Assembly (NCBI GenBank): GCA_029834535.1
Contig: JAQMWT010000134.1
Location: forward strand, 41,030 to 105,029
DNA: 64,000 nt
Source of the DNA: Chrysophaeum taylorii
Taxonomy: Eukaryota; Sar; Pelagophyceae; Pelagomonadales; Pelagomonadaceae
Direction: 5' to 3'
Shown here: positions 1-64,000 of the stretch, piece by piece
Layout of the letters: every line of letters begins with the position of its first letter
How positions within the stretch are numbered: position 1 is the first letter of the stretch
Notes under the pieces: model-generated
What the model was told of the DNA's origin: nothing
The model's input: the letters and a program-made list of their open reading frames with translations, nothing else
Database searches by the model: none
Position numbers and translations under genes: made by a program

Positions 1-3000
1 GTACGTTAGCAACTTCCCCATCGTCTCCATGAGCGGCGAAAGGATCAGGATGGCGCCGTCGTTCTCGTCCTCTTCGCCGTAACTAGATGAGATGCGTTAA
101 CGCGAGCAAAGCATACAAGAAACACGAGACAACAACAAGCAAGCACGACGATCGGTCAGAGATAAATCTTTTCAACTTGTTCACGGGTGGTGCGAAGCGT
201 TGCTCTCGGCGGCGGCGTTTTTGTACTACTACTTGGCCTTGGCTGCTTTGGCATTCTTCTCAGCTCTGGCTTCGCGCGTGCTTTCGCGTTGCGTACTTTT
301 GTGGTCTCGATCCAAAAATCCCGAGCAACGTCGTCGAGCTTCGAAATCGGCGGGTTCCAGGGGAGCCTGGTATGCTCGGGCGGTTTTCGTCGGTCGCCAC
401 AACTTCTGGATAGAATGGTCGTGTTGATCAAGGCGTCGCGCCGCTCGACAGGCCAGTGCAAGTAATAATAATACTGTGGTGGATTCGTGAGCCGAAGTGC
501 GGTCGGCGGTTGGCCTCACTCGATTCTTGAATATGGAGCCGGCGTCAAACGCGACGCGACTGGCGTGCAATCTCCAATCGCGCGTGAAGATTAGGTTCCC
601 CCTGAGGACGGACGCACACATTCGTCTGCCGGCCGGACAGAGTAAAAGAATGGGTGAACTTCTCGGTTGATGACTCGCCGGTTCGATTCTCTCAGCATTT
701 TTGGTAATTGGAAATGAGATTGCACCGGCTAACGGGCGAATCGAAGATGATCTTCGGGCCATTGCGAGGATGCTGGCAATCAAACCCTGCGCGCTTGGGC
801 CGACATATGGTGGTCTGCGATGTGGATCCCCGATAGCCGAGGCTTACGACGTGAATGGCCGGGCGCAAAGGATGCGCAGAACATGATCCAGCGCGTACGG
901 GCACGAGATCGTCCAATCCGCGAAAACATGTGCCGCAGGAAGCGTCGTCGTCAAAAAACGAGCCAACTTCTTTGCAAGATCAAAGACGATAGATCAACCC
1001 CTCGAGGAGCGAGCACGCCAGGGCTTGTCGAATCACGTCGGCCACGCTTAAGAGCGCCGACGGTATCACGTCGTGGACCGCGACAACGCCGCGCGAGTAC
1101 GGAGATGGTGCGGATATTTCGGGCTAGACGAGATTGAGTGGAAATCGGTAGTAGGAGCCTTGGACTAGCGCGGGCTGTAATTCGCGGCGTTACGTACTTC
1201 GTTGCCTGCACGTTGAGGCCGATACCCTTTTTGGTCTCTCGTTCGCGTCTTTCCAGCCGACCGCTCCTTCTTTTATTTCTTGACGCAAGTGAGCTGGACG
1301 TCCTCGCCTCGTCACGCGCGGCGGCAACTTGCCGTACCATCGTAACACGAGTGAGCCGACAACATTACTCTCGTATTTTTCTCGACGAGGTTGCCGGGAC
1401 GTCGCCGCGATACGCCGTGGAAGAACACGAACAACAAGTCGTCGTCGATTCCCCGCAAATAGGTAGTCTCGATGTGGTAGGCCATGAGATGAGCAAGCGG
1501 CGCCCGTGAACGAGGTGATAGATGATCCTCCAAGGAAAGAAAGAACGAAGGCGAAAAAAGGAAGGCACAACAACAACAACAACAAGAACAAGAACACGTA
1601 GAGGACAAAATCTCGGGGCGTCCACTCACTAGTTTGAGGCGCTAAAGAGCGTGAGGACGCGGCCGTTGTGGGCGACGGCGAAGCCGCGCTCCTGGCACTC
1701 GTGGGACCGCACGATGGCCCCGAGCTTGTGCTTGTCGAGCCACTGCTCCGAAAATCGCGCGTTAAACATGACGCCGCCGCCGCGCTCGTCGTTGGGCTTG
1801 CAGTCGCATCCGGGCGGGAAGGGTTCGCCGCTCTTGGCGGGGTCCGACCAGAGGCAGTCCATGAGGATGGACCAGGTCTCGTGGGTGTGTCCGTCCTTGT
1901 CCTTGCCGCCGGGGGTTTGCGTGATGGCGTTGGGGAGTCCCGTGAGGGTGCGATAGAGACGTCTGTTAACCTGGAGGAGTGTTTCGAGATCAAACTTGTC
2001 CGAGACGCCGCCGTGGATGACGAGGACGTTTTCGTCGATGACGTGGGCGAGAGGGAGCAAGGAAAAGATGGTGTCGATGACGGCAAGGAGGTGGCGTCCG
2101 TTAGTGTTTTGGGAAAATTTGGTGACGAGTTCGTCGACAAAGCCGTAGCCGGTGCAGACGGTCATGTCCTCGTGGTTTCCGCGATTGATGTAGATCGAGC
2201 CGGGGTCGACGATGGCAAAGCCCATCAACAAAATCAAGACTTCGGCCGAATAGTCGCCGCGGTCGACGAGGTCGCCGTTGAAGAGGTAGGGGTTGTCGAA
2301 GCTGGGGAGGCCGTTGTGGCGGAAGATCTGGATCATGTCGCGAAGTTGTCCGTGCATGTCGCCGACGACGGTGAGTTTTCCCGAGAGGGCGGTGGAAATG
2401 TGGACGACGCTGGGGAGTTTTCGGACGACGTCCATGTAGGCGAGGGCGATGTGGAGGGCGTACTTCGCGTGCAAGATCCCCTTGATGCCGACGCACTGCT
2501 TGCGCTTCTTGGTGTCCTTCCGGGCCTGGTCGTTGAGGCGCTCCATGACGTCGATCATGGCGTCTTTGGTAATGGGGTCTGGGAGGTGGATGCCGGCGTA
2601 CTTGGCTTCGATGTCTATGTTGTGGGGCCAGCCCTTGCCGCGCATCTTGTCGATGGTGTCGAGGAGAGCGTCGCGCGTCACCTGGCACTTCTCGAGCTCT
2701 GGCATTTTTTCCATCAGGTTCGCCATGAAGAGGTCGAGCTTGTTGTCTTTCCGCTCCTGCGCGTATTCGAGCGAGGAGTTGATTTGGTTGGCGAGGCGGC
2801 GACGGGTCTCGAGTTTTCCGCGGCGCGCGCGCGCGAGGCTCTGGACCTTGACGGCGGCGTGGTCCGTCCCAGAAGCCTCGGGGTCCTCGAGGGGTTCTGG
2901 GGCCTCGAGGGTTTGGTGGTCGACGAGCCTCGAGGCCTTGCTCGCGATGACGCTCCAGTCGCGTATCGCGAGTTCTTTACCGTGTTTGTGGTCGAAGATG

Positions 3001-3137
3001 ACCTTCCGAGGGACGCGTCCGTTCTTGTCGGCGAGGCTGTCGAACTTGATCGCCATTTGCTCGTTCCATCGCTCCCCCGCGAACTCGCGCGCCTCCTCCT
3101 TGGACACGTTGTCGGGCAGCGAAATCCCGCCGCCCAT
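1..3137 (-). CDS. PPEF/RdgC-like serine/threonine protein phosphatase (3' end outside window)
   Basis: Metallo-dependent PPP-family protein phosphatase with an N-terminal IQ motif, the arrangement of PPEF/RdgC calmodulin-regulated phosphatases. Exon 1 (3137 to 1630) encodes 502 residues. The IQ motif (AAVKVQSLARARRGK) lies near residues 94-108. PPP metal and phosphate motifs are GDMHGQ (259), GDLVDRG (288), GNHE (320), HGGVS (375) and RSHE (477). The open frame appears to stop after LFSASN, but that TAG is part of a GTGAGT splice donor. An acceptor TCATCTAG at 83-90 joins to a frame reading YYGEEDENDGAIL at 82-1, restoring the family's LFSA-NY continuation. Any C-terminal EF-hands lie beyond base 1. 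The start at 3137 (MGGGISLPDN) was chosen because the frame upstream overlaps the divergent cold-shock gene. The phosphatase identity is secure; the PPEF subtype rests on the IQ motif and NYYxE sequence. Confidence 0.9.
83..1629 (-). other. Long phase-2 intron of the PPEF-like gene
   Basis: Donor TA|GTGAGT at 1629 and acceptor CTCATCTAG| ending at 83 splice codon TA|T, giving SASN-Y-YGEE. At 1547 bp it is far longer than the 54- and 63-bp introns seen elsewhere in the window. No convincing gene lies inside. One minus-strand stretch (about 440-229) ends in a Lys/Ala-rich tail (AEKNAKAAKAK) and could be a nested exon, but I do not recognise it. An (AAC)n/(GTT)n microsatellite lies at about 1567-1590. 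Confidence 0.75.
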
Positions 3138-3332
3138 CGTCGTTTCGTTACGGGACGACGGCGCTAGATGGTGGATAGAGGGAGGGAGGGAGGGAGACCC
3201 GAAATCCGGTAACGGACGGCCGGTGCGAAAAAAAAAAAAAAAAAAAAAGAAAGACTTATAATTCTTACCCTTCTCACGCGTACTAACGGTCCGTCCGATT
3301 TCCGGCAAGCAAGGACTGCTCGCTGACAAACG
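3138..3332. promoter_or_regulatory. Divergent promoter interval with A-homopolymer
   Basis: This 195-bp spacer separates the diverging starts of the phosphatase (-) and the cold-shock-domain gene (+), so it must hold both promoters. It contains a GGGA-type repeat near 3180-3200 and an A run of about 20 bases from about 3229, followed by GAAAGACTTATAA. No TATA box can be assigned with confidence. Confidence 0.5.
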
Positions 3333-4244
3333 ATGCCGAACCAGCGGACCCGCGAGCGGAAGCGCGCCCAGCAGCAGGCGGAGGAGGCGCCATCCGGGGA
3401 TGATTCGCGGAACGGGGAGAGTGGTTCCCCCCCCGAGCAGAACGGCGAGGCCGAAACGTCGACGTCGACGAACGGTCCGACGTCCTCGGAACAGCGGCAG
3501 ACTGGGGTGTGCCGTTGGTACAAGGAAGCGAAGCGGTTCGGGTTTATTTCGTCGTCGAGCGGGACGGACATATTCGTGCACGCGATGGACCTCAAGGACG
3601 TCGAGATCGGTGAGGGCGATACGCTCGAATATTCGGTGGTGCACTACAAGGGCAAGCCCAAGGCGATCGACGTGGTCAAGGTCAAGAGCGCCGAGAACGG
3701 CAAGGAGGAGGAGGAGGAGGGGGGGGAGGAGGAGGAGAAAAAGTCGGCCCTCGTCGACAACGTGCGGCGGACGGGGGTGACGGCCTGGTACACGGCCAAG
3801 AAGAAGCACGGCTTCATCAAGCCCGACGAGCCCGGCCAGCGCGACATATTCGTGCACGCCCTCGACCTCAGGGACGGCCAGCTGATTGGGGAGGGGGACC
3901 GCGTCGAATATTCGGTGGCCAATTACCAAGACAAGATCAAGGCCGTCGACGTGGTCAAGCTCGCCAAACCCCCCGCGGCCGCCGCGCCCGCTTCTGCCGC
4001 CAAGAAGCCCGCTCCTCCCAGGCCCCGACAACCGGACAAGCCCGCGCCCGCGCCTTCCGCCTCGGGGGGCAGCCGCGGCGCCGCGCCCTGGGCCAGCCCC
4101 GCCGCCAAGAAGACCACCACCACCACCACCACCGCCTGGAAACAGCCCGACGCCGCGCCCGCCCCCGCCCCCGCCGCCGACGCGCCCGAGGAGAACGGGG
4201 ACGCCCCCGGCCCCGCCCCCGCCCCCGCCCCAGCCCCCGCCTAG
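3333..4244 (+). CDS. Protein with two cold-shock domains (Y-box-like nucleic-acid-binding protein)
   Basis: A 303-residue protein. The first cold-shock domain (about 57-115) reads GVCRWYKEAKRFGFISS then DIFVHAMDL; the second (about 147-210) reads GVTAWYTAKKKHGFIKP then DIFVHALDL. These are the RNP1/RNP2-type aromatic strands that bind single-stranded RNA or DNA. An acidic Glu tract separates the domains. The tail is low complexity (Pro/Ala-rich with a poly-Thr run), typical of a disordered region. Likely role: RNA binding or translational control in cytoplasm or nucleus. The start is the first ATG after the divergent spacer. The second strands (LEYSVVHYKGKPKAIDV, VEYSVANYQDKIKAVDV) are clearly duplicated. 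Confidence 0.9.
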   Translation: MPNQRTRERKRAQQQAEEAPSGDDSRNGESGSPPEQNGEAETSTSTNGPTSSEQRQTGVCRWYKEAKRFGFISSSSGTDIFVHAMDLKDVEIGEGDTLEYSVVHYKGKPKAIDVVKVKSAENGKEEEEEGGEEEEKKSALVDNVRRTGVTAWYTAKKKHGFIKPDEPGQRDIFVHALDLRDGQLIGEGDRVEYSVANYQDKIKAVDVVKLAKPPAAAAPASAAKKPAPPRPRQPDKPAPAPSASGGSRGAAPWASPAAKKTTTTTTTAWKQPDAAPAPAPAADAPEENGDAPGPAPAPAPAPA

Positions 4245-4664
4245 CCACCTCCGCCACACGTCCACGCGCGCCAGCTTCATTCATTTTTGTCGTGCCCCCT
4301 TTTCTCTCTTTGCGTCTTTCTTTTCTCTTGGTCGACGCGCCTCGACGACGACGCCGCGCAGCTTCCGACGTTTCTCGTCGTTCGGAACGACGACGACGAC
4401 GACGACGACCACCCATGGTCGGTCGGTCGGTCGGTCTGTCTCGGTCGGACGGACGACGACAACTCCATCACCACCACCACCGTTACCCCCTTCCTCTTCG
4501 CGAGATTGTTCGGTCTTGCTCTCTCTCTCTCTCTCTCTCTCGACCCGACCACCTCTCTCGACCCGACCACCTCTCTCTGCTGCGCGCCTTTCCTTTGTGC
4601 CCCCGCAACGCAGCACCTGCCCTCGGCCGCCCTCCTACGAAAAATAACCAGTCCACAACATATA
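4245..4664. repeat. Intergenic low-complexity tract (ACG, GGTC and CT repeats)
   Basis: The gap between the cold-shock gene and the methyltransferase gene is built from simple repeats: (ACG)n near 4388-4409, GGTC/GGTCGGTC repeats near 4415-4450, CAC repeats near 4468, a (CT)n run near 4521-4540, and a direct duplication of a CGACCCGACCAC(C)TCTCT unit at 4540-4577. It presumably contains the downstream promoter. No gene is supported. Confidence 0.6.
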
Positions 4665-5333
4665 ATGACCGTTACGAAGATGACGAGCTTCGAGGAGTGG
4701 ATAGCAGCGCTGCCCATGGAGGTTGGGGACGAGGCGGGCGCGGCCATCACCCCGAGCGCGGCGCGGCGACTCTGGGAGGCGCGCGACCCAACGGAAGACG
4801 CGGCCGCGACCGTCCGGAAGCACGTCGGCAAAGCGACGGCCGCGCAGGCGGTGTTGCGGGGGCTGGCGGCGCGGCAACGGCCGCGGGAGGTCTCCTACGG
4901 GCTCGCCCCCTTCAACCCGACGCCGCTTACCGCCGTCTCGGCGGCCCTCGACTTGCTCCGAATATCGCCGGCGGACTTGTTGTACGACGTCGGATGCGGC
5001 GACGGCCGCGTCGTCGGGGAAGCTGCGCGACGCGGGGCGCGGTGCGTAGGCGTCGAACTCGACCGGAAGCGCGCCGACGCCGCCAGGGCCAACGTCGCCG
5101 CCTTTTCCAATTTGGCCGAGATCCGCTGCGAGGACGCGTCCGTGCTCGACTTCGCCGACGCGACCGCCATCTTCGTCTACCTCGTCCCCCGCGGCCTCCG
5201 CACCCTCAAGCCTACGCTCGAGGCCCTCCGCCACCGCGCCCGCATCGTCGCCTACACCTTTGCCGTCCCCGGCTGGGTCCCCACCGCGACCCACACCCTT
5301 CCCGATCTGCCCCCCCTCTATCTCTACACCTAA
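4665..5333 (+). CDS. Class I SAM-dependent methyltransferase, FAM173/ATPSCKMT-like
   Basis: A 222-residue Rossmann-fold methyltransferase. SAM motif I is DVGCGDGRVV (about 109-118), followed by GARCVGVELD at the end of strand 2 and a later VYLVPRGL strand. The pattern DxGxGDGR / GVELD / ARIVxYTFxxPGW resembles the FAM173 family, mitochondrial lysine methyltransferases acting on ATP synthase subunit c. That subtype is inference. ATG at 4665 was chosen; 4680 (MTSFEEW) is an alternative. The stop lies only 10 bp before the ATG of ATP synthase subunit d, so the transcripts must overlap or be shared. Confidence 0.75.
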   Translation: MTVTKMTSFEEWIAALPMEVGDEAGAAITPSAARRLWEARDPTEDAAATVRKHVGKATAAQAVLRGLAARQRPREVSYGLAPFNPTPLTAVSAALDLLRISPADLLYDVGCGDGRVVGEAARRGARCVGVELDRKRADAARANVAAFSNLAEIRCEDASVLDFADATAIFVYLVPRGLRTLKPTLEALRHRARIVAYTFAVPGWVPTATHTLPDLPPLYLYT

Positions 5334-5343
5334 CGGCTCGTTG

Positions 5344-5856
5344 ATGATGATGATTATGACGATCCGTCGTGGTGCTCGCCGCCTCTCGAGCCTCGCCAAG
5401 CTCGGCGAGCTCGTCGTGACCGACGATGCCAAGCAGGAGGTGGGCCGCCTCCGCGCCTTGTTGGGGGAGGTGACCAAGCTCAAGACCAAGTACTCCTCCG
5501 ACCCGGCGCCGATCGATTTTGGATATTACAAGACCAAGCTCGATCCCGCCCTCGTCGAGTCCATCGAGGCCAACTACGCCTCGATCGTCTTCCCGGATAC
5601 GGTCGAGCCCACCGACGCGGCGGCCATCGCCTCGGCCCGCCAGTCAAAGCTCTCTGGATTTATGACGGAGGCCGACGCCCTCATCGACGAATCTCAGGAA
5701 CGGATCAAAGAGCTCAAGGCCACCATCGATACCATGCAGGCCAAGATGACGGGCCCCGACACCTGCGTCACCGACGTCTACGAACAGTACCCCGACATCG
5801 AGGCCGAAGTCGACGACGAGATCAAAAATCACCAGTGGTCCAAGGACGTCCTCTAA
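5344..5856 (+). CDS. ATP5PD: Mitochondrial F1Fo ATP synthase subunit d
   Basis: A 170-residue peripheral-stalk subunit of the mitochondrial ATP synthase. The family signature is the PIDFGYYKTKL segment (animal IDWAYYK), followed by a helical coiled region and a Tyr-Pro-Asp-Ile motif near the acidic C-terminus. The N-terminus (MTIRRGARRLSSLAKLG) is basic and could act as a mitochondrial presequence. The most upstream ATG is 5344 (MMMIM); 5356 is equally plausible. Length fits the family (about 160-180). It lies immediately downstream of the methyltransferase gene. Confidence 0.8.
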   Translation: MMMIMTIRRGARRLSSLAKLGELVVTDDAKQEVGRLRALLGEVTKLKTKYSSDPAPIDFGYYKTKLDPALVESIEANYASIVFPDTVEPTDAAAIASARQSKLSGFMTEADALIDESQERIKELKATIDTMQAKMTGPDTCVTDVYEQYPDIEAEVDDEIKNHQWSKDVL

Positions 5857-6158
5857 ACAAACATATGATGATAATGCCCCGCCCGGTATTATTATTGTTG
5901 TTATTAGGCCACTCCTGCTCCTCGCGCCCACCACCGGCGCGCGACCTCGCTTTCTTCTTCTGACAACCGATATTATCGTCCTCCTCCTCCTCGCTCCTCA
6001 TGTTTTTTGCAGCGGAACCCTAATAATTAATTACTTTGAAACCCTACAACCGTAAGTAAACCCTTTTGAATTATTATTAGTTAATTAATCCTTCGAAGCG
6101 AGGAGGCGGTTGTTGTTCGTCCAACTCGGCACTCGCGCGGGAAGAAGGAGGCGGTGGT
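5857..6158. other. AT-richer intergenic spacer
   Basis: About 300 bp, clearly more AT-rich than the flanking genes (TAATTAATTA tracts near 6021-6085). It presumably holds the ATP synthase d 3' end and the promoter of the ZZ-finger gene. No ORF is supported. Confidence 0.5.
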
Positions 6159-6548
6159 ATGAAGACGAAGCGCGAGGCGTTGTGTGCGGCCGCGGAGAAT
6201 TGGCAGCGCACGGAGGCCCCTCGACGCCGCAGGCGGCGGCGGCGGCGCGTGCGGTTCTCCCCAAAGCACCAGGTGATCGGGACCGCCGACGCAATGGATC
6301 GACGCGGATCGGCGCCGAATCTGTTCGAGTGCGACGCGTGCGGGCGGCGCATTCACGCCGGGCTGAAGGGGTTCGACCTGTACGCCAAGTGCCGGTGGTG
6401 CGACTATGACTTGTGCCTCGAGTGCGTCTCGAACGCCGATGAGGTACGACGGCGCGGGGCGAGGCCGAGGTGTCGGTCCCACCCGCACCCCCTCGTCCTC
6501 GTCGACCGGAACCGCGACGATCTGCGGCCCGAGAAGAGTGCCCAGTAG
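6159..6548 (+). CDS. Small ZZ-type zinc-finger protein
   Basis: A 129-residue protein with a run of nine arginines (about 22-30), a possible nuclear-localisation or nucleic-acid-binding stretch, followed by a ZZ-like zinc finger. The ligand pattern is CDAC, then CRWCDYDLCLEC (C-x2-C-x4-C-x2-C), then a terminal HPHPL pair. ZZ fingers usually mediate protein binding, including histone tails. The partner is unknown. It sits 99 bp upstream of the SET-domain gene on the same strand; a shared transcript or fusion cannot be excluded but the frame closes at TAG. Confidence 0.7.
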   Translation: MKTKREALCAAAENWQRTEAPRRRRRRRRRVRFSPKHQVIGTADAMDRRGSAPNLFECDACGRRIHAGLKGFDLYAKCRWCDYDLCLECVSNADEVRRRGARPRCRSHPHPLVLVDRNRDDLRPEKSAQ

Positions 6549-6647
6549 TTTCGAATTAAGAACGTAGTAAAAGAAGAAGACGTTGTTTTGTTGCTCCATA
6601 GAATCGGAACGGCCCCCAGGCAGCGACGACGACCGAGGTACACGAAC

Positions 6648-9600
6648 ATGGGGCCGTGGCAAGAGAAGCGGGGCGCCAAGGTCGCGTCGAAGAAGAAGAC
6701 GAAGAAGCGGCGGACGATCGGGTGGCTGCTGGACGACGAAGGCGAGGTCGGGGGATGGCCGATCGAGGGGCTGTGTTTGGTGGTGGCCGACGGTCGGAGT
6801 CGTCCGGCGTGGAAGTGCCGCGGGCGCAGCCGGTGGGTCCTCGTGTACGGCGAACGGACCGAGGCGCGGGAGCTGTCGTCGAACGAAAGGTTGTGCGCTC
6901 TCCCCGAGGACGTCGAGTTGTGCCGGCGGTTGCAGTCGGAGTGGAGCGGGGCGACGCCCGCTCAAAGGGACTGCGTGCTTGCAGGGCTGGACGAGATGGA
7001 AGCGCGGCGACGAGCCCCCCCAAGCTTCGTCGCGCTCGTCTCTGAGCTCCGGAAGCGCGCCCTCGACAACACGTGCTTGGAGCTGGGCCCTACGGCGTCC
7101 ATAGGCCGGGAGTTCGCGCCAAACTTGTTCTCGCCCGTTCCTGGCGATAGCGCGCACGTGCTCTGGGACAAGACCAAGTGGTACGAGGCAATCGTCCTCG
7201 AGGCCTCGAATCAGCTGTTGGTGCGGTATGTGGAGGACGGCGAAAAGGACTCGGTCGAGTGGCCCGAGCCCAACGGCGAAGCCTTTCTCGCGGCGCCCCC
7301 GCTTGCCGCGAAAAGGGGTCCTCGTCGCCGGTGCTCGCCCAAGTCGCCGCCGCAGCTCGGGCGGGACTGGCGGCCCTTTCTCGCCAAGGAGCGCGACGGC
7401 AGCTTCGAGCTTCCTTGGCACAAGCTCCCCGAGGCTTTTTCGTCGTCGTCGTCGTCGTCGTTTCTTTTGGCTCCGGCCGCGTTGGAGTCTTCGGAGTCTT
7501 CGTCGGCGTCGACCGGTTCGACGACGACGACGACGGCTGTTCTGCCCCCCGACCACCACCTCCGAGCGCGGCGCGCCTTCGTCGAGGCGGTGTGTTTTGA
7601 GGAAGCGCGTCATCATCATAAGAACAACAGCGATGGTCGTCGTCGTCTCGAGGCCGCGTTGGAGCGGTGCTGCGCGCGGTTGCGGGCGCTCGCGCGGCCG
7701 CTCTCCGCTCTGGTGGAGGACTTCGCGTCCGAGCCGAGGCAAGATTGGGTGTTCGGGCTGCCGCGCGGCGACGACGACTGGCCGTTCGACTTTGTGAAAG
7801 AGGACGAGGCTCCCATCCCGGCGCTCTTCGAGTTTGCCGACCGGCTCTCCGACGCCTTGAACGCTTTGGGAGCTGTCCCCGACGAGGACGCGGCCTCGCG
7901 GGCGGCGTCGCGCGCCAGAGCGGCCCTCTCCCCGGCCCCCGATGATATCGACGTGGACGCGCTGAGGGTCGCGAGTTCGCGGGTTGCGCGGCTCTGGCGG
8001 CGCGACGAAGCTTGCCCGATCGGACCCGCGAAGATCTGGGCCTCTACCGCACCCTGTTTCGCGACGCTGCCGCGCTCGAACGTCCGCGAGCCTCACCGAT
8101 CCTGGATCCAGCGCGCGAGGGGCGCCGCCAAGGCCCACCTGAAACGGCGCGAAGAGGAGGACGAGGACGACGATTTGTGCTGCGAGAAGAAAAAGTACCG
8201 GCCCCCCGGTGCTGCCGCGCGCGCGGCTCTCTGCGGCGACCGAGGGCGACTGGCGATGGAGACGCTCGCGCCCGAGGTTGCCCGCAGCCTCGCGGGCGGG
8301 TTGGGGGCGGACTTCTCGAGGCGGGTCGAGGTCATCACGTGCCGGGAGGGTCTCCTCGCGGGCGAAAGGGGGGTTGTGGCGATAGCCGACGTCGAGAAGC
8401 GCGCGGCCATACCGTACGCGGGGGTCGTCGTCACCGACGACGAGATCGGGCAGCTCGTGTGGCGTCGGCCGCGCGACACGGCGAGATGGCTCATGTACCG
8501 CTACGAGTTCGCGCCGCAGATCAGCCTCCTCCCGTACCTCGCGTGCCCCGACTTTGCGCCGGCACCCTTCATCAACTGCGCGCGCGGACCTCACCCGAAC
8601 GAAGCCGCCGCGTGGAGCGCTCTCGGCGCGCTCCGGGATGATCCGCGGCCCTGGCGAGGCTGGGGGTCCGAGCACGTGGGTCTTCGCATTCGGCGCACCG
8701 TTCTGGGCGACGACGGCGCGCCCTCGGGCGTCGCCGACGGCACGGTTGTCGCCTGGCTCGACGCCCGCGAGTCCGATTTTCGCGACGACGACGGCCGCCC
8801 GGCCGCGCTCTGGCGAGTCAAGTACGACCCCGAGAGCGCGCTTTGCGGCGACGACGAGGACCTCGAGCTCCGGCAGCTTCTCGCGTCCGCCAAGGCCCCG
8901 CCCTTGGAGCGATCGTCCTCCGACAAGGCGAATTGCCACTTTGCCGAAATCACCGGCGACCAGAACGCGGTCATCGGCGTCTACGTCGTCGCGACGCGAA
9001 AAATCCAAGCCGGCGAGCCCCTCTTGGTCGCGTACGGCCGAGAGTTCTGGGACGGCTGGATCCAGCGTCACGCGCGCCTCGACGACCTCGAGCGCTGCGC
9101 CGACGACCTCGTTTCCGCCGCGGCGGATTTGCTCCTCGTTCTCGAGACGACGCCCCCTCCCCGCCGCCACGACCTCTGGCGACATCTCGTCGGCATCCCC
9201 TTCGAGGCAACCCGAGCCCTCCGCGGCGAACGTCGTCGCAAGGCCGTCGTTTCTGCCCTCGTCGTCGAGCGCTGCCGCCAGACTACGACCTTGTCCTTGC
9301 GCAAAGGCGATAGGGTCGAGGGCTTTTGGCGCGGCGCGGCCCCCTCCTTTCCTGCGACGGTCAAGAAAGTCGCTCCTACGGGCGACCTCGTCGATCTCGA
9401 GTACGATGACGGCGGCGTCGAATTGGCGCTTCCCCTCACGATGGTCGCCCCCAAACGCCCCCCCCATTACTGGCGCGCCCTCCCCGCCCTCCCGCGGGGG
9501 ACCTGGGTCCGCAAATTCCTCCTCGCTTCCTTCGACGACGACCACCTACACCACGACCACCACCTAGACGACGACGAAGAAGAAGAAGAAGAACAAAACG

Positions 9601-10019
9601 CACCAACCACCAGAAAGAACCGCCGCCGCCGCCTCCGCCGCCGCCGGGACGAGGGCGTCGTCGTCGACGTCGACGACGACGGCCTATTGGACGTTCTCGG
9701 GGACGACGGCGTCCTCGAAACCAACCAGGACCCCCAAGACTGGGAGCCCCTTTTCGTCTGCCGCTTCGCCGACGACGACGAGCAGCGCGTCATGGGCCTC
9801 GAGCAGCTTCGCCACCTCTCCCCGCGCTTCATCGATCACCCGCCGCCGCATACTTTCGTAGACCCCATACCCCCCGCCGCCCATCCCAAGGTGCGTGTCT
9901 GTCTGTCTTTCCGCCATCTGCTGTGTCGCTCGTCGCTCGCTTACTTCTCTCAGGTCGACATCGCGATGCTTCTCCGGGAGGCGGGCCTCCGTCCGAGCCC
10001 TTCCGCCGCTATTACTTAA
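6648..10019 (+). CDS. Large split-SET-domain protein with Tudor-like segments
   Basis: About 1102 residues if a 63-bp in-frame intron (9891-9953) is removed. The SET signature is split. FINCARGPHPNEA (about residue 641) corresponds to the RFINH segment. After an insertion of about 110 residues come NCHFAEI (about 762) and IQAGEPLLVAYGREFW (about 785-800), the catalytic GExLxxxYG element. The inserted part and two other places (LVRYVEDGEKDSVEW near 191, LVDLEYDDGGVELALP near 915) look like Tudor/Agenet-like barrels (W/Y-x-A-x-V, LVxYxDGxxE). Likely a protein lysine methyltransferase or SET-derived chromatin reader. Poly-Ser (near 263), Asp/Glu and Arg runs mark disordered linkers. The frame is open upstream to 6588 only through a TTG, so ATG 6648 is taken. 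Confidence 0.75.
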   Translation: MGPWQEKRGAKVASKKKTKKRRTIGWLLDDEGEVGGWPIEGLCLVVADGRSRPAWKCRGRSRWVLVYGERTEARELSSNERLCALPEDVELCRRLQSEWSGATPAQRDCVLAGLDEMEARRRAPPSFVALVSELRKRALDNTCLELGPTASIGREFAPNLFSPVPGDSAHVLWDKTKWYEAIVLEASNQLLVRYVEDGEKDSVEWPEPNGEAFLAAPPLAAKRGPRRRCSPKSPPQLGRDWRPFLAKERDGSFELPWHKLPEAFSSSSSSSFLLAPAALESSESSSASTGSTTTTTAVLPPDHHLRARRAFVEAVCFEEARHHHKNNSDGRRRLEAALERCCARLRALARPLSALVEDFASEPRQDWVFGLPRGDDDWPFDFVKEDEAPIPALFEFADRLSDALNALGAVPDEDAASRAASRARAALSPAPDDIDVDALRVASSRVARLWRRDEACPIGPAKIWASTAPCFATLPRSNVREPHRSWIQRARGAAKAHLKRREEEDEDDDLCCEKKKYRPPGAAARAALCGDRGRLAMETLAPEVARSLAGGLGADFSRRVEVITCREGLLAGERGVVAIADVEKRAAIPYAGVVVTDDEIGQLVWRRPRDTARWLMYRYEFAPQISLLPYLACPDFAPAPFINCARGPHPNEAAAWSALGALRDDPRPWRGWGSEHVGLRIRRTVLGDDGAPSGVADGTVVAWLDARESDFRDDDGRPAALWRVKYDPESALCGDDEDLELRQLLASAKAPPLERSSSDKANCHFAEITGDQNAVIGVYVVATRKIQAGEPLLVAYGREFWDGWIQRHARLDDLERCADDLVSAAADLLLVLETTPPPRRHDLWRHLVGIPFEATRALRGERRRKAVVSALVVERCRQTTTLSLRKGDRVEGFWRGAAPSFPATVKKVAPTGDLVDLEYDDGGVELALPLTMVAPKRPPHYWRALPALPRGTWVRKFLLASFDDDHLHHDHHLDDDEEEEEEQNAPTTRKNRRRRLRRRRDEGVVVDVDDDGLLDVLGDDGVLETNQDPQDWEPLFVCRFADDDEQRVMGLEQLRHLSPRFIDHPPPHTFVDPIPPAAHPKVRVCLSFRHLLCRSSLAYFSQVDIAMLLREAGLRPSPSAAIT
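9891..9953 (+). other. Putative 63-bp retained in-frame intron
   Basis: CCCAAG|GTGCGTGTC at 9891 and a pyrimidine-rich CTTCTCTCAG| ending at 9953 form a textbook GT-AG intron, exactly 21 codons long and lacking a stop. Retention would add 21 residues near the C-terminus; splicing gives HPK-VDIAMLLREAG. Confidence 0.7.
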
Positions 10020-10070
10020 CCTCCTCCTAACAAGTGGTTGTGGTGGTTATAGCGTGAAAGATTGAAGGAG

Positions 10071-10913
10071 ATGAAGATGCGTGGTGGTGGCGGCTCCTCA
10101 ATATTCTTGATATTATGGGCGGCGACGACAGCCCGAGCTCTTGTGACCCCCTGCCTCGTCGTCGAGAGACGACGAGGAATCGCGAGGTTTTCCGAGTCAC
10201 CCTCTGGTGGTGGTGGTGGTGGTGGTGGGATTAATAATAAAGAGGACGTCGAGGCCCTCCGCGCGCGCGCAGCCGCGCTCCGCGAAGAGGTGGCCGCCCT
10301 CCAGGAGGAAGCGCTCGCGGCCGCCGCGCTGGCCGCCGAAACTCAAAAACCGGCCGACGAGGAACCGGAACAACAACCTCCCCCGAAGAAGCAGCCCCCC
10401 AAGCCCCCGCCGCCGCAACGACGCGACCCCGACGACGCGATCGGCTGGGGCGACCGCGCCCTCGCGTGCGCCCCCTATCTCCTCCCCCTCTCCGACGTCC
10501 TCCCCTTTGGCAAGTACGTCCTCACGGACTTTCCCGTAATTGCCGTCGCCCTCGTCGGCCCCTTCGCCCCTTTGCTTGCCATCCTCAACGCGGTACCTTT
10601 CGGGGGCTTTCTCGTCTTTATCGCCATCTCCACGCAGACAAGAAACGCCAACCTCTCGCGCTTTGTCCGCTTCAATATGCAGCAGGCCATCATCCTCGAC
10701 ATTGCCCTCATCTTCCCCCAGCTCATCGGCAGCCTCGGGAACGCGGTCAAAATACAACTCCCCCCCGCGCTCCTCGAGCCGGCCTCGACCACCGTCTTCT
10801 TTGCCGTTTCCATCTCCATCCTCTACGCCATCTTCTCCAACTGCAACGGCAACACCCCCAACAACATCCCCGTCGTCTCTGAAGCCGCCGATCGCTCGAT
10901 TGGCCCGTTCTGA
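10071..10913 (+). CDS. TIC20-like plastid membrane protein
   Basis: About 280 residues. The N-terminus has a hydrophobic stretch (SSIFLILWAATTARA), compatible with the signal peptide that starts bipartite plastid targeting in secondary algae, then an Ala/Glu coiled-coil segment and a Pro-rich linker. The C-terminal half has four hydrophobic segments and the TIC20-type sequence RFVRFNMQQAIILDIALIFPQL, with YLLPLSDVLPFGKYVL before it. TIC20 forms the channel part of the inner-envelope import translocon. ATG 10071 (MKMRGGGG) is the first in-frame ATG. A (GGT)n tract encodes a poly-Gly run. It is the best evidence here that the organism has a plastid. Confidence 0.8.
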   Translation: MKMRGGGGSSIFLILWAATTARALVTPCLVVERRRGIARFSESPSGGGGGGGGINNKEDVEALRARAAALREEVAALQEEALAAAALAAETQKPADEEPEQQPPPKKQPPKPPPPQRRDPDDAIGWGDRALACAPYLLPLSDVLPFGKYVLTDFPVIAVALVGPFAPLLAILNAVPFGGFLVFIAISTQTRNANLSRFVRFNMQQAIILDIALIFPQLIGSLGNAVKIQLPPALLEPASTTVFFAVSISILYAIFSNCNGNTPNNIPVVSEAADRSIGPF

Positions 10914-11020
10914 CATCATCAGTCTAGATTTTTTTTTTCCTCCAACGGACAGAATCGACGAATGAGGGTTTGTTTCGCTTGATTGACGACCGCGGTTTGT
11001 TCTCTTCTCGTGAATGATCC

Positions 11021-11051
<31 letters not shown>

Positions 11052-11075
11052 GACGAGGACGAGGACAACATAAGA

Positions 11076-11408
11076 ATGGCCAAGCATCATCCTGATCTCA
11101 TCATGTGCCGGAAGCAGCCCGGGATCGCTATTGGGCGGCTGTGCGAAAAGTGCGACGGAAAATGCGTCGTCTGCGATTCCTACGTGAGGCCCTGCTCCCT
11201 CGTGAGGATCTGCGACGAGTGCAACTACGGGAGCTACGAGGGCCGGTGCGTAATTTGCGGCGGCGCAGGCATCTCGGACGCCTACTACTGCCGCGAGTGC
11301 GTCCAGCAGGAGAAGGACCGCGACGGGTGCCCCAAAATCGTCAACCTCGGTTCCTCGAAGACTGATCTCTTCTACGAAAGGAAAAAGTACGGCTTCAAGA
11401 AAAGGTAG
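11076..11408 (+). CDS. PHF5A: PHF5A / SF3b14b splicing factor subunit
   Basis: 110 residues, the exact family length, and almost invariant across eukaryotes ([16 protein letters not shown] at the start, [13 protein letters not shown] at the end). It is the SF3b subunit of U2 snRNP that supports branch-point adenosine recognition. CxxC pairs (CEKC, CVVC, CDEC, CVIC, CREC) form its zinc-finger knot. The frame is open upstream through a (GAC)n tract but lacks an ATG there, so ATG 11076 is certain. The last 14 bp overlap the 3' end of the convergent FTO-like gene. Confidence 0.98.
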
Positions 11409-12540
11409 TAGTAGTAGTAGTAGCGAGGTAAGCTTCTTTTGCGGCGCGGAGGTGCGCGATGGCGGCCTCGAGGTCGGGGAGCGGGGACCGCGCGAGGAAG
11501 GGAGGCGGGGACACGGGGCGAAGGTCGGGGGGGCGCGCGCAGTACGCTTTGTCCCGTTCGCGCGTTCGCCACTTGTCCCGTTTCGCCCTTTTCGCTTCGA
11601 AATCCTCGATCGCCGCGTCGTACACACCCCCTCCGCCCAGAGACGCGACGAGGCGGCGCTTTTTCTTGGCTCGTTTGGAAGATGCGGCCGTGCCGCCGCC
11701 GGCGTCGAGGAGCGCGTCGTACCGCGTCTTCTCGACGTTCTCGAACTCGAGCCAGGCGGCCTCGAGTTTGGCGATCACGGGACACCAAGATGCCTCTAGA
11801 TTTCGCCGGAGACCCTGGACGTACCACTGGCAGAGCCACTCGAACTCGAGGACGTCCACAGCGCGGCTCACCGCGCGCCAGTTGGAAGGCGAGAGCTGCA
11901 CGCTCTTCGCGTACCCGAGCACCCACGAAGCCGAATGACCTCGAGTTCTCGCGACGCGATGCGTCGACGAGTACCGCACCCCCGACCCCGCCAAAACGGC
12001 GTGCTGGTGGTGGTGATTAAAGTCGTCCAGCATGAAGTACGCGGACGCGCCTTGGACCAGCGGAACGTGCCGCGCCTCGCCCGGGGTTCCCCCTCTTTTT
12101 TGGGGACCCTCGGCGTTTCGACATTCGCGGATTCCGAGCCGCCACCCCGCGCCGTCGACGACTTGGTACACGGCGATGGTCGAGTTGTGCTCGAGACAGC
12201 TGTCGGCGTGCCACGACACCGCCTGCTCGTGGGAGCAATTTTCCATCTTGTTCACGAGCGACGCCGTGAACTCGCACTCGGCGGCGCCCAAGGCCTTGGC
12301 GCGATTTTTCAGCGCCGCGTCGAGCTTTGAGAGTTCTTTGGGCCACGGCGCGGCGAACAATCTCAGACCCAGGTACTTGTATGTCGCGCCCTCGTCTCCA
12401 ACGAGGACCCGCTTCACCTTTGTTACCGCGAGCGCGGTGCCGAGGCCCATAGGCTGCGTCACGTCCACTTCGTACGGCAACCTCTCCAGAGCGCGCCGGG
12501 CTTCGGGCACTTCCTCGAAGGGCTCGACCACCTCGAACAA

Positions 12541-12574
<34 letters not shown>

Positions 12575-12606
12575 TCGCGCGATCGCTTTCTTCTTCCTGC
12601 AACCAT
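11395..12606 (-). CDS. FTO: FTO-like Fe(II)/2-oxoglutarate dioxygenase
   Basis: 403 residues. The AlkB/FTO double-stranded beta-helix shows the Fe(II) triad H133-x-D135 in [17 protein letters not shown] and H216 in [10 protein letters not shown], with [18 protein letters not shown] closely matching vertebrate FTO (HQHxVLAGxxxRFSSTHR). FTO demethylates N6-methyladenosine and related bases in RNA. The C-terminal half ([12 protein letters not shown] onward, helical and basic) corresponds to the FTO C-terminal helical domain, with a Lys/Arg-rich tail. Family knowledge: FTO homologues occur in vertebrates and marine algae. It converges on PHF5A with a 14-bp coding overlap and diverges from the GT25 gene across 112 bp. 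ATG at 12606 is the only upstream start. Confidence 0.92.
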
Positions 12607-12718
12607 CAGGGAGGAGGAGGAGGATATCTATTATCCGGATATTGTTATGTTTATTATTTTTTGCGTCTTTTGTTCTTCTGTGACGTCAAGTCCGTTGCTT
12701 TCTGAGACGTCAAACACC
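12607..12718. promoter_or_regulatory. 112-bp divergent promoter with TGACGTCA element
   Basis: This spacer separates the FTO-like and GT25 starts. It holds a perfect palindromic TGACGTCA at 12681-12688 and a second GACGTCA at about 12706-12712. TGACGT is the core bound by CRE-type bZIP factors, including aureochromes of heterokont algae (family knowledge). Control of either gene is inference. A GAGGAGGAGGA run lies just upstream of the FTO ATG. Confidence 0.45.
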
Positions 12719-13672
12719 ATGGCGCGGCTCCTCGCCGCGACGTCCAAGCCAGAGGTCGGCTATCTCTACGCCAGACTGTGGCAGGTGGTGGCGGTGTTGT
12801 TGTTCGGAACCGGAGTCCTCCTCGCGCACAAGCAGCAGCAGCAGCAGCCTCAACACGCGGCGTCGTCATTCCAACGAGCTACGAGAAGAATGATCACCAA
12901 GGCCTACTACATCAATTGCGATTCGTCGCCCGAGCGGCGCGCGTTCATGGAAGGGTGGCTCGAGACGTACATCAAATTCGAAAGGTTCGCGTGCGTTGAG
13001 GGCAACACGTTAGAAGAGGTCGCTCGCGGCGTGAGATCGCGCTTTCCGAAATCGAGACTTCTCCGGAGCAAAGACCTCGAAAACGCGACGGCGATGCGGT
13101 TTCCATGGAACGGCTCGACCCTCGCGCACACGGTCGGGTGCTACGCATCCCATTATCTCGTTCTGGAACACATCGCTCGGCAACCCGCGGGAAACTACTT
13201 GGTCCTCGAGGACGACGCGAGCCCGAGAGTGAGCTTATCCAAGCTCTTCGCAATCGCCGCAACCCTCCCGACCGACTGGGTGTACGCCGGCTTGAACACC
13301 CACGACTGTATTTGCGAGGAGGACGTCGAGGGCGAGTGGGCGCTAAGGCGGAAACTCGACGGGGGGAACTTCCAACTCGACCCGCCCGGGTGCACGCCGC
13401 GCCGCCTCGATTTTTCCTGGGGCGCCGACGCCTTTTACTGGAGCGACGCGGCGACCCTCGTCAACACCAAAACCCTCCCCCGCGTCCTCGATCGCTTCGA
13501 CCACAACCCCATCATGGCAAACGACGAGGTGGTCATGATGTCGGAGGGACGCGACGACGACGACGACGACGACGAGTTCCCGAGCCTGGTGTACGCGCGC
13601 TACAACCTCTTCTCCACGCAGGGCGACCTCCCCGAGGCCCGCGACACCAGCAAAAAATTAAGAGGGGGATGA
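12719..13672 (+). CDS. Glycosyltransferase family 25-like type II membrane protein
   Basis: 317 residues. An N-terminal hydrophobic segment (LWQVVAVLLFGTGVLLA, about 20-36) followed by a Gln-rich stem suggests a Golgi type II membrane enzyme. The catalytic region starts AYYINCDSSPERRAFME, the GT25 opening (xxIxLxxxxxRR), then LAHTVGCYASHYLVLEHI and YLVLEDDASPR, where EDD is the metal/nucleotide-sugar element. Substrate is unknown; GT25 members include LPS galactosyltransferases and collagen galactosyltransferases. ATG 12719 lies in CACCATGG. The stop is 4 bp from the stop of the convergent sirtuin gene. Confidence 0.85.
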   Translation: MARLLAATSKPEVGYLYARLWQVVAVLLFGTGVLLAHKQQQQQPQHAASSFQRATRRMITKAYYINCDSSPERRAFMEGWLETYIKFERFACVEGNTLEEVARGVRSRFPKSRLLRSKDLENATAMRFPWNGSTLAHTVGCYASHYLVLEHIARQPAGNYLVLEDDASPRVSLSKLFAIAATLPTDWVYAGLNTHDCICEEDVEGEWALRRKLDGGNFQLDPPGCTPRRLDFSWGADAFYWSDAATLVNTKTLPRVLDRFDHNPIMANDEVVMMSEGRDDDDDDDEFPSLVYARYNLFSTQGDLPEARDTSKKLRGG

Positions 13673-13676
13673 TTAA

Positions 13677-14624
13677 TTATCTCACCATTAATAATCCCGC
13701 GACGTCGCGAAGGACGCGTGCGGGTGCTTCGACCTTGGTGATTGGAATGCCTTCGACGTCAGCTCGGGTAGGCCCCAAGTTGAGGACGCAAATCGGAAGG
13801 TTCGTCTTGTGGGCCCTATCCACAAACCGAAACGCGGAATACACGGCGAGGGACGAGCCGGCCACTAACAACCCGTCTGCTTTGTCGAGATAATCGAAAC
13901 ACTTGTCGACGCGCGCGCGCGGGACCACGTCTCCAAAAAAAACGACGTCCGGTTTAATCACGCTGCCACACCGTTCGCACGGCGACACGCGAAACGCGGC
14001 CAACTCCGCGCCCGTAAACGCCACATCCGCGTCCGCGTCCGGCCGCAACTCGGTTGCCTCAGAAACTTCGAGCTGAGGGTTGTCCGCGCGGAGACGCGCG
14101 TGGTATTCCGCCCGAGAACCCTCGAAATCGCACGACATGCACCGAACCCTGTCGCCCCGTCCGTGTAAGGCGACCACGTTTTCCGTCCCGACGCGCTCGT
14201 GCAGGCCGTCGACGTTTTGGGTAATGACGGCCGCTATTTGCGGTATCCGCGCGAGCCCAAAATGAGCCGCGTTCGGCTCCGCCGCTGCGAACGCCGAATA
14301 CCCGTGGAGCGCGCGCGCCCAGTACCGCGCGCGGTTTTCCTCCTTGCCCAAAAACTCGTCGTGCGACATCGGCCGGTGCCCGTGCCGATAGCTCCCCTGC
14401 GGACCGCGGTAGTCGGGGATCCCTGAACCGGTCGACACGCCGGCCCCCGTCAGGGCTACGACGGACCGCTTCGTCCCGAGCCACTCCACCAACGCGCGAG
14501 CAGCGTCGCTGTCGCCGAGCTGGGGGGAAGACCTTTGCCGCAGCCCCCTTTCCACGCGCGCGAGACTCATGTGAACAGGCCTCATCAATACAACCACCAT
14601 AAATTTCTTCAGCCACCACACCAT
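13677..14624 (-). CDS. Sir2-family NAD-dependent deacylase, SIRT4-like
   Basis: 315 residues. The NAD-binding Rossmann signature GAGVSTGSGIPDYRG (about 60-74), TQNVDGLHER, catalytic His in VALHGRGD, zinc cysteines in CMSC and CERC, and late GSSLAVYSAFRF and LNLGPTRAD motifs are all present. GIPDYRG plus the CERCGSVIKPDVVFFGD block fits class II (SIRT4-type) sirtuins, which are mitochondrial lysine deacylases or ADP-ribosyltransferases. The N-terminal residues before SLARVERG could be a short targeting peptide. ATG 14624 was used; internal Met codons at residues 9, 14 and 19 are alternatives. Confidence 0.92.
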   Translation of the reverse strand: MVWWLKKFMVVVLMRPVHMSLARVERGLRQRSSPQLGDSDAARALVEWLGTKRSVVALTGAGVSTGSGIPDYRGPQGSYRHGHRPMSHDEFLGKEENRARYWARALHGYSAFAAAEPNAAHFGLARIPQIAAVITQNVDGLHERVGTENVVALHGRGDRVRCMSCDFEGSRAEYHARLRADNPQLEVSEATELRPDADADVAFTGAELAAFRVSPCERCGSVIKPDVVFFGDVVPRARVDKCFDYLDKADGLLVAGSSLAVYSAFRFVDRAHKTNLPICVLNLGPTRADVEGIPITKVEAPARVLRDVAGLLMVR

Positions 14625-15431
14625 GTGCTGACGTGGTGGTGCTTATATCAGCCGGCCGACGTCACGCGATTCGGACGTGCTATTCGGTCGGTTGAATAGC
14701 TGCAAGGGCTGCGACGACGGCGGTGAGAGACGCGCCGGCCGGCGGCCCGGTTCTTCCGAACCTGTCGAGGACGCCCAGGCGAAGGCCATCTACGAGCCGG
14801 CGTACAGGGCCGCCGCCGTATCATGGGTAACTTGTAATCACCTCGTCGAACTACTACTCGAACGAAGAGGCCATCAGTCGGCGCAGTTCACGAAGCAGGC
14901 CGACAGACCGACGCTGGGCAGCTCGGTTGTTGGCGGTCGATTGATCCGTAGCCGGGCGTCGCGGCAGATTGTGGGAATACGGTGTTGACGCTGCTGAGAG
15001 TGGGGTGTTACGACAAATGATTGTGCAGGAGCGTGAAAACCAGTAGGTGGGAAATGGACGCCATTGTGGCGTAGGGGGTACCGTCGGCATCTAGACCGAG
15101 GTCCGTAAAGGGCTTGGTGAGACGTGCGAGCATTTGGCAGATGCGGGCATTCTCGGAAATCGAGAGTTGCGAGGCGTTGGCGGGCTTTTAGGAGTAGGAG
15201 GCCTTGTGCTGGTAGTAGTCCAATGTGGAACGGGGCACTGTACCTCGAAGGGCGGGTTTGGCGATCCAGAGATCGTCAGGGATGGTGTGACTGGGATCCA
15301 GGAGAGGGACCATGCTCGGAGGCGAGGTTAACCAAGTAGACGCGGTTTTCTCGAGGTTGTAGCCGGTGAGCGGATGCCGAGCATACACAGCGAGATAGCG
15401 TGTCTTGCTGATGACGTCACCAAAAACTACT
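14625..15431 (-). other. Edge of gene block; decayed minus-strand reading frame of unknown origin
   Basis: The sirtuin promoter begins at 14625 (TTATATCAGCC, a GACGTCAC box near 14660). From about 15415 down to 15000 the minus strand reads as a mostly open frame (…LAVYARHPLTGYNLEKTAST… …ENARICQMLARLTKPF…) interrupted by TAA near 15198 and another stop near 15020. It looks like a decayed gene or retroelement piece. I do not recognise the family. Confidence 0.3.
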
Positions 15432-15991
15432 AATCGACAGATCTTCTTCTTAACTACTCCTAACTACTAATCGACAGATGTTTGTCTGTCTGTCTGTTTG
15501 TTTGTTTGTCTGTCTTTAAATGTCGACTGCTAAGAGGGGGGGGTGTGTGTGGGGAATATGAAGGATGTGGGTGGGTCTGTCCCCTAAATCGATTTCAGTG
15601 GCTTCTAGCTGCATGTTCACACATCCTTCATGCGGCATGATCTCGCCTTCCATCTTACGCTGCAATTGCATCCACCACGCATTCACCTCCACCCGGTCCT
15701 TCGTAATTTGCCCACTGAGATTCGAAAACGTGATACGAGTCATACCAGCAGCTCCCTTCTTGACCCGAAGCTTATCTTCTTCGTTACGAGGATGTGCTGA
15801 ACCCGGGTCAGTATGATGCTGCGGGGTAGCCTAAATCGAGGGACAGACCCACCCACATCCTTCATGCTCCCCACACACACCCCCCCCTCTTAGCAGTCGA
15901 CATTTAAAGACAGACAAACAAACAAACAGACAGACAGACAAACATCTGTCGATTAGTAGTTAGGAGTAGTTAAGAAGAAGATCTGTCGATT
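15432..15991. mobile_element. 560-bp inverted-repeat DNA element (MITE-like) with coding-like interior
   Basis: Left arm 15432-15583 and right arm 15840-15991 are near-perfect inverted repeats of 152 bp, beginning AATCGACAGATCTTC and containing a TTTGTCTGTCTG tract and CTTTAAATGTCGACTGC. The 256-bp interior is open on the minus strand in one frame for its whole length (…KLRVKKGAAGMTRITF… …VNAWWMQLQRKMEGE…), resembling a captured exon rather than noise. No transposase is present, so it is non-autonomous. Fragments of the same arms occur near 24.5-24.9 kb and 58.1 kb. Confidence 0.85.
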
Positions 15992-16271
15992 CGAGTCGCT
16001 TTGAAACCAAGTGGAGCCCCGGCCGAATCTCCTCTTCGGGGGTTCGACCGAGCGCGACGGCCATCAAGCTCTTCTTCCCCAGAAACAGCCGCGACCCCGC
16101 GGGCAGCGCCGCCCGCAGAGCCTTGAACTGCGTCGCGCGCGTCGTATCGCCAATTCGCAGGGCGAACACCGACGACCGCGCCTCAATCAAGCTCCGGACC
16201 GACTCCACGTAGCCCGACCGTTTCTCGCTGGGCGCCCTCTTCTTCGTCTTGGTCAGGGATTCCAAGCGCAC
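15992..16271 (-). pseudogene. Truncated MRT4-like (uL10-related ribosome assembly factor) fragment
   Basis: About 93 codons translate to ESLTKTKKRAPSEK, YVESVRSLIE, SRLFLGKKSLMAVALGR and GLHLVSKRL, which match the N-terminal half of MRT4, the P0-like factor placed on pre-60S particles. The frame runs straight into the inverted-repeat element at 15991, and nothing matching the MRT4 C-terminal half was found on the far side. The upstream end has an AAAG|GTGCGC junction and no ATG, so the first exon is missing or distant. Most likely a broken copy; a genuine exon flanked by introns is the alternative. Confidence 0.6.
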
Positions 16272-16289
16272 CTTTGACGACGAAGATCA

Positions 16290-18462
16290 TCGCAACCTTA
16301 TTGAGGCGTATTACCGCGGCGGTGGCGGGAAAGGCAAGTGCCCGTTCATGACTCGAAAGGCGCCGTTTGAATGAGTGGACGCTGAATATCGTTGCTTTGT
16401 TCGAATCTTGATACACGTCGTTACGGAGTGTTATGAAGCGGCTTTCGGCAATCCATTCGCCCAGGTGCTGCATGACGGCGGGACACTCAAGGATAAGTTC
16501 AAGCGACAGGCCATTGGCCTATCCTTCATCTGGCCCGATTGGAGTGGCGTTGAGACAGTGGGCGTGGGGTGGGCCTTGTTCCAGCTGACGACGGAACCGA
16601 TTCCGGCACGGCTTATCTGCTCCTTTCTGAGGTCGCGGAGCGAGCGAGAATCGATATCGATTTGGCGGCCGGCAACCATTGTTCAAGACCGGGCTGCAAT
16701 TGGCCTCGCCAAAGAATCTTTTGTAGAGGTCGAAGCGTGTGTGACATGCATGATATCTCAAAACTCTAGGCAGCGGCATGTGGCGACTTGACACGATCCA
16801 GAGGCAAGCAGGTGATCAATCCATTCCCAGCTGGCCAGGAGCTGCTGAACCGTGCCCACGATGGAGCCAAGTACTTTTCTTACGGCACACGTTTGAAGGA
16901 TCTGCATGCACTTTTGCCAATTACAGCCGGGGAAATCGCCGAAACTCAAGCTCAAGCTCGACCTCAATAAGACGAGGTTCCTGGCGCTATACCAACTTAT
17001 TCGTTCCTTGCTTTTTATGCACCACGTGCTCAACCTGTACACGGCTACCAACATTGGACTCACCTGGACAATCAGTGATGAGCAATGGGTGGCGTTGGCT
17101 GAATTCGAGGCGATTTTTGCTATATCGGATGACCCCGTTGTTCTCGTGCTACATGAACACTTATACCTGGGGGCGTGCGCCGCATTGATCAGGCACAACA
17201 TGATCGGTCTCTGCGAGCTGGGACGCTAGAAGTCATTGATCTCCCGAACATAACTGCGAAATCCATGCCACGTAAGACTGTCGATGTTGACGACCTCAGC
17301 GAGACCGGCAAAATCTGTTTTGAGCGGGCTATTATTCTCGAATGTGAGCGTCGGTTTTGCGGGAATAATGAAAACTACATGCGTCACTTCGACTACGAAT
17401 TCAACGATCGCGAGCTGATTGCCTTCCTTCTTGATTTTCGGACTATCAACTGCCGGCACCTGTCGTCCAATCAGAGAGCTCAGGCCAGGAAGTTGCTCAA
17501 GGAAGAATATGTGATTTACGCACGGACTGCATTCCACCACGAAAAGGCAAAGACTTCCTCCGAGTCTGCGCCGCCCTCCGAGCCTGCGCCTGCCCGCAGT
17601 CTCTTGGCGGCACTCCACGCACCTGGCGCTTGGGACGACATTAGTGGCGACGTGCCTTCTTTTGCTATGCCTGAGAACCAGATACCCGATTTCAATGTGG
17701 AGTTTGAGCAGGTCTTTACTCAATGGATCAGGCTCTCGAGATCGTTCAACTGGAAAGAGCATTATCCTGAACTTGAGAAGAAGGATGATGTCGGCTTCAC
17801 AGATCTGGCTGTACTCGACGTTGGAAAGCTGTATCGACCACTCACCAAGGAGCAGTATGGGTTCCTTCCGGACATGGCGAGAGCCTCTAAGGGTTCAATT
17901 GGTACACATGGCGCGCAGAGCTACTGTGAGCGCTGCCTGAGCATTGGAAATCTTGTCCTGACCGAGGGAAACACGTTCCTCGGCGCGGACGAGACGGACA
18001 AAGTTGCCCTACTGCGCATGAACAAGAATTTCATTGCGGCGACCCGGATTAAGTACAGGGACCTCGCCGAGACCGAGTTTTTCAAAAACGTCGAGAGCAC
18101 CATCCCCGAAGACTCTTTGGAGATGGTGGTTGATGAAGAAGAACCAGACGAAGATACCGAGGTTGTTCACATCGCCTAAAGTAAGAAACACTGAAACCCA
18201 TCCACGGTAACTCCTCCTTCGCCCCGAAACGCGAATGAATATAAGAGCACCAGACCTAGGCAATAGCGTGCGGGGGGCACGGAACTGACGGGGCGCGGCA
18301 GGGACCGGCGCTGGCTGCAAAAAAAAAAAAAAAGTGGCGTTCACTTCACAAATGTTCACGATGGCCACGTAGGGTGACGTGTTCACTTCAAATCACTTCA
18401 CCAATATTGCGTGGCTGGTGAAGAGGTTCGCGTTCACTTGCTGAAGTGAATTCCCAACGCTG
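16290..18462 (+). pseudogene. Decayed hAT-family transposon with transposase remnants
   Basis: Transposase-like segments lie in shifting + frames: about 16430-16620 (FKRQAIGLSFIWPDW), 16860-16920 (DGAKYFSYGTRLKDLHALLP), 16950-17190 (LNKTRFLALYQLIRSLLF), then an open frame to 18179. The last ends in a hAT dimerisation-like block (YCERCLSIGNLVLTEGNTFL … DKVALLRMNK), comparable to the SxNIVTxxRxxLxPExxxxLxFL pattern. At least two frameshifts break it. The right end carries subterminal TTCACTTCA repeats (18346-18450) and terminates in CAACGCTG (18455-18462), the inverted-repeat tip seen complete in the 43.4-kb element. The left end could not be found. Confidence 0.7.
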
Positions 18463-18555
18463 TAAAGGTTCCTTCCAGCAACGTCCTCCGTCGTTATCGT
18501 GGACCCTAACTACCACAACCCTTGGGATACATCTTCTCTCTTCTAAGTACGCGCG

Positions 18556-19155
18556 ATGGATGCGGCGGCAGGACTTACTGCCACGAACTTTTTGCTGCAG
18601 GCACCGAAGGAGGGCTCCAAGATGAGTTCGGCTGTTGCTTATTCCGAGGTGCGCGACCTCGCGTTGAGGCTGCTCGCGTGGCTGGAACGGCGGCGCAAGT
18701 CGTCGGTGAGGGAGGTGAGTCGCGTTGGTAACGTCGCCAACTTATCGCATAAATTTGGCGGCGAGGTGAGGAGTTGGCAGCTGGTGTACGAGCGGTTGAG
18801 CGGGCAGCGTCAGAGCATCTTCGGACTGATCCAGGGGGTCGAAGTTGTCGCCGACAAACTCTTAACGAGATCACTACGCTCAGCACCGGGACAGCGCATG
18901 GCGATACTCCGGAAATGTACTCGGTTTAAACTTTTCCTTTGTAGAAGCACCACCTCTTCCAACGGCGTCCCTGATCTCCTTATCCGAGACCTGCTCGCCG
19001 CTAGCTGCGATTCGAATCGACCAGGATCGAGAACCGAGGCGGTCGGTGCAGCCTTTTTTTCCGAGGGTTGGGCGGCTCGGAAGACGGAAGCGGCAGATAG
19101 TAGACGGACTCGCCCGCTCGCAGCACCGCCAAGACAATCTTGGTGGTCAGTATGA
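18556..19155 (+). CDS. Hypothetical protein, possibly spliced or spurious
   Basis: An open frame from ATG 18556 (MDAAAGLTATNFLLQ) encodes up to 199 residues. The first 55 (…YSEVRDLALRLLAWLERRRKSSVRE) are helical and GC-rich like the host genes. A GAG|GTGAGTCGC donor-like site at about 18716 suggests an intron, after which the composition becomes less protein-like. No family is recognised. It sits just after the hAT remnant and may be a host gene fragment. Confidence 0.3.
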   Translation: MDAAAGLTATNFLLQAPKEGSKMSSAVAYSEVRDLALRLLAWLERRRKSSVREVSRVGNVANLSHKFGGEVRSWQLVYERLSGQRQSIFGLIQGVEVVADKLLTRSLRSAPGQRMAILRKCTRFKLFLCRSTTSSNGVPDLLIRDLLAASCDSNRPGSRTEAVGAAFFSEGWAARKTEAADSRRTRPLAAPPRQSWWSV

Positions 19156-19533
19156 TCGTCCCGCTCGCCCGAGTCTCCGGCCTAGAATCGAAGCGCCAGC
19201 AGGATTCCGAATGGGCCAGTCCAAAACCGAACCACGCTGGCGGTCTGCCGTTGGCCTCAGCAGTGGTTTCTCGGGCGCAGCATCTATCTCTGGGGGGGGG
19301 GGTGCGCCAATGCCCAACATCGAGTAGCGACTTGCTTCCTATATTCTCATTAAGACCGCACTACTGAGAGAAAGGGAGAAGACCCATGCAGAGCATTGGG
19401 TGTTTTCCGGAGGGCCGACAGACTACTAGGTCCGGGAGGACGCCCGGCCGGCCGCATCTGGAGTTGTCGTCGCAGGGGCATGATGATGGAAAAGGGTTGG
19501 TTCGTTCGTTCGTTCGTTCAGGATGATAATTTG

Positions 19534-21399
19534 CTAGATTTGTTGGTCGCAGAACGTGCCTTCCCAGCCGTTCTGGCAGGCGCACTCGCAGACGTTGGAC
19601 CCGAGGTCAACGAATCGCCCGTTGTTCTTGCAAAACTGGCGGCCTTCGGTCTCGCAGCACGCGCCGTAAAAGCCCGATTGACAGACGCAGGTCATTGCCT
19701 CTTTGTCGAAGGAGCGACCGCGATTCGAGCACAGGTTGTTGATAGTGACGCGGCTCTCGCAGTCGCCGTCGCCGTCGGCGTCGAGGCCAAGACTGTCAGA
19801 CTGGACACTGCAGTCGACGTTGAGCGTCTCCGGCAAGCACGCAACGGCAGTGCCGTACGGGTCGTCGCACGCGAACTGGCCAGACGACAGCACGTCTTCC
19901 TCTTCTTCTTGGCAGGCGTGCGAGAGGTCGAGCTTGAAGACGCCCCTGTTGTCGGGTCCGTGGTACGAGAGGTCGCCGTCGCCGTAGGCGTAGAGAAAGT
20001 AGCCCCAGTCGTCGCCCGACGCGGCGATTTCGATCTCGTCGGGCGGAGCGAGGGACCGCGTGAAGTATGCCACGCGGTTGCCGTCGCCGTCGAGCTCGGT
20101 CGAGACGTCAACAAGCGTCTGAGCATCGGCTTGCTGGGGACCCGCGTAGGTGAACGGCAGGATGTCGTAGTTCGTGGGCACGGCGCCTCCCGCGGCGATG
20201 ATCGCGTTCGAGTCGGGCATTTTGTCGTCCAACGATATGCCGAGCGCGGCCCAACCGTCGCCGGATTTGACGATTTTGGCACGAATGGCCGGGTAGAAGT
20301 CGGGGTCGCCACCCTCCTCCTCGAGCGTCCAGTAGAGCCTCCAGTTGGCGTCTGGCGACACGACATACTCAAAGTCGGGATCGTCCGAGACGTCGCGCGT
20401 CTCGCACGGCGTCGGCGAAACGGTCGGCGCGGCGATGATGGTCTCCTCCTCCTCCTCCTCCTCCCGGATTGTTGGCTCGAGCGTGGACCCAGCCGTCGGC
20501 TTTGGGAGCGTCGGCGCCGCGATGGGATTGACGGTCGTTGGTGCGGGCGACGCGGTCGGGGCGCGGGTCGTGCCTCCGTCGACGTCGACGTCCATGCACG
20601 CGGCCCAAACCTGGGGCGTGCTCGAGCACCACCAGACCCACTGCATGACCGTCTTGCCCGAGGGGAAGTCGTCCGGGATTTTCACCTTGACTTCGGAGAC
20701 CTGGCCCATGGTGCAGGCCTCGTTCGAGTTGGCACAGCCAAAGTCCCGGCCGTAACCGCCGAGACAATGGTGGAATCGGCCCGGCTCGTCGCAGCCCCAG
20801 CCCTCCTGGCACCTCGGCCCGCGCGTACAATCGTTCTCTTCGACGTCGTCGCACCGGAGCTCGCCCTCTTCGTAGCATTTCTCGAGGTCTTTGAGTTCGG
20901 CAACCGTTGGCGGCACGTCTCCGAGAAGTTTGTCGACGAGCGTCTGATTGCGGCAGAGCCGATACGCGAACACGCCGCCGTGGTCGGCCGTGGCGCACCA
21001 CCGCATGTCGTACGTCTTGCCGGCCGTCAGGGTGGCGGTGCTCGGGTACTGAAAGCCGAAATTGTAGTTCTTGTCCGAGTCCTTGGTCCCGCAGACGCCG
21101 AACGACGTCGCGTGTGCCTCGTTCGTGACGCGGTCCTCCCACGGAACCAAGTCGGGGTCGGCGGCGGGGTGCTTGCCGTACCAGGGTCGCCCGCCTGTCT
21201 CGACCTCGGGGTACACTTTGTCCACGTAGAGGCACGTTGGGCAGTAGTGCCGGTACCCTTCCTGCCACCTGCGCGAGGCGGCAATAAAAAACTTGGGGGA
21301 TATCAAATTTTTCGTCACTCACATGTAAACGTTACGGCCGACGGGCCAATCTTGGAAGCCATGGGACCGCACCGAGGGGAGGAGCGCGAGGAGCATCAT
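19534..21399 (-). CDS. Secreted LPMO-like / DOMON / EGF multidomain protein
   Basis: Two exons: 21399-21323 and 21268-19534, with a 54-bp GT-AG intron (21269-21322) that splices M|WQEG. About 603 residues. A signal peptide (MMLLALLPSVRS) precedes HGFQDWPVGRNVYMW, so the mature protein would start with His, as copper lytic polysaccharide monooxygenases do. A second His lies in TADHGGVFAYRLC, comparable to AA15 LPMOs. Cys-rich segments (HYCPTC, QWVWWCSSTPQVWAAC) follow. A Thr/Pro linker with a Glu run leads to a DOMON-like beta domain (DANWRLYWTLEEE, WAALGISLDDKMPDSNAI, DNRGVFKLDLSHAC). The C-terminus has two EGF-like modules (TCVCQSGFYGACC, CECACQNGWEGTFC). Likely secreted polysaccharide oxidation with a redox or carbohydrate-binding partner domain. 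LPMO assignment is strong by pattern but unsearched. Confidence 0.8.
21269..21322 (-). other. 54-bp intron after the LPMO signal-peptide exon
   Basis: Donor AT|GTGAGTGACG at 21322 and acceptor GCCTCGCGCAG| ending at 21269. Splicing joins GRNVY-M-WQEGYRHYC and places a cleavable signal peptide plus HG directly before the Cys-rich domain. The intron is a multiple of three, so the unspliced frame also stays open. Confidence 0.8.
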
Positions 21400-21653
21400 G
21401 AATGAGACTTAGATACCTTCGGTCGTTATCGAATATCCGCCGCGTAACCTGGGAATCTTCCGTGCGTGCACCCTATCTTTATTTGGGGCCAGTGGCGAAA
21501 ATTCCTGGCACGGTTTCAACGGTCGCTGCTTTGGCGGCTCGTGTCCGTTGCGCACAATAATTCGGTGTTCTGCCAACGGCCTGTAAAAAGTTTTGTCACC
21601 ACCACGTTTTATTGGCCGTTCGCTGCAGCAGGGCAGGCAGCAGCCGAAATTTG

Positions 21654-22118
21654 ATGATGTTGATGATCTCGGATGAGTTCGAGGAGTTGGGATTGGAGGT
21701 GTGGGACCTCGAGGTGGTGTGCGAGACCGTGCTCCCGGCGTCGTCGTCGTCGTCGTCGTCGTCGGCGTCGAAGGGAGGTCTTGCGACGACGACGACGACG
21801 ACGACGACGACACAGGGCGTAAAGACCGACACGAACGGAAAGTTCTTCGGAACGGACCGTCCCGACGACGACCAGAAAGAGCCCGATCTCGCGGAGGAGG
21901 CGGCGGCGCGCACGCTCGACGACGTGCTGCGGAGCTGGAGGGTTGCGGCCCTACTCTCTTCGGTCGACAAGCAGAGCCTCGCGGGCGTGTGCATCCTCCC
22001 CGAGACACCGCCGATGGTGCTGCGACGCCGCCCCCGCGCCCAGCTCCAGCTCGACTGCGACCGCGTCCGTTTCTGCCATCGCGCGCCCCGCGCCCGCCGC
22101 CAACCCGAGGACCTGTGA
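21654..22118 (+). CDS. Hypothetical Ser/Thr-run protein between LPMO-like and NTMT1 genes
   Basis: 154 residues from ATG 21654 (MMLMISDEFEELGLEVWDLE). An acidic N-terminus is followed by eight Ser (TCG repeats), nine Thr (ACG repeats), an acidic EEAAARTLDDVLRSWRVAALLSS helix and a basic Arg/Pro tail. It diverges from the LPMO-like gene (254-bp spacer) and converges on NTMT1 with 23 bp between stops, the same tight spacing as true genes here. The stop TGA sits inside CTGTGAGTGAA, which also resembles a splice donor. Family unknown. Confidence 0.4.
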   Translation: MMLMISDEFEELGLEVWDLEVVCETVLPASSSSSSSSASKGGLATTTTTTTTTQGVKTDTNGKFFGTDRPDDDQKEPDLAEEAAARTLDDVLRSWRVAALLSSVDKQSLAGVCILPETPPMVLRRRPRAQLQLDCDRVRFCHRAPRARRQPEDL

Positions 22119-22141
22119 GTGAATGTTTACATTTTAAAGTG

Positions 22142-23098
22142 TTAATAGACCGGGGGGCTCCCGAGACCGCGGAGCAGGCTGTCCGGGGTATGGGGGCGGT
22201 CGAGATGGGGGGGCTCGACGTCGTCGGCCTCCTCGAAGATGAGCCGGGGGGGCTCTCCTCGAGCGTCGTCGTTCCAGGCGAGGGCCCAGGCGAAGACGGG
22301 ATATATGTCGTTCGGAAAGGCGTCGTTCGCGGGCTCGACGGGCTGCTTGCGCTCGAGAATAACCTGGGCCTCGGCCTCGTCGAAGACCGAGCGATAGTAC
22401 GCGAGGGATCGACAGATGCTACGATCGTCGTCGTCGACGTAAAAAGCGTCGTCGTCGCTACACTTGGTGTGTAGGACGTTATCCTTGACGACAACGATGC
22501 CGTTGGGGGCGAGGGCGTCGCGGCACCGCACCAGAAACGCAACAAAGTCGACGTCAGTCAGGTGGCCGACGCTCCACTGTACCCAGACGACGTCGTAAGT
22601 CGCAGCCGGACGCCACTCCTGCATCGCCGCGCGCACGAACCTGCACTGCGCCGCACACTCCTCCCCGCCCCCCAACTCGTCCGGCTGCGCCACGTAATCG
22701 GGCGCCGCCCGAAGCAGCGACGTCGACTGCTCAACGACGTCGACGCGCGACGCGCCCGAAGGTAAGAGAACGTGCTTGCACACTCTACCGATGCCCGCGG
22801 CCATGTCGGCGGCCACGAACCCCGGCCGGATCTTGGCGTCGCGCAGGAACCGTCGCGAAAACGCCGAATCGGGCGCATCCAGGTGCGCAAACCCGCCGAG
22901 GACGCCGTTCAATGTCGGCGGCGCGATCACCGCGTCCTCCCAGTATTGCTTGGCCACAGAATACCACGACTCCCGGTACGCCTTGTCTTGCCACAGTGCT
23001 TTCGGGCTCGCCCAGAACTGCGCGTCCGACGACCCACTCAGGCGACAACCGCGGTCCACAAGTCGCTTCTCGATACGATCGACCAGGAACTGACTCAT
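22142..23098 (-). CDS. NTMT1: N-terminal Xaa-Pro-Lys protein methyltransferase (NTMT1-like)
   Basis: 318 residues. A class I SAM methyltransferase with the NTMT/METTL11 signature: YWEDAVIAPPTLNGVLGGF, SAM motif AADMAAGIGRVCKHVLLP, YDVVWVQWSVGHLTD and LAPNGIVVVKDN, followed by the family's SICRSLAYYRSVF segment. NTMT1 alpha-N-methylates proteins with an N-terminal Xaa-Pro-Lys after Met removal, for example RCC1 and histones. ATG 23098 (MSQFLVDRIEK) was chosen because the frame further upstream has only a GTG. The C-terminal tail is an acidic extension beyond the usual end (…VFAWALAW). Confidence 0.92.
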   Translation of the reverse strand: MSQFLVDRIEKRLVDRGCRLSGSSDAQFWASPKALWQDKAYRESWYSVAKQYWEDAVIAPPTLNGVLGGFAHLDAPDSAFSRRFLRDAKIRPGFVAADMAAGIGRVCKHVLLPSGASRVDVVEQSTSLLRAAPDYVAQPDELGGGEECAAQCRFVRAAMQEWRPAATYDVVWVQWSVGHLTDVDFVAFLVRCRDALAPNGIVVVKDNVLHTKCSDDDAFYVDDDDRSICRSLAYYRSVFDEAEAQVILERKQPVEPANDAFPNDIYPVFAWALAWNDDARGEPPRLIFEEADDVEPPHLDRPHTPDSLLRGLGSPPVY

Positions 23099-23990
23099 CG
23101 CCACCCCCCTAGGATTAGGGTTCACCTACATACCATTGAACTTCAACGGCAACGCCCCTTGCGACCACACGATATTTCCCTCTAGTTGAATGAACCACAA
23201 AGCAGGACTGCCCCGTGGTTCAACTGCCCCGTCGTTGAACGTCGAACAACACCCATTCATTATTGGCAGGAGTAAAGTCTTCAAGCACCCCCCCCTCTTC
23301 GAGCTGGCATTGGCGACGCCGCAGTCAGTGCGCCTCGACGACGATGCGTCGAGCTTGCGCGCGGCGGGCTTCAGCGTCGCCCCTGTGCCCCCGGCGTCTT
23401 TCATGATCTCGCGGCACGTCAGGCCCAGGGCCGTCGGTTTGAACAAGAGGATATTAATGCAATGACCCCTTGGTTTGGAGATCTTCTTCTGCACGTCGGT
23501 CATCTCGAGGCCGAGGCGCTGCCGCCAGTGCGGCGGTAGCATGGGGGCCTCGCGGACGAGTCTTCTTTGATGGTCTTCCCACCTCTAGAAGTTCTGATTA
23601 AGCAGAGTTCTTAATTTGACTCAATACTTAATTAACGTCTGACAAGGCGGAATTGGTCATACACTAGAAACTTATCACACACCGTCGAGTCGGATCTTCG
23701 CGATTTAGCTGCGCGTAGAGGGGCCCAAGGCGCGTCGTTTGCGCACTTAAAGACCCCTGTTGCCTACACACCCCGACCCCTGAAATTTGGCGCGCTTGGG
23801 TGGTTCTTGATTAATTGAAGGTTTTCTCTATTTGTTTTTGGGTGCCGTGGCTTGATTTTCGAACCACTGGTCGCTGCTCCCTCGTGCTCTAGTTTCGACA
23901 ACTCTCACAGAAACACCCCCGCCTCGGGCGCAGCTCCCAGCAGACCACGCCCACTTCTGGCAAGGAGCCGAGTGGACTAAAGAGCATCAG
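23099..23990. other. Spacer upstream of NTMT1 with one unassigned minus-strand ORF
   Basis: A 138-codon minus ORF at 23542-23126 starts at an ATG (MLPPHWRQRLGLEMTDVQKK) and reads CREIMKDAGGTGATLKPAA further on. The first part is protein-like, but no family is recognised and it may be a 5' fragment of another gene. Beyond 23560 the sequence becomes AT-rich and no gene is visible. Confidence 0.3.
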
Positions 23991-24120
23991 CGTGCGGCAA
24001 CTTCTCCGCACTCGCGCTTGGGCTGGGCGAAGACCGCTTCCAGGGGGAGGGGGTGCGCGAGGACACGACAAAACACACACCCCCCAGCATGAAAATTTGG
24101 CCCTAGAGGGTCGGCTACCT
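23991..24120. repeat. Dispersed repeat shared with 48.4-48.6 kb
   Basis: The segment GGCTGGGCGAAGACCGCTTC followed by CAGGGGG, a CGCGxGAGGAC stretch and CCCCCCAGCxxxAAAATTT recurs at about 48448-48580 in the same orientation. It is non-coding, of unknown class, and contains G/C homopolymers. Confidence 0.5.
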
Positions 24121-24224
24121 CCTCCCTGGAGCTTGTCAATGGCGCTTGGGGGTCTCGGACACCCCCCCCCCCCCCCGGGACGACTGGAATTGCGGCGCCA
24201 GACAGTTTCTACTCATCAAGCTAC

Positions 24225-24335
24225 AAATCAGCATGGCTATAGCGGTATAAGAGTGTGTGGGCGGCTTCTCCAGACTCTCCTGATTGGCCATACACTTTTC
24301 GCTACGTAAAGTAGTGACCGCCACAGGCGCCCCCT
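24225..24335. repeat. Hairpin repeat, copy 1
   Basis: GCGGTATAAGAGTGTGTGGG … CCATACACTTTTCGCTACGT and AAAGTAGTGACCGCCACA match the repeat at about 37070-37160, where the stem is better preserved. It is a small foldback-type dispersed element. Confidence 0.55.
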
Positions 24336-24535
24336 TTTTAAGAAAGGACGTCGCCCCGGCGTTCCCTCACGACACTGTCATAATTCTGAAGTCCGAACGT
24401 TTTTTAGGCAACGGTTCCGCCTCAGGCGCACCAGGATAATATACCATCGGCTCTAAGAGCACGTAGGCTATTTCGTCCCCGTACTTACGAGGGTAAGAGA
24501 AAGTAAGTGTTGACATTGAAGTCAGAGATCCTTAC

Positions 24536-24870
24536 TGCTAATCGACAGATGTTTGACTGTCTGTCTGTCTGTCTGTTTGTCTGTTTGTCTTTAAATGTCG
24601 ACTGCTAAGAGGGGGTGTGTGTGTTTGTCTTTAAATGTCGACTGCTAAGAGGGGGTGTGTGTGTTTGTCTTTAAATGTCGACTGCTAAGAGGGGGGTGTG
24701 TGTGGGGAGCTCATCCTTACTACTAATCGACAGATGTTTGTCTGTTTGTCTGTTTGTCTGTCTTTAAATGTCGACTGCTAAGAGGGGGGTGTGTGTGGGG
24801 AGCATGAAGGGTGTGGGTGTGTTTGTTTGTTTGTCTTTAATGTTTGTCCCTCGATTTAGGGTAAGGATCA
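24536..24870 (+). repeat. Tandem array of inverted-repeat-element arms
   Basis: Two copies of the arm (TCGACAGATGTTTG… start) plus internal re-duplications of a GTTTGTCTTTAAATGTCG … CTGCTAAGAGGGGG unit (starts near 24588, 24624, 24663 and 24765). All are in the same orientation as the left arm of the 15.4-kb element, and no opposing arm is present. The end reads GTCCCTCGATTTAGG, like the arm's inner end. Confidence 0.7.
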
Positions 24871-25494
24871 GGTAGGCGCGACAGCCAGACAGTGATCCTC
24901 TAAGCCGTCTACGGCGACCTCGCAGACTGTTTCCACGACCCGCGGCGGCTCTTTCAGCGCGCCATTCTCACGCCCCGTCGAAACGATGTTGTCGATGCTG
25001 ACAACGCGCGCATGACCGCGGCCTTTTTTTCCCGAAGACGAGGCGTCGGAGTTCTTTTCGGCCGACTAGGTTGGGTCGGAAGCCGACGCCTCGCTCTTTA
25101 CAGTAGAGTTTTCAACTCCCTGACAACCAACGGCATGCTGACTTTGATCGCGAGCTTAAAGTCTTCGCAACCTCGACCCGTCGCACGGCCACTGCGACGG
25201 TACCAGATACATGATCGATCATGTCGTGTCACCGAGGCTCCTCCAACCTGTATCCCTCAAGCCCCACCGACGCCAAACGATCAACAAGAGCCAGGGCCAC
25301 AAGAGCCAGGGCCAGACGCCCCGCGAGGTCGGCGTCCTCTTGCCCAAACCCGTCTTCTGCCACGTCCAGCTCTACGTGGCTCCCTGTCGATCGGCAACCC
25401 CGAGGATATAATCATCTGGGTCGACGACTCCACCCTACCCCACACGTGCTCCGCAATACCGATAAGCCCCCTCCCGGCGTCTACACGCGCACTG
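24871..25494. other. No gene recognised
   Basis: A GC-rich stretch with an open + frame (25012-25497) lacking recognisable domains and containing a short direct repeat (AGAGCCAGGGCCA twice near 25286-25316). Treated as non-coding or decayed. Confidence 0.3.
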
Positions 25495-25755
25495 TAGGTG
25501 AACTTACTGGGGCCAGGTGAACTTACTGAGGGTTTTAGAGTAAACTCAAAGATTGGCGGCGTATGCGGATCAAAGCAGCTTAGATTGGCGGAGGCGAGAG
25601 CGACGAGCTCGAAGGAGTGGTGTGAGCACGAGTGGGTTTACGCCGAACTTACTGGGGTTGGAGATTTGGACTAGGTGAACTTACTGACCAGGTGAACTTA
25701 CTGGGACCAGTTGAGCTTACTGGGGTTGGAGATTGGGACTAGGTGAACTTACTGG
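25495..25755 (+). repeat. Dispersed-tandem AGGTGAACTTACTG repeats
   Basis: Seven copies of a 14-bp unit, AGGTGAACTTACTG or close variants, lie at about 25497, 25515, 25647, 25673, 25690, 25709 and 25741. Several are followed by GGGGTTGGAGATT. Spacing is irregular, so it is not a simple satellite. Each unit contains a CAG|GTGA-like splice-donor context. Function unknown. Confidence 0.6.
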
Positions 25756-25911
25756 CCTGCACTTCTTTTTTTAACCAGGTTTCTGTGGCAGTAACGCCCA
25801 TCCCCCCACTTGCCTGCCTGTTACTTGCCACCTACCTAGCTTGCTGCCCTGGTACTGACCATGCGATTATGGGGGGGGTGTCACCTCGACACCCTCACGT
25901 GCTATTCCACT

Positions 25912-26247
25912 TGTGGCGGCAACTCCCGCCTCCTAAAGCTTACCCCTCTTCTAGGGCCCCCCCTTATCAGGGGCACCCTACTCCGTCACGATGATGTCAG
26001 TTTTCTTTATGACATCATCTTCCTTTTCCGCGACGTGTGCCACCCTGATTTCTGTATTTCGATAATATCTTAATCATAAAGCAACAGCCGATCCTCAAGT
26101 CGTGAGGACCAGGCACGGAAGTTGTTTGTGGTTGTGTGGCGGGAGAACGGCCATCCTCGTCGAGTGACTCCATCAAGGGCACGGACGCGAGCGGCGAGCC
26201 AGGATTCGAAGGCACGCCAGGTAGGCCTAAATTCTCCTTACGCCACA
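25912..26247 (+). repeat. 5' LTR of element 1
   Basis: TG…CA termini. It contains a perfect 10-bp inverted repeat, GATGATGTCA and TGACATCATC separated by 10 bp (25990-26019), with CRE-like TGATGTCA cores, and an AATATCTTAATCATAAAGC region that may hold the core promoter or polyadenylation signal. Confidence 0.93.
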
Positions 26248-26709
26248 GGTGGTGGAGGGATATGAGATTCGAGCGACCATATCGGTCGCAGCGAACGAGT
26301 GCATCTTGCATTCTCTACACGGTCCGGACAAGCCGTGCGCGCCCTGATCAAGCGCGCCGACAAGGAATTCCAGAAGGACCACTGCCGTGGGGAAGTTCCC
26401 CGGCCGGATACGTTAGTCGTCGGAGGTGACGACGCGCGATTCGGTTCTAGCCGACGCGCAACCCGGGTACCGCTACCGCAGGCGAGCGGAGTGAGATCGC
26501 AACTCACTGAGGCATTGATTGCCGGGCAGAGACGAATTCTGCCGCCCACCGGACTGATAAATCGGTCGGTGGAAGACGCACGCGACGACGATATTACGCG
26601 TGTCGTGGACGAGTAGAAGTCCCAGAGTCGAAGGAGCACGAGAACGACGACGACTCGACCATTTTGGACCCGCTCTGATCTCGGCCGACTAGAACGAACA
26701 AGAGCCGAT
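26248..26709 (+). other. Untranslated leader of element 1
   Basis: 462 bp between the LTR and the Gag ATG. It opens with G then TGGTGGAGGG (probable primer-binding site, complementary to a CCA-ending tRNA 3' end). The same leader occurs upstream of Gag in element 3 (55194-55654, minus strand), supporting its role as retroelement leader. Confidence 0.7.
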
Positions 26710-28240
26710 ATGGAAGACAATGATGCTGCCGACGAGCAGACACGATACGACGAACCGCCACGCCGTCAGGATGAGACGAGCGAGAGGAATGACGATGATG
26801 ATGATGATGATGATGATGATGAGCACGACACTGAAGTTGACAACGAGGAAGAAGAACTAGACTACAACACCGGCGAACCGACGGAGAGACCGTCGGGAGG
26901 ACGACCGACAGCCCCGTCAACGCGTGCACGACCCCCGGACGCAACGAGAATGAACGAGTTCTACGAGGCTCATTTGCGGGCGTTACGTGAAGAAAACGAA
27001 CGTTCGCAGGAAAGACTTTTGCAACAAATAGCGGAAGAAAACGATCGAAAGGAGCGGCTACAACGGAAGGAGGCCGAAGAATTAAGAGAGCAAGTGCGGA
27101 GGGCCAACGCTCGAGCAGACGACCTCCAGGATCAAGTAAATTCGCTAACCCGAGAAAGGGACGAGCTACGTACGCCGAGTCGATCGAGGCGAGCGAGCAG
27201 CCCGGGGTCCCGAGCTGAGGAAGAGCCGCCAACTACACGATCACGCGCGAAAGCTAGGAAGCCGCGCTATGAAGACGACGATGACGAAGAAAAAGAGGAG
27301 ACGCGTGGCGACGGAAGGATCGACACCCAAGAGTTCTTGATGGGCTTCACGGATCGGTTCGCCAGCGCGTTAGCTAAACACGATCGCAACAAGGAGCGGC
27401 GATCGACCTCCGGATTAAAGACCGAAACTTTTAAACTGGTTCTTGATGGACGCGATCAGGACCAGTTCGATTTAGATGCGGGCGCAGTGATGAGTACGTT
27501 AGCCGAAGACCATTTTAGCATGGAGAAACTGCGGTACCTGCTGCCCGCGAGTTTGCGCGACACAGTCGCACCAATTTTTCTAGGACACTTGAAGAAGTAC
27601 GAAGACCTGTGTAAAGATCTCAATCACCCAGCGTCTTTTTGTTTACGTCGGGAGATCGACGATGAGGAGTACTGTTCAGTGGTACGACGATCACGACGAC
27701 TGAACGAGAAGTCTGCCTCTACTGCCTCAAGATTTTGAAATATTTCCGAGAGAGTTGCCCACTGCCGGTGACGGCAGAGGAATCGCTACGAAAATTGCAA
27801 TGCACGACCCAAGCGACCGTTCCGAAACGCTCTGGGGAACGCCACGTGCATACGTATTGCATCAAATTTCAGAAAGAGGCCATGGCGTACTGTTCTGTGG
27901 CCAACCGAGATCTCAACGATGTGGAGATCATCTCTTACTTGATACGTGGACTGGAGTCCAGCGAATTGAAATCCCGCGTGCGAACCATGCGCAGCGGGCA
28001 CCCGACGACGTATAAAACGTTTACGTCTACGTTGTCATTGATTACACGGCTCGAGAACGATTTCGCAACCGCAATGGCGGAGAAGAACAGCCGAAATTCA
28101 ACGAATCCGTCGGGCGGGAAGCCGCAGAAGCCACCGTCTGGACGCGGAGGACGGGCGCTCGCCTCGGGGACGAAAGATAAAACGACGAAATATGAAACAC
28201 TGCGTCTCGAAGATAATCCGAAAAAGTGGGAGTCCTGTGG
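26710..28240 (+). pseudogene. Element 1 Gag, N-terminal part (frameshifted)
   Basis: ATG 26710 (MEDNDAADEQ) opens a 342-codon frame: poly-Asp and acidic region, a coiled coil (about 80-150, RALREENERSQERLLQQIAEE), a basic linker, then a capsid-like helical region (FKLVLDGRDQDQFDLDAG, LPASLRDTVAPIF). Relative to element 3 an 8-bp insertion near 27700 shifts the frame. The remainder continues from 27738 in the next frame (HVHTYCIKFQKEAMAYCS, YLIRGLESSELKSRVRTMRSG) to EDNPKKW at about 28230, where homology to Gag on this strand stops. Confidence 0.85.
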
Positions 28241-28289
28241 CGGCTCGTCAAGTAACGTTATCGCGGACACTGGTTCACAAGGTGTAGCT

Positions 28290-29200
28290 TCTTCATCTTC
28301 CGAATCTCAATCGCCTTCCCAGTATCGTGGAGCTTCGAGGTCATCGCTCGAATCTTCGAGTTCATCGCTCGACATCTCTTCATGAATCTGTGCCAAAGAA
28401 CGACGATCGGTCAGCACTTCGTTGGGTGGCTCGTCCATCGGCGGGCGAGCAAGATCTTCGAATGCGGCCGCGGCAAGGGCGTCGGCTGCATCGTCGGTGC
28501 GGGTGTCCGTGTTCGGGTACACCATCACTCCTAATGGTAACTGTTGACCGCAAGGCGTCGTAAGCGCGAACGATGCAGACGAATGTCCCGAGTCTTCCCG
28601 GTAACGACCATCGTCCGAATTGCGATCGCGAGATCTTCGTCGCCGGCGGCGGCGTGAATGTCTGCTAGAGCTCCGGCTGTCTTTCCATCGGCGCGGGTGC
28701 GAGCTGCTACGGCTCTTGTCACGGCGTCGGGGGCTCCGGCTATGTCGACGGCCCGGTCGTGTCGAAGACGATCGGCCGTGTCCATCTTTCAAGTGCTTCA
28801 CGGAATCCGTAACCGTGGTCAACTGCGTGCCCATATCGTTGAGTCTGCTCTGAATATCGTGAGCGGCGCTCGAACCGAGGGTGGCATTGGAACTGCCGTC
28901 GTCACGCGAATGATTATCTTTCTTGTGTCGGCTTTCCCATCGTCCTCGAGAGATGGGCTTTTTGCCGTCTTCGATGTACTTACACATCGCAACATAATAG
29001 TCGTCGGGCTCGCGGTTGCAAATGACCCGGTTCCCGTGTTCATCTTTGTCGTGGGTCGTTAAGTAAAACCCACACTCCTTGCATGTGCTCTCGAACCACT
29101 TTTTCGGATTATCTTCGGACGACGCACCGTTTGTCTTTGACGAGGAAGCCCTCGACGCTATCGGCTTATCTTTGGACCCTCCAGGGACGACCTTTAGCGA
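28290..29200 (-). pseudogene. Strand-flipped Gag C-terminal block inside element 1
   Basis: The zinc-finger and RS-rich end of Gag lies on the opposite strand to the rest of the element. Read on minus it gives EDNPKKWFES, a C-x2-C-x11-H-x5-C finger (CKECGFYLTTHDKDEHGNRVIC region), Arg/Ser repeats ([15 protein letters not shown]) and an acidic end (SSDDLEAPRYWEGD). Element 3 has all of this collinear with the rest of Gag. EDNPKKW is present on both sides of the break, and a filler of about 50 bp (28231-28285) starts GAGTCCTGTGGCGG, identical to the polypurine/LTR junction. Confidence 0.85.
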
Positions 29201-29204
29201 CCGG

Positions 29205-31150
29205 ACTGGCTGTGAGCCAGACATGGATTTCTGCAGTGATAGCTCGGATGGTCATTCGACGGACGAGACGATGACCATCGCGAGTGAAGCAGACGACGAT
29301 CCTACGATAGAGTTGACGTCGGGGACGACGCCATCTTTTCCTGCGGACCCCCCCGAAACGGTTTCGGTCACGACGGATCGAGCCATGGACACGCCGCCGG
29401 AAGAAAAGGATAGATTTAAGAAGAAGATTAGCAGCGTTCTGAATTGGGACGAAGACGAGCCGACATGGAACCTGCAGGATTGGTGGACGAGAACTCGGAA
29501 CTTCTTGCTAAAGAAGCCACCAGAACAACCGCTCAGCTACGGACTCGAAGCCGCAGCCGACACGGAACCGATCGCCGATGATGGTGATGATCAACCAACG
29601 ACGAATGAATCTACGGATGCGTTCTGGAAAGACGAAATGAATGAGTTATGGGAGAGGTCCTTTGCTTCCGAGAATAGCGAAGATCGGGATCCCCTACCAG
29701 CACTGATTCCCTCCGAGATTGTCTTGGAGGGAGAGCGGAAGCCGCCAGATAAAGAGGCTGCCGCGAGCGTTACGTCGATGACGCCAACAACAGATGATAC
29801 GAGAGCTCAAGCCGCGGTGTCGATGCCCAACCCCGGAGATGAGCGAGTCAGAGCCCGATGTACTCACACTTCGTTGACGCCGCGAGATGGCAAGACGATC
29901 GAAGATGATTTGGTTACCCTCAGTTGTTTAGATACGGGTACTCTTACGTTTATGGCCTGTCACATCTACAGGAATCGTGACGGACCGAAATTCTCGACGA
30001 CCATCGGTGTCGATGGAATGGCGGATGTTTCTTATATTTGCCGAGAAATGGTCAGAAAGTTGGCCAAAGATCAGTTGATTTTCGATGAAGGCGAACTTCC
30101 GATTAAGCGCAAGCTGTACGGATCAGGGTTGAATACGACGACGATCTTTCGTTGGATCGCGATTCGGGTCGCCCTCGCCGACAAAATCGCCGCCCCCATT
30201 GTCGCTAGTGTGGCCGATACGAACTATCTGTTCCTGTGGGGAGGGCGCGATATACGAGTTTTAGGAGCCGACGTGGACTACCCCCACGATCGAATCTGCT
30301 TTTATCGAACCCAAGTCGTCTACGGGCGCAAGAAGATTAAGTTCAAGGATGAACGAATCGATGCACCCATCGTGACCTTTCGATCTATTTACGATCGAGA
30401 CCCGATAACCGTGCCGATTTACAATCGTCAACACGATGCATTTCGGAAGAGTCTCGACCTAGTCAAGACTCGAGTGTGCGCTCGCTTGAGCACGATTAAA
30501 GATCTCCGAAGCCCGCCGCCGGAACGAACGGTGGCCTTGGCTACGCGGGGACATGCTACGACCAAACTCTCCCCAGCTCCGGGGGAAGACGCGCGAGGAG
30601 TAGTGGCTTACGCTGCGCGCACGCTTCAAATCGATCCCGGTCGAACTTACAATCTACCGGTTATTTTATCGAAACCTATGGACATGGGACAGGTTTTCGT
30701 CGCTACGTTTGCTGAAAACGAGCAGCTGGGAGTTGTCGAAGGAATGTGTTCTTCTTGCGAAGAGCACGACCGATCCGCTGCTCGGGTTGCGGTTACTGCC
30801 GCGGAAGAAGTGCCGACGGTCGTCACTCAAGGCGAAGTCCTTGCGATTGGCGATATCGTTAGGTACGAAGATGAGTTGAACGTCTCTACGATCAACGAAC
30901 TTACGAAAGAATGTGAAGAAGGATACGACAAGGGGAACCTTTCTTTCACCGCTTCCGTCGCTAGTCATTTGACGCATTGCGACGCGTCTCCCCCGCCGAT
31001 GTTGCTGAGCACGGCGCAGAAGGACGCTACGACCGCTATGGCGGACAAGTCCTCCCTCAAACGACCCGAAGACGACGACGATTTTGCTCGAAGGTCGGAG
31101 GAAGATGAAACGAAGTGCCGCGAGATCACCGAAGCAGAGATCCGCCGCCG
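29205..31150 (+). CDS. Element 1 acidic linker and retropepsin-like protease region
   Basis: Part of an open frame running to 31874. After an acidic region (DEPTWNLQDWW, FWKDEMNELW) comes a protease-like stretch: LTFMACHIYRNRDGPKFSTTIGVDGMADVSYICREMV, with the strand corresponding to LVDTGAxxSxI reading VDGMADVSYI, and a late WGGRDIRVLGADVDYP matching the retropepsin ILGxDxL region. The expected D-T/S-G triad is D-G-M; a separate LDTGT lies 31 residues earlier. A beta-rich segment (GRTYNLPVILSKPMDMGQVFVAT, QLGVVEGMCSSC) follows, as in many gypsy Pol proteins. Enzymatic activity is uncertain. Confidence 0.6.
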
Positions 31151-32035
31151 ATACGAAAAGGTTCAATGGCTTCCAATCACTTATCGCAAGTTGGTGATGC
31201 TGTTCAGTGGAGCCGGAGGCAGTACTTCAGGTCTCCAACGAGCCAACGAAATGTGTGGGACGTCGTTTCGAGTCGTGCTAGCACTCGATGCGTCGGACAC
31301 CGCCAACCTGATCCACCATAAGAATTTTCCTAACATTCCTGTGGTGCAGCACACACTGTGTGGTCGCTATGTTACAACCTTGCGGTTGATCGGAACTTAT
31401 TTACCCTACGCGGAATGGTCGTCGTCGATGTGTGTCGCGTCGCCACCCTGCGTACACTCCGCTCTGTACAACTTAACTTCCAGAGATGTTTGGAAGGGAG
31501 TCACCGCTACCCACTGGACGATGAAATTATGCAAGATGGCTGGTTTCTTCATGTGGTTGATAGAGCAGGAGGCCTCGATTATTTCTTACGTTGCACGTTT
31601 GCACCCTTACATGTATGTCGTCGATTTTTATGACATAACGCCCAGTTTGATGAGCTGTCGCGTGCGATTGTTGGTTTCCAGCCACCCGCTCCATTTGCGC
31701 GCAGTTCCGAAGACTTGCAAGAATATGCAGCAAGAGTTCGCCGCAGCACTTGGCTACGCCGACGAACGACATTTACTTCAGATGAACAACTTAGGATCAT
31801 CGCGAGCCGCGACAGATGCAGCTTATACCGTTGCGCGTGTCCCGCTTCGTGTAGGACCGCACCGTTCCGATTAGAGATCTTTGAATCTGAAAATGACTTC
31901 GGAGTTGCTGACAATGCCCCTTGATTTTGATTGGGCCGGCTTCTCCAGGACGACCTCGTTCAAACACTTGGCGTCCGTCGTGCCACCAGGCACGATGACT
32001 TTATTAGTACTCGATCTGCACAATTCTGTGACCAA
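31150..32035 (+). CDS. Element 1 cytosine-5 DNA methyltransferase domain (interrupted by TAG)
   Basis: About 290 residues within Pol. The C5-methyltransferase motifs appear in order: I VMLFSGAGGSTSGLQRA (SAM binding); II-like VVLALDASDTANLIHHKNFP; IV MCVASPPCVHSAL with the catalytic Pro-Cys (PCQ in most enzymes, PCV here and in element 2); VI-like FMWLIEQEASI (usual ENV); VIII-like SCRVRLLVSS (usual QxRxR); IX/X LNLKMTSELLTMPLDFDWAG … HLASVVPP, corresponding to the ExxxLxGFPxxW … GNAVPP ends. A TAG at 31872-31874 separates motif VIII from IX/X; element 2 has no stop there. Transposon-borne C5 methyltransferases are known from a few algal lineages; a role in self-methylation is inference. Confidence 0.85.
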
Positions 32036-34143
32036 GGATTTTCACCTGAGCGACGAAGCTTTGCCGTCGGCGTTGAGTCCTGCAGACCGACCGTTTGATT
32101 ATTATTTGCAAGTTGATGAAACCACCCTTCGTCACGTACAAGTTCCGCTGTTAAACACGCGCACACGTGTCGTAAGATGGGTATCGACTGATGATCTCCA
32201 AGATCGCACCAAATGGAAACCTCCAGAGGTACCGTTGATTCCGCCTGCAACAGATGAGTCGGGGACGTCTCATGCTTCTTCTGCTGCCCCCCCCCGACAA
32301 CCAAATTTGGACGTTCCGCCAGATCCTGAGCAAAATCGGGAACCGAAGATTAAGAGCGAGCCGAGTGTTCGTGTCAAAGGCGAGAGGATCAACAAAAGCC
32401 ACCCGGAAGTGAAACTAAAATATGAGAAAAAGTTCGATGTGCCATGGAAAGATACGCCGCGCGATGCTGAGGGTGCACCGCTGCCGCAAACTCCCGAGCA
32501 TGTCAAGGACAACGAAGCAATGAAAGTTCAAATTCCTACAAAGGAAGAAGTTGACAAGGTTGTTCAGGAGTTAGGAATTCCTGACAATCCGCACTTAGAT
32601 GACGAGGCGAAACTGATGCTCCGTCACTGTGTGCAATATTCTTGGGCCTTTTTCGACCCGATTATGAGACCTGTGGACTCGCCCCCTGTGTCTCTACGAT
32701 TCAAAGACGCGAATCCGCGACCGATTAAGATGACGGCCTACCGATTGACGCCTGCGAAGCTCGATTGTCTCCGCAAGCAGATCAGCGAGTGGTGCCAGGA
32801 TGGAGTCATTCGTCCGGCCAACTCACCCTGGGGCTTTCCTGTGTTGATGCTTCCGAAGAAAGGAGCTGAGATTGGAACGTCCAACGCGTTCCGTGCTGCA
32901 GTTGACTTACGTCAGCTCAACGATCAATTGGTCAATGACAGTTGGCCGAACATTCGACAAGATGATGCTTTAGCTTTTCTCGCCATGAGACGATGGCGGA
33001 CATGCATCGATATTAGATGGGGATACCACAACATTCGTTTGGATCCGGCAGCGCAGGACGCTGTCACGATGGTTAGCCCACTTGGCGCTCATAGTTTCTT
33101 GCGATTACCTCTAGGTGTGAAGACGGCCGGAGCTCTTTTCTGCAAACAAATGGCGAGCGACCTTTCGAAATGGATGTATCAAGACTTGGTTGCGTTTGTT
33201 GACGATATTATGATGAGATCCGAGGATCTTCATCGACATTTACAAGTTTTGATCGAAGTGATGTGTCATTTGGCACAGAGAGGGTACAGCGGTCGAACCG
33301 CGAAGTTCCACCTTCTCAAGGATGATATAGAATTTCTGGGACACATTTCTACCCCAGAAGGTTTGAAGCCGAATCCGAAGACGCTGGAAGCACTGCAGAA
33401 GATGCCGATTCCAGGTACTTTACCGAATACTTCCCCGAAGACCCAGATACGCTCTTTCATCGGCATGAGTAATTATTGCCGGCGATATGTGAAGGGCTAC
33501 TCGAAGATCGTGGAACCGCTGAGACGATTATGCCTCGAAGGTGTAAAGTTCAAGTGGGCGCCCGAGTGTCAGAAAGCTTGGGATACGATTTTTGAAGCTC
33601 TGGTTGATTCCAGAGGAGTCTACCACCCCGATTATGATCTGCCTTTTCAGATCCGATCCGACGCTTCCAAGGATGGACTTGGAGCATATCTCTTCCAGAT
33701 TGTCGAAGTCAAGGACGATGCCGGAAGAGTGACTCGAGAAGAACGAGTGATTGAATATTGGAGCCGAGCTGTGCCGAAGGAGATGCGCAATTACGAGCCC
33801 CGTCGGCTAGAGCTGCTGGCAGTTATACTTTCTCTAGAGCACTTTCGAGCCTACATCGAAGGGCACCGTACTGTTTTGGAGACCGATCACCGAAATTTGA
33901 CGTTTTTACGTAAGGCGACGCACTCGTCTGGGCAGCTTGCTCGGTGGGCGATGCGCCTCGCCAATTTTGACCTTGAACTTGGTTATAAGCCGGGAAAGTC
34001 ACCGCGAATGAGTATCCCTGACTGTCTCTCCCGCAATCCGATAGATCATGTCATCGAGACTGACGAGTTTGGAGAACCTTTTAACCACGCTTATCTGGTG
34101 TTCCAAGAGCTTCCCCGGCCTGTTGATGACCGAGGAATTCCCG
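31881..34143 (+). CDS. Element 1 reverse transcriptase and RNase H
   Basis: An uninterrupted frame of about 755 codons. After the methyltransferase end and a Pro/Lys-rich linker, RT begins near FKDANPRPIKMTAYRLTP, with WGFPVLMLPKK, CIDIRWGYHNIRLD, SFLRLPLGVKTAGALFCKQM and the polymerase box FVDDIMM (YVDD class), then FLGHISTPEGLKPN. RNase H follows with QIRSDASKDGLGAYL, RRLELLAVILSLEHFR and VLETDHRNLTFL, and ends SIPDCLSRNP. This is Ty3/gypsy order and sequence. At 34144 the TTAG-tailed insertion begins; the remaining reading (TLIADRMVAMEDGAS) belongs to the insertion. Confidence 0.95.
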
Positions 34144-34509
34144 TTACCCTGATCGCCGACCGCATGGTTGCGATGGAGGACGGTGCCTCATGAATCCTGA
34201 GCCTTGCGAGGGCATCCGCCCTCCCGGCGTAGGTTGGCACCTATTCGCCTCTCGGGCGGGCCGGTTGGCAGCCGGAACGTTCGCAGTGGGACGGGGAATG
34301 GCCGGGGGGCGCAGACGGAAGGTTATCGACGAGTTGGTTGTCAGTCACATCGCGGTCTCCTCGTCGCATGGCGACAAGCTTGATGATCACTCTCCGCCGA
34401 CCCACCTTTCGGCGCCCCTCGTCTACAGGCCCGTGATTCCGGACTGGCTCCTGTCGGTCCGGCCTGGCTCCCATGCTCGGGAGAGGTCTGAAGTTAGTTA
34501 GTTAGTTAG
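34144..34509 (+). mobile_element. TTAG-tailed SINE-like insertion, copy 1 (in gypsy pol)
   Basis: 366 bp starting TTACCCTGATCGCC and ending in four TTAG repeats, flanked by direct repeats AATTCCCG (34136-34143 and 34510-34517; 9 bp if the adjacent G is counted). Element 3 lacks it at the same point, so it is an insertion. A 104-codon frame (MNPEPCEGIRPPGVGW … RARERSEVS-like end) spans most of it and is also open in copy 2. Candidate A/B-box-like strings (TGGTTGCGATGG, GGTTGGCACC) are weak. Tail-repeat variation plus a target duplication suggests target-primed retroposition. Confidence 0.8.
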
Positions 34510-36435
34510 AATTCCCGCTTCCGGCTGCCACTTCATAATGTCGTTTGTTATGACCGAACTGCCGGAAGACGAAGACGAAGACCCTGAAAAGGATCTGATG
34601 AAACTGGCTACGTCTCACGCTACGAGACAACGTCGGAAGAACCGTGCGCGCGATGAGCACACCGCACACAGATCTTCAAGGACGCAGCCGCTTACAAAGA
34701 TTATACCGATAAGATACCCGATAATATGACGCTCGCTGAGATCGCACGTGAGCAATCTGATGCTACTTGCAAGGATATTCGCTACCGAATGGCCCAAGGT
34801 CGGACGCCGCGACGTTCCCGAGCGAACGAACGATTCGAAGTCGTTAAAGACGTTCTTTACCGCATTTCTGCTGATTTGCACCCGAGGATTGTTGCACCTG
34901 CTACGTTGCGCAAGCGCATTATTCGACTCTACCATGACACTCCGGTTAACGGTGGTCATATGGGACGTCACAGTACCGTCCAGGCTATCCAAGAACGATT
35001 TTGGTAGCCCCACATGTCGAACGAAGTTGGAGTCTTCATTGCTGAATGTTTAGTTTGCCAGAAAGCTCGTACGCCGGAGCCGAAACGAGCTGGACTCTTG
35101 CAGCAGCCCGTCTACGATGGTGATGGTGCTGTTCTTTGCATGGATTTATTTGGGCCGTTGCCCAGCGCTGATCCCGAGACGTATCTTCTAGTATTTTTTG
35201 ATCCGTTCTCGCACTTCTTAATTTTGGATGTTTTGAACGATAAGACTGCCGAGTCTGTCCTCGAGTCTTTTGTCATTAACATCCTCCTCAAGGGCTACTT
35301 GCCCCAGATGCTCCGTACCGACAACGGTGAAGAGTTCGTGAACAAGTTGATGCGCGAGTTTTGCCATCTCTTCAATACACGATACCAAACTACGATTCCT
35401 TATCAAGCCCAGTCGAACCCGGCTGAGCGCGTTAACCGATTTATCAAGGCCTTCCTCCGTGCTTGCCTTCAGGGCCGGAACATCACGGATTGGCCCGACT
35501 TTGCTCATTATATTGCGTTTTGTTATAACCGCAAGTTTATTCCAGGCACGCAGATTTCTCCCTTTATGCTGCGCCTGAACCGTCAGCCGATGTTACCTAC
35601 TGATTACGCGCTTATGGACGTTGATACGCGACTATTGCCGAAGACTCGCTCTGATGCTGTCGCCGAAACTCGTGAACGATTGAAGTATTATACGAAGATC
35701 GTCCGCGAGGCTCGTGATAAAGCTTTGAAGAAACAACGATTGGCCTATAATGCTGATCATGTCGATGTTGAATACAAGGAAGGATCGCACGTTTTGCTCT
35801 ACATTCCTTTCCTTCAGAACAAACTTCGACCGGAATGGCGAGGACCGTTTATTATCAAGGAACGCCTTTCCCCGGTCACCTATAGGATTGAGTCTCTCGA
35901 CTCTCCGCCCGAAGAAGGACGTGTTCATGTTAGTCAGATCACGCCTGTGATGGTACCTCCGATCGTCGATCAAACTATCCGCAAAACCGAAGAAACCTTC
36001 CGTGATGATTACCAGCACGGTAAGTTTGTTGTTTTCCGGATTCCTGACCGGAAGCGCTCTGATTGGCGCAAGAAGATTTGTGTTGCCGAAGTTTACGAGC
36101 CTTACGATTACCAAAATGATCGTGTTGCTCTACATTTCTACTCCGATTTGGGTCCGAACGATGATGTCGCTTATTTCAAGCCGACCTCTCACCTTTCGCA
36201 CCGCAAGCTCAAGCCCGAGTTCAAGGACGTTGAAGGTCGAAGTTTCACCGACAAGTCCAGAATTTCCTCCAACACAACTCCTTGTGTCACGGATTTCGCT
36301 CCGCACGAGATTGATGTGTTGATCCCCAAGTTTACTTTACACAGTGGCCGAGTTCCTGAACCGGTCATCACCCGCGTTTACCAGAAGATTCGTTCACGAG
36401 ATGCTCGTAAGGCGAAGCCGCGCTCCTTGCGCTAG
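34510..36435 (+). pseudogene. Element 1 integrase (one in-frame TAG)
   Basis: Resumes after the insertion (MTELPEDEDEDPEKD). The HHCC zinc-binding domain reads HDTPVNGGHMGRHSTVQAIQERFW, TAG, PHMSNEVGVFIAECLVCQK; element 3 has TGG at that codon, so this is W to stop. The DDE core follows: MDLFGPLPSADPETYLLVF, LRTDNGEEFVNKL, ANPAERVNRF-type glutamate region. A C-terminal DNA-binding fold (VEYKEGSHVLLYIPFLQNKL, WRGPFIIKERL) leads to an extra module (GKFVVFRIPDRKRSDWRKK, VAEVYEPYDYQNDRVALHFYS) resembling Tudor/BAH-like reader barrels, where chromoviruses place a chromodomain. Stop at 36435. Confidence 0.9.
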
Positions 36436-36475
36436 CACCTCGCTGGGGCAGCTCGAATTCTTACCAGGGGAGTCC

Positions 36476-36809
36476 TGTGGCGGCAACTCCCGCCTCCTAA
36501 GGCTTACCCCTCTTCTAGGGCCCCCCCTTATCAGGGGCACCCTACTCCGTCACGATGATGTCAGTTTTCTTTATGACATCATCATCCTTTTCCGTGACGT
36601 GTGTCACCCTGATTTCTGTTTCGATAATATCTTAATCATAAAGCAACAGCCGATCCTCAAGTCGTGAGGACCAGGCACGGAAGTTGTTTGTGGTTGTGTG
36701 GCGGGAGAACGGCCATCCTCGTCCAGTGACTCCATCAAGGGCACGGACGCGAGCGGCGAGCCAGGATTCGAAGGCACGCCAGGTAGGCCTAAATTCCCCT
36801 TACGCCACA
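36476..36809 (+). repeat. 3' LTR of element 1
   Basis: Near-identical to 25912-26247, with about six substitutions and one 2-bp deletion by eye. It is preceded by CCAGGGGAGTCC (polypurine tract) and followed by CTACT, matching the left flank CCACT at four of five bases. Confidence 0.93.
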
Positions 36810-37634
36810 CTACTGAACCCAATGTACCAGGCATTCGTATTGTTTTCTTGCTGTATTTTTGCTATTACCCTCATTTTGATTGTCTGGTCTCGTGATGGCG
36901 TGAGCGTTTACGCTGAGGTCGGGCGTGTGGTGGTTTCACCCGCGGTTTGGATTGGGAGAACGGGTTCGTCGGGACTTCCGCTCGGGCCAAGAGGGGCGGG
37001 CGGGTACCTGAGAAAACCACTACATTTCAACTAGGGACCATGAGTTCGGTCGTGAATCCTCCACCATCTATCGCGGTATGAAAGTGTATGGCCGGCTTCT
37101 CCGGATAAGCCGGATGGACTATACACTTTTCGCTACATAAAGTAATGACCGCCACAAGCGCATTTGGGGCTGGAGGGGGGGGGGTGCCGTGCGGACGGAA
37201 ACCACGAGGAAGCCCCACGGGTGCACACCTCGAGTGCTCAGGGCTCACCGATGTCCCGCTTGGACCCTGGGCATGCCCCCCTTGCATCGCGGCAGATCTT
37301 CGCATCCCTGAAAATGTAGACAGTAGGCGGTCCGAGCCGAAAACAGGTCGCATTCAGTATCTCGTCAAGTATTACGGGTCGTAGTCGTGCGTTTGGCTAC
37401 GGCACAGTGATCTCTCTGCAGCGGCGCTCCCTCTGATCCGAGCCTTCAACGCCCGCGCCCGAGAAGAGCGCGAGGCTCTCAGAGGCGCTCCCCCCCGACT
37501 GAGCCGCCAAGCCTCAGTTAGCGGCAGTCCGTAGAATGGCTGCTCTGAAGACCGGGGCGCCTGGCATGCAAGGCAGGTTGACCCTCGCGTTGGCTCTGAA
37601 GAACGGCGCCTGGCAAAAGCAAGGCAGGTTTACC
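36810..37634. repeat. Inter-element spacer with hairpin repeat copy 2
   Basis: Holds the better copy of a foldback repeat at about 37068-37162. GAAAGTGTAT..CCGGCTT and AAGCCGG..TATACACTTTTC form a stem, followed by GCTACATAAAGTAATGACCGCCAC, as at 24.2-24.3 kb. A short duplicated unit (GGCxxGGCATGCAAGGCAGGTTxACC, near 37560 and 37610) precedes element 2. No gene is supported. Confidence 0.5.
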
Positions 37635-37804
37635 TGTGGTGGGAATTCCTGCTCGCTGAGGCTTACCCCGCTCCTCAAGGTTTTGTACCCGTTCAACGGG
37701 ACGCTTTTTCCCATTTCCCCTATGATGTCAAGTGATGTCATCCCCCTGAATTTTCTGTCAAGAGTATCTTCTTTATCAAAAGCAACTGTCAGCTGAAATC
37801 TGGC

Positions 37805-39740
37805 TTGCTGGATGTAACCAACGTTCAAGCAGCTACGAACGGCCCGCAAGACGATCGCGGAGTACGGAGCGGGAGAGCCAATCCCCCGCGAGGCGGACCG
37901 AATCGAAAACGGACCAAGGAACTAGGGAGGAACCCACCCCGTTCCAGATCCGAGACGGCAAACGACGAGAAAGAGCAAGGGGCGAAAGAATTTTTCAAGG
38001 ATATATCGGAAACCTTTACGAATGCATTCGAAAGAGTCGACCGGAATAGAACCCGCCGCCCGAATTCTGGCCTTAAAGCCGACAATTTCAAGTAAGTGAT
38101 TGACGGTCGCGATCAGCGACATTTCAACCTGGACTCGGCCGCAGTGATGAGCTCGCTGGCGGAAGAGCATTTTTCGGTTGAAAAGCTTCGATGTCGGCTA
38201 CCCGTGCACCTGCGTGACACGGTCGCCCCGATTTTCGAAGAATAGTTGAATAAATACGAGGGGCTCTTCCAAGAGTTAGAGCACTCTCCGTCCTTTTATC
38301 TCCGGTTGATACGGACGATAAGGACCACGGAGCAACGGTACGTCGAATCCGCCGCTTGAACAAACAATACTGTGATCGCACTTTAGAATATTTTCGGTCT
38401 ACCTGCAGACCGCCGAGTACGCAGCAAGAGCTACTCGACGCGCTACGGAAGGTCCCAAGAGTCAGCTCCCAAGAAAAGAAAGCGGGGAACGACACGTGCA
38501 GATGTATTGCACGAAGTTTCAGACTATGGCGTTGGCTTTTTGTTCAGCTTCCACACGCACGATGGATGATGTCGATATCATCGACTACATGATCAGTGGG
38601 TTGGAGTCCAAGGATCTACGAACCCGCGTGCGGACTATGAGGAGTTGCCATCCCGATAGTTCCTTGATGTTTCGGTCTACGGTGGCGCTCATTATACGAT
38701 TAGAAAACCATTATCGGAAAATGATCGAGGAAGAAAAGGACTAAGGACAGCGGCCATCCTCGAATCCGAAATCCAATAAGCCGCCTCGAGGGCGGGGAGG
38801 TCGAGCTATGGCCTCGGATCAACAGACGAAAGACACTTCGGAAAAACCGCCGGGAAATCCTGTCGTACGAATCGAAAACGACCCCAAGGAATGGTGACGG
38901 TTGACGTGCAAAGACTGCGGATTCTTCTGGACTACACATGACCGAGATGAGCACGGGAATCGGGTGCTGTGCAACAAGACCCGAATCCCTATTATTGCGC
39001 TATGCATAAGCGCATCATGAAGGATAAGAAGAAACCGATACCCCGCACCGCCTGGGAAAGGCAAGTAGACGCTGCCAGTGCACATGCTACGCGCGGATCG
39101 GAATCCACTCACGACCCCAAGATGGCGCTCTCCGAGATCGGACCCTCTATGGCGCCGATGAGGGATGAATTCAAAAGTATGAGGGACTACCAGTCGTCGT
39201 CTCCAAGGTCGCGAGGTCAATCGTCATCTACACGATCGTCGCGCCGACGCAGAAGTAAGAGCCCCGACTACCGGGTCAACAGCCGAACGCTCAGTCCAAG
39301 CCCTCGCCGCCGCAAGGACAGCAGGAGCCCCAGTCGAAATTCGCGCCGGCGCAGACGACGCCGACCGCGCGACGACGAGTACGACGGTGGACGATATAAA
39401 GATAGTTCGGGCCATTCGAGCGCCACCTTTGCGTTCCAGGCCCCGTGCGAAGCGCAGTTACCATTGGGAATTGTTATCTACCCGAAGGCACGCTCCGCCC
39501 AACCCTCCGATGATATTGCCGATGCCGCCGCGACGAGCAGCCATCGTTCGCAACCGGAGGAAACGATCACCGACGCTCAGATTGCTCGGTGTCGCTGCTC
39601 AGATTGCTCGGTGCCCTCCCACCAACGCTACGGAAGGAATATCATTCATAGCTCTGGAATCTCCGCGCTACTGGGAAGACTCAGATTCAGAGGAGGACGA
39701 CCCAGCGCTCCAAGGTCCAGTGTCCACTAATTTGTCAATG
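37805..39740 (+). pseudogene. Element 2 Gag remnants
   Basis: The N-terminal acidic/coiled part is missing. Capsid-like homology starts near RRPNSGLKADNFK, then stop, VIDGRDQRHFNLDSAAVMSS, LRDTVAPIF, and a series of stops and shifts. Later pieces: YCTKFQTMALAFCSAST-like (38496-38744), a finger CKDCGFFWTTHDRDEHGNRVLC (38900-38970), and a basic/RS region (38969-39730) with RRRRSKSPDY and [13 protein letters not shown]. The finger keeps the C-x2-C-x11-H-x5-C spacing. Confidence 0.75.
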
Positions 39741-39840
39741 TGTACGCCGCTCAGGGATGATCGCGTTGACGACGTCATACCCACCGAGTTGACGTCGGGG
39801 ACGACGTCATCGTTTCCTGCTGCCACCCCCCGAAACGGTT

Positions 39841-41546
39841 ATGGTCACGACAGATCAGATCACAGATGCGCCGATGGAAGAGAAGCGGGCAGAAATGCCC
39901 AAATTGACGGACGAGCGATTGCAAGAAACGTCCGATGAAACGAAGGAGGAAGTGAATGTACCTCCGAGTGAAAAGTGTCAGAACTCGCTACCGGAGATCG
40001 ATGAGGGCAGTCGAGGCGCCGATGAAGCTGAGAAGGGCACGAATGAGAGATACGCGAGCTGGACGACGTCGGACAGCGTTCGCGGGAACGAGACGACGTG
40101 GAGCTTTCAGCACCTGTGGACGAAGGCTCAGAGCTTCCTGCTGAAGAAACCGCCCGAGCAAAGAGGGAGTCCATCGCTGAGTTGCAGCGAAGATGCCGCG
40201 AAGAACCGAGACCAGATGGGAATCGGAAGTGGGGATCGACGACCCGAGGACGAGTCGATGGAAGTGTCGTGGGAAGACGAAATGAACGCCATATGGGAGA
40301 ACCCTGAGGCAACAGCGAAACTTGGATATAAGGAAGCCGCCGAAGAGCCGAGCCAACCCGAGTTCGCGACGGAAGAAGAGCGAGAGCCACCAGACAAAGA
40401 TGCAGCTACGGGCGCCGCTCGAGATTCAGAGGCGACACGCGCGATGCACAGATGGCAGCTGTGACGATGCAGATGCCGGGCGACGCGGATCCGAAGGGGC
40501 GATGCCATCATACCGCTCTGTAGCCGCGCGATGGGAAAACGATCGAGGACGACCTCGTCACCATCGGTTGTCTGGACACTGGCACGCTGACGTTCATGGT
40601 TGGACATATTTACAAAAGACGAGACGGGCCGAAGTTCGCAACGACCATTGGTGTTGATGGAATGGCTGATGTCTCCTATATTTGCCGCGAGATGGTCGCC
40701 AAGCTGGCGAAGGACAAGAGAATCTTCGACCAAGGCGAACTCCCAGTCGAGCGCACCTTGTACGGGTCGGGGTTGAATAAGACGACCATCTACAAATGGG
40801 TAGCGTTACGAGTTGCTCTCGCGGACGACGCTGCGGTCCCGGTGGTTGCCATCGTGACTGATATGAATCATCAATTTTTATTGGGAGCGCGTGATATTCG
40901 AGTGTTGGGGGCCGTGGTGGATTACCCGCACAATCGCATCGCGTTCCACCGCACGCAAGTCGCATATGGGCGCAAGCGGCTGAAGGTGCAGGATCGAAGA
41001 GTCGATTCCCCTATCCTGACGTTCAGATCAACTTATGAGCGCAACCCCGTGGTAGTTCCGATTTACGAGCACCAGCACCCCGCGATGAAGCAGAGCATGA
41101 ACACGGTCGAGGATCGCATTTACGCTCGCTTGTGCACAATTAGAGACCTCCCGCGTCCACCGCCGGAACGAACGGTGGCTTCGACGACTTAGGGAGTCTC
41201 GACCGTTACGCCTTCTCAAAGTTCGAGCAGCGCTGCCCGTGAAGTGGTTGCCTACGCTGCGCGCACGATGAAGGTCGTGCCTGGACGCACTTACAGCGCC
41301 CCAGTCACCCTTTCAGAGCCCTTGGAAGACGGGCAAGTTTTCGTTGCTACATCCCCTAGATACGAGCAACTCGGGGTAATCGATGGAATGTGCTCTTCCT
41401 GTGAGGACCACGACAAGTCCGCCGCTCGCATGGCGATTTCATCCACCCAAGATGTGCCGACCGTGATTACTCAAGGCGAAGTGCTCGCTCTCAGTGATAT
41501 TATTCGTTACGAGGACGAGTTGAATGTCCTACGGTTGAAGAATTAA
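39841..41546 (+). pseudogene. Element 2 acidic linker and protease-like region
   Basis: Open pieces 39841-40464, 40596-41192 and 41244-41546 match element 1. The protease-like part keeps TIGVDGMADVSYICREMV and FLLGARDIRVLGAVVDYP, so the unusual D-G-M triad is shared by two diverged copies. A TAG near 41190 and a shift near 41540 break the frame. Confidence 0.7.
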
Positions 41547-41611
41547 CGAAGGACTGTGAAGCAACCTACGATAAGGCGAACCTGTCGTTCACTGTTTCGG
41601 TCGCAAGCCAT

Positions 41612-42720
41612 ATGACGCAATGCGACGCAGCCCCCTCACCGATGCTTTTGAGCTCGGTACAAAATACGGCCCACTCCGCCGAAAAGGACGTGACCTCCCG
41701 TCAAAGATCGCTTGGCAACGACGATTTCGACCGACGATCCGACGACGAGGAGAAGAAGTGCCGAGAGGCCACAGAAGGCGAGATTCGTCGAAGATTGGAA
41801 AAGTCCAATGGCTGCCGATCACGTATCGCAAAGTTGTGATGCTATTCAGCGGCGCCGGAGGCACTACTTTAGGGCTGCAACGAGCGAACGAGTTGTGCGG
41901 GACGTCGTTTCGTGTCGTTCTTGCTCTCGATTCCTCAGCGGCAGCCAACAAGATCCATCAAAAGAATTTTCAGAAGGTGCCGGTGGTTCAGCACGCGCTC
42001 TGCGGACGCTACACAACGACCCTTCGATTGATAGAGGCCTATTTGCCCGAAGAGGAATGGTCATCGTCGACGTGCATCGCGTCCCCGCCCTGCGTTCATT
42101 CAGCACTCTGCAATTTGACTTCCAGAGATGTCGGCAAAGGCGTGTCGGCCACTCACTGGACGATGAAGCTGTGCAAGATGGCTGGCTTCATGATGTGGCT
42201 GATTGAACATAGCGCCTCGATTGTTTCTTACATTGCGCGTTTACACCCTTATGTGTACGTCGTCAATTTTCACGACATTACGCCCACTTTGATGAGCTAT
42301 AGCGTGCGGATGTTGGTCTCCAGTTACCCGCTGCACCTGCAAGAAGCTCAAAAGACTTGTGCAAATATGCAACAAAAACTTGCTGCAGCTTTGGGTTACG
42401 AAGATGAACGAAACCTTCACCAGCTGAACAATTTAGGCTCGTCCCCAGAAGCAACGGATACGGCTTACACCGATACGCGAGTTCCTCTTCGACTCGGACC
42501 GCACCGTTCGGACACTCAGCCTTTGACTCTCAAAATGACCTCAGAGTTTCTCGCGATGCCGCTAGATCCTGATTGGGCTGGCTTGTCTAAGACGGATTCG
42601 CTCAAGCACTTGGCGTCCGTCGTGCCCCCCGACACTCTTGCGATTTTAGCACTCGATCTGCACAACTCCGTGACCCGAGGTTTCCCCGCCAATGTGGTGA
42701 TGTCCTGCCAACCGCGTTGA
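41612..42720 (+). pseudogene. Element 2 cytosine-5 methyltransferase domain
   Basis: A 1-bp deletion near 41803 (AAAAGTCCAATGG versus AAAAGGTTCAATGG in element 1) shifts the entry. From there the domain is uninterrupted to 42720. Motifs: VMLFSGAGGTTLGLQRA (I), VVLALDSSAAANKIHQKNF (II-like), CIASPPCVHSALCNL (IV), MMWLIEHSASI (VI-like), SYSVRMLVSS (VIII-like), and LTLKMTSEFLAMPLDPDWAG … HLASVVPP (IX/X) contiguous with motif VIII. It shows that the stop in element 1 is secondary. Confidence 0.85.
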
Positions 42721-42949
42721 GCCCTACAGATCGACCCTCTGAGCAGTATCTGCGAATTCCCAACACCACCATTCGTCACGTCCAGGTTCCGCTGTTGACT
42801 ACGCGCACCCGTGTCGTTAAGTGGGAGTCAAAAGAAGATCACCAGGATCGCAGCGGACAGACGAAGAGGCAACCTACCACTATAGTTTCACCCGCACTCC
42901 TGCCGAGGAGGACACACTCTTTATCTATAAGGTTGAGGATTTTAGTCCG

Positions 42950-43390
42950 CTAGCGCGGGCCTCCCCTTGGGCACCAGAATTGCGCAAGACATACGGGTTG
43001 GCTCACGAGGGAAAATATGTAAGCGAGCCGCGTGAGAGTTCTTGTTATTTTTGCTGTTGTTGTCATTTGGCTGCGTCTGTGGGCCGGGCTAAGGAAGCTC
43101 ACGGACACTTTACCTGCATCCGCAGCTTGTCTGCAACCGCAGTTCATCCGCGTCTTCGTGTTATCCGCATCCGCTTGTGGCGGGGCTATCCGCGGCGTGT
43201 CCGCACCCGCATCCGCGTGTTATCTACATCCGCTGCTTGTTTCCAACTGTGTCCGCATCCACTACGGAGCCGGACCGGGTCGCTCTTTGGATCATGGTTT
43301 ACGTACCCAGGGATCATAAATATTGGGTGCCCCTATGGCACTATATGAAGTCCAATGTTGGGATCAAGTGTTTAACCAAGGGGATATAAA
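42950..43390. repeat. Imperfect CGCATCCGC minisatellite and spacer
   Basis: Between 43110 and 43260 the motif GCATCCGC or close forms (TCATCCGC, TTATCCGC, CTATCCGC, TACATCCGC) recurs about ten times without strict period. The rest shows no gene. It separates the broken end of element 2 from the hAT-type element. Confidence 0.45.
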
Positions 43391-44111
43391 CAGCGTTGCA
43401 CATTCGCTAAGCCCTCCCAGTGAACACGGCTCACTTCACTAAGCAAGTCTAGTGAAGTGATGTGAAGTGAACATTTTTTTTTTTTTTAAGCTGCGTGCGC
43501 CGGTCCCTGCCACCTCCGTGCTCGCCGCCCGCTACTGCTCAAGCCTCGTACTCTTAGTTTCACTCGCGTTTTGGGGCGAAGGAGGGGTCGAGACCTGTGA
43601 GGAGTATTTCTTGCATTAGATGATGTGAACGATCCGGTGTCTTCATCATCTTCTTCCTCAACTTCCATCTCGGGAGAGTCACCGGGGATGGTGCTCTCGG
43701 CGTTTTTGAACTCACTCTTCGCGAGGTCGCAGTACTTGATCCGGGCCACCTCCATGAACTTCTTGTTCATACACAGCAGGGCAACTTTGTCCGTCTCGAC
43801 TGCGCTGAGCAAGGTGTTTCCCTCAGTCAGTACGAGATTTCCCTCGCTCAAGCAGCGCTCACAGAAGCTCTGGGTGCTATGGGTACCAATCGAGCCCCTT
43901 GAGCCTCATCGACATCATACTCCGCCTCTAAGTACTGCGGCTCCGCCACTTCGCTCATACACGTAGATGAGGTATAGGGCAAGCGTCGGACCGTCCGATT
44001 TCAGGCCTCGGTGAAGTGAATGTGAGGTGAATGCGAAGTTGACAAAATCAAAGTGAAGTGAAGTGAATTAGTGAAGTGAGCAAGTGGTTGCTTAGTGAAT
44101 GTGCAACGCTG
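43391..44111 (-). mobile_element. Non-autonomous hAT-type element with intact inverted-repeat ends
   Basis: Ends CAGCGTTGCACATTCGCTAAG (left) and the inverse TTAGTGAATGTGCAACGCTG (right) are nearly perfect terminal inverted repeats. Subterminal TGAAGTGAA/TTCACTTCA repeats occur at both ends, probably transposase-binding sites. Inside, the minus strand (43851-43486) carries only the C-terminal hAT dimerisation segment (EGNLVLTEGNTLLSAVETDKVALLCMNKK), related to the 17-18 kb copy. No clear 8-bp target duplication is visible (GATATAAA versus CTAACTAG). Confidence 0.8.
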
Positions 44112-45704
44112 CTAACTAGGTAAGACGGCTCCAACGTCCAAAAATGTAGGAACTCGACCCTTACCCCGACCTTAACCTTTAGTCCAGTCATAAGATTCAA
44201 AATTAAAATGAATAAGAGCCTCTTTTAAAGACGCACGAAACAAACGATTACCCTAAAGCATGCTTTAATTTTTAATGTTGTCATAAGAATTAGCATTTCG
44301 CCTGTGAACATTTTAAGTCAGACGCGGAAGCATACAAGCTGCATTCCCGCGCTAAAGACTCTGGACTACTTGCATCGCTCCAAGACCATCTGCAAGTCAC
44401 AAGCAAGTTCATATGGACACTACCAACCCACCACTTCACAGTGGGCCTCCCAGGCCACTGCACTGGTTGATCTGGACAAACCTGCACACACAATCATTCT
44501 TCATTATCTTTATGGCACGTCAACAACAACAAGATCACCTGCTGTTACCGTGCAGCCTGCTTAGTAGTCAAGGAAATCAACGTGAACCGCGCTCACAGCT
44601 CAGTTCACATGCATCGCTGTCTTGTGCAACGATTTCAACGCCTCTCACCTTTACGTCTCCCATCGTCCGTCGTGACTGAGTCATGACACGTACGTACGAA
44701 CGACCTTCAGGCTTACCCCGAGCACCGAAGTATCGTTCGAGGGGGTGTTCAGTGATATCAACCTTGACCCTTACCATTTTCCCTCCCTTCTCCCCTCTTA
44801 CTTTTCAGAGAGCTATAGCTACACCATAATTTGTACGACACTGGAGTTCTTCGCACCTCTTTTCACACTCCTTATAACTCGAGGGTTTTCTCTCCGTAAT
44901 ACGGCTTTCCCTCATATCTCCCTCTTCCTTACCCTTCCGCAATTATTACTTTCAAGACTATGAAGAACTAGGTCTGAAGCTTTCTTCCAACAAGGAGAAA
45001 TCCTCCAGGTGCGTACCGTTGGGTATGGGGTCTTCTGCTTAATTAGCAGAAGCTTCGTTCCTCGTTGTCAGTGTAAAAGCTTCTATGGGACCTAATGTCC
45101 TTAAGGAGTTAGGGCCTAAATCCATACCTTGTGTAGTAACATGTGACAAGCGGAATGGTCTGTACACGCCTAAGACCGCACGCGGTCTCTACCATGTACG
45201 CGGAAAGGGTCAAATCTCTCCAGGTTATGGGCCCAGATGCGTAGGTGTGTCAGCCCAACTGTGTTGTGCGTATAATGGAGTGATCAGTTTACGCCTGATT
45301 ACGAGTACAACGCGACAATGTGTTTGGCGGTGGTCTACTGTACATATTTGTTGTGTGACGGTGCGTGTCCACCAGTTAAGTTGGTTCGTGACCGAGTTGG
45401 GTCGGTCACTGGTCACGTGCACTCGCATAACTAATAAAATTAAAATTTTCCTACACAAGCTGCGGAAACTTGCGTGGGTTTTTCCTTACATTCCCCAACA
45501 AAAGACTGACTGCTAGAGAATTAATCCATTCTTCAGTCTCAAATCATCATGTTTAAATGGCATGTTGCTTTGTTTGGTCTTGTAAATAAACCCACGCTTA
45601 AATATAGCGTACTGTATATATGTACCCGCACCCAATAAACCCTTCATTCTTATGTGTCGAACCTGTTTATCAATCCTCTAACCTACCTCGAGAAGGCCAT
45701 AACA
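44112..45704. other. AT-richer region without recognised genes
   Basis: About 1.6 kb of lower-GC sequence unlike the GC-rich gene blocks. Short ORFs (for example 45085-45516) show no recognisable domain. A tRNA or rRNA was looked for and not seen. The base composition suggests a different origin from the GC-rich host blocks. Confidence 0.4.
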
Positions 45705-46351
45705 ATGTCAAGACCAAAACCAATATCCACTACGGATATCTATTAACAGGAGCAAACTCTAGTTGATAAGCTGCAAGAAGGTCTTCGTTTTCAGGACAAT
45801 TCAACTAAGGTCAGTTTGCAACTTGAAATGCTTCGTAGGCACATGACAAGCCCATACGCGGACGCGTTGTTCGGCTTCGATTCGTATGACGCATACACCC
45901 GGAATGCTCCGGAATACAATCAACTTATCGACCACGAAGTTAATATCATCTTTGCCAGATGGAAATCCGAAAAAGTTAATGAACTCCATCTTCCAGACGA
46001 AGATGCACTGCCAGACCACCTCAAGACGTGGCATATAAACACACGCATCGACTATCAGCCGATGAGCGTAATGATCTTGAGCGACTCTTCTTTCAAGAGT
46101 CGTTTAATCTTGTTCGTCTCAAAATAAACGATGATGTCAAACTTAAACTTGATCATTTAAACACCCAACTCCCCAAATCAATTGTGTATGATTCATCTCT
46201 AACCAACATATCCTTCTCAGGTCTTTCTAATGCCGACTGGTGCAAATACTGCGAGATCTACGCGGGGTTCTTGTACACGTTTTTCAATTTAGAATCTCGA
46301 GGTCGCAGGTCCGGAGCGTCGTCTCAAGTGCGCACGTGTACACGACCCTAG
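45705..46351 (+). pseudogene. Unrecognised decayed gene in AT-richer DNA
   Basis: ATG 45705 (MSRPKPISTTDIY), TAA, then QEQTLVDKLQEGLRFQ … LRRHMTSPYADALFGFDSYD … LPDHLKTWHI. A frameshift near 46040 continues as LSADERNDLERLFFQESF … NADWCKYCEIYAGFLYTF to 46351. The two parts read as one degraded, charged, helical protein of about 200 residues. No family is recognised; a retroelement Gag or viral gene remnant is possible. Confidence 0.4.
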
Positions 46352-46700
46352 ATGATGATGAGGATGACGTCCAAGGGGGAAAAAGGTTGCGAGTCCGATG
46401 AGACAACAAGGTTCCCAGAAAAGAAAATAAACAGGCTCTAGCGATGGGCTCAGAACTCTGAGCCCTTGTCACCCTCGCCCTTCCAACGACCCGCTTCCAA
46501 CATCCTCCCTTTTCCAACCTCGCTCTGGCTCACCTCAGTGCGTCGATCTTGCATTCTTCCCACGTCTTCGGACTTGTCTGCTGACTACATAGGTCCTCCT
46601 TTCGCCTCCCCTCCGTCACATTTCTAGAAACTCAACACAGAGTTAAATAAAGGCGATGGTCGCGCCAATGCGGATCAGCAGTGCCGGTGGTTTATAGCGT

Positions 46701-47813
46701 TTAGGCCGCGACAGCAGGGTTGTACTTGACGGGAATGTCGATATAGCCTTTCTCTGGAGTAAGACGGTGCTCGGCGCGTCCAAACCACTGGTCGTTGGGG
46801 AGGGTGTCAGCGATGGGGTTGCCGTTCTTGAGGCGGTCGACGTAGTCTGGGTTGGAGAGAGTGGGGCGGCCAAACGCGACGGCCTGGGGGTCGCCAGCGG
46901 CGACGGCAGCCTCCGCCGACTCGGGCGTGTAGCCGCAGTTCGCGACGATGGGCGTGGTCTTCAGGAGCTTCTTGATGTCCGGGAGCGTCATGGGGGACAC
47001 TTCTCGTGGAAGCCGAAGGCGAGACCATCCATGACCTTGACGTAGGCGAAGCCGAGCTTTTCAATCTCGGTCATGACGTACTCGAAGGTCTCGATGTTGT
47101 CGGCGCTGCCCATACCATTGTAGACGCCGTTCGGCGAGAGCTTGACGCCGACGCGACTGGGCTCGAAGACCTCGAAGACGGCCTCGAAGATCTCCTTGAG
47201 AAAGCGATACCGGTTCTCCACCGAGCCGCCGTAGGCGTCGGTGCGAACATTCGAGGTCGACTGAAGGAACTGGTCGATGAAGTAGCCATTAGCGGAGTGG
47301 ACCTCGACCCCGTCAAAGCCCGCCTCCTTTGCATTCAACGCCGCCTGCTTGTAGTCGCACACGTTCGCCTCAACCTCTCCTATTTCCAGCGCTCGCGGAG
47401 TCTTGTGCGGCTGCTTGGTCGTGTCGGCCGTGTAGACCCCGTCCCCCTCGATTTGATGGCGCTCGCCGAGACCATCGGCTGGCCGTCGGGCAGGAAGGAA
47501 CTGTGCCCGGCGCGGCCAATGTGCCAGAGCTGCGCGAGCATCAAGCCGCCTTCTCCGTGCACGGCTTCGCACACGCGCTTCCACCCCGCCACCTGCTCGG
47601 GCTTGTAGAGGGACGGCGAGTCGTACCAGCCCTCGCCCATCGGGCTGATGGCAGTAGCTTCCGACATCACGAGACCAAACCCGGCGCGCTGCCGATAGTA
47701 TTCGACGTTCGCGTCGTTGGGAACGCGCGTCTCCCCAGACCGACCGCGCGTTAGCGACGCCAGACGAACCTGTTCTTCAGAGCGAGTTCCCCGAACTTCA
47801 CCGGCCCGAACAT
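46701..47813 (-). pseudogene. Old Yellow Enzyme pseudogene (inverted duplicate)
   Basis: A frameshifted copy of the intact gene at 56471-57586, in opposite orientation. Three 1-bp deletions relative to the intact copy: GTGCTG to GTCTG near the N-terminus (about 47772), AAGATC to AAATC near 47454, and loss of one C in the C-run before MTLPDIKK (about 46992). The frames otherwise read FMN/OYE motifs (LAQLWHIGRAGHSS, GFDGVEVHSANGYFIDQFLQ, GGSVENRYRF). Homology extends past both gene ends, so a genomic segment was duplicated rather than a cDNA. Confidence 0.9.
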
Positions 47814-48820
47814 CAATCCACTACACGACGACGTGATTGCTCTTTGTTTTTCGAATTCCAAGGGCGCGTCCCTTCGGATTCTCGGTATAATGTATAGGGT
47901 CCAACTTCGGTATTTCAATAAGGTGAGTTGAACCCTTTCTAAAAAAAAGCCTTGAACTCAAACATTTTTTCCCTCAACTCCCAACGGAGGGTCAACACGA
48001 GGTGCCGCGTTGTGCATCGCCTCCTACGGTGCTGCCCGCACCGACTCTGCGAAGGCCACGCTCCGTTCAGTTCGGCGCGCGAACGAGCGAGTCCCATCTG
48101 GTCCGCGGCGTCACAGGTCTTCGGTCGTTGACTTGGTGACGCAACTTTTCCGTGGATGATCGATCATTCCGGCATGACATTCAGGTTGTTCAACAAAGCT
48201 GTTGATACTGAGATGCGCGTGAGCCTCTGACATTCGCCGGCGAAGGCTGACCCGACCCATGTTGCTTGCCTTGATGTTGATACAGTTATTTACTTAGAAA
48301 TGTGTTGCGGTTTGTCAGCAAGCTTCAAACTACCAAAGGCTGGAATCGATACCGCGGTCGACGTTGCTGCCCGCTCTGTCAGGCCTAAGAAAACCCCGCG
48401 TGGTCAGGAGCGGGTGCAGTTTCCGATCATAGTATCCCTCCCAAGGCTGGGCGAAGACCGCTTCCAGGGGGGGGGGCGCGCGTGAGGACAACGAGATACT
48501 GGGCGGGGGGGTCGTGACCCCCCAGCGCTAAAGTTTCGTGCCGAGGTGGAGGTCTGCGACCCCCCAGCACTAAAATTTCAAGCTGGGGGGGTGGGATTCC
48601 TGGCCGCGCACCTACGCCTACGCGCCTGTCTCTAGCCCTCTTCGCTAGTCGCGAGGAGGTCTCATACGTTGGGTAATGTGGCGGCAGAAAACGTTGCCGA
48701 CCTCGGGGGGGCACTGGGGGCACTCACCAACACGCCGGAGCTCTCTACACTCACGGTAGGCTCGGGCTTTTGGGCCGGCTTCGCGTCGCCACACACTTGT
48801 TCACGCTCGCCAAGCCTCTC
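47814..48820. repeat. Spacer with dispersed repeats
   Basis: Includes the outer end of the Old Yellow Enzyme inverted repeat (to about 47880), the repeat shared with 24.0-24.1 kb (about 48448-48580, with G runs and paired CCCCCCAGCxCTAAA strings) and type-B LTR downstream sequence with a TTGGTGAGTGCCC string. No gene is supported. Confidence 0.45.
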
Positions 48821-49000
48821 AACTTGAGGCTGGCAGTTGCTTTTTCATGATCAAGGTACTCCTGATTTCTCTGTCAGGGTGATGTCAGGGGGATGACATC
48901 ACTTGACATCATATAGGAAAATAGGAAAAAGCGTCCCGTTGAACGGGTACAAAACCTTGAGGAGCGGGGTAGGCCTTAGAGGGCAGGAGTTGCCGCCACA
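48821..49000 (-). repeat. 3' LTR (type B) of element 3
   Basis: From 49000 downward it reads TGTGGCGGCAACTCCTGCC, GTACCCGTTCAACGGGACGC, then ATGATGTCAAGTGATGTCAT. This matches the LTR fragment of element 2 rather than the 5' LTR of element 3. The lower boundary is not resolved. Confidence 0.65.
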
Positions 49001-49259
49001 GGACTCCCATGGTAAGAATACGAGCCGCCCTCAGCGAGAGGCCCGACGAGAATCACGAGCCTTGGCCGAACGAGCGTCTCGTGAACGAATTTTCTTGTAA
49101 ACGCGCTCGATGATTGGTTGGGGAACGCGTCCACTACGCAAAGTGAACTTGGGAAGCAACACATCGGTCTCGTGCGGGGCGAAGCCGGTGACACAGGGAG
49201 TGGTACTGCTAATGATCTTAGTCTTGTCGGTGAAACTGCGACCGTCGACGTCATTCTAC

Positions 49260-51395
49260 TCCAGCTTGAGCTTGCGAGTAGAGAGATGTGATGTGGGCTT
49301 GTAGTAAGAAACCTTGTCTTGCGGACCAAGATCAGAGTAGAAATGTAGAGCTACTCGATCGTTCGCGTAATCACAAGGTTCATAAACTTCAGCGACGTAA
49401 ATCTTCTTGCGCCAATCGGACCGCTTACGATCGGGGATCCGAAAGACAACGAACTTACCATGCTTAAAATCCTCCCGGAAGGTTTCCTTGGACTTAGGCA
49501 CGGCTTGATCGACCACTGGAGAGACCATCACAGGGGTCATCTGACTGACATGAACGCAACGACGTTCGGGCGGAGAGACGAGAGACTCAATCCATAGAAG
49601 ACCGGAGACAGGCGCTCCACGATAATAAACGGGCCGCGCCATTCTGGTCGGAGCTTATTCTGAAGAAAAGGAATGTAGAGGAAAACATGCGATCCCTCTT
49701 CGTACTCAAAATCAACATGGTCCGCGTTGTAAGCGAGCCTTTGTTTCTGGAGAGCATTCTTGCGAGCTTCATTCACCGTAGCGGTGTAGAACTTCAATTT
49801 CTCGCGGGTCTCTGACACAACATCAGAGCGAGTTTTCGGCAAGCGTCGGGCGTCCAGATCCATGATCGTGTAATCAGTTGGCAGCAGCGGCTGTCAATTG
49901 AGGCGAAGCATGAACGGGGAAATCTGCGTACCCGGAATGAACTTGCGATTGTAGCAGAACGCGATGTACTCTGCAAAGTCAGGCCAGTCCGTGATGTTCC
50001 GGTCATGAAGACACGCACGGAGAGCCTTGATAAAGTGGTTGACCCGTTCAGCTGGATTGGCCTGAGCATGATACGGAATCGTAGCGCTATACCGAAGGTT
50101 GAAGAGCTGACAAAACAGTCTTCCATAAACTTGTCGGCGAATTCTTTACCCTCATCGGTACGAATCACCAGAGGCAGGTACCCCTTGAGCAATATATTCG
50201 CGACGAAAGACTCGAGGATCGCCTCAGCAGTCTTGTTGTGCAGCACGTCGAGAATCAGGAAATGAGAAAATGGATCGAAAAAAACGAGGAGATACGTCTC
50301 GGGACCGGCACTGGGCAAAGATCAAAACAGATCCATGTAGAGGACGGCGCAGTCGCCGTCGTATACAGGTTGCTGAAGAAGACCAGCTCTCTTGGGCTCT
50401 GGCTTGCGAGACTTCTTACACACCAAACAACCAGCAATGTAGGTGCCCACTTCATTCCACATGTGGGGCCACCAAAAACGTTCAAGTATCGATTGCACGG
50501 TACTGACACGACCCATGTGACCACCATTGAGAGGCGTATCATGGTACAATCGGATGACGCGCTTCCGTAAGGTACGGGGAGCCACTATCATCGGATGCAA
50601 ATCAGGTCCGGCACGGTAATGGACTCCCTTCACAACTTGATAACGAATGTTAGCTTCGTTCCGGCGAATAGCAAGACCCTGAGCCATGCGATATCGAATG
50701 TCTTCGCAAGTAGCGTCAGTGATTTGTTCTTTGGCTATCTCTTCCAAAGTCAAATTATCCGGGAACTTGTCGATGTACTCTTGGTAATCATCAGCGTCTC
50801 GGAAAATGCTAGGTTGGGATCGCAGACGACTCTTCTGACGTTGTCTCGTGGCATGAGACGTGGCCAACTGCATCGGGTCGTCGCGATCATCTTCTTCTTT
50901 CTCCTCAGGCAACTCAGTCGTGATAAACGTCAAAATGACATGACATACAGCTAGTGGTACTCCTTTGTCATCGATGGGCCGAGGAAGTTCCTGGCACGCC
51001 AAATAGGCGTGATTCAAGGGTTCACCAAACTCGTCCGTCTCGATAACGTGATCGATAGGATTACGAGAGAGGCAGTCAGGGATACTCATTCCCGGTGACT
51101 TCCCTGGTTTGTAGCCCAGTTCAGGATCGAAGTTGGCAAGTCGCACTGCCCATCGAGCCCATTGCCCAGATGAATGCATCGCCTTCCGCAGAAACGTCAA
51201 ATTGCGGTGATCCGTCTCGAGGACCGTTTTGTGCCCTTCGATGTAAGAGCGAAAATGTTCGAGAGAAAGAATAACTGCCAGTAGCTCTAGCCGGCGGGGC
51301 TCATAGTTCCGTATCTCTTTCAGCACAGCTCGGCTCCAATACTCGATTACTCGTTCCTCTCGTGTCACCTTTCCGGTGTCGTCGGTGGCTTCCAC
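49260..51395 (-). pseudogene. Element 3 RNase H and integrase region
   Basis: RNase H (RRLELLAVILSLEHFR, VLETDHRNLTFL) runs directly into the integrase without the TTAG-tailed insertion of element 1. HHCC zinc domain (HDTPLNGGHMGR … FWWPHMWNEVG … CLVCKK) and DDE parts (DLF then stop, LLVFFDPFSHF, IRTDEGKEFADK) follow with frameshifts near 50320 and 50120. The C-terminal extra module (KFVVFRIPDRKRSDWRKKI … VALHFYS) is retained. Confidence 0.85.
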
Positions 51396-52783
51396 GAGTT
51401 GGAAAAGATACGCGCCCAGGCCGTCCTAGGAAGCACCAGAGCGGATCTGAAAGGGAAGATTGTAGTTCGGGTGATAGACTCCGCGAGAGTCCACCTAGGC
51501 TTCGACGATCGTATCCCACGCCCTTTTGGCACTCGAGCGCCCACTTGAACGGAACACCTTCGAGACACACTCGCCCCAACGGCTCCACAATCTTCGAATA
51601 ATTCTTCACATATCGGCGGCAATAGTTGCTCATGCCGATGAAGGATCGAACCTGGGTCTTCGGAGACGTGTTCGGCAGCGTTCCGGGAATCGGCATATGC
51701 TGCAGCGCTTCCAGCGTCTTCGGATTCGGCTTCAAGCCTTCCGGTATGTCCCAAAAACTCGATATCATCTTTGAGGAGGTGGAACTTCGAGGTTCGTCCA
51801 CTATATCCTCTTTGTGCTAAGTGGCACAATACTTCAATCAAGACTTGTAAGTGACGGTGGAGGTCGTCTGATACCATCATAATGTCGTCGACAAATGCGA
51901 CCGAGTCCTTATACATCCAGTTCGATAAATCGCAGGCCATCTGTTTGCAGAAGAGAGCTCCTGCTGTTTTCACTCACAGAGGCAAGCGCAAGAAACTGTG
52001 TGCTCCGAGTGGGCTAACCATCGTGACAGCGTCCTGAGCGGCAGTGTCCAAACGCAGGTTGTGGTATCCCCATCGAATATCAGTGCACGTCCGCCAACGG
52101 CGCATGGCAATGAAAGCCAGCGCATCATCTTGACGGATATTCGGCCAACTATCATTGACCAATTGATCGTTGAGCTGACGTAAGTCAACTGCAGCACAAA
52201 GAGCGTTCGACGTCCCGATCTCTGCTCCCTTCTTGGGCAGCATCAGCGCAGGAAATCCCCACGGAGAATTCGCCGGTCGGATGACTCCATCGCGACACCA
52301 CTCGGTGATCTGCTTCCTGAGACAATCGAGCTTTGCTGGCGTCAACCGATAAGGCGTCATCTTGATCGGTCGTGGGTTTGCGTCTTTAAATCGTAGAGAA
52401 ACCGGTGGCGAGTCCACTGGTCTCATAATCAGGTCAAAAAAGGCCCACGCGTATTATACGCAGTGGCGCAACATCATCTTCGCATCTTCATCTAAATGCG
52501 GATTGTCGGGTATTTCCAGTTCTTGAACGACTTTCTCGACTTCTTCCTTCGTCGGGATTTCGACTTTCATCGCTTCGTTATCCTTGACGTGCTCCGGAGT
52601 CTGCGGCAGTGGTGCTCCGTCCGCATCGCGCGGCGCATCCTTCCACTGCACATCGAACTTTTCTTCGTAATTGAACCTCACTTCGGGATGGCTCTTATTG
52701 ATCTTCTCACCTTTGACGCGCACACTTGGTTCGCTCCTCACTTTCGGCTCCCGATCAGGTTCAGGATCCGGCGGAACGTCCAA
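51365..52783 (-). pseudogene. Element 3 reverse transcriptase region
   Basis: Begins in the linker (DVPPDPEPDREPK), with RT motifs as in element 1 (WGFPALMLPKK, SFLRLPL, FVDDIMM). Breaks: CAA to TAA in the VQY codon run near 52455, a TGA at the LPLGV position near 51972, and a short deletion near 51745 after DDIEFLGH. All are absent from element 1, so they occurred after the copies separated. Confidence 0.85.
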
Positions 52784-52874
52784 TTTTTGCCCTCGCTATG
52801 TGGGCACAACTTAAGGAAATCTGCGCTTTGACTGCGCATCCAAACAAAACCAGAGCAATAATGTTATTGTCTTA

Positions 52875-53882
52875 TTACTCGTCTTCCGAGTCTGAATCGC
52901 CTTCCCAGTATCGTGGAGCTTCGAGGTCATCGCTCGACTCTTCGAGTTCATCGCTCGACATCTCCTCATAAATCTGTGCCAAAGACCGACGATCGGTCAG
53001 CACTTCGTTGGGTGGCTCGTCCGTCGGCGGGCGAGCACGATCGTCGAATGCGGCCGCGGCAAGGGCATCGGCTGCGTCGTCGGTGCGGGTGTCCGTGTTC
53101 GGGTACACCATCACTCCTAATGGTAGCTGTTGACCGCAAGGGGTCGTGAACGCGAACGTTGCAGACGAATGTCCCGAGTCTTCTCGGTCGTTACGACCAT
53201 CGTCCGAATTACGCTCGCGAGATCTTCGTCGCCGGCGTCGGCGTGAATGTCTGCTAGAGCTCCGGCTTTCTTTCCGTCGGCGCGGGCGCGAGCTGCTACG
53301 GCTCTTGTCGCGGCGTCGGGGGGTCGGGCTATCGCGACGGCCCGGTCGTGTCGAAGACGATCGGCCGTGTCCATCTTTCAAGTGCGCCACGGAATCCATA
53401 ACCGTGGTCAGCTGCGTGCCCATGTCGTTGAGTCTGCTCTGAATATCGTGAGCAGCGCTCGAACCGAGGGTGGCATTGGAACTGCCGTCGTCACGCGACT
53501 GATTATCTTTCTTCTGTCGGCTCTCCCATCGTCCCCGAGAGATAGGCTTCTTATCGTTTTCGATGTTCTTACACATCGCCACATAGTAGTCATCGGGCTC
53601 GCGGTTGCAAATGACGCGGCTCCCGTGTTCATCCTTTTCGTTGGTCGTGAGGAAGAATCCACAATGTTTGTATATGCTCTCGAACCACTTTTTCGGATTA
53701 TCTTCTAAACGCAATGACTCATATTTCGTCGTCTTATCTTTCGGTCCCGAGGCAAGCGCTCGTTCTCCGCGTCCAGACGGTGGCTTCTGCGGCTTTCCGC
53801 CCGACGGGTTCGGTGAATTTCGGCTGTTCCGCTCCGCCATTGCGGTCGCGAAATCGTTCTCGAGCCGCGTAATCAATGACAA
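52875..53882 (-). pseudogene. Element 3 Gag, C-terminal part with zinc finger and RS region
   Basis: Continues the same Gag after an in-frame TAA. It has LITRLENDFATAMAE, then EDNPKKWFES, a finger C-x2-C-x11-H-x5-C (CGFFLTTNEKDEHGSRVIC), an SR/RS repeat region ([15 protein letters not shown]) and an acidic end (DLEAPRYWEGDSDSEDE), stop at 52875. This collinear arrangement is the reference for the inverted block in element 1. Confidence 0.85.
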
Positions 53883-53900
53883 CGTCGACGTAAACGTATT

Positions 53901-55193
53901 TTACGTCGTCGGGTGCCCGCTGCGCATGGTTCGCACGCGGGATTTCAATTCGCTGGACTCCAGTCCACGTATCAAATAAGAGATGATCTCCACGTCGTCG
54001 AGATCTCGTTTGGCCACAGAGCAGTACGCCATGGCCTCGCTCTGGAATTTGGTGCAATACGTATGCACGTGGCGTCCCCCCGTTCGTTTCGGAACGGTCG
54101 ATTGGGTCGTGCCTTGAAGTTTTCGTAGTAATTCCTCTGCCGTCATCGGCAACGGGCAACTCGCTCGGAAGTATCTCAAAATCTTGAGGCAGTACCCCTT
54201 GTTCAGTCGTCGCAGTCGTCGTACCACTAAACCGTACTCATCATCGTCGATATCCCGACGTAAAGAAAAAGACGCTGGATGATCGAGATCCTTACACACG
54301 TCTTCGTACTTCTTCAAATGCTCTCGGAAAATCGGTGCGACTGTGTCGCGCAGGCTCACGGGCAGCAGGTACCGCAGCTTTTCCATGCTGAAATGGTCTT
54401 CGGCTAACGTACTCATCACCGCGCCCGCATCTAAATCGAACTGGTCCTGATCGCGTCCATCAAGAACCAATTTAAACGTTTCGGTCTTTAATCCGGAGGC
54501 CGGTCGTCGATCTTTGCTGCGATCGTGTTTGGCTAACGCGCTGGCGAACCGGTCTGTGAAGTCCATGAGGAACTTCTGGTTGTCGATTCTTCCGTCGTCA
54601 TGCGCCTCCTCCTTTTCTTCGTAATCGTCGTCTTCGTAGCGCGGCTTCCTAGCTTTCGCGCGTGATCGTGTAGTTGGCGGCTCTTCCTCGGGTCGGGACC
54701 CCGGGCGGCTCGCTCGCCTCGATCGACTCGGCGTACGCAACTCGCCCCTTTCTCGGCTCAATGAATTTACTTGATCTTGGGGGTCATCTGCTCGAGCGTT
54801 GGCCTTAAGCACTTGCTCTCGTAGTTCTTCCGCCTCCTTCCGCTGTAGCCGCTCCTTTCGATTGCTTTCTTCCGCTATTTGTTGTAAAAGTCGTTCCTGC
54901 GAGCGTTCGTTCTCTTCACGTAACGCACGTAGATGGGCCTCGTAGAATTCATTCATTCTCGTTATATCCGGGGTTCGTGCACGCGTTGACGGGGCTGTCG
55001 GTCGTCCTTCCGGCGGTCTTTCCGCCGGTTCGCCGTTGTTGTAGTCTAGCTCTTCTTCCGCGTTGTCAACTTCGGTAGCGTGCTCTTCTTCATCGTTATC
55101 ATCATCTTCATCATTCCACTCGCTCGTCTCATCCTGACGGCTTGGCGGTTCGTCGTATCGTATCTGCTCGTCCGCAGCATCATCGTCTTCCAT
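53901..55193 (-). pseudogene. Element 3 Gag, N-terminal part
   Basis: 430 codons from ATG 55193 (MEDDDAADEQ): acidic region, coiled coil (RALREENERSQERLLQQIAEE), capsid-like helices and YLIRGLESSELKSRVRTMRSGHPTT, then TAA where element 1 has TAT. Past that single stop the frame continues into 53882-52875. It is the best-preserved Gag in the window and shows that element 1's 8-bp insertion and flipped block are secondary. Confidence 0.85.
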
Positions 55194-55654
55194 ATCGGCT
55201 CTGGCTCCTTCTAATCGGCCGAGATCAGAGCGGGCCCCAAATGGTTGAGTCGTCGTCGTTCTCGTGCTCCTTCGACTCTGGGACTTCTACTCGTCCACGA
55301 CACGCGTAATATCGTCGTCGCGTGCATCTTCCACCGACCGATCTATCAGTCCGGTGGGCGTCAACCTTCGTCTCTGCCCGGCAATCAAAGCCTCAGTGAG
55401 TTGCGATCTCACTCCGCTCGCCTGCGGCAGCGGTACCCGGGTTGCGCGTCGGCTAGAACCGAATCGCGCGTCGTCACCTCCGACGACTAGCGTATCCGGC
55501 CGGGGAACTTTCCCACGGCAGTGGTCCTTCTGGAACTATACGTCGGCGCGCTTGATCAGGGCGCGCACGGCTTGTCCGGACCGTGTAGAGAATGCAAGAT
55601 GCACTCGTCCGCTGCGACCGATATGGTCGCTCGAATCTCAGATCCTCCACCGCC

Positions 55655-55994
55655 TGTGGCGTTAGGGGAATTTAGGCCTACCTGGCGCGCCTTCGAATCC
55701 TGGCTCGCCGCTCGCGTCCGTGCCCTTGGTGGAGTCACTGGACGAGGATGACCGTTCTCTCGCCACACAACCACAAACAACTTCCGTGCCTGGTCCTCAC
55801 AACTCGAGGATCGCCTGTTGCTTTATGATTAAGATATTATCGAAACACAGAAATCAGGGTGACACATGTCACGGAAAAGGAAGATGATGTCATAAAGAAA
55901 ACTGACATCATCATGGCGGAGTAGGGTGCCCCTAATAAGGGGGGGGGGGGGCTAGAAGAGGGGTAAGCCTTAAGAGGCGGGAGTTGCCGCCACA
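55655..55994 (-). repeat. 5' LTR (type A) of element 3
   Basis: Reverse complement closely matches the element 1 LTRs, with TGTGGCGGCAACTCCCGCC start and CGCCACA end, the GATGATGTCA/TGACATCA inverted repeat, and a G-run expanded to 13 at about 55938-55950. Confidence 0.9.
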
Positions 55995-56250
55995 CTTTCC
56001 TAGTGATGCCACAGTTTCCTAATGATGTCATGCCTTTCTCTCGAGAAGAGAGTATCTTGCTATCATAAATCAACTCTCCATCCTCTAGTTGCGAGGCTTG
56101 GAGGGAGTGAGCAAGTGTTGTGGCGAGCGTAGCCGACCCCGAGTCCGTATTGGCCTCGATCAGTGAGGCCTCAGGCGAGTTGGTGAGTACCCGCTTTGTC
56201 ACCCTAGGGTCGGGGGCGTTTTTTTTCTTTTCCGTCACAGGTGGATCTCA
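55995..56250 (+). repeat. LTR-like fragment with splice-donor-like site upstream of Old Yellow Enzyme gene
   Basis: AATGATGTCATG, GCGAGGCTTGGAGGGAGTG and GTTGTGGCGAGCG correspond to the region below 48.83 kb on minus (type-B LTR and flank). It holds GAGTTG|GTGAGTACC at 56183 and TTTCTTTTCCGTCACAG| ending at 56240, a good 58-bp intron signal, so a transcript could start here and run towards the gene at 56471. Confidence 0.5.
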
Positions 56251-56470
56251 GTTTTTTTTCAAGCGACAAGGCTCCTTGCCCCTTGGCGGAGAAGAAAGAA
56301 GAGCGCCACAGCATTGTTCTTCCGCAACGTTCTCCGATGGTACCAAGAGAATGTTCCGGGAACCCGAAGATTCCGAATGCGGCGGCGTCGTAACTGGAAT
56401 TCGAAAAAGAAGTGCTGCAATGAGGTCAGTGGGCAGTCTTTGGGCCGTCATGTCGTCGTGCAGTGGATTG

Positions 56471-57586
56471 ATGTTCGAGCCGGTGAAGCTCGGAGAGCTC
56501 GCTCTGAAGAACAAGTTCGTGCTGGCGTCGCTAACGCGCGGTCGGTCTGGGGAGACGCGCGTTCCCAACGACGCGAACGTCGAATACTATCGGCAGCGCG
56601 CCGGGTTCGGTCTCGTGATGTCGGAAGCTACTGCGATCAGCCCGATGGGCGAGGGCTGGTACGACTCGCCGTCCCTCTACAAGCCCGAGCAGGTGGCGGG
56701 GTGGAAGCGCGTGTGCGAAGCCGTGCACGGAGAAGGCGGCTTGATGCTCGCGCAGCTCTGGCACATTGGCCGCGCCGGGCACAGTTCCTTCCTGCCCGAC
56801 GGCCAGCCGATGGTCTCGGCGAGCGCCATCAAGATCGAGGGGGACGGGGTCTACACGGCCGACACGACCAAGCAGCCGCACGAGACTCCGCGAGCGCTGG
56901 AAATAGGAGAGGTAGAGGCGACCGTGCGCGACTACAAGCAGGCTGCGTTGAATGCGAAGGAGGCGGGCTTTGACGGGGTCGAGGTCCACTCCGCTAATGG
57001 CTACTTGATCGACCAGTTCCTTCAGTCGACCTCGAACGTTCGCACCGACGCCTACGGCGGCTCTGTGGAGAACCGGTATCGCTTTCTCAAGGAGATCTTC
57101 GAGGCCGTCTTCGAGGTCTTCGAGCCCAGTCGCGTCGGCGTCAAGCTCTCGCCGAACGGCGTCTACAATGGTATGGGCAGCGCCGACAACATCGAGACCT
57201 TCGAGTACGTCATGACCGAGATTGAAAAGCTCGGCCTCGCCTACGTCCAGGTCATGGATGGTCTCGCCTTCGGCTTCCACGAGAAGTGCCCCCCCATGAC
57301 GCTCCCGGACATCAAGAAACTCCTGAAGACCACGCCCATCGTCGCGAACTGTGGCTACACGCCCGAGTCGGCGGATGCTGCCGTCATCGCTGGCGACGCC
57401 CAGGCCGTTGCGTTTGGCCGCCCCACTCTCACCAACCCGGACTACGTCGACCGCCTCAAGAACGGCTACCCCATCGCTGAGACCCTCCCCAACGACCAGT
57501 GGTTTGGCCGCGCCGAGCACCGCCTCGCGCCGGAGAAAGGCTACATCGACTTTCCTGCCAAGTATGACCCCGCTGTCACGGCCTAA
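56471..57586 (+). CDS. Old Yellow Enzyme family NADH:flavin oxidoreductase
   Basis: 371 residues from ATG 56471 (MFEPVKLGELALKNKFV), the typical OYE N-terminus; ATGs at 56450 and 56420 would add 7 or 17 residues. An FMN-binding TIM barrel with LAQLWHIGRAGHSS, GFDGVEVHSANGYLIDQFLQ, TDAYGGSVENRYRFLKEI and VAFGRPTLTNPDYVDRL, closest in pattern to the NemA/OPR (ene-reductase) branch. The catalytic His-Ser-Ala-Asn region and the active-site Tyr in YGGSVENR are present. It reduces activated alkenes with NAD(P)H. Intact here and duplicated as a pseudogene in inverted orientation at 46.7-47.8 kb. GC-rich coding like the host genes. Confidence 0.92.
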   Translation: MFEPVKLGELALKNKFVLASLTRGRSGETRVPNDANVEYYRQRAGFGLVMSEATAISPMGEGWYDSPSLYKPEQVAGWKRVCEAVHGEGGLMLAQLWHIGRAGHSSFLPDGQPMVSASAIKIEGDGVYTADTTKQPHETPRALEIGEVEATVRDYKQAALNAKEAGFDGVEVHSANGYLIDQFLQSTSNVRTDAYGGSVENRYRFLKEIFEAVFEVFEPSRVGVKLSPNGVYNGMGSADNIETFEYVMTEIEKLGLAYVQVMDGLAFGFHEKCPPMTLPDIKKLLKTTPIVANCGYTPESADAAVIAGDAQAVAFGRPTLTNPDYVDRLKNGYPIAETLPNDQWFGRAEHRLAPEKGYIDFPAKYDPAVTA

Positions 57587-59269
57587 ACGCCATAAACCGC
57601 CGGCGCTTCTGATCCGCATTGGCGCGACCTTGACTTTTTTTTGGATTCAGGGTTCCTAAGAAACATGGTACCCGCAAACAAACTTTTCTTCCCTTGGACC
57701 TCTTCGTGATCATGAGGGGTCGCATACTCGTGCGCACTTATTTATTTCGTGGGACCACGCGCCGGGGTTGGCTACCGTAAAAAACAAGCTGACTGTTCAA
57801 TACAACATGCGCCTGTGGACCGACGTGTTCCCTCCTTCCGCCGACGTATTGTATCAGAAGCCGTAGTTAGCACCATGAGACGAGCAGGGCGCAAATTACT
57901 TAGTTAATTAATTTTGCGGACACACGCGTGTGTTTTTTCATTGCGGGAACGGAACTACACCTGCAGGTTTGCAAAACGACGCACATCACAAGCCAACGCG
58001 GAACCGTCGCCAACAGCACGACACGGCCGCGTTCGTGTCTTAACGAACGAACGCCTGGCGCCAGGTCGGCGTCTGAACGGACTTTTTTCAAACTTTTGTG
58101 AGGAACACACCCCCCCCTCTTAGCAGTCGGCATTTCAAGACCCCGAAGGGAAGCAATAGCGTGATTCTGACAACATGAAAGGACTTTGCAGGGCGAGGAC
58201 AGACTCGAACCGTCAACGAAAAACGTCAACCTAACCATCCGGCTTCCTCGAAGGTCATGGCAGCATGGCGAGATCACAATCCTCCACGCATGATTATGGC
58301 GCGCCGATGAAGCCTGCTGAATTCTGAGCGTCGTTCTCCCGCGTGCCCGGCGTACGCATGTTCCACGTCGAGCGACGTGTTCCGCCGCAACGCTTAGGAT
58401 CAACGTCATGACCTTGCCACGCCTGTCCTGTCGAGTGCGAGCCATTGGTCATTGCTTCGAGCATCATGTTCTTCTTTCTTCGAGCGCCGAAATGGCGCCG
58501 GTTGCTTGACGCGTCTTCCACTGTCCGGGGGTAAAACCTCTCTTTGTGGAGTCGTTGTCTGCTTGGAGATCGGGTTCAGTGGCAGTCAACACAGTATGCA
58601 GCGTCGCGGCTACCGCCAGATGAGACATACGTAACTCGGAGTTGAAGCGGTAGTAATCGAGGCTGAATTTGAGTTGGTTGTTATAATGATGAAAATGCAG
58701 CATCTCAAGCGGTAGCGATTCCGGCCGCTTCGTGACCTTCGTGTCTAAAGGAAAAGCACTTTTCGAACGGTGGTGCGCGTGTCGAGCGAGCTGTTGGAGT
58801 TGTCATCGTTGTAGCAATAATAATAACGACTTAAAGGTGACCGCGTGACGCGACAAAGCGCCACGGGTCACCGCAGGCGCCGTGCTCGTCGACGCCGTCT
58901 CGTCGACATGCAACAACAAGTTGGATCCCCCGACGGTGTCGCCGACGGGGAGACTGGCTTGGAAGCACGCGAGACAGAGACAGGACGCATCTCGAGGTGC
59001 AGAAAAAAATTTATGTGCCAGAAATTCACATATATCAGTAGTACAAAAAAAAAGGAAAACGACGAATCTTTCGAATTCTAATACTTGTTCTTTTGGAGGA
59101 AGAATATTAGGGCTTCCCTCTGTTCAGTTCAGTTCTGAGACTACTAGTTGACACAGTGTGCCAAGCTGTCCTGACGAGCATTACCCGCATGCAACCGACG
59201 AAAGGTGCGAGCTCATCATCATCATGATCCAAGATGAAGCAATAGAAATAGAGAGAGAGCTTCAATATG
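57587..59269. other. Spacer with element-arm fragment and tRNA-like trace
   Basis: 57587-57640 is still homologous to the pseudogene flank. At about 58107-58135 a fragment of the inverted-repeat-element arm (CCCCCCCTCTTAGCAGTCGG) occurs. On the minus strand near 58257-58196 GATGGTTAGG and GACGGTTCGAGTCTGTC form a plausible tRNA T-arm with A/B boxes, but no matching 7-bp acceptor stem. No gene is otherwise supported; the last 300 bp are AT-rich. Confidence 0.35.
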
Positions 59270-60127
59270 TTAGCGCCGCCTAGGGGCGATAGAGGAAAGA
59301 GCATCTCGTTTTGCGGGGGAGAATATTTTGGCGAGGAGGTCGTGGTGGCGCTGGTCGTTGGCCCGGACGACGTCGAGGAGCTTGTCTTCCGGGAGGTCGA
59401 GGAGCCATTCGACATCGGCCTCGAAGGCCTGCTGCTCGCGGAGCCTTTTGAGCTCGGCCTCGACCTCGCGGTTGAGGTTGTCGAGTTCGGCGGGGGTCAT
59501 GCGCTTGCCCGTGTCCAAATTGAATGCCGAGGCGCGGAGGTAGAGGAAGTCGTCGTCTTCGTCGTCTTCTGAGGCGGTGTCGGCGTCGAAGAAGGCTTCG
59601 GGATTAGCGAGGCACATTTTCCACATGGCGCGCGCCCTGGCCTCATCAAGGAGCGCGACGCGCTTGATGAGGTCCTCGATGCGGCGAACGTGGTGTTTGA
59701 CGTTGGCCTCGCGGAGCTCCTCTTGGATCAAAGAGGCGCGGCGCGTGGCCTCGGCGCGACCAGCGAGCTCGGCCTCGGACTGACGTCGCCTGAGCGCGTC
59801 TTGGAGCAGTCGCACGTAGGAAGTGTCCTCCTTTACGGAAGCGCGGAGGGGCTTGAGGTCGTTGTCGGCGCGGAGCGTCGAGATTTCGAGGCTCGCGCGA
59901 CGTTTTTGCTCGGTCGCCGCCTTGGCCACCGCACCCCAATCGCGAATTGGTTTCGCGTGTTTGACGTCGGCCATTCGCGAGGACCGGACGGTCGCCGAGC
60001 GTTCCTGCATCGTCTTCTGGGACTGCTCGACGACTTCCTCCCACTTGAGGGCGGCGATGCTCCCCGACCTGCGGCGGCGGCGCTTCCGCGCCGTCGAGGA
60101 GGTCTCATTGTTGGAGCCTACCTCCAT
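59270..60127 (-). CDS. Hypothetical charged coiled-coil protein
   Basis: 285 residues from ATG 60127 (MEVGSNNETSS). A basic N-terminal stretch (RKRRRRRSG) is followed by long amphipathic helices rich in Arg/Glu/Ala (LRRRQSEAELAGRAEATRRAS, VKHHVRRIEDLIKRVALLDEAR) and an acidic DTASEDDEDDD segment, then EVEAELKRLREQQ. High GC and codon use match the host genes, so it is probably real. No domain is recognised. It lies between the Old Yellow Enzyme gene and the copia element. Confidence 0.6.
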   Translation of the reverse strand: MEVGSNNETSSTARKRRRRRSGSIAALKWEEVVEQSQKTMQERSATVRSSRMADVKHAKPIRDWGAVAKAATEQKRRASLEISTLRADNDLKPLRASVKEDTSYVRLLQDALRRRQSEAELAGRAEATRRASLIQEELREANVKHHVRRIEDLIKRVALLDEARARAMWKMCLANPEAFFDADTASEDDEDDDFLYLRASAFNLDTGKRMTPAELDNLNREVEAELKRLREQQAFEADVEWLLDLPEDKLLDVVRANDQRHHDLLAKIFSPAKRDALSSIAPRRR

Positions 60128-60170
60128 CCCTTACCCTTGGTCGCCCTCTCCATCCCTTACCCTTGGTCGC
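60123..60170 (+). repeat. Direct repeat at the start of the hypothetical gene
   Basis: The 22-bp unit TCCATCCCTTACCCTTGGTC plus GC occurs at 60123 and 60149. The first copy overlaps the ATG of the coiled-coil gene on the minus strand. It may be a recent tandem duplication. Confidence 0.6.
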
Positions 60171-60410
60171 ATCAAGGCGACAGTAATAATAATTGTGAGG
60201 AAGCTATGACACTTACCCCTGCACCACGTATCGCCACGTATCCAGTATCCCTACGTCTTTCTCTTATCGCTAGTCTAACGCCTCATTCCAGTCGTAACAA
60301 GGTACCAAGCGTTCGTTTCGATCGAACGACTGCTTGACTTCACGGATGACGGCGACTCCTCCTCGGCTTCAGTTCTTCATTGCTACGTGTTCGATTCGTT
60401 ATCGTTTATC

Positions 60411-61296
60411 ATGTCCTCGATCGAAATTAAAGATAGCAAGCTTTCGCAAAAACTCGATGCCTTCAGTGGTGAGCGATATCTTTTTCACCAATGGACCCGG
60501 CGCCTGGAAAACATGATCATTTCCACCGGTGATCGTATTATCTTGACCACTGACACTTGGACTAGCATTTCCGCCTCTGGCTGCTCTGAAGAAGAATTTG
60601 GTCTTAAGCAGCAACGCTGGTACAGTGCACTCTTCATGGCGCTACCAATGCATGATACTGATCGTGCGGATATCCGTGAAAACCGCGATATGAACTTCAC
60701 GCGGCTTTACAAGCGCATTACTGATGTTTACATGGGCCATGGAGATCGTGTCGCTCAGTCTGCAATTGCTTCACTGCATTCCTTGGTGTGCAACAATATC
60801 GATGAACTTGAGTCTTTTCTTAACAAGTTCATCACTGGTGTTCAAGTTGCTCGGCATCATCAAGATTTCCCTGACACTCTTGCATTGCGATTGCTTCAGA
60901 CGAAAATCCCCGACTCGATCTTGTCTAAGGATCTCATTGCACTTGACCCTAAACTGCGCACATATGATGGTTTCGTTGATCGCCTCAACAGTAAAGTTTT
61001 CGATTATCTTCAGACCAAGTCTGCGCTTGTCCATGCTAGGCTCCGTGAAAGTCCCCGCCATCGTGAACGTTGCAACTTTTGCGGTCGTACCAACCATCCT
61101 TCTGATAAATGCCTTCATCGTCTCAATGCTTTGCGCTCCCAACAACGTTCTAGCCCTCGCCCATCTTTTCGCCCATCTTTCCGTAACCGACCTTCATCTT
61201 CACGTGGTTTCCATCGCAAGCGCCCACCCCATACTGATCTTTGTCACTTTCGTGGTATTCCTGGCCATCACCAGAAAGATTGTCATGAACGCTCCC
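60411..61296 (+). CDS. Copia Gag with zinc knuckles (interrupted by insertion)
   Basis: From ATG 60411 (MSSIEIKDSKLSQKLD), a UBN2-like copia Gag: YLFHQWTRRLENMI, LESFLNKFITGVQVARHH, LLQTKIPDSILSKDLIALD. A CCHC knuckle CNFCGRTNHPSDKC (C-x2-C-x4-H-x4-C) is intact. A second, CHFRGIPGHHQKDC, has Arg in place of the second Cys. The frame enters the TTAG-tailed insertion at 61297; beyond it, at 61657, the original frame resumes as QRYLLSQATARPRHRY. Confidence 0.8.
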
Positions 61297-61656
61297 TTAC
61301 CCTGATCGCCGACTGCGGTTGCGATGGAGGACGGTGCCTCATGAATACTGAGCCTTGCGAGGGCATCCGCCCTCCCGGCGTAGGTTGGCACCTATTCGCC
61401 TCCCGGGCGGGCCGGTTGGCAGCCGGAACGTTCGCAGTGGGACGGGGTATGGCCGGGGGGCGAAGACGGAAGGTTGTCGACGAGTTGGTTGTCAGTCACA
61501 TCGCGGTCTCCTCGTCGCATGGCGACAAGCTTGATGGTCACTCTCCGCCGACCGACCTTTCGGCGCTCCTCGTCTACAGGCCCGTGATTCCGGACTGGCT
61601 CCTGTCGGTCCGGCCTGGCTCCCGTGCTCGGGAGAGGTCTGAAGTTAGTTAGTTAG
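61297..61656 (+). mobile_element. TTAG-tailed SINE-like insertion, copy 2 (in copia gag-pol)
   Basis: 360 bp, about 96 percent identical by eye to 34144-34509, with the same start TTACCCTGATCGCC and three TTAG repeats at the end (four in copy 1). The MNTEPCEGIRPPGVGW … frame is open here too. Flanks GAACGC / GAGCGC are a possible imperfect target duplication. It splits a Gag frame between CHER and QRYLL. Confidence 0.8.
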
Positions 61657-63978
61657 AGCGCCAGCGCTATTTGCTCTCACAAGCCACCGCCCGCCCTCGG
61701 CATCGATATCAATACCCGTCGGTCAAATCCCCAATACCCACCTCGGTCCAATCCCCAATACCCACCTAGGCCCCATCCACCCTTCTACCAAAACTATCTT
61801 TCCGCCCCCATTCCACTCTTGCCTCCATCTCAATCCTCTCCGCCGCTCCTTGCGTTGCCACCCTCCACCACACCCTCTGTCCCGCCTTCCACCGCTGTCT
61901 CCCTTCCTGGCCCATCTCTTTCTGCACCCACCTATCCGTCTTTCAATTTCCATCTTCTTTCCATCTCCCCCTCCATTCACCAAGTCCTTTCCTCCACCAA
62001 TGCCCTTACCGCTCTGCTCACCGCTCGTGAGCGCGACTACCTTCACAGCACCAACCTTCGTCTCGTTGTCTACGATACCGGCGCAAACGTCAATCTTTTC
62101 AACTCTTCATCTGGTTTCACTGACCTTGACAATACTCAGCATCACTCCATCACTTCTGCACTCGGCACTGGCTTGGTTTCCGGTTCCGGCACTGCTCACT
62201 TAACGTTTCCTTCAATTGGTCCTCTTGACAATCGTGGTCTTCCTTCTCCTGCACCCACTCTTTCTGCCCCTCATGGTATCCATGTCGCGTTCCCGCATAC
62301 CCTCATCTCTCCTGGCCTTGGTGACAAACGGATTCTTTCGGATCATGCCCTTGAGCAAGCTGGTTACGATTGCCACACCATTCAGGCCGTTGGCCCTGCT
62401 CATCCGCAACGTATTTTACGTCACCGGCAAACGCATCACGTTATTCCCCTGCTTCGTCGCTGTTGTCTTCTTTTGATCGTCTGTTGGATCGGCAATACGA
62501 CCGCTGCGCCCTACGCGGACTTCGTTTCACCTTTTGTGGCATTTTCTTCTTGCCCCCGTGTCCATGACCCTTGTGCGTTTCCCGCTGTGTCTCAACGCAC
62601 TCAACTTACCTTCGACCTTTGGCGTGCTCGTCTTGGTCATTATAGTCCTCCCTATATTCGGCGTTTGTCTTCTCTCGCCGTTGGCGCACCGCTTTTCCCG
62701 AGCTCCGCGTCTCTTTCTTTTTGTCCTGCTTGTGCTCTCGGTAAAATGCATGCTGCGCATGTTGGCCAACGTAAAGCTCATGCTTCCGCTTCCACTTCGC
62801 TTCCTTCCTCCGAGCCTTGTCTCGTCCACGTGCCGTTGCGCCCTACCTTATTATCCACGCCGATCTCATGTTTGCAGGCGTCCCATCCTTCATATATCAA
62901 GATCGCGCGATCCTCACGTTTGTCGATGATCATACGCGCCGCCGCACGCGTTACTTTGCTCCACGACACGATGCACTTACGAACGCTCGTCAACTCGAAC
63001 TTTTTCTGTCTACCGTGGTTCGCCCATTCGGATATCGCATTGCCCTCATCTACACCGATCGTGACCGCTCTTTTATGGGCCAATTCGAAACCTTCTGTCT
63101 GGGCAACAACATCGCTCTCAAACGTGCTCCTGCAGCTCAGTCCAAAACTTCGCAGGCGCACGCTTTTTCCGGTGTTGTGGAACGCTCTCATCGCGCAACT
63201 GCTGATATTACTCGCACTCTTTTGGTACATGCGCACCGTCCACCTGATTTTTTGGCGTTGGGCCATGGAAACGGCTGACTTCATCTCTGAGCGTATGCCA
63301 AATGCCTCTAATCCTGGATATATGACGCCATATGAAATGCTACATGAAACTCTCCCCCGTGTTGATTTTCTTCGTGTTTGGGGCTGTCCTGCTGCAATTC
63401 TTACTGGCGACAAATGGCCTACCAAAGCTATAACCGGTATCTTCATTGGGTATCCCTCTGCAGGCCCTGGATATCGCATATTGCTTCAACGCGCCACTGG
63501 TCCCGTCATCCACACCTCGATTGATGTTGTTTTTGACGAAAATTTTGCTCTGCGTAAGTCTCTGTCCTCTCAACCCCTTCCTCCGTCTCTAGTGGACTCT
63601 CGTTTTCCTGACTTATTTTATTACGACCCTCGTTTATCTTCCGCTGTGGCGCCCTTGTCTTCTGTTTTTGATGCTCAGGAGCCGGCCTTATCGGGACTGA
63701 TCACCCCTGAAACAACTCAACCGTCAGTGAATACCCAAATGTTACCGGACAATACGAAACGTGCACCATTACGTCGCGCCAGACGGGGCCGACCGCGCAA
63801 AGTCGACCAACGCGCGTTACAACAACCAACAAACTTTTATATGGGCGATTCTGTTTCATCCTGTCACAATGTCGATTCTGTTTCCTCTGTCGCTTCTGTT
63901 TCCTCCTGTCACTCTTTGTATGTCTCTTATGTTAGCTTTCGTTTGTTAGTTCATTATGTCTTCTTCCCCTTTGTTTAG
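61657..63978 (+). pseudogene. Copia protease, GAG-pre-integrase and integrase (frameshifted)
   Basis: A Pro/Ser-rich entry with a 22-bp tandem repeat (AATCCCCAATACCCACCT twice near 61727-61770), then the protease LRLVVYDTGANVNLF (DTG present). GAG-pre-integrase reads FDLWRARLGHYSPP with H and CPACALGK. The integrase core sits in another frame from about 62850 to 63245 (ILTFVDDHTRRRTRYF, ALIYTDRDRSFMGQFE, VVERSHRATADI), then returns (MTPYEMLHETLPRVDFLRVWG, GDKWPTKAITGIFIGY). Two compensating shifts make it inactive. A tail RRARRGRPRK precedes the expected RT. Confidence 0.85.
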
Positions 63979-64000
63979 CTAACACCCTTATTTGATCCCC

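Follow-up and report, generated by a model that had tools for sequence, protein, structure and literature searches.

Sequence comparisons give good support to the capture of a cytosine-5 DNA methyltransferase (C5-MTase, or MTase below) by a Ty3/gypsy retrotransposon of Chrysophaeum taylorii, in which the domain is a part of the Pol frame upstream of the reverse transcriptase (RT). The domain was noticed in the window, i.e., in the whole stretch of 64,000 nucleotides analyzed here, which sits on contig C134 of the host genome (70.8 Mb in 697 contigs). The case is built on what is observed in this genome: the gene fusion, the conservation of motifs, the selection acting on the domain, the copy number, and the content of host genes.

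Structure of the element

The window element (25912-36809) has the following parts.

25912..26247, plus strand: 5' LTR, 336 bp, TG..CA ends (LTR comparison)
26710..27735, plus strand: N-terminal part of gag, open frame, named by position and without a Pfam gag match
28232..29115, minus strand: gag segment, inverted in this copy (comparison with other copies)
29985..30320, plus strand: retropepsin-like segment (LDTG, then IGVDGMADVSYI ... GGRDIRVLGADVDY), putative protease, recognized by pattern and without a Pfam match
31185..31990, plus strand: C5-methyltransferase domain, motifs I-X (motifs, profile comparisons)
31872..31874, plus strand: TAG stop splitting the MTase domain (frame reading)
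32571..34143, plus strand: RT and RNase H (RVT_1, RT_RNaseH; Pfam matches above cut-off)
34144..34506, plus strand: insert of about 365 bp between RNase H and integrase (comparison with other copies)
35014..36432, plus strand: integrase core and C-terminal domain (Pfam match above cut-off)
36476..36809, plus strand: 3' LTR, 334 bp (LTR comparison)

The two LTRs are 98% identical (six mismatches and one 2-bp indel), with the termini TGTGGCG...CGCCACA. The flanks of the element, CCACT and CTACT, agree in four of five bases and are a possible target-site duplication. The internal order is gag, retropepsin-like stretch, MTase, RT, RNase H, integrase; the succession of RT, RNase H, and integrase assigns the element to the Ty3/gypsy type. 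A preliminary description of this DNA, made by reading the sequence, had spoken of a Ty3/gypsy element with LTRs, and both the LTRs and the domain order confirm it. The N-terminal part of gag and its counterpart in a third family element in the window are 82.9% alike. The end of the integrase frame past the SH3-like part (35940-36432) is conserved in other copies and has no Pfam name.

The same description had placed the MTase between protease and RT. The position of a C5-MTase in the Pol frame upstream of the RT stands, on the strength of the shared frame in a relative and of the profile comparisons, both given below; the protease is a putative one, as a Pfam search gave no protease match for the retropepsin-like segment. 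This segment reads DGM instead of DTG or DSG in five of the nine copies searched, namely the pattern-matched ones, and the DGM pattern had no match in loci L042-L045. LDTG lies about 29 residues upstream of DGM in three of these five copies. A second retropepsin-like segment with DGM is found in the window at 40455-41282.

The window copy is a decayed member of its family: it has the TAG stop, the inverted gag segment, and the insert, and for these reasons it is itself unlikely to methylate DNA. The segment 28232-29115 is inverted relative to L039, L041, and the third window element over nearly its whole length, and relative to L040 and L044 in parts. The inversion occurs in an element with LTRs that are 98% identical. 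The insert is missing at that site in L039 and L040 and occurs elsewhere in L039 and L044, and this repeat is a small mobile element of unassigned kind. Its translation, read by eye, also terminates the frame at 60387-61652 of the window.

Two relatives share the window with this copy.

41767..42714, plus strand: second MTase copy, frame open up to and including motif X, 77% identity with the first copy
48960..55994, minus strand: third family element, protease-MTase stretch absent between gag and RT

No RT was found adjoining the second MTase copy.

Family size, fusion, and selection

With the window domain as a query, at least 150 loci were found in the genome (the best 150 of 933 candidates were scored), and 125 of these 150 are stop-free in the matched stretch by our own count. 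The second window copy gave at least 136 matches (the best 136 of 983 candidates), 19 of them new when the two sets were compared by hand. Together these make at least 169 MTase loci, so that a genome-wide search, as suggested in the preliminary description, does find further copies. One more, frameshifted locus (L061) was met on top of them. Several loci with 97-98% identical RT had been considered as MTase-free sisters of the family; this candidate was dropped, because L061, the one that was fetched, has the MTase with its frame shifted near motif I.

The MTase and the RT are fused. In L039 the MTase and RVT_1 share a single frame of 1868 aa, and at 14 loci the frame lengths of the MTase and the RT, compared by hand, are equal.

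The gypsy MTases form two subfamilies that differ in about 17% of residues. Between the subfamilies, dN/dS is 0.067-0.079 for the MTase, 0.056-0.081 for the integrase, 0.032-0.054 for RT/RNase H, and 0.174-0.234 for the protease region (four pairs per region, with dS of 1.3-2.0 and hence near saturation). Judged by these ratios, the MTase domain is under purifying selection and evolves like an enzyme needed by the element.

Conserved motifs

The motifs of the window copy are located as follows.

31203-31220, plus strand: motif I, FSGAGG
31440-31451, plus strand: motif IV, SPPC
31563-31565, plus strand: Glu of motif VI (E-Q)
31659-31667, plus strand: motif VIII, RVR
31893-31934, plus strand: motif IX-like MTSELLTMPLDFDW, behind the TAG, in register
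31974-31988, plus strand: motif X-like SVVPP, behind the TAG, in register

The sites and their order are as first noted, with the correction that motifs IX and X, while in register, lie behind the stop at 31872-31874.

Residues were counted over 39 rows chosen by the motif I pattern, which represent 35 distinct loci (L009 is the first copy of the window; L039, L040, and L041 duplicate L011, L013, and L026). The F and the first and third G of motif I, the D of motif II, the P and C, the E, and the last R are invariant in 39/39 rows. The Pro-Cys of motif IV is thus present throughout, and the next residue is Val in all rows. In motif VI the Glu is likewise universal, and the Asn of ENV is replaced by Gln in 37 rows, His in one, and Arg in one. 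The first Arg of the RxR in motif VIII is found in 38 rows and the second in 39. In motif X, GN reads AS and VPP is retained, and hhalign aligns both IX and X. The Val after the Cys had been suggested as a special mark of this MTase; this is weakened by the DNMT5-like protein of the host, which has Val at the same place (GTSCVDYS).

The spacing from the Cys to the Glu is 38 residues in the family and 37-41 in six reference C5-MTases. From the Glu to the last Arg of motif VIII there are 34 residues, compared to 43-48 in the references, and from VIII to X about 103, compared to 126-192. The short VI-VIII and VIII-X distances imply a short target-recognition part.

The replacement of the Gln after the Cys, the Asn of ENV, and the GN of motif X would fit a loss of catalysis, with the domain retained in the polyprotein as a scaffold that binds nucleic acid or SAM. 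Decayed relatives of this kind do exist, since a Paenibacillus protein (WP_013385896) keeps motif I without Pro-Cys. Nevertheless, we consider a loss of catalysis unlikely: the Cys, the Pro, the Glu, and the SAM-site residues are invariant over the 35 loci despite the difference of about 17% between the subfamilies, and the Val after the Cys recurs in the DNMT5-like host protein.

Profile comparisons

The preliminary description had made the identification depend on a significant match to PF00145, whose curated cut-off is 22 bits. Read strictly, the window copy has no such match (E 0.21 in its long frame; E 0.033 and 14 bits, below the cut-off, for the cut-out domain), but its relatives overturn this result. 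The cut-out domains of L011 (26.7 bits) and L042 (27.1 bits) pass and that of the second window copy (20.7 bits) does not; the whole frames of L039, L043, and L044 reach 20.9, 19.2, and 20.6 bits (E 2.7e-4 to 9.1e-4), also below 22. In total, the cut-off is passed by two of seven scores, both of them from the four cut-out domains. With a threshold of E 0.1, PF00145 is matched by all 14 members of the alignment (the best at 1e-6). Their other matches link them to the dcm-type MTases of bacteria and phages: all 14 match two PHROG DNA-methyltransferase profiles (116/363, best 4e-8) and NCBIfam dcm (TIGR00675, best 6e-4), the latter at 19.5 bits, far below its cut-off of 100.65. The domain differs from dcm-type MTases in its shorter VIII-X distance and in the altered ENV and GN. 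Beyond these, the libraries give one further match, of a single member to a single Pfam model (E 0.095). With individual copies, the HMM matches are confined to the motif I end.

Profile-profile comparison extends the likeness along the domain. Aligned by hhalign with six C5-MTases, five of which were picked for their resemblance to the family, the family matched at E 1.8e-12 over columns 21-124; with 14 members and gap trimming, the score was 88.4 (E 5e-12, columns 21-291; the alignment is shallow, Neff 1.2). Decoys stayed far below this value (a maximum of 20.1 in 100 column shuffles and 13.8 for the reversed profile). A decoy-free comparison with seven references, in which the Paenibacillus protein gave way to a phage MTase and the DNMT5-like protein of the host, gave E 7e-9 over columns 22-290. 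Taken singly, the MTase of phage KP15 scored 24.4, a marginal result compared to 17.8 in 15 shuffles, and the DNMT5-like host protein did not match (13.0 against 19.9 for shuffled profiles).

A tblastn search of 72,556 plasmid records gave ten matches at E up to 1 (best 5e-3); seven of the ten records are annotated at the match, all as DNA cytosine methyltransferases. The protein WP_013385896.1 of Paenibacillus polymyxa pSC2 (L058) carries the annotation of a DNA cytosine MTase; in the alignment it retains motif I and has no motif IV Pro-Cys, and it is perhaps not a working methylase.

A search of 5.8 billion proteins gave no homologue of the gypsy MTase (queries: the 250-aa domain and a region of a 1868-aa frame), and neither did searches of viral contigs, of contigs of prokaryotic genomes, and, by tblastn, of phages. 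Such searches reach chiefly close relatives, and so these results show divergence and not uniqueness.

The domain might instead be a Dnmt2-type RNA methyltransferase that acts on the RNA of the element or on tRNA, possibly the primer tRNA, and not on cDNA. In a PDB profile search the sole MTases matched are two DNMT2 sequences, at E 0.21 and 0.22 in the motif I-II part only; these matches are not significant, and two unrelated ones follow at 0.5 and 1.6. The host Dnmt2, a reference not chosen by likeness, scores 39.2 in hhalign (columns 23-178), where 100 shuffles give no more than 25.8, and the DNA of the family has no CpG footprint (see below). Five bacterial DNA MTases score higher (44-62), though they were picked as best matches. 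Weighing this, we find an RNA substrate of the Dnmt2 kind rather improbable.

Search for a methylation footprint, and proposed mechanism

The observed to expected ratio (o/e) of CpG is 1.35 inside the window element and 1.20 in its MTase stretch. For three flanking gene stretches it is 1.26-1.34, and a copia-like stretch at 60-64 kb has 1.12. Three gypsy loci have ratios of 1.19-1.30, and four copia loci have 1.00-1.04. C/T differences per site among copies are 0.036 for CpG, 0.027 for CpA, 0.030 for CpC, and 0.052 for CpT (336 of the 435 pairs of 30 copies, those of less than 5% divergence). Sought by these two measures, a footprint of CpG deamination was not detected: CpG is not depleted, and its differences lie within the range of the other contexts. 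Methylation in another context, an RNA substrate, good repair, and lost catalysis all fit this result.

We propose that a C5-MTase was captured long ago, has been kept as a working part of Pol between the retropepsin-like segment and the RT, and methylates the cDNA of its own element; on balance, we lean towards this proposal. The MTase would be produced and packaged together with the RT and integrase, and would methylate cytosines of the element's own cDNA. New copies would thereby enter the genome pre-marked. The maintenance machinery of the host, with the DNMT5-like gene and an SRA-domain gene as candidates, could then keep the mark, and the marked insert would resemble resident chromatin and not foreign DNA. 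It is the catalysis of the MTase, its substrate, timing, and benefit that we infer here.

A different role, in which the domain would modify foreign DNA and so serve as a defence of the host or the element against DNA viruses, has been proposed for retrotransposon methylases generally, as far as the available part of PMC6338049 goes; for the present family it seems to us very unlikely. That a Pol spacer resembles the motifs by chance, as the sub-cut-off PF00145 scores of the window copy alone might suggest, is hardly credible in view of the decoy-controlled hhalign scores, the family-wide profile matches, and the purifying selection.

A second MTase family and the host methylation genes

A scan of the genome with PF00145 (the best 123 of 474 candidates were scored) lists 57 matches: a Dnmt2 (contig C634), a DNMT5-like gene (contig C621), and 55 others above the cut-off, all of which fall at loci of one other MTase family. 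No gypsy MTase locus is among the matches listed. A direct search for the second family lists at least 155 matches (the best 150 of 643 candidates were scored).

Nine loci of the second family were fetched at length.

L046-L054: second MTase family, on contigs C314, C96, C582, C328, C523, C4, C120, C104, and C315

In the three loci scanned (L046, L047, and L053), RVT_2 lies downstream of the MTase, which makes these loci Ty1/copia. The copia MTase carries LPCQ and ENV and matches C5-MTases in hhalign with a score of 50.0 (E 6e-6), and no homologue of it was found in the protein search. Its hhalign comparison with the gypsy MTase is not significant (17.9); therefore we treat the two as separate captures.

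The host Dnmt2 is named by PDB matches (E 5e-39). The DNMT5-like protein matches PDB entry 7r76 (E 9e-130), labelled Rad8, which we take to be the Dnmt5 of Cryptococcus. Elsewhere, DNMT5 is a maintenance-type enzyme. The host genome also has one SRA-domain match and 84 light-harvesting matches, the latter indicating a photosynthetic alga. The scan reads exons separately and scores only the best candidates, and so host MTases may be missed.

Since the host MTases among the matches listed are otherwise only Dnmt2 and the DNMT5-like gene, retrotransposons could conceivably supply the de novo cytosine MTases of the host, the separately captured gypsy and copia enzymes writing the marks and the host DNMT5 keeping them. 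We regard this as doubtful. If true, half of the methylation system of the host, namely its writing part, would belong to parasites.

Relation to known systems

That retrotransposons may carry DNMTs was already known, as the preliminary description had stated: gypsy-, DIRS-, and LINE-borne cases are described in the available parts of PMC5890265, to which the following comparisons refer. KnitGypsy-Dnmt3 of Klebsormidium nitens (de Mendoza et al. 2018, PMC5890265) resembles the window family in that a gypsy element of the LTR kind, present in several copies, carries a C5-MTase within its Pol frame, and in purifying selection (Ka/Ks < 0.2 there, dN/dS 0.067-0.079 here). The KnitGypsy MTase is a Dnmt3, whereas the PDB matches of the window family up to E 10 include no Dnmt3; the KnitGypsy repeats are DIRS-like according to the legend, whereas the window element has simple flanking LTRs. 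SymbioLINE-Dnmt and SymbioDIRS-Dnmt3 of Symbiodinium (PMC5890265) are likewise retrotransposon MTases in hundreds of copies with the domain under selection, but their backbones are LINE and DIRS and not Ty3/gypsy, and SymbioLINE copies are CG-depleted, unlike the window family. SymbioDIRS-Dnmt3 is reported there to methylate CG in yeast, and SymbioLINE-Dnmt gave no DNA methylation in the yeast test.

C5-MTases of LTR elements are also reported in the available part of PMC12344493, where DNMT3 occurs in Copia and DIRS elements, in parallel to the copia family described here; those MTases are DNMT3 of streptophytes and dinoflagellates, set against our copia family by description only. Methylases in Ty3/Gypsy and DIRS elements are mentioned in the part of PMC6338049 at hand, and the corresponding part of PMC9998398, a survey of algal DNMTs, describes no such element. 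We found no report of the window gypsy MTase family in the literature on retrotransposon-borne MTases.

The capture is likely separate from the published ones, judging by the PDB profile matches (weak ones to DNMT2 and none to Dnmt3 up to E 10), where the published gypsy case is a Dnmt3. New features are a divergent predicted MTase with a short putative target-recognition part, in another host; a second, unlike family of predicted MTases borne by copia elements of this genome, which puts two apparent captures side by side; and a host that otherwise has only Dnmt2 and the DNMT5-like gene among the PF00145 matches listed. The gypsy family is an example of a captured MTase that a profile scan can overlook, with zero loci among the PF00145 matches listed. 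This genome pairs two LTR lineages bearing unlike C5-MTases, at high copy number, with a small genome size and few detected host MTases. It thereby bears on an open puzzle, that of a transposon with an enzyme of the very kind by which transposons are usually silenced.
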